Shown here one piece after another: positions 1-25,244 of a stretch of 25,244 nt of DNA. The position numbers were made by a program, and so were the translations under genes. Every line of letters begins with the position of its first letter. Within the stretch, counting starts at the first letter, position 1. The DNA is from a virus: IMG/VR virus record IMGVR_UViG_3300045911_000764, positions 1-25,244 of that record; one strand, 5' to 3'. The notes under the pieces were generated by a model that had not been told where the DNA came from, ran no database searches, and saw nothing but the letters and a program-made list of their open reading frames with translations.

Positions 1-1626
1 TCACGTCTTGGCATTGGCCACCTCCGTAGGGCCGTTGGCGTTTGACACAAGGGCCAGCAACTCTTGGAGGTCGGTCTTGATTTCCTCCTCCAGGTCCAGC
101 AGTCGGTTGATGAGGACTTCGGGCTTTTCGTGCTCGACGGCCTCGGCCCGGTGGGGGCAGTAACGGCCGGCGGTGAGGTTGTAGTCGGTCTTACGGATTT
201 CCTCGACGGTGGCCCACCAGGACCGCGGGCCCTCGAAGTCACGTGGCCGGTCGGACCGCAGGACGGCCCGGACGCCACCGTTGCGTTCATGCCGCCAGGT
301 GTAGGGCCAGCGGTCAACCATGTCCTGGAGGTCGCCGTCGGTTTCGAAGTCCGGCAGAGGTCGGCGGGTGGCTCCCAGGTCGCGGCCGTCGCTCTCGACA
401 CGATAGAACCACACGCGGGAGGTCCGCACATCCTCTCGGCTGAGCGGTCGGCGGAAGACGACGATGCTGGTCTTCGCGCCGCTGTAGGGGTTGAAGACGC
501 CGTTGGGGAGGCTCAAGACCGCCAGGACCTCGAACTCCTCGACCAGGCGGCGGCAAATCTTGCGGAGCATCTTCTTGGAGTCGAAGAGCAGTCCTTCCTT
601 GAGGACGACGGCGGCCCGCCCGCCGGGCTTCAGGGCGTTCATCATGTGCTGGATGAAGAGGGCCTCGTAGAGGCGGATGTGGTACTCGAACTGGGCGGTC
701 CGCTCCTGTTTGGTGGGGCCGAAGGGCGGATTGGCCAGGATGATGTCGTACTTGGACTTGTGGACGTCCTGGGCCTTGTTGGACAGGCTGTCGTCGTTCT
801 GAAGCCTGCTCGATCCGTCCTTGTGAAGGATCATATTCATCAAGGCCAGTTTGAAGACAAGCGGCGAATGCTCAACACCCCACAGATGATTCTCCTTCAA
901 TTGCCGGATCAGCCGTTCGCGTTCTGCCACGTTTCTTCGGCACTCAATCTTGGCGCAGACGTGGATGAACGCGCGAACGATGAAGCCGCCGGTGCCGCAG
1001 GCGGGGTCGTACACGGTCTCGCCGATTTGCGGGTCGATGACCTGGACCATGCGGTCCACGATGTGGCGCGGGGTGAAGTATTCGGCGAACTCCTTATCCT
1101 GGCCGAACTGCTGCAAGAGTTGCTCATAGGCCGTGCCGAAAACATCGAACCTGTCGCCCGGTCCCGTCCGCCGGCTCATTATCTCCAAAAGGTTGAGTTC
1201 TTTGAGACGGGACGCGAGATTTCTGATCGTGGGGGCATATCTGAGCGGGAAAACCGTGTCCTTGAATATGCGGGCCACATCGTGGGCAGACGGGTGGCGG
1301 GTGCTGCTATCGCGTTGCGCCAGGTCAGCGAACATGCGCTTGCAGAAAAGTACCGAGTCTTGGAAACCCAACGAGCGGGCATACCCGTCCGGGTCCTCGG
1401 CCCATCTGTGAAAGCGGTACGCGTCCGGTATGAGGGCCTGGTCGTCCGGGAGTTTCCGGCCAGTTTCCTCTTCCTCGATGGTCGCGTGCTCATCCCAGAG
1501 TTTGAGGAACAGGAACATGCTGAAGATCTCAAGCCGGTCCGTCGCGTGAACGGCGTCGTCGCGGAGGACATTGGCGATCTGCCACAGTTCATCGCCGAAC
1601 TGGTTGAAGTCAGGCGTTCGGGTCAT
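1..1626 (-). CDS. hsdM: Type I restriction-modification system DNA methyltransferase subunit (HsdM)
   Basis: The 541-residue protein is the modification subunit of a type I R-M complex; with HsdS it methylates adenine at the recognition site, and with HsdR it forms the restriction complex. Visible motifs: a helical N-terminal region (about 1-150) typical of HsdM_N; an EYFTPRHIVDRM segment near 182-193; the SAM-binding motif DPACGTGGF at 207-215; and the catalytic NPPFG at 299-303 (gamma-class order, motif I before IV). The length is normal for the family. The gene is complete: the stop is the first codon of the window, and the start overlaps the 3' end of hsdR by 17 bases, implying translational coupling. 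Transcription order is regulator-R-M. No specificity subunit is visible; it should be just left of the window. Confidence 0.95.
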   Translation of the reverse strand: MTRTPDFNQFGDELWQIANVLRDDAVHATDRLEIFSMFLFLKLWDEHATIEEEETGRKLPDDQALIPDAYRFHRWAEDPDGYARSLGFQDSVLFCKRMFADLAQRDSSTRHPSAHDVARIFKDTVFPLRYAPTIRNLASRLKELNLLEIMSRRTGPGDRFDVFGTAYEQLLQQFGQDKEFAEYFTPRHIVDRMVQVIDPQIGETVYDPACGTGGFIVRAFIHVCAKIECRRNVAERERLIRQLKENHLWGVEHSPLVFKLALMNMILHKDGSSRLQNDDSLSNKAQDVHKSKYDIILANPPFGPTKQERTAQFEYHIRLYEALFIQHMMNALKPGGRAAVVLKEGLLFDSKKMLRKICRRLVEEFEVLAVLSLPNGVFNPYSGAKTSIVVFRRPLSREDVRTSRVWFYRVESDGRDLGATRRPLPDFETDGDLQDMVDRWPYTWRHERNGGVRAVLRSDRPRDFEGPRSWWATVEEIRKTDYNLTAGRYCPHRAEAVEHEKPEVLINRLLDLEEEIKTDLQELLALVSNANGPTEVANAKT

Positions 1627-3937
1627 GGTCGGCCTCCCTGTTCAAAGGTTCACCAGCGGAAAGGGTCAGGGCCTCGTCGGCCAGAGCCATCAGGCGGTCC
1701 AGGCCGCCGAAGAGGGCCTTGACGCGAACGATTCCGCCGGCCTGGTCGAGCCACTGGCTGCGGAGTATCTGCTCGGGGCGGATGTCCGGGTTGGCCCGCT
1801 TGAAATCGCAGACCATCAGGACCATCTCGCGCTGCTCGCGGGTGAGGGACTTGTCCTTGGCCCACTTCTCGAAGGCCCGCCGCTGGCGGAGGGTATCGAA
1901 GTCGGCTTCGCCCGTGGCGACGGCGATGAAATCCTCGAGCGTGGCCTCGGGCTCGCCGTAGAGGTCGCGCAGGGCCGACACGTCGAAGCCCAGGGTGGCC
2001 AGGAAGGCATGGTCCGGCAGCGTCGGGCCCTTGAAGTAGCGCCAGCAGAGGATGGTCTGGGCGAAGCGCTGCCTGAGGCCGTCGCGTTCCATGCCGCCCT
2101 TGAGTTGGGCCTCGACCTGGCGGCGGAGTTCCTCAAGAATGGCCGGGGAGATGGTCTCGGAGAAGACCAGGTGCACCGGAACGTCCGCGATGACCATCTC
2201 CTGCTCGCTGCCACGCTCGGGCCTCTCGCCCTCGCCTTCTTCGCCGCGACGCTCTCGCTCGCGGGCGATGATCTCCTCCTCTTCCTGCTCCACGGGTTCG
2301 TCCACGACGCCGGGCGTGTCGTTGGTGATGGCCGGCTCAAGCCGCGTGATGTCCACGAAGTCGACGAGTTTGTAGATTTCCTTGCCAGTCTCCCTGCACT
2401 TGCGGGTGCCGCGGCCCTTCATCTGGACGTAGAGGACCTTGGACTTGGTGGGGCGGGCCATCAAGAGAACCTCGACATCGGGTGCGTCGATGCCGGTGTC
2501 GAGCATGCCCACGCCGACAAGGACGATAGGCCGAGGGGCCATATTCGGGTCCTTGTGGGCCTGGTCGATGATGGCCTGCCGCTCCGCCGGGCCGGTGATG
2601 CGCTGGAACTCCTCGATGAGTTCCCTCGCGCCGGGCATCTCGTTGTGGACGGCGACGATGAACCGCTCCCCAGCCGCGTCGTTCCTGGGGAGGTTGTTGA
2701 GCTGGTTGTACCGCTCGATGAGGGCGTACCGAAGATTCTTGGCGTGCGCGATGGAGGCGGCGAACACGATGGTCTTGACCGGCTGGCGCGTGCCGAGAAT
2801 CTCGAAGTACTTCTCGGCGATGAGTTCGTTACGCTGAGGGACATCGACGGCCCGGCCCAACTGCTCCGGCTCGTAGTCGAAGCCCATGTCGTGGACGCCT
2901 TCGAGGTCCACGTTGGTGTGGAACTTATGGTGGATACAGCCGGCCAGGCGCTCCCATTCGGGGACGTCGGGGTTCGTCTCGGCCTGGCGGATCGTGTAGC
3001 GGTAGATGGGCCCGCGGTACTGTCCCGGGTCGGTGAAGAAGCGGTCGGTGTTGACCGTCTCCTTATCGGCTGGGGTGGCCGTCAGCCCCAGGAGAATCGC
3101 ACCGCCCTGGGCGAAATGGTCCAGGACGCCGTACCAGTCGCCGAAGTATGAGCGATGGCACTCGTCGAGGACGACCAGGCCGAAATGGTCCTGGGGGTAG
3201 GAGCGGTACTTCTCGCGCACAGCCAAGTGCTGAACCGTTGTGACGAGGATGTCCCGATGCCTGTCCTCGGGTCCGCCAGTGGCCCGGTCGATGTCAAAGT
3301 TGTCGCCGAGGTGGGTCTTGAACTTCCTGACGGTTTGCATCGCCAGGGCGTCCCGGTCCACAAGGAACAGCGCCCGGCGAAGAAGCCCGACCGACCACAA
3401 CTTGGCAATGACCCCAGCGGCGGTGATGGTCTTCCCCGTGCCGGTTGCCATCTGGAGGTACATCCGCCGGCGGCCAGCCTGAACCGCTCCGAGGACCTGG
3501 GAGACCGCGACGCGCTGGTAGTCTCGGAGCGTGCCGTTCAGCTCGGTCGCCTGGGGCTGGAAGAACTCGCCGAATTCGGCGGGCGTCGGAAAGGCGGCGA
3601 TCTTTTCGGGGAGGGTGTTCGCCCTGAGATTCTGGCGCAGGAAGACCTGGCCGTCGCTGGCAAACAGCAGCGGCACATCGTGACCGGTGTTCCGACGATA
3701 GGCGCGCGCGTAGCCCTTCGCTTGGTCGAGGGCGGCCCAGAGGTCTTTGCCGGGCTTTTTGGCCTCGAGGATGGCGACGACCTTGTCGTCACGGAGAAAG
3801 ACGCGGTCGGCCTCTTCTCCGTCCAGATCGTCCCGCCATCGCTTGCGGGTCGCCTCGAAGTCAGTGAGGTCCCACCCCCGCTGGCGGAGATGTTCCTCGA
3901 TGAGAATTTCAGCCTCGTCCTCGTTGATCTGTCGCAC
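1610..3937 (-). CDS. hsdR: Type I restriction endonuclease subunit R (HsdR)
   Basis: This is the 775-residue ATP-dependent translocase/nuclease subunit of the type I system. The N-terminal nuclease domain shows Asp44 and the E-x-K pair (Glu58, Lys60; LEAKKP). The SF2 helicase core has Walker A MATGTGKT (163-170), DECH (258-261), TATP (286-289) and motif VI QMKGRGTR (505-512). A highly charged Glu/Arg linker (about 553-585) precedes a C-terminal helical domain of the EcoEI R type, whose usual length of about 800 residues it matches. The GTG start at 3937 is preceded by AGGAG at 9-base spacing. The gene begins 12 bases after the upstream XRE gene and overlaps hsdM, so the three form one operon. 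All key catalytic motifs are intact, so it is probably functional. Confidence 0.95.
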   Translation of the reverse strand: MRQINEDEAEILIEEHLRQRGWDLTDFEATRKRWRDDLDGEEADRVFLRDDKVVAILEAKKPGKDLWAALDQAKGYARAYRRNTGHDVPLLFASDGQVFLRQNLRANTLPEKIAAFPTPAEFGEFFQPQATELNGTLRDYQRVAVSQVLGAVQAGRRRMYLQMATGTGKTITAAGVIAKLWSVGLLRRALFLVDRDALAMQTVRKFKTHLGDNFDIDRATGGPEDRHRDILVTTVQHLAVREKYRSYPQDHFGLVVLDECHRSYFGDWYGVLDHFAQGGAILLGLTATPADKETVNTDRFFTDPGQYRGPIYRYTIRQAETNPDVPEWERLAGCIHHKFHTNVDLEGVHDMGFDYEPEQLGRAVDVPQRNELIAEKYFEILGTRQPVKTIVFAASIAHAKNLRYALIERYNQLNNLPRNDAAGERFIVAVHNEMPGARELIEEFQRITGPAERQAIIDQAHKDPNMAPRPIVLVGVGMLDTGIDAPDVEVLLMARPTKSKVLYVQMKGRGTRKCRETGKEIYKLVDFVDITRLEPAITNDTPGVVDEPVEQEEEEIIARERERRGEEGEGERPERGSEQEMVIADVPVHLVFSETISPAILEELRRQVEAQLKGGMERDGLRQRFAQTILCWRYFKGPTLPDHAFLATLGFDVSALRDLYGEPEATLEDFIAVATGEADFDTLRQRRAFEKWAKDKSLTREQREMVLMVCDFKRANPDIRPEQILRSQWLDQAGGIVRVKALFGGLDRLMALADEALTLSAGEPLNREADHDPNA

Positions 3938-3949
3938 TTGTCGGCTCTC

Positions 3950-4177
3950 CTACTGGCTGTCTGCGAAATGCTGCTTCATCAGCCTGGTGTCCCCGAGCTG
4001 ACGTGCGAGTTCCTTCAGTTGCCGCATCGCCAAGGGAGACGGATGCGCTCGTCCATTTTCCCATCGGTTGACGGTAGGATAGGTGACGCCGAGCCTGGCA
4101 GCGAACTTCTCCTGCGTCAGGCCCAGCGAAGCGCGAAGGGTCCGAACCATTCGAGATATGCTCTTATCGCTCGGCAA
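3950..4177 (-). CDS. XRE-family HTH transcriptional regulator of the R-M operon
   Basis: The 75-residue protein carries a Cro/C1-type helix-turn-helix: an LRASLGLTQEKFAARLG segment followed by VTYPTVNRWENGRAHPS. This is the canonical 'LTQ..FA..LGV...TV.RWE.G' signature with a conserved Trp-Glu-Asn-Gly. I chose the TTG start at 4177 because AAAGGAG sits 8 bases upstream; an upstream TTG at 4207 is in frame but lacks a good SD. The gene is first in the operon with hsdR and hsdM (12-base gap), so it plausibly acts as a controller-type autoregulator timing restriction; that role is inferred. The operator-like inverted repeat at 4223-4238, between promoter and start, is a natural binding candidate. 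Confidence 0.85.
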   Translation of the reverse strand: MPSDKSISRMVRTLRASLGLTQEKFAARLGVTYPTVNRWENGRAHPSPLAMRQLKELARQLGDTRLMKQHFADSQ

Positions 4178-4222
4178 GGGCCGGTCTCCTTTGGTGCGCG
4201 ACGGCAAGGACTGTCGCAGATG

Positions 4223-4238
4223 ATACGTCGGACGCTAT
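4223..4238 (-). promoter_or_regulatory. Operator-like inverted repeat upstream of the XRE-hsdRM operon
   Basis: CGTC-G-GACG (4226-4234) is flanked by ATA on the left and TAT on the right (one extra base on the right arm). This gives an imperfect dyad between the proposed -10 element and the start of the XRE gene. Position and symmetry fit an autoregulatory site for the XRE protein. The assignment is inferred from symmetry only. Confidence 0.4.
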
Positions 4239-4266
4239 AGGGTACAGGTCCGCACCGGCATGTCAA
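4239..4266 (-). promoter_or_regulatory. Putative sigma70-type promoter for the XRE-hsdR-hsdM operon
   Basis: On the minus strand a perfect TTGACA (4266-4261) is followed, after 16 bases, by TACCCT (4244-4239), with CTATAG overlapping just downstream (4240-4235). The -35 is strong and the -10 is weak, which would suit a regulated promoter. It lies about 60 bases upstream of the TTG start at 4177. It is the clearest consensus-like promoter I could see in the window. Confidence 0.5.
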
Positions 4267-4279
4267 ATACAATCCGCGG

Positions 4280-4307
4280 GCGTCGTGGACGCGACTGAGC
4301 GTCGCTC
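4280..4307 (-). terminator. Pair of short hairpins after the phage late gene cluster
   Basis: Two adjacent dyads lie just downstream of the last late gene: GAGCG-T-CGCTC (4297-4307) and GCGTC-GTG-GACGC (4280-4292). Read on the minus strand they are followed by a modestly T-rich stretch near 4262-4275 but no true U-tract. They could end the long minus-strand phage transcript before the R-M promoter starts a new one. Both the 5-bp stems and the terminator role are weakly supported. Confidence 0.3.
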
Positions 4308-4324
4308 CCCAGGCCCAAGGACGT

Positions 4325-4651
4325 TCAGCGCGACTGGGCGAGGGCATCGGCCAATGAGCGCAGGCCGGCGGCGAGGCGCTCGTGGTGCTCGGCCAGACGA
4401 ACGAGCTCCGCCGGTGTGGCGGCATCAAGGCAGCACAGGCCGAAAGGCAGCGTGGAGCCCTGACCATCACACGGGCGCTTGTAGTGAACGTCCACGAGGT
4501 CGCAGCCGCCGAAGCCCGCCCCGGCGCGGTAAACCATGACCGTCCCGACGATGTCTTCGGCCCGAGGGTCGTGCGGGTTCTGCCGGATAATGACCTTGTC
4601 GCCGGGTCGCAGGTGGTCAGCCTGTCGGCGCTTTCCTTGCATCTTCGCCAT
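4325..4651 (-). CDS. Small hypothetical protein (beta-barrel-like N-terminus, helical C-terminus)
   Basis: The 108-residue protein has an ATG start preceded by AGGAGG at 6-base spacing, a strong SD. The N-terminal half contains LRPGDKVIIRQNP and DIVGTVMVYRAG, a pattern seen in small SH3/KOW-like barrels. The C-terminal third is a leucine/alanine-rich helix (ELVRLAEHHERLAAGLRSL). It contains three cysteines with no clear metal motif. I do not recognise the family. It is the last gene of the phage cluster before the R-M operon, separated from the next gene upstream by about 80 bases. A role in the virion or as an accessory protein cannot be decided. Confidence 0.6.
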   Translation of the reverse strand: MAKMQGKRRQADHLRPGDKVIIRQNPHDPRAEDIVGTVMVYRAGAGFGGCDLVDVHYKRPCDGQGSTLPFGLCCLDAATPAELVRLAEHHERLAAGLRSLADALAQSR

Positions 4652-4733
4652 CGTTGTCCTCCTGAAGTCTCGTGCCGTTGTCCAACAAGGGCCTCAGTCG
4701 CCGAAAAGACGCAAGTGGTTTTTGTGGAACACG

Positions 4734-5180
4734 TTATGCTCCCGCTAAAGCCTGCGGCTGCGGATTTGCACCAGGGTCTTGAGCCGCCGCGACCGTGTCC
4801 CGCGGAGTCGGCCCAGCTATATCGCGGGCAACCTCGGAGATCAGTTCTGCAAGGACATTCCAATCGGGCATCGTGCCGTCGGATTGGTAGGCTTTGCGGG
4901 CCTGGCGGATGGCGGCGTGGAGGCCGGGCCACTCCTGGGACTCGTCCTCGGCCTCGAACAAGTGTCCGATGGCGCGGAGGCGGCGGGAGAGGTTGGGCGG
5001 CTCGGTGTGGCGGTCGTCAGGCAGGTCGTTCAGCTCCGTCAGCAGGACATAGGCCGCGCCGAGATGCTTCTCGACGCACTCGATGCAACTCGGGCGGCTC
5101 GGGGTGTAGGAACGGCGCGGGACTACCAGCGGCGGGCAGTCGCCGCACTTCTTCTGCTTCGGAACGAGCGTCTCAGACAT
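4734..5180 (-). CDS. Hypothetical protein with two CxxC pairs (zinc-ribbon-like N-terminus)
   Basis: The 148-residue protein starts at ATG 5180, with GGAGG 8 bases upstream; an earlier in-frame ATG (5195) lacks an SD. The N-terminal 45 residues hold two Cys pairs, CGDC and CIEC, about 20 residues apart, the spacing expected of a small zinc-binding fold. They are followed by KHLGAAYVLLTELN, RRLRAIGHLFEAEDE and further amphipathic helices. The C-terminal tail is Pro/Gln/Ala-rich. I do not recognise a named family. It lies 36 bases after the 208-residue structural-type protein and is co-directional with the tail genes, so it is probably a late-expressed phage protein. Metal binding is inferred from the cysteine pattern. 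Confidence 0.65.
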   Translation of the reverse strand: MSETLVPKQKKCGDCPPLVVPRRSYTPSRPSCIECVEKHLGAAYVLLTELNDLPDDRHTEPPNLSRRLRAIGHLFEAEDESQEWPGLHAAIRQARKAYQSDGTMPDWNVLAELISEVARDIAGPTPRDTVAAAQDPGANPQPQALAGA

Positions 5181-5216
5181 TGTCGGCACCTCCATACTTG
5201 CCTTCCGGCCGGCGGT

Positions 5217-5843
5217 TCACGGCGCGGGGGCGAAGGACAGGTCGAACCGATACCACGCGCCGAAGTGGTAGAGCGGGTCGTTGGTCGTGGCGTCGATGAA
5301 CAGCACGTGCGGCCCCGGCTCGAGCAGCACTTGCTGGGGCGGCGGCGGGTTGGAGACCACCGGGGCCATGCCGCCCGCGCAGCCCAGCTTGCCGCCCGGC
5401 GCGTGGGCCGAGCCGACCAGGCCGCCGTCGACGTACAGGCTCATCAGCTCGTAGTTGGGGTCCTGCGTCTCGCCCATCCCGGACCAGTTGACCGTCATAA
5501 TCATCGCCTGCGGCACGGTGATCTCGCAGGTGGCCGTGGCGTATTGGGTGTAGGGATTGTGGCCCACGCAGTTCTGGTCGTCTTCCCAGTCCAGCCGCAG
5601 GCCCAGCCCATCGTTGAGGATGGTCCACGGGCTGGCCGGCACGTCGCCGGGGTCGTCGTAGGCGCGATACGCCCCGTTCTGACCGCCGTCGATGAAGCCG
5701 GAGTCCGTGAACGACCAGCGCTGGGTGAACTCGATGCAGCAGGCGGCGCACTTGCCCTCGGCGTCGAAGACGGCCGCCCTGCCGCCGATGAGGACGCCGC
5801 GCTTGCCGCTGGAGACCGCCACCGCCTTGCCGCTCGTGGACAT
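5217..5843 (-). CDS. Probable virion surface/tail protein with beta-sandwich-like C-terminal domain
   Basis: The 208-residue protein starts at ATG 5843 with AGGAGG 6 bases upstream. It has a short Gly/Ser-rich N-terminus, then SGKRGVLIGGRAAVFDA and a cysteine cluster (KCAACC) near residue 36. A predicted all-beta domain follows, with alternating hydrophobics, aromatic strands and a Pro-rich loop (SNPPPPQQ), ending in a YHFGAWYRFDLSF strand. The pattern resembles jelly-roll or lectin-like domains of tail fibres, so host-surface binding is plausible, though no specific family was recognised. It is the third gene after the tape measure in a tightly spaced late operon. At least six cysteines could form disulfides or bind metal. 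Confidence 0.6.
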   Translation of the reverse strand: MSTSGKAVAVSSGKRGVLIGGRAAVFDAEGKCAACCIEFTQRWSFTDSGFIDGGQNGAYRAYDDPGDVPASPWTILNDGLGLRLDWEDDQNCVGHNPYTQYATATCEITVPQAMIMTVNWSGMGETQDPNYELMSLYVDGGLVGSAHAPGGKLGCAGGMAPVVSNPPPPQQVLLEPGPHVLFIDATTNDPLYHFGAWYRFDLSFAPAP

Positions 5844-5853
5844 GCTCGGCCTC

Positions 5854-6687
5854 CTACGTTCCCGGCTCGGAGGTCTCGCAGGCCTCCTGGTCGGCGACCT
5901 CGTTGATCCAGCCGAGCACGAGCTCGCCGTCGGCGTCCCAGTGTGCGTAGCCGAACGTGGCCGGGATGATGTAGCCGACCGACGGGCGCTGCCACTTGTG
6001 CGGGGAGGCGACGGGGTCCACGCCGCTGGCGAGCGTCTCACCGCTGACGGGGTCGGTCACGTCGTAGGTCCACGTGGCCGGATTCTGGTCGTCGCCCTGC
6101 TCGCCTCCGTACTGGGCCAGGTCCACCGGGAACACGCCCGGTTGCGGCAGGTTGCCCAGGCGGAGCAGCGCCCACTGGACGCCCGTGCCGCCCTCGCGCC
6201 AGAGAATGGCGGCCGAGCCGACCTTGGCGGCCGTCAGGTTCGCCGCCGAGCCGTCCGTCACGTCGGCCAGACGGTACGGGTAGTCCTCGTCGGGCACGTC
6301 CACGCGGGCGGGCACGACACCAGCGGCCACGGCGCGGGCGAGCTTTCCGGCAAGGACCGGTTCGATCAGGATGACGAACTTGCCCTGGTGGTCGTCCTCG
6401 GCGGGCGTGACGCCCGTCATGGCCGGGTAGTTCTTGAAGGCCTCCTCGTCGGAGGCCGGGTCGAAGACCGGGCCGCTGATGCCCAGCACGTCGAACCGCT
6501 CGCGGTCCGCGCCGCTGTCGTTACGCACGAGGACGATGCAGTTGTGCCGACCGGAGGGCGTACCGGCCTGTGCCTGCTGGTGCTGCCGCGCCAGGAAGTC
6601 CCGCGCCGAATCGATGAACGTGTTGAACGTGGCCGCCGGGATGACCAGCGGGTCGCCGGGTTTGACCTTCTTCATCGCGTCGCCCAT
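5854..6687 (-). CDS. Hypothetical phage structural protein (tail tip/baseplate region)
   Basis: The 277-residue protein starts at ATG 6687; the in-frame ATG at 6675 is an alternative. It begins with VKPGDPLVIPAATFNTFIDSARDF, a motif of the type seen at the start of phage proteins that cap or attach fibres. It continues as a soluble beta-rich protein with many Val-Pro and Gly-rich turns (LIEPVLAGKLARAVAAGVVPARV) and ends in an acidic tail. There are no membrane segments or enzyme motifs. It lies second downstream of the tape measure, 3 bases after the previous stop, where tail-tip or distal tail genes normally occur. Function is inferred only from position. Confidence 0.6.
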   Translation of the reverse strand: MGDAMKKVKPGDPLVIPAATFNTFIDSARDFLARQHQQAQAGTPSGRHNCIVLVRNDSGADRERFDVLGISGPVFDPASDEEAFKNYPAMTGVTPAEDDHQGKFVILIEPVLAGKLARAVAAGVVPARVDVPDEDYPYRLADVTDGSAANLTAAKVGSAAILWREGGTGVQWALLRLGNLPQPGVFPVDLAQYGGEQGDDQNPATWTYDVTDPVSGETLASGVDPVASPHKWQRPSVGYIIPATFGYAHWDADGELVLGWINEVADQEACETSEPGT

Positions 6688-6690
6688 GGG

Positions 6691-7506
6691 TCATGTCCCT
6701 ATCCCGAGCGCCGCGAAGTTGCCCTCCTCGTAGACGCGCTCGATGTAGACGGCGACGGGCTTCTTGACGATGGCCTTGGCGGCGGCGTCCTCCGAGTCGG
6801 CGTAGCGGACCCACATGTACTCCCAGCCCTTCTTCGAGATGCCGGTGATGGGGCCGACGACCAGGCCGCTGCGGTTGGGCGACCCGGCGAAGCGGTAGGT
6901 GATTTCCCAGTCCTCCGCGCCGCGCTTCGAGCCGGAAGCGCCGAGGAAGAGACACTCGCCCGCGGCCAGGCCTTTGAACGAGGCGTTGTTGACCTTGCCG
7001 GTCAGCGAGAACAGCGTGCCCTTGTAGGCGGGCGTGACGACCGCAGCGTCCAGGTAATGCGTCTCGGAGAAGGAGTAGACCGGGACGGTGATATCCACGC
7101 CCTCGACATTGTCGTGCGTGACTCCGATGGCCCCGCCGAAGTCCGGGGCGGTCGTCCCCGGCGCGCCGTAACGATGGATGGTGGCCAGGGACTGGGTGAT
7201 GTGCTGGGTGCCGCCGGAGGTGTCGAAGGCGAACGACGACTCGCCGACCTCGGTCGGGGGCCGCACGCCGTAGCGGACGGTGGCGACCCACTGGCCGTCG
7301 CCGCGGGTCGTGTCCACCCATTCGGGTTCTATCTGGATGGACTGGCGGACCAGGCCGTTGTAGACGCTGGCGGTGGAGTTCTCGATGAGCGTCTTGGCCG
7401 TCACGTCGTCGCTCGTGCCGGTGAGAATGTAAACCATCTCAACCGTGGCGTTGTCGCCCGTGGTCCATTTGCGGCTGTCGAGTTTTTCAGTCAGAGTAAG
7501 CGGCAT
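6691..7506 (-). CDS. Hypothetical phage tail protein (distal tail-like position)
   Basis: The 271-residue, mainly beta protein starts at ATG 7506, 8 bases after the tape-measure stop, with only a weak GTGAGA-type SD, so it is probably translationally coupled. It contains repeated short strands rich in Thr, Val and Tyr (QSIQIEPEWVDTTRGDGQW; VDITVPVYSFSETHYL; DWEITYRFAGSPNRSGLVV) and a C-terminal helix/strand segment. In many siphophages the gene immediately after the tape measure encodes the distal tail protein, and the size fits, but no diagnostic motif was seen. No signal peptide or membrane segment is present. Confidence 0.6.
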   Translation of the reverse strand: MPLTLTEKLDSRKWTTGDNATVEMVYILTGTSDDVTAKTLIENSTASVYNGLVRQSIQIEPEWVDTTRGDGQWVATVRYGVRPPTEVGESSFAFDTSGGTQHITQSLATIHRYGAPGTTAPDFGGAIGVTHDNVEGVDITVPVYSFSETHYLDAAVVTPAYKGTLFSLTGKVNNASFKGLAAGECLFLGASGSKRGAEDWEITYRFAGSPNRSGLVVGPITGISKKGWEYMWVRYADSEDAAAKAIVKKPVAVYIERVYEEGNFAALGIGT

Positions 7507-7514
7507 GGTTCATC

Positions 7515-9524
7515 TCACGTGAACGCCGCGCGGTTGTTCCGCACGTCCTGGCGGAGGCCCTCGACGCCCTTGGCGGTGCGCTCGGTGGCGTTGGCGATGC
7601 GGTCGTCGGCCCCGCCGGCTTGGAGGCCCAGGAGCGCCGCCGCGTTGAACGTACCCGCCACGCCGATGGTCCGTTCTCGGGCCGTCTGGAGCAGGTCGCC
7701 CAGGCCCGACAGGCTCCCGCGGACCTTGGCGAGCAAGTCTTCGGGGCCTTCCATCCTGCCGGGGCCTTCGGCTTCCTTGGCTTCTCGCTTTCGCCGGGCT
7801 TCGCCGAGGGCGTCCTGCCATTCCTTGCGGGCCTTGGCCAGGTCGGCCTCGTTCTCGGCCATGCGCTGCTGGTACTCGGTGTCGAGTTCCTGGTGCTTCT
7901 GGAGATTCTGCCGGCCGATCTCGGCCATCGTGGCTTCATGCACCTGTGTGGCGCGTTCGCGCTCCTGCTGGCGGCGCTCCTCACGCTCGGCGAGCTTCTG
8001 GCCTGTCTCCCGCTCGATGTCGGCCTTCCGCGCCTCGTAGTACTCATCCGCCGCGCGGTTGGCCGCCTCGGCGTCGAAGCTGGAGTCGAACTGCTTCCTG
8101 ATCCAGTTCCACGCCTTCGAGAGCTGCTTGCCGCACCAGTGCCAGGCCTTGGTCACCCAGCCGGTGAACTGAGTCCAGGTCTTCGAGAGGAACGCCGTGG
8201 TCTCGATCCAGCCGACCTCCAGGGCATGCCAGACGATTTCGACGACGGCGAGCAATCCGTGCCAGGCGTCGTAGCCGATCTTGATGAAGAAGTTGCGGAA
8301 GTTCAGCCACGCCTTCTCCAGGAAGTTGATGCCCCGGGTCCACTCCATCTTGAGCGTCAGCCAGAGAATCTTCGCCGCCAGGGTGATGTCCCCGGCGGCC
8401 AGGGCGTCGGCGATGCCTTGGTAGGAGGCCACCGCGTCGTCGCGGAGCGTCTCGAACCGCTCGGCCAGCCAGCCCAGGGCCTTCGCCCCCGCACCGGTCG
8501 CGTAGAGGATGTAGGCCCCAAGGGCCACGACGGCCGTGATGACCAGGCCGATGGGCGAGACCAGGAACGCCAGCACCGCCCCCAGCAGTTTCAGGACCGT
8601 GCCCACGGCGGTGACGGCCACGGCCAGCACGCCCATCACCTTGGCCACGCCGGTGATGGCGTAGCCCAGGACCACGAGCGCCGCGCCGGCCGCGATGACA
8701 CCAATGGCCACCTGGAAGATGGTGACGATGAGTTCCTTGTTCCGCTTGATCCACTCGGCCGCGACGACGGCCACGCGCGTGACCCACTGCGCCGCCTGCG
8801 AGAGCACGGGCACCAGAGCCGAGCCGACGGTGAAAACGCCTTGCTTGAGCACCTTCCACATGATGCTCAGCGTGTCCGTAAATCGCTCCGCTGCCTTGGC
8901 GTCCTCGGTCGAGATGGTCAGCCCCAGCCTGCGGGCCTGCTCCTGGAGCTGCTCGATGCCCGCCGCGCCGCCGGAGAGCATCGGCAGCAGCATTGTGCCG
9001 GAGCGGCCGAAGAGTTCCATCGCAGCGGCGGCCTTGATGGTCGGGTCCTCGATCTGGCTGAGCCGGTCGGCGATCAGCTTGAACTGCTGCTCGGGCGAGA
9101 GCTGGTCGAGGTCGGCGACGGTCAGGCCGAGGATGGCCAGGGCCTCTTGGGCGCTCTTCATCCCCGTGGCCGCGTCGAGAATGGTCCTCTGCATCTTGCG
9201 GATGCCGGTCTCCAGGACCTCCATGCTCGCACCCGAAAGGTCGGCGGCGAAGCCGAGCTCCGACAGCGTCTCGACGGAGAAGCCCGTCCGGGCACTCATC
9301 TTGGCCAGCGCGTCGCCCATGTTGGCGAAGACCTTGCTGGATGCCGCCAGCGGCGCGACCACGGCCGAGCCAAGGCCGACGAGCTTGAGGCCCATGTTGC
9401 GGACGCTCTCGCCGAAGGCCTTGAGCTTCGCCTGGGCGCGCTTGAGGCCGCGCACGAGCTTCGAGTCATCGGCGAACAGCTCGACGAACGCGCGACCCGC
9501 CCGGATTGCACCTGCCTGCGGCAT
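7515..9524 (-). CDS. Phage tail tape measure protein (TP901-type)
   Basis: The 669-residue protein sets tail length and is ejected with the DNA. The N-terminal 60 residues (LVRGLKRAQAKLKAFGESV, then GLKLVGLGSAVVAPL) match the usual tape-measure start, followed by the conserved 'M...SARTGFSVETLSELGFAADLSG' type segment near 76-99. Residues about 264-345 form several hydrophobic helices, and a Trp-rich helical region spans about 385-490. About 500-610 is a long charged coiled coil (Glu/Arg/Lys/Gln). The ATG at 9524 has GGAG 8 bases upstream; that SD overlaps the stop codon of the Mom-like gene and the end of a palindromic repeat. At 669 residues it predicts a short tail by the usual length rule. 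Confidence 0.92.
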   Translation of the reverse strand: MPQAGAIRAGRAFVELFADDSKLVRGLKRAQAKLKAFGESVRNMGLKLVGLGSAVVAPLAASSKVFANMGDALAKMSARTGFSVETLSELGFAADLSGASMEVLETGIRKMQRTILDAATGMKSAQEALAILGLTVADLDQLSPEQQFKLIADRLSQIEDPTIKAAAAMELFGRSGTMLLPMLSGGAAGIEQLQEQARRLGLTISTEDAKAAERFTDTLSIMWKVLKQGVFTVGSALVPVLSQAAQWVTRVAVVAAEWIKRNKELIVTIFQVAIGVIAAGAALVVLGYAITGVAKVMGVLAVAVTAVGTVLKLLGAVLAFLVSPIGLVITAVVALGAYILYATGAGAKALGWLAERFETLRDDAVASYQGIADALAAGDITLAAKILWLTLKMEWTRGINFLEKAWLNFRNFFIKIGYDAWHGLLAVVEIVWHALEVGWIETTAFLSKTWTQFTGWVTKAWHWCGKQLSKAWNWIRKQFDSSFDAEAANRAADEYYEARKADIERETGQKLAEREERRQQERERATQVHEATMAEIGRQNLQKHQELDTEYQQRMAENEADLAKARKEWQDALGEARRKREAKEAEGPGRMEGPEDLLAKVRGSLSGLGDLLQTARERTIGVAGTFNAAALLGLQAGGADDRIANATERTAKGVEGLRQDVRNNRAAFT

Positions 9525-9535
9525 TCAATCGACTC

Positions 9536-10351
9536 CTACCTGCCTGCCGTAGCCTCGGCGAAGGCAGGTGAGCAACCGGCCGCCGCCTGCCTGCCGGACA
9601 GGCAGTTCTCGAAGAGCAGCGCCCGGGTCGTTGCTGGAGCGGGCTGACGGAACCGCCCCGTCCTCTCGATCCTGGGAGGATCGCGGGTCTCTCTTGACCC
9701 CTCGCCCGCGTCAATCGCCCACGCCAGGTCCCGCGTCTTCGGATACAAGCGGGTCCACTCGACCGGGCTCTCGCGGAGCAGCCTCTTGCGGCGGGCGTGC
9801 CCGCAGAGGAACTTGACATAGCGGAACTGGCGTCCCCAGACCTTGCGAAGCCCCAGGCCCGTCCACACCTCCCGGCGGCGCGTGCCGAACCGCGTAATCA
9901 TGAAGCGCGGGTGCACCGGCTCACCGTCGGCCGTGAGGTAAATCTCCGTGGTGATGAACCCGCCGTAGAGCCAGCCCGCGGCCTGGTAAACGTAGCCGGG
10001 CTTGCCGCGAATCCCGTCGGCCCAGGTGAACAGGAGCACCTTCTCCGGCTGGCGCTCGCGGAACCATCTGGTGCAGGCGGCCAGGAGCTGGCTCTCGGTG
10101 TTGCGGGGCAGGTCGTCCCGGCAGCACAGGCGGCACAGTTCCCAGTAGTCCCGCGTGTCGAGGGACGGGAACAGCCGCCGGATGGTATGCCGGGGCCTCG
10201 TGCCCCAGCCCCAGATGGCCACGCCCGCCAGGCCGTGCCCGTCGTGGAAGCCCAGGTGCACCATGCAGTGCGGCGGGAAGATGTTCGAGTAGTGCCACCG
10301 CAGGCACAGGGCGCGGGCGTCCTTGGAGTTGACGAGGTCCACGTCGAGCAT
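9536..10351 (-). CDS. Mom-like DNA modification protein with repeat-encoded C-terminus
   Basis: The 271-residue protein starts at ATG 10351. Residues 1-160 show a GNAT-like pattern shared with phage Mu Mom and Mom-family adenine methylcarbamoylation proteins: LCLRWHYS (15-22), a Gly-rich strand LAGVAIWGWG (41-50), YWELCRLCC (69-77), and a 'TESQLL..' helix leading to LLFTWAD (106-112) and YVYQAAGWLYGG (120-131). Mom converts DNA adenines to a carbamoylmethyl form that blocks host restriction. The family assignment is from remembered motifs, not a search. From about residue 246 the chain is encoded by a palindromic repeat (9537-9607), giving a low-complexity tail of Gly, Ala and Arg. The start follows the holin-like stop by 7 bases, and the gene is co-transcribed with lysis and tail genes, consistent with late Mom-type expression. 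Confidence 0.72.
   Translation of the reverse strand: MLDVDLVNSKDARALCLRWHYSNIFPPHCMVHLGFHDGHGLAGVAIWGWGTRPRHTIRRLFPSLDTRDYWELCRLCCRDDLPRNTESQLLAACTRWFRERQPEKVLLFTWADGIRGKPGYVYQAAGWLYGGFITTEIYLTADGEPVHPRFMITRFGTRRREVWTGLGLRKVWGRQFRYVKFLCGHARRKRLLRESPVEWTRLYPKTRDLAWAIDAGEGSRETRDPPRIERTGRFRQPAPATTRALLFENCLSGRQAAAGCSPAFAEATAGR
9537..9607. repeat. Palindromic repeat element inside the 3' end of the Mom-like gene
   Basis: Two hairpin units are visible: ACCTGCCT/AGGCAGGT arms at 9538-9545 and 9562-9569, and CTGCCTG-CCGGA-CAGGCAG at 9587-9605. The core GCCTGCCTGCCG recurs at 24386-24481. The same kind of GC-rich palindrome is common as dispersed short repeats in metagenomic bacterial genomes. Here it supplies the last roughly 25 codons and the stop of the Mom-like gene and abuts the SD of the tape-measure gene. 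Confidence 0.75.
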
Positions 10352-10358
10352 GGCGCAC

Positions 10359-10559
10359 CTACTCGCCTGCCTGCGCTTTGGCGACCTCGTTGGCGATGCC
10401 GGCCCGGATGAAGACGGCCTGCGCCGCGGCCCACACGGCGGCCAGGAGCGCCACCGTGTCGATCTGCCCGTCGGCCCAGGCAATCACAGCACCGGCCAAG
10501 CCAACGGCGGCGGTGATGTACGCCTTCTTCCCCTTGAGGAATTCACGCACCTTGTTCAT
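10359..10559 (-). CDS. Holin-like small membrane protein
   Basis: The 66-residue protein starts at ATG 10559 with GGAGG about 6 bases upstream. It has a basic N-terminus (MNKVREFLKGKKAY) followed by two short hydrophobic segments, ITAAVGLAGAVIAWA and VALLAAVWAAAQAVFI, separated by DGQIDT, and a short charged tail. Size, two-helix layout and basic start match class II-type phage holins, which form membrane lesions that release lysin. It sits among a lipoprotein and another membrane-anchored protein, supporting a lysis role, though no endolysin was recognised in the window. Confidence 0.7.
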   Translation of the reverse strand: MNKVREFLKGKKAYITAAVGLAGAVIAWADGQIDTVALLAAVWAAAQAVFIRAGIANEVAKAQAGE

Positions 10560-10581
10560 GCCGACCTCCTTGTCGCGCTTG

Positions 10582-10929
10582 TCAAAGGCCCACCAGGGCC
10601 GCGAGGATCGAGGCGACGACCGGCGCGATCCGAAGCAGAAGTTCGTTCTTCAGGTCCTCGCGGACCTTGTTGTAGCGGGCGACGGCCTCCCATCGCGCGG
10701 TGTTGGACTTGACCTTGGCCACGAACTCCTCGTTCGAGAGTTTCGAGTCCAGTTCCGCCACCGCCTCGATGTCGCCCGCCATCAGCCGCCGCAGGTACTG
10801 CCAGGCGTCCTCCTGGGCGAGGTCGAAGAGCCTCGGCCCGTACTCGGCCAGCAGGGCCGTTGCCGCCTGGCGCTGGTCTTCGGGGATGCGGGCGAGAAGT
10901 TGCTGAACACGCTCGTTGAGATCGCTCAT
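10582..10929 (-). CDS. Hypothetical helical protein with C-terminal membrane anchor
   Basis: The 115-residue, mainly alpha-helical protein begins MSDLNERVQQLLARIPEDQ and ends with a hydrophobic segment, LLLRIAPVVASILAALVGL, that should insert in the membrane as a tail anchor. Its start overlaps the stop of the lipoprotein gene in an ATGA-type junction (10926-10929), indicating translational coupling. Lying between a lipoprotein and a holin-like protein, it may take part in lysis, for example as a spanin-like or antiholin partner, but the sequence gives no family match. No catalytic residues are evident. Confidence 0.6.
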   Translation of the reverse strand: MSDLNERVQQLLARIPEDQRQAATALLAEYGPRLFDLAQEDAWQYLRRLMAGDIEAVAELDSKLSNEEFVAKVKSNTARWEAVARYNKVREDLKNELLLRIAPVVASILAALVGL

Positions 10930-11201
10930 GGCTGCTCACCCTCCAGCTTCGGCCCCCAGGCCTCATCCTTGCGGGCGCTCCGCACGAAGAACCGCCACTG
11001 CTTGAAGTTCTCCTCCAGGTACGCCCGCAGCCACGCGGGGCAGTCCGGCTCGCGCGCAGGCTCCGTCCGCTGGACGGCCTGGTAGGCATCCATCGTGCTG
11101 GTCTCGGCGGCCGTCAGCGCCTCGCCCCGCAGGTACACGTTGCCGCAGCCGGTCAGGCACAGCACGGCCAGCACCGCAATGCACATCGCAACCTTCTTCA
11201 T
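10926..11201 (-). CDS. Small phage lipoprotein
   Basis: The 91-residue protein has a classical lipoprotein signal: basic MKK, a hydrophobic core AMCIAVLAVLC and the lipobox LTGC, with cleavage predicted before Cys19. The mature part is short, polar and carries a Trp/Phe-rich segment (KQWRFFVRSARKDEAW) near the C-terminus. In phages, small lipoproteins in a lysis cluster are often outer-membrane spanins (Rz1-type) or superinfection-exclusion factors. The location next to a tail-anchored protein and a holin-like gene favours lysis. The lipobox suggests a diderm-type host envelope, but it is not exclusive to one. Confidence 0.7.
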   Translation of the reverse strand: MKKVAMCIAVLAVLCLTGCGNVYLRGEALTAAETSTMDAYQAVQRTEPAREPDCPAWLRAYLEENFKQWRFFVRSARKDEAWGPKLEGEQP

Positions 11202-11205
11202 CGCG

Positions 11206-11505
11206 TCACCTTCCTTCCTTAGGTCTGGTGAAGGCGTCCTTCAGGACCGCCATGTCCGTTACTTCAACGCCAGAGTCGCGCTTGTCCCTGGCCGAGTACG
11301 GGTCGAAGTCGCTGGGCTTGTAGGCCCTGGTCTTCTTCGGGTCGCGATTCACGTTGGCCACGAGCGCCAGGACCGCCGACGTGTGCGCCCAGTTGTCACG
11401 GCCCCGGGCCTCGGCCATCCACAACAGTTCCCGCAGCGTCAGCGGGCCGGGGGCGACCCCGACGACGGCGGCGAGCTCGTAGACGGTTCGCCACGGATCG
11501 ACTCG
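11206..11505 (-). CDS. Second frame of the tail assembly chaperone (gpT-like), no start of its own
   Basis: From about 11499 to the stop at 11206 the frame reads as a well-behaved protein of about 95 residues: PWRTVYELAAVVGVAPGPLT, then LRELLWMAEARGRDNWAHTS and KPSDFDPYSARDKRD. Upstream the same frame stays open but becomes Arg/Gly-rich shadow of the preceding gene, and no ATG, GTG or TTG with an SD is found near the junction. It lies at -1 relative to the upstream chaperone ORF, which ends at 11439. The arrangement matches the G/GT frameshift pair of lambda-like tails, where the extended product binds the tape measure. No classical slippery heptamer was found. The 5' limit given is approximate. 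Confidence 0.6.
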   Translation of the reverse strand, partial: RVDPWRTVYELAAVVGVAPGPLTLRELLWMAEARGRDNWAHTSAVLALVANVNRDPKKTRAYKPSDFDPYSARDKRDSGVEVTDMAVLKDAFTRPKEGR

Positions 11506-11978
11506 CTGCGCGCGCTCACCGCTTCGAGGGTCGTCTCCCCTTCGGCTTCGCTCAGGGTCTCCGAGACCGCCGCCTCCAGGTCCAGCTTGTCCAGCCGCGT
11601 CTCGATCCGCGCGACCGCCAGGTCGATCATCCGTCGCTGGGCGTCGACGGCCTTGGCCAGATCGCGCCGGCCCAGCTTGCGGAAAAAATCGACGAGTTCC
11701 TCGTAGAAGGCCGTCTGCGCCGCGAGGACCACGTCGCCGCCGAGGGCCGCCGCGAACTGCTCGTCGGTGACTCCCGCCGCGTCGGCCTGGGGCTTCACGA
11801 GGGCGAAGATGACGTCGCACAGGAGAATCACGTCCGTGCCCAGGCGCGTCAGCAGCGGCGGGTCGCCCGCCTCCAGTTCCAGCAGGTTCACGTCCAGAAG
11901 GCTCTTCACCCGCTTGGCCGCGTCAATGGTGAGCGCCAGCGTCCAGGTACGCCCGGCGGTGTCGGTGAAGGTCTTCAT
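11439..11978 (-). CDS. Tail assembly chaperone, first frame (gpG-like)
   Basis: The 179-residue protein starts at ATG 11978, one base after the tail tube stop. The first 140 residues are a compact mostly helical domain (FTDTAGRTWTLALTIDAAK; LLDVNLLELEAGDPPLLTR; FYEELVDFFRKLGRRDLAKA), typical of tail chaperones placed between tube and tape measure. The last 35 residues become Ser/Glu/Pro-rich and overlap the next frame. Part of that tail is encoded by a repeat-like sequence (11500-11572), so the natural end of the protein may lie near residue 150. In the family it is needed for tail assembly and is absent from mature virions. Confidence 0.7.
   Translation of the reverse strand: MKTFTDTAGRTWTLALTIDAAKRVKSLLDVNLLELEAGDPPLLTRLGTDVILLCDVIFALVKPQADAAGVTDEQFAAALGGDVVLAAQTAFYEELVDFFRKLGRRDLAKAVDAQRRMIDLAVARIETRLDKLDLEAAVSETLSEAEGETTLEAVSARSESIRGEPSTSSPPSSGSPPAR
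11500..11572. repeat. Repeat-like sequence at the tail chaperone frame junction
   Basis: The stretch reading CTTCGGCTTCGCTCAGGGTC with the dyad GGTCTC-C-GAGACC (11556-11568) and a GCGCGCG run resembles dispersed 'cttcggc..cgctcag' repeats seen in many environmental genomes. It is unlike the flanking coding sequence and encodes a low-complexity Ser/Glu/Ala/Arg segment. It sits exactly where the two chaperone frames exchange. Only one copy is present in the window, so the repeat assignment rests on resemblance. Confidence 0.35.
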
Positions 11979-11979
11979 A

Positions 11980-12396
11980 TCAGGTCCCCTCGATCCAGCT
12001 TCGGAACACGGCCAGCTTGGCCGTCACGCTGACGGTGATGGCCTCTTCCAACGCCTCGTTGCGAGAAAACGACGTGATCGCAAAGTCCCCGTCAGGCCCC
12101 TGGCCGCCGGCCTTGTCCAGAATCTTCAGCGCGATCAGCCCCGACGCGAGAAAGGCGTTCTTGATGGCGGTGAACCCGGCGTCGGCGGGGTCCCACACCA
12201 TCTCGAACTCGCAGGTGCATTCCCGCAGCGTCGGCGCGGTCGCCCGCCAGCCGGAGTTCGCCCGCGTGGTCACGTCCGCCTCGCCGGCCTCGAGGGTCAG
12301 TGTCACGTCCCGCACATTGGACATCTCGGTCGAGGGCGTGCTGCCGGCCGCGCCGTGATAGAGTTTCGCGTCCTTGCCCAGAATGAACGTCGCCAT
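11980..12396 (-). CDS. Major tail tube protein
   Basis: The 138-residue protein starts at ATG 12396 with AGGAGG 8 bases upstream. It is rich in beta strands and polar turns: MATFILGKDAKLYHGAAG, MSNVRDVTLTLEAGEADVTT, CTCEFEMVWDPADAGF and a closing AITVSVTAKLAVF. The pattern 'NVRDVTL.L..GEADVTTRA..GW' is typical of siphophage tube proteins, which stack as hexamers to form the tail. Position just upstream of the chaperone pair is the conserved place for this gene. No sheath gene lies beside it, supporting a non-contractile tail. Confidence 0.82.
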   Translation of the reverse strand: MATFILGKDAKLYHGAAGSTPSTEMSNVRDVTLTLEAGEADVTTRANSGWRATAPTLRECTCEFEMVWDPADAGFTAIKNAFLASGLIALKILDKAGGQGPDGDFAITSFSRNEALEEAITVSVTAKLAVFRSWIEGT

Positions 12397-12408
12397 GTCC
12401 TTGGCCTC

Positions 12409-12837
12409 CTATGCTTTCACGCTGCCGGCCCACATCGCCGGGAGCTTCGGCTTCTCGCGCTCGAAGGCCGGTCCCATGAACGGGCGAGCCTTGTACGTCG
12501 CCATCACGGGCCTGTCCTTCCGCCCGCGCCGCCGGGCCTTGCCGCCGTACTCCAGGAGCGGCGGGGCCTCGGCCGCGCCGTGCAGTGGCGTCGGGCCGAT
12601 GACCACGCTCCTGCGCCCCGGGTCGTAGCCGAAGTAGATGAGCTTCCGCAGCAGGCCCACGTGGCTCGAAGGCGGACTGCCCGGCTCCGACACCGCCTTG
12701 CGCTTGCGGATAGAGTGCTTCGCGCCGGTCCGCACGAACGCCCCGAACTTCGAGAGAACCTTCCGCGCGGCCTTGTCCACCCGCCTCGTGACCGCCTTGC
12801 GGTCGAAAAACATCTGCTTGGTCACCATCCCGATCAT
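12409..12837 (-). CDS. HK97 gp10-like tail/head completion protein
   Basis: The 142-residue basic protein is started at ATG 12837, overlapping the previous stop as ATGA. It contains KVLSKFGAFVRTGAKHSIRK, then SHVGLLRKLIYFGYDP, a beta segment SVVIGPTPLHGAAEAPPLLE and the ending RPFMGPAFEREKPKLP. The order 'R-T-A..S..GLLR..I...V.IGP....A..LEYGG....RPFM.PA.E' is characteristic of the HK97-gp10/lambda gpZ family, which completes the tail end that joins the head. A longer in-frame extension to 12939 is out of character (Pro/Gly/Arg shadow of the previous gene) and was discarded. Confidence 0.75.
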   Translation of the reverse strand: MIGMVTKQMFFDRKAVTRRVDKAARKVLSKFGAFVRTGAKHSIRKRKAVSEPGSPPSSHVGLLRKLIYFGYDPGRRSVVIGPTPLHGAAEAPPLLEYGGKARRRGRKDRPVMATYKARPFMGPAFEREKPKLPAMWAGSVKA

Positions 12838-13259
12838 GCCGTCATCACCCGCAGGGTCAGCGTCAGGACGCTGGTGAACTGCCGCAGCTCGCCCAGGTGC
12901 TCCTGGGAGTAGATGGGCGTGTTCTCGGTCTTCACCCACGTTGCATCGCCGAAGCGGCCAGTCGCGCGGATGAACTCGGCGATCTCCTGCACCAGGCCCA
13001 GGAGAGAGTCGATTTCCGCGTTGTCGCCGGAGGCGAGTTTCTTCTGGACGCCGATGTCGATTTGCACGTCGCTCTGCGCGAGGCCCCGTCCCGCGGTGGT
13101 AAGTTCCACGCCCTTGGGCACGACCGTCACGTGAAGGTCGGTCATGTCCTTCAGGTCGAAGACGGGCCTGTACGCCCGTGCCGCCGTGAACGGCTGGCTG
13201 AACGTGTGGCCGTTCAGGGCCGTCACCACTGCCTCCGCGATGTCCGCGATCAGTGCCAT
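12834..13259 (-). CDS. Tail terminator-like protein (gpU-like position)
   Basis: The 141-residue alpha/beta protein begins MALIADIAEAVVTALNGHTF, an N-terminal helix as in tail terminator and minor tail proteins. It continues with DLHVTVVPKGVELTT, VQIDIGVQKKLASGD and a closing strand VLTLTLRVMTA. The order helix-strand-strand-helix-strand and size fit the terminator family that caps the tube. It lies 3 bases after the coiled-coil gene and is coupled by ATGA to the gp10-like gene. The lambda order would be Z then U; here the two appear in the opposite order, which leaves the assignment moderate. Confidence 0.6.
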   Translation of the reverse strand: MALIADIAEAVVTALNGHTFSQPFTAARAYRPVFDLKDMTDLHVTVVPKGVELTTAGRGLAQSDVQIDIGVQKKLASGDNAEIDSLLGLVQEIAEFIRATGRFGDATWVKTENTPIYSQEHLGELRQFTSVLTLTLRVMTA

Positions 13260-13262
13260 GCG

Positions 13263-13523
13263 TCAGTCCAGTTGCCCCAGGACGGCCTCCAGGGCCGCCT
13301 TGGCCTCCGTCCCCTCGGCGATCTGCCGGTCGATGTTCTCCTGAGCGGCCTTCAGGAGTTCCTGGGCGTCCAGCGACGCCCGCAGCGCCGGCAGGCGCTT
13401 CGTGATCCGTTCCTGGAGCGATGCGATCTGCTCGCCGACCTGCTTCTTGGTCAGCAGCGTCCGACCGTTGACCAGCAGCGCCTTCTTGCCGTCCACGTCG
13501 GCGACTTTCAGGTTGGGTTTCAT
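13263..13523 (-). CDS. Small coiled-coil protein in the connector region
   Basis: The 86-residue protein starts at ATG 13523 with GAAAGGA 5 bases upstream. The first 25 residues look like two short strands (LKVADVDGKKALLVNGRTLL). The remaining 60 form a heptad-like helix (KKQVGEQIASLQERITKRLP; LDAQELLKAAQENIDRQIAE) ending in LEAVLGQLD. No family was recognised. Tight spacing with both neighbours places it in the head-tail operon. It may be an oligomerisation or scaffold-type protein for the Tyr/Trp-rich product encoded just upstream, a role inferred only from position. Confidence 0.6.
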   Translation of the reverse strand: MKPNLKVADVDGKKALLVNGRTLLTKKQVGEQIASLQERITKRLPALRASLDAQELLKAAQENIDRQIAEGTEAKAALEAVLGQLD

Positions 13524-13536
13524 GTCAGTCCTTTCC

Positions 13537-14109
13537 TCAGGCGCCGATTGTTCTCAGGGCGTGACCGGACGAGTCGTAGACGTCCTGGAGGATCGCCCGC
13601 ATGTCCGCCAACGTCCACCTGACGTCGGCCAGGTCATACTGCATGGCGTAGAGCATCTCGGCGACGGTCCCGCCCCAGGGCGAGTGGAGCAGCCAATCCA
13701 AGTCGTAGTGCAGCGTCTGCATCCACGGCTCGTAGTTCCACTGGTTGTAGAGCTGGTAATAGAAGCCGTCGTTGATGGACCGGTCGACTGTCGCCAGCCA
13801 CGGCTCGTAGCCGTACCAGTTGTTGTAGAGGTAGTATTCGAGGTCCCAGCGCAACTCTTGGAAGAAGGGATACCCGTAGTCGAACAGCCCGTACTCCAGC
13901 CGGTCGTTCAGGTCGGCCAGCGTCCGGGCATACGGGGGCGCGCCGGTGATGGCCTGGACGTCCAGGTCGATGATGTCGGCGGTGAGCGTCACGCCCGCGG
14001 CGTCCACCTTCAGCCGGTTGTTCTGGACGAGTTCCGCCGGCAGCAGCACCGCGACGCGGCCCTGGTCGTCCACCAGCACGTCCGCCGAGTTGATCCAGCG
14101 CTTCGCCAC
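13537..14109 (-). CDS. Tyr/Trp-rich repeat protein of unknown function
   Basis: The 190-residue protein starts at GTG 14109 with GGAGG 5 bases upstream. Residues 1-55 are strand-like (ADVLVDDQGRVAVLLPAEL; VTLTADIIDLDVQAI). Residues 70-160 are extraordinarily rich in Tyr and Trp and contain two near-copies of a roughly 25-residue unit: EYYLYNNWYGYEPWLATV (91-108) and FYYQLYNQWNYEPWMQTL (116-133). A weaker third unit, YDLDWLLHSPW, follows. The C-terminus is heptad-like (YDLADVRWTLADMRAILQDV). No signal peptide, membrane helix or enzyme motif is seen and I know no matching family. A structural role such as a head fibre, spike or trimeric coiled-coil appendage is possible. Confidence 0.65.
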   Translation of the reverse strand: MAKRWINSADVLVDDQGRVAVLLPAELVQNNRLKVDAAGVTLTADIIDLDVQAITGAPPYARTLADLNDRLEYGLFDYGYPFFQELRWDLEYYLYNNWYGYEPWLATVDRSINDGFYYQLYNQWNYEPWMQTLHYDLDWLLHSPWGGTVAEMLYAMQYDLADVRWTLADMRAILQDVYDSSGHALRTIGA

Positions 14110-14110
14110 G

Positions 14111-14347
14111 TCAGCCTCCGATCACCAGTTTCCACACCGCCGCGACGGCGAGGGACACCACCGACCCAGCGATGATCCACAGGAGTTTCGACCGCACGGC
14201 CTCGGCCGCCTCCAGCCGGTCCAGCCGAAGCTGGATGCCGGGCTTGGAGTTGCCGCGAATCGCCTCGTCCAGCCGGTCGAGCTTCGCGTGGATGGCCGAA
14301 AACTCGCCCTTGCACACCCGCTCGTACTGTCCTTCGCACTCGCTCAT
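14111..14347 (-). CDS. XhlA-like coiled-coil protein with C-terminal membrane segment
   Basis: The 78-residue protein starts at ATG 14347 (AGGG 9 bases upstream); the longer frame to 14428 overlaps the preceding gene and lacks an SD. Residues 10-50 are a charged helix with heptads (AIHAKLDRLDEAIRG; IQLRLDRLEAAEAVR). Residues 53-76 are a transmembrane segment, LLWIIAGSVVSLAVAAVWKL, ending in VIGG. This layout matches the haemolysin XhlA/holin-accessory family. It is unusual to find it inside the connector genes instead of the lysis cluster. One base separates it from the next start, so it is tightly coupled. Confidence 0.65.
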   Translation of the reverse strand: MSECEGQYERVCKGEFSAIHAKLDRLDEAIRGNSKPGIQLRLDRLEAAEAVRSKLLWIIAGSVVSLAVAAVWKLVIGG

Positions 14348-14358
14348 GTGGCACATCC

Positions 14359-14721
14359 CTATGGGGCCGTGCCCACTTCCTTCGTGTGAATCCGCATCGT
14401 CGTGCGGTACGGGTCGCTCCACCGCCAATGCCCCTCTCTTGCCAGGCTCATCACCTCGTGCACCACGCCGTCGGCGACGATCCGGTCGCCCGCTTGCGGC
14501 TCGCCGAAGACCGGCTCAAGGTCCGCCGCGGCCACCAGGAAGTCCGTCACGTGCGCCGCGACCACGAGGCTATAGTCGTCCTGGACCTCGTACTGCGTCC
14601 GCCCGAAGGTGGCGCTCAGCGCCTGCTCCTGGGCACCGCGTCGGTAGGTGACCTGGCTGGAGCAGTGCGCCGAGCGCTGCTGCTCCAGCCATTGGCTTCC
14701 TTGCCTCAACAGGTCACCCAC
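14359..14721 (-). CDS. Probable head-tail connector/completion protein
   Basis: The 120-residue protein starts at GTG 14721 with GGAGG 10 bases upstream. After an N-terminal helix (LLRQGSQWLEQQRSAHC) it becomes beta-rich: VTYRRGAQEQALSATFGRT, DDYSLVVAAHVTDFLVAAAD and DRIVADGVVHEVMSLAREG, ending in YRTTMRIHTKEV. The fold pattern resembles small beta-barrel head-completion proteins (lambda FII-like), which join head to tail. Position, after the capsid cement gene and before tail genes, supports this. No motif is diagnostic. Confidence 0.55.
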   Translation of the reverse strand: MGDLLRQGSQWLEQQRSAHCSSQVTYRRGAQEQALSATFGRTQYEVQDDYSLVVAAHVTDFLVAAADLEPVFGEPQAGDRIVADGVVHEVMSLAREGHWRWSDPYRTTMRIHTKEVGTAP

Positions 14722-14737
14722 GCTTCAAGCGCCTCCG

Positions 14738-15061
14738 TTACTGGCTCATGCGAACCCGGACCGTCGTGTCCACGTCCGCAGCGGCCTTCACGCACTTGCC
14801 GATGAGCTTGTTGCCCGTGGCCGTGGTCGTCGCCCGCTGGTTGGTCGCGTCCCAGTAGCACAAGGCCCCGGCCGTGATCCCAGAGCCGGTGGCCTTGGGG
14901 AAGTCGAAGACCCCCGCGACCGCCAATGCGCCGAGCGTGTTGGCAGGGATGTCCACCTTGGCTACGCCGACCAGTTCTCCCTGAACCACCACCGCGCCCG
15001 CCGTGACGGCCGAGCCGGGGGCGTAGTCGATGCTGTTTCCGTCGTGAATGAACGTTGCCAT
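14738..15061 (-). CDS. Capsid cement/decoration protein (DUF2190-like)
   Basis: The 107-residue protein starts at ATG 15061 with AGGAG 8 bases upstream. It begins MATFIHDGNSIDYAPGSAVT and has AGAVVVQGELVGVAKVDIP, GALAVAGVFDFPKA, GALCYWDATNQRATTTA and a closing VRVRM. The 'G.S.DY.P...V.AG.VV..G.LVGVA...I.A...G.LAV.GVFD.PK' signature matches the DUF2190 family, small beta proteins that decorate and stabilise capsids. The gene follows directly after the major capsid gene, as in many siphophages. Confidence 0.85.
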   Translation of the reverse strand: MATFIHDGNSIDYAPGSAVTAGAVVVQGELVGVAKVDIPANTLGALAVAGVFDFPKATGSGITAGALCYWDATNQRATTTATGNKLIGKCVKAAADVDTTVRVRMSQ

Positions 15062-15087
15062 CTCGTTGGCTCCTATGGCTGTGAGGG

Positions 15088-16500
15088 TTACGCCTCGCCT
15101 TTCATCTTCACGCCCGCCCGCCAGTCCTGGAGGGCGACGCCGAAGTCGAAGTACCCACGGAACTGGATGCCCAGGACGTTGAAGTCCGCATCCGCCCGCT
15201 CGACGGTCGGGGTCTGCTGGCCGTTAAGGAAGGCCACCTCGATGACCGGCAGGTCCTCGGGGTCGGCCAGCAGATACCACGCCTTGGCCGAGTAGCCCGT
15301 CAGCGTCGAGTTGCTCAGGTAGGCCGAGTGGACGACGCTGAACTTGCCCGCGTGTGGGTTGTTGGTGACGTACTTGGTGTTGGCGGTCGTGTCGCGCAGC
15401 TCCGTCGAGTTCATGAGCTGCGTGCCGCGGACCAGCAGCGCCGGCGGAACCAGCAACACCTTGGGCGTGATTCCCAGGGGGCTCCCCTCGGCGTCCTTCT
15501 GCTCCAGGAACAGGAGTTCCGCGTCGGTCAGGCCGTCCACCGAAAGCACCGTGTCCGCGCCGGCCTTGTAGTTGCCGCGGGCGGCGGTGAAGAAGGCGGC
15601 ATTGTTGAGGAACGCGGTCCAGAAGACCTTGTTGAGCTTCAGCGCGCCACCCCGGCCGATCCGCCGCGGCAGCGCCGTCAACGCGCCGAGGTCGTCGTTG
15701 ATGAGGTCGGTGCGGGTGATGGAGAACATCCGCCCGTAGGTCTTCGCCTGGTTGGAGAAGGTCTCCTCGTCCACCTGGCCGTGCTTGAGTTCCCCGGTCG
15801 CACCGACCTCCTCGTACTCGAAGGCCCCGGTCAGGCGGTAACTGGTAACGGTCTTGAAGTCGCGGACGCTCCGCGTGGCGGCGATGCGCTTCCAGGCGTC
15901 CTCGACGCTCTCGAAGCCGGCCAGCAGGAACTTGTTGGCGACGTTGGAAAGGATGCCCGGCAGACGGAACGTGCTGAACGCCGCTTGGAGAGCGCCTTCC
16001 ATGTCGGAGCGGAAGCTTCGGCCCTGGTAGCCGTTGGCCCAGGCCGCTTCCATGATGAGTTCCTGGAGGCCGATGCCCGAACGGAACCGCCGTTCGGCGG
16101 CATCGAGCACCTTGGCGTCGAAGCGCGACTCGTCGGGCTTCATGCCGCCGCTAAGGCAGACGGCCGCGGCGAGCACGTCCGTTTCGACGGTGCCGTCGCG
16201 GAAGTGCGCGGCCGGGGCCTTCGGTCGCTCGGCGCGGAGCACCTCAAGCTCGGCCCGGCCGGCGTCCCAGCCCTCCTCAATGGCCTTGGCCTCAATGTCC
16301 GCGTGCCGGCCGGCACAGACCTTGCGGATGGCGTCGATGCGCTGCGTCTCGGCCAGGGCAGCGGCCCGGATGTCCGCCACGGGATCGGACGGCGGACTTT
16401 CCGTCACGGCGGGATTGGCATCCCCGCCGCTGCCCACCCGCGACTCGACCACGGGGGCGTTCTTGCCCTGGGTGGCGGTATTGTTCTTCGTCTCGTCCAT
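15088..16500 (-). CDS. Nested capsid (scaffold plus major capsid) product from an internal start
   Basis: In frame with the fusion, ATG at 16500 is preceded by GGAAGGAG at 9-base spacing, one of the best SDs in the window. Initiation here would give a 470-residue product (MDETKNNTATQGKNAP at its N-terminus) containing only the scaffold-like helix and the capsid domain, without protease. This mirrors nested scaffold genes in lambda-like phages and would supply many capsid subunits per protease. The internal SD and ATG are directly seen; use in the cell is inferred. Confidence 0.6.
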   Translation of the reverse strand: MDETKNNTATQGKNAPVVESRVGSGGDANPAVTESPPSDPVADIRAAALAETQRIDAIRKVCAGRHADIEAKAIEEGWDAGRAELEVLRAERPKAPAAHFRDGTVETDVLAAAVCLSGGMKPDESRFDAKVLDAAERRFRSGIGLQELIMEAAWANGYQGRSFRSDMEGALQAAFSTFRLPGILSNVANKFLLAGFESVEDAWKRIAATRSVRDFKTVTSYRLTGAFEYEEVGATGELKHGQVDEETFSNQAKTYGRMFSITRTDLINDDLGALTALPRRIGRGGALKLNKVFWTAFLNNAAFFTAARGNYKAGADTVLSVDGLTDAELLFLEQKDAEGSPLGITPKVLLVPPALLVRGTQLMNSTELRDTTANTKYVTNNPHAGKFSVVHSAYLSNSTLTGYSAKAWYLLADPEDLPVIEVAFLNGQQTPTVERADADFNVLGIQFRGYFDFGVALQDWRAGVKMKGEA

Positions 16501-17196
16501 GTCGTTGCTCTCCTTCCGAGCGGTCTGTGCCGCAATAGTGGCGGACGTGTTGCGGTCCGCGCCGAGGAACACGAAGCTGATCTCCCCCAGTTCGGCCTTG
16601 CGGGCCACGATGAGCGGGCCCGGCAGGCTGGTCCCATTGACATTCACCGTCCGGCCTTCGGGCACAAATTCCCGCTGGAGGACGACTGCCCCGATGCTCG
16701 CCTGCCACCGGAACCCCCTGTCGTGGGCCTCCACGACGGCCTTGGCCCGGGCCGACACGTCGATGACCTCCCCGGAGACGATGAGGTTCGTCCCCACTAC
16801 CTCCACGCGGTCGGCCTGGCCGAGCATGTAGTCGGGGTCCTGTTGATGGCCGACGAAGACCGGGAACGACGCCCGCGAAAGGTCCAGCCCCGCCAGGTCC
16901 ACCACGACGGGGTACGAGAAGCCCGCGATGCGCATGGGGCCGCCGGTGTAGGCGACCATGGCGAAGCGGCGGTTGCGGGGCCGGCCGTCGGCGGAGGGGC
17001 CTTGCGCGGCCTCCACCTGGAACGATGCCGTAAGCGCCATCTCCAGAGGTTCTCCGGCGCGGACGCCCGCGCGACTCTCGCAGACGGCCCGGCGCTGGGC
17101 AGTGTCGGGAAACTCACGGACCATGGCCGCATCGCCCATGCAGCGGTCGATGAACTGCTCGTGCGTCTCGCCGGTTTGTCTCTCAGGCAGCGGCAC
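15088..17196 (-). CDS. Prohead protease-major capsid protein fusion
   Basis: The 702-residue polyprotein is started at GTG 17196, which has AGGAGG 9 bases upstream; the longer frame to 17244 lacks a comparable site. After VPLPERQTGETHEQFIDRCM comes an S78/HK97-type protease domain (about 55-225) with the expected His in VFVGHQQDP (His117) and Ser in RWQASIGA (Ser167). The domain ends in LGEISFVFLGADRN. Residues 233-330 are polar and helical, as expected for a scaffold/delta segment. Residues about 350-700 are the capsid domain (ANKFLLAGFESVEDAWKRIA; FSNQAKTYGRMFSITRTDLI; VALQDWRAGVKM), of the Mu-gpT/HK97 class. The protease would cut itself and the scaffold from the capsid part during maturation. 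The start overlaps the portal stop by 14 bases. Confidence 0.88.
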   Translation of the reverse strand: MPLPERQTGETHEQFIDRCMGDAAMVREFPDTAQRRAVCESRAGVRAGEPLEMALTASFQVEAAQGPSADGRPRNRRFAMVAYTGGPMRIAGFSYPVVVDLAGLDLSRASFPVFVGHQQDPDYMLGQADRVEVVGTNLIVSGEVIDVSARAKAVVEAHDRGFRWQASIGAVVLQREFVPEGRTVNVNGTSLPGPLIVARKAELGEISFVFLGADRNTSATIAAQTARKESNDMDETKNNTATQGKNAPVVESRVGSGGDANPAVTESPPSDPVADIRAAALAETQRIDAIRKVCAGRHADIEAKAIEEGWDAGRAELEVLRAERPKAPAAHFRDGTVETDVLAAAVCLSGGMKPDESRFDAKVLDAAERRFRSGIGLQELIMEAAWANGYQGRSFRSDMEGALQAAFSTFRLPGILSNVANKFLLAGFESVEDAWKRIAATRSVRDFKTVTSYRLTGAFEYEEVGATGELKHGQVDEETFSNQAKTYGRMFSITRTDLINDDLGALTALPRRIGRGGALKLNKVFWTAFLNNAAFFTAARGNYKAGADTVLSVDGLTDAELLFLEQKDAEGSPLGITPKVLLVPPALLVRGTQLMNSTELRDTTANTKYVTNNPHAGKFSVVHSAYLSNSTLTGYSAKAWYLLADPEDLPVIEVAFLNGQQTPTVERADADFNVLGIQFRGYFDFGVALQDWRAGVKMKGEA

Positions 17197-18625
17197 GATC
17201 CTGGTCCTCCTCCTCGTCTCGGCGGTCGGTCCGGTCGTCGGCATCGCCGGCCGATTGCGGCGCTGCCTGCGGGATGGCCAGTCCCAGTTCCTTCATCAGG
17301 GCCAGTTCTTTGGCCCGCTGGCGAATCTCGGTCTCCCAGTCCTTGCCCTGGCGGGCATACTCGTGGGCAAGCGTGGTGGTGTGACCGGCCAGGCGCTGGG
17401 CCTGCGCCGCCGCCTCCTTCTGCGGGTCCACGTGCTCGTGGCCGTCCCAGAACCACTGGTGTGGCACGTCCCCCAGACCGGCCAGGGACGCCAGTTGCGG
17501 CAACAGCACGGCCTCCTCCAGCCAGGCCTCCAGGACGCGGTCGAGGACGACCGCGCCGCAGGTCGCCTGCTCGACGCGGATGCTCTTAAAGTAGGTCTGG
17601 TGGTCCAGCCGCCCCGAGGCGTAGTTGTAGCCGGAGGAGTTGCAGGCGGCGATGTTGTAGGGCATGTTCAGGCAGCGGGCGATCTCGTTGAGAATTTCCC
17701 GCTTGAACTCGGCGTAGCTGGTGGTCGGCTGCTGGGCTTCGACCTGCCCCAGCTTCCACCCGTCGGGCAGGACGGTGGCCATGCGCTTCTCCAGTTCGAC
17801 CACGTCCATCGGCTCCAGGGCCTGGGCCTCTCCGCTGGCCGGCGCATCAGTGAAGAGCACCGCCGCAAAGTCCGCCGCCGTCTCAGCCGCCCCGAGCACG
17901 GCGAGCGTGTATCGCCGCAGTTGCGCAAAGAGCGGCAGGGCAGGCGTGATCTCCGAGACGCCCCGATGCTGGCCCGGCCGGTCGGGCCGGAACCAGTGGA
18001 TCATCGCCTCCGCCTCCACGCGGTCGAACTCGCCGACGTGGATGCCCGCATCCCCCGGATGCTGACCGCTGACGTAGTAGAGGACCGGGTTGCCGGCCTG
18101 GTCGAACTCGATGCCGTCCACGACGCTCTCCAGGGCGAGCTTGACAGTCGGCGTGAAGACCCGGTCGGCCTCAATGAGCTGCACGTCCAACTTGACGAGG
18201 GCCGGGAGGGTGGGATTGGCCGTCAACAGGGCGAAGGCCTCCCCGTCGGTCGCCTTGGCCATCCTCATGGTGCGGAGTTTTTCGGCCAGACCCACGGCGG
18301 CCGACCAGCGGGAGAACTCCTGCTCGATGAGCCGGTTGGCCGACTGGTTCTCGGTGAGGACCTGAAGCCTCGGCCCGGTGCCGATGACATCGTTGGCCAG
18401 CGTCAGGATGATGCCCTTGGCGTAGGAGTTGTTGGCCACCTCGTAGCGGGCGCGATTGCGGAGCGTGCGGCGGACCTCGGGGCTGGCTGCCGCGTCGGCC
18501 GAGAGGCCGTCGGCGTTGGCCCAGTGGCGGACGTTGTCGGGCGTGGTCTGGGCCGCGTCGTAGCGGGCCCGCACCACCATGGGCGTCCGGCCGGTCTTGC
18601 TTCGCCTCCGTGCGAAAGGCCACAT
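17183..18625 (-). CDS. Phage portal protein (lambda gpB family)
   Basis: The 480-residue protein forms the dodecameric DNA channel at the capsid vertex. It begins MWPFARRRSKTG, has the N-terminal RNRARYEVANNSYAKGIILT segment, a central KLDVQLIEADRVFTP/DGIEFDQAGNPVLYYV region and the wing-to-stem segment with ILNEIARCLNMPYNIA followed by YNYASGRLDHQTYFKSI. This last part is diagnostic of lambda-type portals. The C-terminus is acidic and disordered. Its ATG comes one base after the stop of the small upstream gene with no strong SD, so coupling is expected. It lies between the terminase and protease/capsid genes, as usual. Confidence 0.93.
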   Translation of the reverse strand: MWPFARRRSKTGRTPMVVRARYDAAQTTPDNVRHWANADGLSADAAASPEVRRTLRNRARYEVANNSYAKGIILTLANDVIGTGPRLQVLTENQSANRLIEQEFSRWSAAVGLAEKLRTMRMAKATDGEAFALLTANPTLPALVKLDVQLIEADRVFTPTVKLALESVVDGIEFDQAGNPVLYYVSGQHPGDAGIHVGEFDRVEAEAMIHWFRPDRPGQHRGVSEITPALPLFAQLRRYTLAVLGAAETAADFAAVLFTDAPASGEAQALEPMDVVELEKRMATVLPDGWKLGQVEAQQPTTSYAEFKREILNEIARCLNMPYNIAACNSSGYNYASGRLDHQTYFKSIRVEQATCGAVVLDRVLEAWLEEAVLLPQLASLAGLGDVPHQWFWDGHEHVDPQKEAAAQAQRLAGHTTTLAHEYARQGKDWETEIRQRAKELALMKELGLAIPQAAPQSAGDADDRTDRRDEEEDQDRAAA

Positions 18626-18626
18626 C

Positions 18627-18827
18627 TCAGCAGGTCCCTCCCGGACTGAGCTTGACCAGCCGGACGCCCAACCCCTTCTGGCGCGAGGCCTTCTTGCTGG
18701 CCAGATACTTGTCGGCGGCGATCTGCTCGGCCAGCCGGTGCTGCTCCACGTTCAGGCCGTCCGAGCCGGCCCGTGCCGGGCCCTGGGCGTTCTGGCGGAT
18801 GGCGCTGTCAAGTTCCTGGTCAGCCAT
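18627..18827 (-). CDS. Small head protein between terminase and portal (gpW-sized)
   Basis: The 66-residue protein starts at ATG 18827 with GGAAGGAGG about 9 bases upstream. The first half is polar (MADQELDSAIRQNAQGPARA), the second a helix and basic tail (EQIAADKYLASKKASRQKGL) ending in VRLVKLSPGGT. Lambda places gpW (68 residues), which joins head and tail, between terminase and portal. Size and position agree, but sequence similarity is too weak to name it so. A non-coding gap of 74 bases separates it from the terminase gene and shows nothing recognisable. Confidence 0.7.
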   Translation of the reverse strand: MADQELDSAIRQNAQGPARAGSDGLNVEQHRLAEQIAADKYLASKKASRQKGLGVRLVKLSPGGTC

Positions 18828-18901
18828 GCCGGCGCTTCCTCCTTCCGCCCTACTACTTCTGCAGCACCGGCATTTTTGTTGCGGAGATTTTGGCAGGAAG
18901 G

Positions 18902-21190
18902 TCAGAGAATCTTGCCCGACGCGGCGACCCTGCGGCGCTGAAACTCAGACAACTTGATCCGCCCGCGGGGCCGGGGCACCTCTTCGTGAGATCGCAGGGT
19001 CACCCCTTGCATCGACGCCGCCACGGCGCAGCCGACCAGGCAATCAAGCCAGTGGTTCTCCGAGGCCTCCGGGCGCAGCTTCCACTCGTCCACCACGCGA
19101 CCCCGACCCTCGGTTTTCACGCGGTACTCGCTCGTGAGGTGCTCGGCCAGGAGGCGATGCGTTTCCGGGTCGCGGCCGAACAGGGACAGGCACCCCCGGT
19201 CGCCCATCGCCACGGCCAGACGCGCATGGATGAAGCTCTTCCAGTAGTTCGAGTCGAAGAGCACGTGGCGGATGGCCCGGCGGCCGTGGACGCTCGGGAT
19301 GCGCCAGTTCAGGCCCACCCGGTCCCCGCGCTTGCGCCGGTACTCGGAGAACGGGATGCTCGATGCGCCCACGAACCGCCCGTGGCTGGGCGTCAGGACC
19401 GCCGCATGGGCGGACTGGCGGCAGAACTGATAGACCACGTCTGTGGACGTGCCCCAGTTGGCGTCGATAAGGCACCGTTCGACCTTCAGGTGCGCCCCGT
19501 CCTCGCGCCGCCACTCTCGGCCGAGAAGATCGTTCGTCACGACCTCCAGCCCGGCGTAGATCGCGCCTTCCAGCCCCACGCCCTTGGCCGCAAGTTGGAG
19601 CGTCCGCGTCGCGTCCCGCAGCGTGAAGTAACGGCGCTTCTGGTCCGGGTACGAGCCGTAATCGATGACGTATCCCGTGAAGTCATCCGCCCAGGCCGAG
19701 ACCAGCCAGAAGAGGAGCTTGCCCTGCACGTCGATGAACATCGTCAGGTGGTCCGCGCCGAGGGGCACTTCGCCCGCGCGATAGCCGTTGAGCTTCTGGG
19801 CGACCTGGTCGGCGGTGAGGAGTTCGTCATCCTCCACGCCCTTTTCCGGCAGCGGCTCGTTCTGGTACTCGGCGAAGAACGCCGCCTCGTCCTGGAGCTT
19901 CAGGTTCATGGCGTGCTGGATGGCCGAGGCCTCGTCGTGGTTGAACCGCTCCGGCCACGCCACTTCCGCGCCCTCGTCGAGGGCCTCGCGATTGGCCTCG
20001 TAGAAGGCCGTCGCCTCGCGCAGGTCGCCGTGAATGCGAAGGCTCTCGGCGCGGACCTCGGCGTACTTGGCCCAGAGCTTCTCGTTCTTGGGGAATGAGT
20101 AGACCATCCGCGTCCGCTCGCCGTTCCATTCCGGGTGCTTGTCACGGTCGAGGATGTTGTCGGCCATGTCGCCGGGCCGGATGACAGTGCAGGGCATGAT
20201 GCCGCTGATCTTCTTGCCCGGGCCGGCAAGGCCGAGCACCGCGCCCGCGAGAATCCGCTCCCGCGTAGCGCACTGCGATAGCGACCTCGCCGATTCGTCC
20301 GTCTGCGGGTCGTCCAGGACCACCAGCGACGGCCTCACGGTCTGCCCGTCAGCCCGCTTGTACTTCATGCCCCGAATACGCCCGGTGATGCCGGCGACCT
20401 TGATGATGGCCCCGCTGGCCTTCGAGCCTGGCATGGTCGGCAGGACGACTTCGCTAGCCGTCCAGCCGATGTGCGTCCTTTCGCCCTTGTAGAGCTGGCC
20501 TGAGCAGCGGTTGGCGATGCCGTCCAGGCACCGGATGGGATGGACCACCTCGGGGAAGTCGGCCTCCAGGAGGTCGTTGCCGTCCAGTTCCATCTTGATG
20601 GAGTCGAGCATCTCGACGGCGTGGACCTCGGACGCGCCGATGAGACAAACGAACTGGCGGTGGCCGTAGAGAACCGCCCACAGGCAGGCGCACTCGGCGA
20701 TGCTGGTCTTGCCGCTGCCGCGCGGCATGGCCAGCGCGAACAGTCCCCCGTGCAGTACCGCCTGCTCGATGCGGGCGATGACCTTCAGGTGGTCTGGCGA
20801 CCAGCCGAGGTAGAACGTCATGGGGAAATACGCCTGGCAGAAGAACCGAAAGTCCCTCTCGCTCGCCGCCTTGCGCTGCGGGTCAACGACGGCGGGCAGC
20901 TCGCCGATGTCCCGCCCGGCCTCCGAGAGCGCCCGGTTCCGCGCGGCGGCACGCTCCTTGAGCGCCTCGTACTCTGCACCGGGGTCGACGACCTTCCTCG
21001 GCACGTGCCGCTGGTCCACGAGCCACGCCACGTAACGGAAGAGGTCCACGCGCCGCCCGTCGCCGATGCGGAACCCCGCCCGCATACGGTGGCGGTAGAG
21101 CTGGCGCTCGTCGAGGACCGTGCCGAGCGGCGTGGAGTTCAGCAGCCGCGCCAGGTCGGCGGGCTTCAGGTTGCGGGGGTCAATCGCCAC
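18902..21190 (-). CDS. Phage terminase large subunit (GpA-like)
   Basis: The 762-residue packaging motor starts at GTG 21190 (GGGAG 7 bases upstream). Residues 1-60 form a small domain similar to the product of the gene just upstream. The ATPase has Walker A MPRGSGKT (155-162) and Walker B PSLVVLDDPQ (287-296). The nuclease domain shows FIDVQG with Asp487, CLIDANWG with Asp576 and HWLDC with Asp716, the expected acidic triad. It cuts concatemeric DNA and pumps it into the prohead through the portal. Length exceeds the usual 640 of lambda gpA because of the N-terminal extension. It overlaps the upstream gene by 11 bases. Confidence 0.94.
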   Translation of the reverse strand: MAIDPRNLKPADLARLLNSTPLGTVLDERQLYRHRMRAGFRIGDGRRVDLFRYVAWLVDQRHVPRKVVDPGAEYEALKERAAARNRALSEAGRDIGELPAVVDPQRKAASERDFRFFCQAYFPMTFYLGWSPDHLKVIARIEQAVLHGGLFALAMPRGSGKTSIAECACLWAVLYGHRQFVCLIGASEVHAVEMLDSIKMELDGNDLLEADFPEVVHPIRCLDGIANRCSGQLYKGERTHIGWTASEVVLPTMPGSKASGAIIKVAGITGRIRGMKYKRADGQTVRPSLVVLDDPQTDESARSLSQCATRERILAGAVLGLAGPGKKISGIMPCTVIRPGDMADNILDRDKHPEWNGERTRMVYSFPKNEKLWAKYAEVRAESLRIHGDLREATAFYEANREALDEGAEVAWPERFNHDEASAIQHAMNLKLQDEAAFFAEYQNEPLPEKGVEDDELLTADQVAQKLNGYRAGEVPLGADHLTMFIDVQGKLLFWLVSAWADDFTGYVIDYGSYPDQKRRYFTLRDATRTLQLAAKGVGLEGAIYAGLEVVTNDLLGREWRREDGAHLKVERCLIDANWGTSTDVVYQFCRQSAHAAVLTPSHGRFVGASSIPFSEYRRKRGDRVGLNWRIPSVHGRRAIRHVLFDSNYWKSFIHARLAVAMGDRGCLSLFGRDPETHRLLAEHLTSEYRVKTEGRGRVVDEWKLRPEASENHWLDCLVGCAVAASMQGVTLRSHEEVPRPRGRIKLSEFQRRRVAASGKIL

Positions 21191-21443
21191 GGGCGGACTC
21201 CCGCGCCAGCCAGGCGGCGTAATGCACGAGGTTGACGGTCCCGTCGGCGTTCACCGGCGCACCAGCCTCGATGTCCCGGCGGATGTTCTCGACAGTCGCG
21301 TGCCGCGCGCCCGCGGCCGCCAGGACGCGGGCGGCCTGCTCCGGCGTCATGGCCGACGGGCTCAGCGCCCCTCCGCCGCCGGGTGCGGCAGGTCCTTGCG
21401 CCGGGTGCGGCGGAATCTGCCCGGAATCTTCGCTACGCGACAT
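21180..21443 (-). CDS. Small DNA-binding-type protein upstream of terminase (candidate small terminase subunit)
   Basis: The 87-residue protein has a Pro/Gly-rich N-terminal 30 residues, then MTPEQAARVLAAAGARHATV and INADGTVNLVHYAAWL-like segments. Residues 33-80 can be aligned without gaps of note to residues 9-60 of the large terminase (TPEQAARVL versus KPADLARLL; NLVHYAAWLARE versus DLFRYVAWLVDQ). The unit looks like a small winged-helix or HTH. Its stop overlaps the terminase start, so the two are coupled, the place where a small terminase subunit is expected. The start (ATG 21443) lacks a good SD; ATG 21350, which begins the conserved domain, is an alternative. Confidence 0.6.
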   Translation of the reverse strand: MSRSEDSGQIPPHPAQGPAAPGGGGALSPSAMTPEQAARVLAAAGARHATVENIRRDIEAGAPVNADGTVNLVHYAAWLARESARGD

Positions 21444-21457
21444 AAGTCTTTACCCCA

Positions 21458-21470
21458 TCGCAACATGCGA
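21458..21470. promoter_or_regulatory. Inverted repeat in the divergent intergenic region
   Basis: TCGCA-ACA-TGCGA is a perfect 5-bp dyad, and GCGACAT recurs just beside it (21436-21442 and 21467-21473). It lies between divergently transcribed genes (minus start 21443, plus start 21580) where control of late versus accessory genes would be expected. The rest of the 136-base gap shows no convincing promoter; TTGGCA near 21508 is a weak -35 candidate for the plus strand. Confidence 0.35.
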
Positions 21471-21579
21471 CATCGGGAATTCCGCACTTTCCCGGCAGAT
21501 TCCACTTGGCATGCCCGCCCGGCCACGGCCTGATCGGATCGCTGGCATGGCCAGCGCGAAACCGAAAGGAGCCGAGACC

Positions 21580-21864
21580 ATGAAGACGACGCGAATCGAC
21601 ATTGAAGGGCCGCTCGGAACGGCGACCATCCGCCGCGACGGGCGGCGGATCATGATCACCGGCACGCGGGTGACGAAGGTCATCGAGCGCCGCGACGGCG
21701 AGGGCGTGCCGGTCGGCGAGGCCTTCCAGCTCGAAGCCGACGCGAAGGAGACGGCGCTGAACGGGCAGGTCGCCCGGACGCTCCAGGTCTACCTCGACGG
21801 CCACCGCGGCACCGGGTTGGACATCGACGCCTACCGGCGGGTCATTGAGACCTTCGAGGACTGA
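21580..21864 (+). CDS. Small hypothetical protein, first gene of the plus-strand cassette
   Basis: The 94-residue protein starts at ATG 21580 with AAAGGAG 9 bases upstream. The N-terminal half is strand-rich (TRIDIEGPLGTATIRRDGRR; IMITGTRVTKVIERRDGEG). The second half is helical (AKETALNGQVARTLQVYLDG) ending in YRRVIETFED. Codon third positions are almost all G or C, as in the known genes, so it is likely real. I do not recognise the family. It is divergent from the terminase operon and leads a three-gene unit that ends with the HARE-HTH protein. Confidence 0.7.
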   Translation: MKTTRIDIEGPLGTATIRRDGRRIMITGTRVTKVIERRDGEGVPVGEAFQLEADAKETALNGQVARTLQVYLDGHRGTGLDIDAYRRVIETFED

Positions 21865-21909
21865 AACAGAAGCGCGGCCGGCGCTATCCGGCGAAAGGAG
21901 AAACGAACC

Positions 21910-22215
21910 GTGAAACGTAAGCGACTCAAGACCTACGAGGCGGAGTTCGGCGGCAAGAAGGTCCGCGTGACCGTGCCGCCGAACGACCCCGCCGACCCGG
22001 GCAAGGAGCTGCGGAACCTGGTCCAGGACTGCGTCTCGCCGGAGGCTGCGGCGGTCATGGCCACGGCGCTCCTGGGGGCGCGTCCGACGGGCGACGACGC
22101 CGTGGACCGTGGCGTCCGCTGGTTCGCCGAGCAGTTGGCCGAGCTCCTCGGCGGCTGGGACCGCGTCAACGACGTGTTGGCCGAACTGGGCTACATCACC
22201 ATCGACCGCAGGTAG
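21910..22215 (+). CDS. Small hypothetical protein of the plus-strand cassette
   Basis: The 101-residue protein starts at GTG 21910 with GAAAGGAG about 10 bases upstream. It begins with a basic strand-rich part (KRKRLKTYEAEFGGKKVRVT), followed by VPPNDPADPGKELRNLVQDC and a helical region (AVMATALLGARPTGDD; RWFAEQLAELLGGWDRVNDV) ending LGYITIDRR. It is separated from the neighbouring genes by 45 and 12 bases and shares their codon style. No known domain was recognised. Location in a cassette with a HARE-HTH protein suggests a role in DNA handling, but the sequence itself does not show that. Confidence 0.7.
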   Translation: MKRKRLKTYEAEFGGKKVRVTVPPNDPADPGKELRNLVQDCVSPEAAAVMATALLGARPTGDDAVDRGVRWFAEQLAELLGGWDRVNDVLAELGYITIDRR

Positions 22216-22227
22216 GAGGTGCAAGCC

Positions 22228-23031
22228 ATGAAGAAGAACGAGGTCGTCATCGGTGGCCGCTACCTGGCGAAGGTCAGCGGCCGGGTCGTGCCGGTGCGGA
22301 TCACCGGCCAGTCCCCGTACGGCGGATGGGACGCGGTCAACGCCGAGACGCACCGCGCCGTCCGCATCAGAGGAGCGCAGCGGCTTCGCAGGCCGGCCGA
22401 CGCCGCAACGCGGGAAGCAATCGCCGGCGAGGAGACGGACATGAGCAAGGCGAAGAAGCAGGTCGTGTTGGGCCACGTCTATTCCGTGGCCGTGGGCGGC
22501 TCGTACCTCCCGGTGCGGGTCGACTCTGGGCTCGGGCACGGGCGGTACGAGGGCACGGTCCTCCAGCCCGACGGCAAGGAGAGGACCGTGAAGTTCTCGA
22601 CCGACCGCGTCCGGGGCGATGGTCAGCCGGAGGACCAGTGGCGGAAGAAGCAGGAGGACGGTAAGCAGGAGCGCGAGACCCAGGCGCTTCAGACGGCCGC
22701 CAAGGTCGCCTCGAAGGTCCTGGGCGTTCCGGTCGGCGTCGTGCGGCCAAAGGCCAAGGCGACGGGCGAGCCGAAGCCCCGCAAGAAGGCCGAGCGCAAG
22801 GACGGGACGATGAGCGGCCTGGACGCAGCGGCGAAGGTGCTGACCGACGCGGGCGAGCCGCTGGGCTGCAAGACCATCGTCGAGCGGGCCATCGAGAAGG
22901 GGTACTGGAAGACCGGCGGCAAGACGCCGTCCGCGACGGTCTACGCAGCCATCATCCGCGAGATCGCCAAGAAGGGCGACGCGTCGCGGTTCGCCAAGGC
23001 CGACCGCGGGATGTTCACGCTCAAGGCGTAG
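22228..23031 (+). CDS. HARE-HTH domain protein with duplicated N-terminal module
   Basis: The 267-residue protein starts at ATG 22228 with AGGAGG about 7 bases upstream. Residues 195-267 match the HARE-HTH fold: SGLDAAAKVLTDAGEPLGCK, IVERAIEKGYWKTGGKTP, ATVYAAIIREIAKKGD and a final RGMFTLKA. That fold is found in eukaryotic ASXL proteins and bacterial restriction-linked proteins and has been proposed to sense modified DNA. Residues 5-54 and 78-129 are two copies of a beta-rich unit (VVIGGRYLAKVSGRVVPVRI versus VVLGHVYSVAVGGSYLPVRV). A basic Lys/Arg/Gln-rich linker joins them to the HTH. An in-frame ATG at 22441 with GAGGAG 6 bases upstream could give a shorter product. The stop overlaps the convergent methyltransferase by 11 bases. 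Confidence 0.82.
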   Translation: MKKNEVVIGGRYLAKVSGRVVPVRITGQSPYGGWDAVNAETHRAVRIRGAQRLRRPADAATREAIAGEETDMSKAKKQVVLGHVYSVAVGGSYLPVRVDSGLGHGRYEGTVLQPDGKERTVKFSTDRVRGDGQPEDQWRKKQEDGKQERETQALQTAAKVASKVLGVPVGVVRPKAKATGEPKPRKKAERKDGTMSGLDAAAKVLTDAGEPLGCKTIVERAIEKGYWKTGGKTPSATVYAAIIREIAKKGDASRFAKADRGMFTLKA

Positions 23032-24373
23032 CACGCTTCAATCCCTCCGCTCCGACCACCCCGGCGCAAGCCGGGGTTTGGTCGTTCAGGGCCGTCCGCT
23101 CGGCCTTCCGTCCTGTGAACTCTTCCCACCTGCGGACGATGACATCGCAGTAGAGCGGGTCGATCTCCACCACGAGTGCCCGACGCCCGGTCCGCTCGGC
23201 GGCGATGAGCGTGCTGCCCGAGCCGCCAAAGAGGTCCAGGACGTTCTCGCCCGGCTTGCTGCTGTAGGTCATGGCGCGGACGGCGAGTTCGACCGGCTTC
23301 TCCGTGAGGTGCACCATCGACTGCGGGTTGACCTTCTTCACGGACCACACATCGGTGGCGTTGGTAATCTCCGGGTTGAAGTAGTGGGCCGCGCCCTCCT
23401 TCCAGCCGTAGAAACACCACTCGTGGTTGCCCATGAAGTCCTTGCGCGTGAGGACCGGATGCTCCTTGACCCAGATGATCATCTGCGAGAAGTAGAGCTC
23501 CGATTCCCGCAGCGCGTTGGGATAGTTCCAGATGTTCGAGTACCCGCCCCAGATGTAGAAGGCCCGGCCCGGTTCCAGCACCCGCTGGATGTTGCCGAAC
23601 CACAGCCGCAGGAGCCGGGCGAACTCCTCGTCGGAGATGAAGTCGTTGACGAGCGGCCTGTCCTTGGGGCGCAGCTTGCCCGTCGTGGCGTGCGTCTCGC
23701 CCCGGATGGCGATGTCCATGCCCTGCTGGCCGATGGGCCGGTCGCCGCTGGCGGCGATGGCGTTGTTGCTCCGGCTGGCGACGCCGACATTGTAGGGCGG
23801 GTCGGTGTTCACGAGCTGCACGGTCGCCCCGTCCAGCAGCCTGTCCACGTCCTCGGCCTTGCCGGAGTCGCCACACAGCAGCCGGTGGTTGCCGAGTGTC
23901 CACAAGTCGCCGGGCTTGGTGACTGCCTCGTCCGGCGGCTCGGGGATGGCGTCCGGGTCGGTCAGGCCCTCGGTGCCTGTCGCGCCGAGCATCTTCTCCA
24001 GCTCCGCCGACGAGAAGCCCAGGAGTTCCAGGTCCACGTCCATGCCGCGCAGTTCCGACAATTCGATGGGCAGGAGTTCCATATCCCACGTGGCCAAATC
24101 CGCGACCTTGTTGTCGGCGATGCGGTACGCCCTGACCTGCGCCGGGGTGAGGTCGGTCGCCACGTGGACGGGGACCATCTCCAGCCCGAGCTTCTGCGCC
24201 GCCTTCCAGCGGGTATGACCCACGACGATGACGCCCTCGGCGTCCACGACGATGGGCTGGCGGAACCCGTACTCCCGGATGGACCGGGCGACCGCCTCGA
24301 CCGCGCCGTCGTTGTCGCGGGGGTTGTGCTCGTAGGGCTTGATGTCCGAAACCTTGCGAAGTTCGACCTTCAT
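23021..24373 (-). CDS. ParB-domain DNA methyltransferase (beta class, N6-adenine or N4-cytosine)
   Basis: The 450-residue protein joins two domains. Residues 1-95 are ParB/Srx-like: KPYEHNPRDN, VGHTRWKAAQKLG and YRIADNKVADLATWD. Residues 155-420 are the methyltransferase, with catalytic DPPYN at 191-195 before the SAM motif LFGGSGSTL at 381-389, the beta-class order. The SEKP-equivalent LTEKPVELAVRAM is also present. Such phage-borne enzymes methylate A or C in specific sites and may protect phage DNA or mark it for packaging. ATG 24373 has GGAGG 8 bases upstream. The last about 15 codons are made from a hairpin (23054-23083), giving an odd TPACAGVVGAEGLKRATP ending. It follows the small ORF by 3 bases, so it belongs to the HNH operon. 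Confidence 0.93.
   Translation of the reverse strand: MKVELRKVSDIKPYEHNPRDNDGAVEAVARSIREYGFRQPIVVDAEGVIVVGHTRWKAAQKLGLEMVPVHVATDLTPAQVRAYRIADNKVADLATWDMELLPIELSELRGMDVDLELLGFSSAELEKMLGATGTEGLTDPDAIPEPPDEAVTKPGDLWTLGNHRLLCGDSGKAEDVDRLLDGATVQLVNTDPPYNVGVASRSNNAIAASGDRPIGQQGMDIAIRGETHATTGKLRPKDRPLVNDFISDEEFARLLRLWFGNIQRVLEPGRAFYIWGGYSNIWNYPNALRESELYFSQMIIWVKEHPVLTRKDFMGNHEWCFYGWKEGAAHYFNPEITNATDVWSVKKVNPQSMVHLTEKPVELAVRAMTYSSKPGENVLDLFGGSGSTLIAAERTGRRALVVEIDPLYCDVIVRRWEEFTGRKAERTALNDQTPACAGVVGAEGLKRATP
23054..23083. terminator. Bidirectional hairpin at the convergent gene junction
   Basis: CCCCGGC-GCAA-GCCGGGG (23059-23076) is a perfect 7-bp stem with a GNRA-type GCAA loop on the plus strand. 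GACC (23054-23057) and GGTC (23080-23083) extend it across a small bulge. It lies 22 bases after the HARE-HTH stop and inside the last codons of the methyltransferase. It could end plus-strand transcription and stabilise the other 3' end. No long U-tract follows, so the terminator role is inferred from position. Confidence 0.5.
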
Positions 24374-24376
24374 GGC

Positions 24377-24601
24377 TCAATCCTCCTTGCCTGCCTGCCG
24401 GTAGGCATGGCCCGCCGACCCGGCGGGCGTCCGAAATCGCTCCAGGGTTCCCTGCCTGCCGCGGTTGCGGCGCAGGCAGGCACCCCATTCGCACCAGGTT
24501 GCACCAGGTTGCGACCTTTCCGCCGGGGCGGCGGATTCCTCGACCCCACGAACCGGCCGCGCCTGGGTGCGACTTGGCGCGTCGGTCATTCCGTTATTCA
24601 C
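24377..24601 (-). CDS. Small hypothetical protein overlapping repeats
   Basis: The 74-residue ORF starts at GTG 24601, with AGGAGG 6 bases upstream in a GAGGAGGAGGAGG run. It overlaps the HNH stop by 8 bases and stops 3 bases before the methyltransferase ATG, so operon structure supports it. The first 50 residues are plausible (PGATWCEWGACLRRNRGRQG). The last about 20 are encoded by the palindromic repeat block and look low-complexity (PAGSAGHAYRQAGKED). Only two Cys are present and no family is known. If it is not real, the stretch is a repeat-filled spacer. Confidence 0.4.
   Translation of the reverse strand: MNNGMTDAPSRTQARPVRGVEESAAPAERSQPGATWCEWGACLRRNRGRQGTLERFRTPAGSAGHAYRQAGKED
24386..24481. 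repeat. Cluster of palindromic repeats upstream of the methyltransferase
   Basis: Three hairpins are visible: TGCCT-GCCGGT-AGGCA (24392-24407), GCCCGCCG-ACC-CGGCGGGC (24410-24428), and CCTGCCTG...CAGGCAGG arms around a CCGC/GCGG inner stem (24451-24480). The GCCTGCCTGCCG core is shared with 9537-9607. They lie within the small ORF and about 10 to 110 bases before the methyltransferase start. Confidence 0.7.
24491..24510. repeat. Perfect 10-bp tandem duplication
   Basis: GCACCAGGTT occurs twice in direct succession (24491-24500 and 24501-24510). The unit length is not a multiple of three, so gain or loss of one copy would shift the frame of the small ORF in which it lies. Confidence 0.8.
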
Positions 24602-24881
24602 GTTCCTCCTCCTCCTCTCCGATGGTCCGGTGCGTCTTGCTGGAGTCCGCCCAGGCCACTACCTCCCGGCACATCGCTCGGAACTCCTCGTTGGTCAGCG
24701 CCCCCTTTGCCCGGTTCACGTCCTTGTGCAGGACCTGGGTGTTCTCGATGGCATGCTCACCGCCAAGGCGGACGGGGACAATGTGGTCGAGGGAGGCCGT
24801 CTGGGGCGTGAGCCTGCGACCGGTCAAGGCGCAACGATATTGCTGGTGTTCAAGTAACCGCAGCACGTTTTCGACCGACAC
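24594..24881 (-). CDS. HNH endonuclease
   Basis: The 95-residue protein from GTG 24881 begins VSVENVLRLLEHQQYRCALT and carries the HNH signature: LDHIVPVRLGGEHAIENTQV (Asp32-His33, Asn47) followed by LHKDVNRAKGALTNEEF. The tail is Glu-rich (EEEERE). The frame stays open further upstream, but that part is a poor-quality shadow of another ORF in which codon third positions fit better, so I placed the start at GTG. HNH enzymes near terminases aid packaging cuts or act as homing nucleases. Only a weak SD (GGAG with 2-base spacing) precedes the start. Frameshift from the upstream ORF is an alternative. Confidence 0.78.
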   Translation of the reverse strand: MSVENVLRLLEHQQYRCALTGRRLTPQTASLDHIVPVRLGGEHAIENTQVLHKDVNRAKGALTNEEFRAMCREVVAWADSSKTHRTIGEEEEERE

Positions 24882-25240
24882 CGCTCCGCGTGGGGCCGTG
24901 CCCCAAGCCAATGCCGGTCCCGCTTGGGGATATAGCGGCTCCCGCCGCTCACGCGACGCGAGGCCCACAGATGCCAGTCGCTTTTCCGTGCGCGATTCGC
25001 CTTCGTCGCGGCGATGGATACCGCCCAGCGCGCGAATACCGCCCATGTCGGCTTGCCCAGCCCGCGGGCATTGCCCTTGGCGGGCGGACGACTCATCCGA
25101 ATCCGCCAGCCCTGCACCATGCTGTGGGCCGCCCGCGACCAGGGGTCGGCGAGCATCAAGGCATTGTGCCTGTCCGTCTTGAGGCGGCTCGCAAGTTGCG
25201 GAACAGACCGCCGCCAGACTCGCGTCGCATCCGTGCACAT
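24824..25240 (-). CDS. Unknown protein at the window edge (possibly 5' part of the HNH gene)
   Basis: The 138-codon frame has strongly G/C third positions and a protein-like composition: DPWSRAAHSMVQGWRIRMSR, KPTWAVFARWAVSIAATKAN and KSDWHLWASRRVSGGSRY. It stays protein-like up to about 24890, then reads through the start of the HNH gene for 58 bases and stops. The product might be a small DNA-binding protein, or the N-terminal half of the HNH protein if a -1 shift joins the two. The start at ATG 25240 is only 4 bases from the window edge and the true start may lie outside. No family was recognised. Confidence 0.55.
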   Translation of the reverse strand: MCTDATRVWRRSVPQLASRLKTDRHNALMLADPWSRAAHSMVQGWRIRMSRPPAKGNARGLGKPTWAVFARWAVSIAATKANRARKSDWHLWASRRVSGGSRYIPKRDRHWLGARPHAERCRSKTCCGYLNTSNIVAP

Positions 25241-25244
25241 GCAT

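Follow-up and report, generated by a model that had tools for sequence, protein, structure and literature searches.

The window analysed here, a stretch of 25,244 bases that comprises an entire viral record of IMG/VR, very probably codes for a DNA-modifying enzyme of the Mom type, carried by a temperate-type tailed phage of Planctomycetota; the protein would be made late and modify adenine at N6 against restriction, and its gene would represent accessory cargo. The record is classed as linear, and the window is thus possibly a fragment. The phage operon on its minus strand runs from an HNH protein via a ParB-DNA-methyltransferase, a 533-aa protein of unknown type, the terminase and the portal protein to a head protein with protease, followed by neck and tail genes, Mom, the tape measure, further genes and finally HsdR and HsdM (Table 1). 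The 533-aa protein (21433-23034, minus strand) has no match in Pfam, PHROGs, PADLOC or NCBIfam; it is kept near the terminase in relatives.

Table 1. Features of the window and, in the last row, of two related loci
Feature	Position	Strand	Basis and remarks
HsdM-like methylase subunit, 541 aa	1..1626	-	Pfam, PADLOC
HsdR-like protein (EcoAI/EcoEI type), 775 aa	1610..3937	-	Pfam, PADLOC; NCBIfam below cut-off
Tape measure protein	7515..9524	-	PHROGs; next gene downstream of mom, 11 bases away
mom-family gene, 271 aa	9536..10351	-	Pfam, PHROG, PDB, alignment, selection; frame 10351-9536, ATG to stop
Parts of Mom	residues 2-191; about 206-236; 237-271		Mom domain; conserved C-terminal extension; variable tail
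Small hydrophobic protein, 66 aa, holin-like at most	10359..10559	-	Hydropathy; upstream of mom
Conserved small protein, 115 aa	10582..10929	-	ORF; homologues at 81-100% identity in 7 related loci
Tail assembly protein with weak similarity to minor tail protein T	11206..11820	-	Pfam E 2.7e-4, below cut-off; border of variable slot
Major tail protein	11980..12396	-	PHROGs
Major head protein with head maturation protease	15088..17244	-	PHROGs
Portal protein	17183..18625	-	PHROGs
Terminase large subunit	18902..21190	-	PHROGs
ParB_N + N6_N4 DNA methyltransferase	23021..24373	-	Pfam, PHROGs; homologues <1 kb from mom in 13/42 related loci
Type I/CBASS cluster	L177 17487-20709; L186 5038-15961

By its sequence, the gene is a new member of the known Mom family. 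The sequence-only reading had recognized the motifs LCLRWHYS (15-22), YWELCRLCC (69-77), TWAD (109-112) and YQAAGWLYGG (122-131) and assigned the protein to the Mom-type GNAT enzymes. All four motifs are present in the order of the family, and the assignment is borne out by the profile search and the structure prediction that had been proposed as checks, both of which lead to the Mom family and a GNAT-like fold. The Pfam profile PF25680 (Mom) matches with E=4.9e-44 and 150.8 bits versus a curated cut-off of 27.1 (profile positions 2-194 of 202), PHROG 1384 (Mom-like) matches with E=6e-39, and the closest solved structure by sequence is that of Mu Mom (PDB 8bv8; phmmer E=3.9e-20). The sequence identity with Mu Mom is only about 32%, and the donor, base specificity and target sites may accordingly differ from those of Mu. 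A match to NCBIfam XF1762 (E 6e-4) lies far under its own cut-off, and Mom itself has no match in PADLOC. An alternative TTG start (315 aa) was rejected because the extra residues represent an arginine/proline-rich shadow frame. Relatives of Mom occur in 274 of 50,697 phage records at E<=1 and in at least 578 confirmed stretches of IMG/VR, the best 80 of which were kept in our scan.

The predicted structure has a GNAT fold like that of Mu Mom. The AlphaFold2 model, based on a 41-row alignment, reaches a pLDDT of 83.8 and a pTM of 0.77, with residues 232-271 under 50. Its top match in Foldseek is 8bv8 (E 2.1e-14), the title of which (“Mom inactive mutant S124A”) names the S124A variant of Mu Mom inactive, and VIA-align likewise places 8bv8 at the top (Z 20.8, 189 residues, 3.2 A), with the next best GNAT at Z 13.3. 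Seven residues (H20, Y21, E71, D112, Y122, Q123 and Y178) are invariant both in the 41-row alignment and in a 17-row alignment that includes the Mu, Melnitz, Y8A and Appa phages. Residue S124 of Mu Mom corresponds to S87 of the window protein, D149 to D112 and Y159 to Y122; D149 and Y159 are presumably also important in Mu Mom. The key serine is kept in 39 of the 41 rows and is replaced by isoleucine in L050 and by threonine in L168.

The carrier is a temperate-type tailed phage of Planctomycetota. One viral contig (G001) matches window positions 4325-25244 with 100% identity and continues in the opposite direction as far as a serine recombinase close to its start. In the MAG loci L173 and L174, a serine recombinase likewise comes after the tail region; together these findings document the temperate type. 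The nearest cellular records are MAGs of Phycisphaerae and Planctomycetales (9 loci in 7 MAGs), and those loci that are situated on longer contigs are probably prophages.

The spacing around mom is operon-like, with 7 bases to the small upstream gene and 11 to the tape measure. The gene had been described as lying between a holin and the tape measure, in a tail operon next to lysis genes. Tail operon and tape measure (PHROGs) hold, whereas the holin label and with it the proposed lysis neighbor are not supported: the upstream gene encodes a 66-aa protein that has hydrophobic stretches and no family match in Pfam, PHROGs or NCBIfam. The absence of a com gene beside mom, noted in the same reading, agrees with our tblastn search with Mu Com, whose best hit in the window has an E of 4.4; in the other loci examined nothing was found at E<=1, in a search whose sensitivity is low because Com is short. 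In particular, no Mu-type com overlapping the start of mom was found; the gene upstream of mom is that of the 66-aa hydrophobic protein. A frame at 10556-11089 that overlaps the gene of the 115-aa protein looks, by its residue make-up, like a shadow frame.

Among relatives, the slot that separates the T-like gene from the tape measure varies. Among the best 80 of 199 tape-measure relatives it contains Mom in 12, is empty (<=150 bases) in 33 and has a longer gap without Mom in 35, the open frames of which are not all genes. Filled with Mom, empty or otherwise filled, it thus represents an accessory-gene site. Within the phage group, mom is located 5' of the tape measure in 20 of the 42 Mom loci, and directly 3' of it in 3. 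In 13 it has a ParB-methyltransferase homologue at a distance of at most 1 kb, for the most part on the 5' side of the terminase; six are unplaced. The setting that the sequence-only reading took to be distinct is common within this group. Two loci with a methyltransferase between Mom and the tape measure (L180, L181) are counted here as 5' of the tape measure; otherwise the numbers are 18 (5' of the tape measure), 15 (methyltransferase), 3 and 6. L105 was left out because it is the same contig as L076; L114 and L115 share the same Mom, and L102 and L122 originate from one sample.

On the Mom tree, the three sites require five changes, the least possible being two, and the gene therefore seems to have changed its place repeatedly. 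The sites are nevertheless clustered on the tree, as none of 200 shuffles gave a number as low. Its outer part is unsure due to the long branches of Mu and Appa. The MAG G014 harbors two Mom genes, one at each of the main sites, which are sisters with uneven support (98/62). Altogether, mom seems to have moved and behaves as accessory cargo in three places of the genome. On the short contig L003 (1912-3084), a gene normally found past the tape measure has a match behind Mom, reflecting a deletion, a rearrangement or a misassembly.

A DNA methyltransferase is the recurrent neighbor of Mom. The methyltransferase between Mom and the tape measure is recognized by Pfam N6_N4 in L180 (5001-5792) and by similarity only in L181 (about 7543-8334). 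In a wider set, an N6_N4-type methyltransferase is present within 1 kb of Mom in 11 of 50 loci, ten of which have the same spacing and resemble near-copies or members of a single lineage; the profile used for this count was built from seeds that included L129, itself one of the 11 matches. In the phage Appa, the Mom-like gp47 adjoins the ParB-like gp46. This recurrent neighborhood makes a functional link between Mom and the DNA methyltransferase plausible. On the 3' side of its tail genes (18325-20675), the Mom-carrying MAG locus L178 has two further N6_N4 methyltransferase matches, one on each strand.

At the other end of the operon, HsdR and HsdM subunits of a Type I restriction system were both identified within window positions 1-3937, with NCBIfam scores below the respective cut-offs. 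No HsdS was found among the window genes scanned with Pfam and PHROGs; as HsdM begins the record, it may lie beyond the record end. The two genes may be phage cargo or host flank. Their GC3 of 0.82-0.87, against about 0.89-0.93 for eight phage genes, with g4117 (0.63) and the HNH gene (0.71) lower still, does not decide between the two origins. A single-protein scan for HsdR relatives in viral contigs retrieved 13 stretches that fit the pattern, none of which is a true relative. Comparable genes occur 3' of the tail in other loci, namely HsdM, HsdS, a helicase and HsdR in L108/L185, and HsdS, HsdM, a SAVED-HNH effector, a CBASS cyclase, a second HsdS and HsdR behind the Mom-carrying tail operon of L177/L186 (Planctomycetales MAG). 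L175 has partial Type I genes in this region, with HsdM at the contig end. In their main alignments, four HsdM proteins (window, L177, L185 and L188) share 22-33% identity, a level that suggests separate acquisition of the genes.

Records that reach at least 4.5 kb past the tape measure were compared post hoc, with unequal stretch lengths and without regard to kinship: of the distinct records with Mom, 4 of 11 have HsdM on the 3' side of the tail, versus none of the 22 that lack Mom (Fisher 0.008). Restricted to viral contigs, the numbers are 2 of 5 versus 0 of 22 (Fisher 0.028). The PF02384 scan covered whole contigs for 21 of the 22 Mom-lacking records, the locus for L094 and the examined stretch for the MAG loci; L023 and L082 represent one contig and were counted once, and the HsdM of L108 appeared only when the examined contig stretch was extended. 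In one Mom-lacking record, G038, a Type I system sits next to the recombinase at the opposite end, and counting it gives 1 of 22 (Fisher 0.03); another, G037, shows a weak partial match. The co-occurrence of Mom and Type I genes is a lead.

A reading of the gene as a decaying or non-functional remnant is highly improbable. The C-terminal 35 residues or so vary, have low model confidence and end in a palindromic repeat, and behind residue 236 dN/dS exceeds 2 in 4 of 8 pairs (few sites). In the core (residues 1-236), by contrast, dN/dS is 0.09-0.17 against the eight relatives, which indicates purifying selection, and inner stops are absent from the frames of all relatives inspected including 9/9 MAG matches. 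The palindromic repeat (about 9540-9605) supplies the last Mom codons, and similar C-terminal ends (PACAEASAGR and the like) are found in some relatives. An intact Mom-fold enzyme could still have changed its chemistry or substrate, transferring another acyl group to adenine or modifying a neighboring tail protein. The position among tail genes is in agreement with such a change, and the conserved extension of about 31 residues (206-236) past the end of Mu Mom could alter specificity; many of its positions are invariant in a clade of 13 sequences, and its own dN/dS is unsteady (0 to 3.3, few changes). However, the active-site residues are kept, and the 13 of 42 related loci in which mom lies beside a DNA methyltransferase and away from tail genes fit DNA rather than a tail protein as substrate, so that we regard this change as distinctly unlikely.

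A third explanation accepts the modification of phage DNA and proposes that Mom shields it chiefly against Type I systems of its own lineage, thereby uniting a modification and a restriction arsenal in one temperate element. It could account for the HsdR and HsdM genes that follow the tail in the window and for their counterparts at the same place in L108/L185, L177/L186 and partially L175, as well as for the excess among Mom-carrying records, and a Clostridium prophage with a Mom-like gene and complete Type I genes is described in PMC11318856. This excess stems, however, from a small comparison that includes the close kin L175 and L177 and shrinks if G038 is counted; the Type I genes in MAGs may belong to host flanks, and HsdM would itself protect the DNA. 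In the MAG loci L173 and L174, whose Mom is most like that of the window, the tail is followed by a serine recombinase, and the stretch examined contains no HsdM. The window ends inside the region in question, and HsdM is absent from 10/10 viral relatives searched, of which the near-identical G001 stops at window position 4325, before HsdM, and the others may not reach that far. On balance we consider this explanation fairly unlikely.

The preferred reading is that Mom decorates the phage DNA and probably shields it against bacterial cutting enzymes. Judged from gene order, the protein would be made late together with the tail proteins. Its donor may be a CoA-linked acyl compound or a similar small precursor, as expected from Mu, and the enzyme would place a small group on N6 of some adenines of newly replicated phage DNA prior to packaging. 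In the next host, the modified DNA would then resist restriction enzymes that sense adenine. As part of a late operon, mom may need no Com-like translational switch. A rather doubtful extension of this scheme is that a temperate Planctomycete phage lineage joins three activities directed at adenine, namely a movable Mom, the ParB-fused N6/N4 methyltransferase as its recurrent neighbor and Type I restriction genes carried as cargo behind the tail, accompanied in one case by CBASS, and that Mom-modified DNA is exempt, on induction and re-infection, from the restriction with which these prophages meet competitors.

The findings document Mom-type hypermodification genes in temperate-type Planctomycetota phages, with a recurrent tail-operon slot, a shifting position and a methyltransferase neighbor, in a setting that is unlike Mu and recurs in a defined phage group. 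If active, the protein would provide a Mom for which no Com was detected and which is easily assayed in E. coli, and the phage would offer a natural case for the interplay of Mom modification with phage-borne Type I restriction. The main text of PMC8670742 has no passage on Mom, and a literature search of limited coverage on Mom with Planctomycetes and on ParB with Mom-like proteins retrieved nothing specific to this setting besides PMC11318856.

The window protein shares with Mu Mom (8bv8), which the PDB entry names a methylcarbamoylase, the GNAT-like fold and the equivalents of S124, D149 and Y159, but differs by the additional conserved C-terminal stretch. In Mu, the genes com and mom overlap close to the end of the record, whereas the window gene is part of a tail operon in which no com was found; the com-mom operon of Mu is controlled by Dam, OxyR and the phage C protein (PMC10434257). 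The closest protein in the phage collection (39% identity) is QZI95078.1 of the Methylophilales phage Melnitz, annotated as DUF465, which likewise reaches past the end of Mu Mom. Its gene is surrounded by small hypothetical genes, with a PKHD-type hydroxylase nearby; this phage is filed under Kyanoviridae, and the setting differs from that of the window. The same Mom family is represented by gp47 of Appa, which lies in a replication region, and by L102, L107, L110, L118 and L176 of the same phage group, where mom is situated beside the ParB/N6_N4 methyltransferase 5' of the terminase and not next to the tape measure.

According to passages of PMC7824862, Mom enzymes transfer an acyl group from acyl-CoA onto N6 of adenine, and the versions of jumbo phages are fused to endonuclease domains. 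These fusions combine modification and nuclease in one phage, as may be the case here, where the respective genes are separate. Both the gene type and the presence of Mom and Type I genes in one prophage are known already, the latter from PMC11318856. The Clostridium clostridioforme prophage LM41phi5 described there contains the Mom-like PHROG 1384 and the Type I PHROGs 16694 and 2713, which are the top PHROGs of the window Mom, HsdR and HsdM, respectively. The company of Mom and Type I genes thus has a precedent in a phage of a different host, Clostridium.
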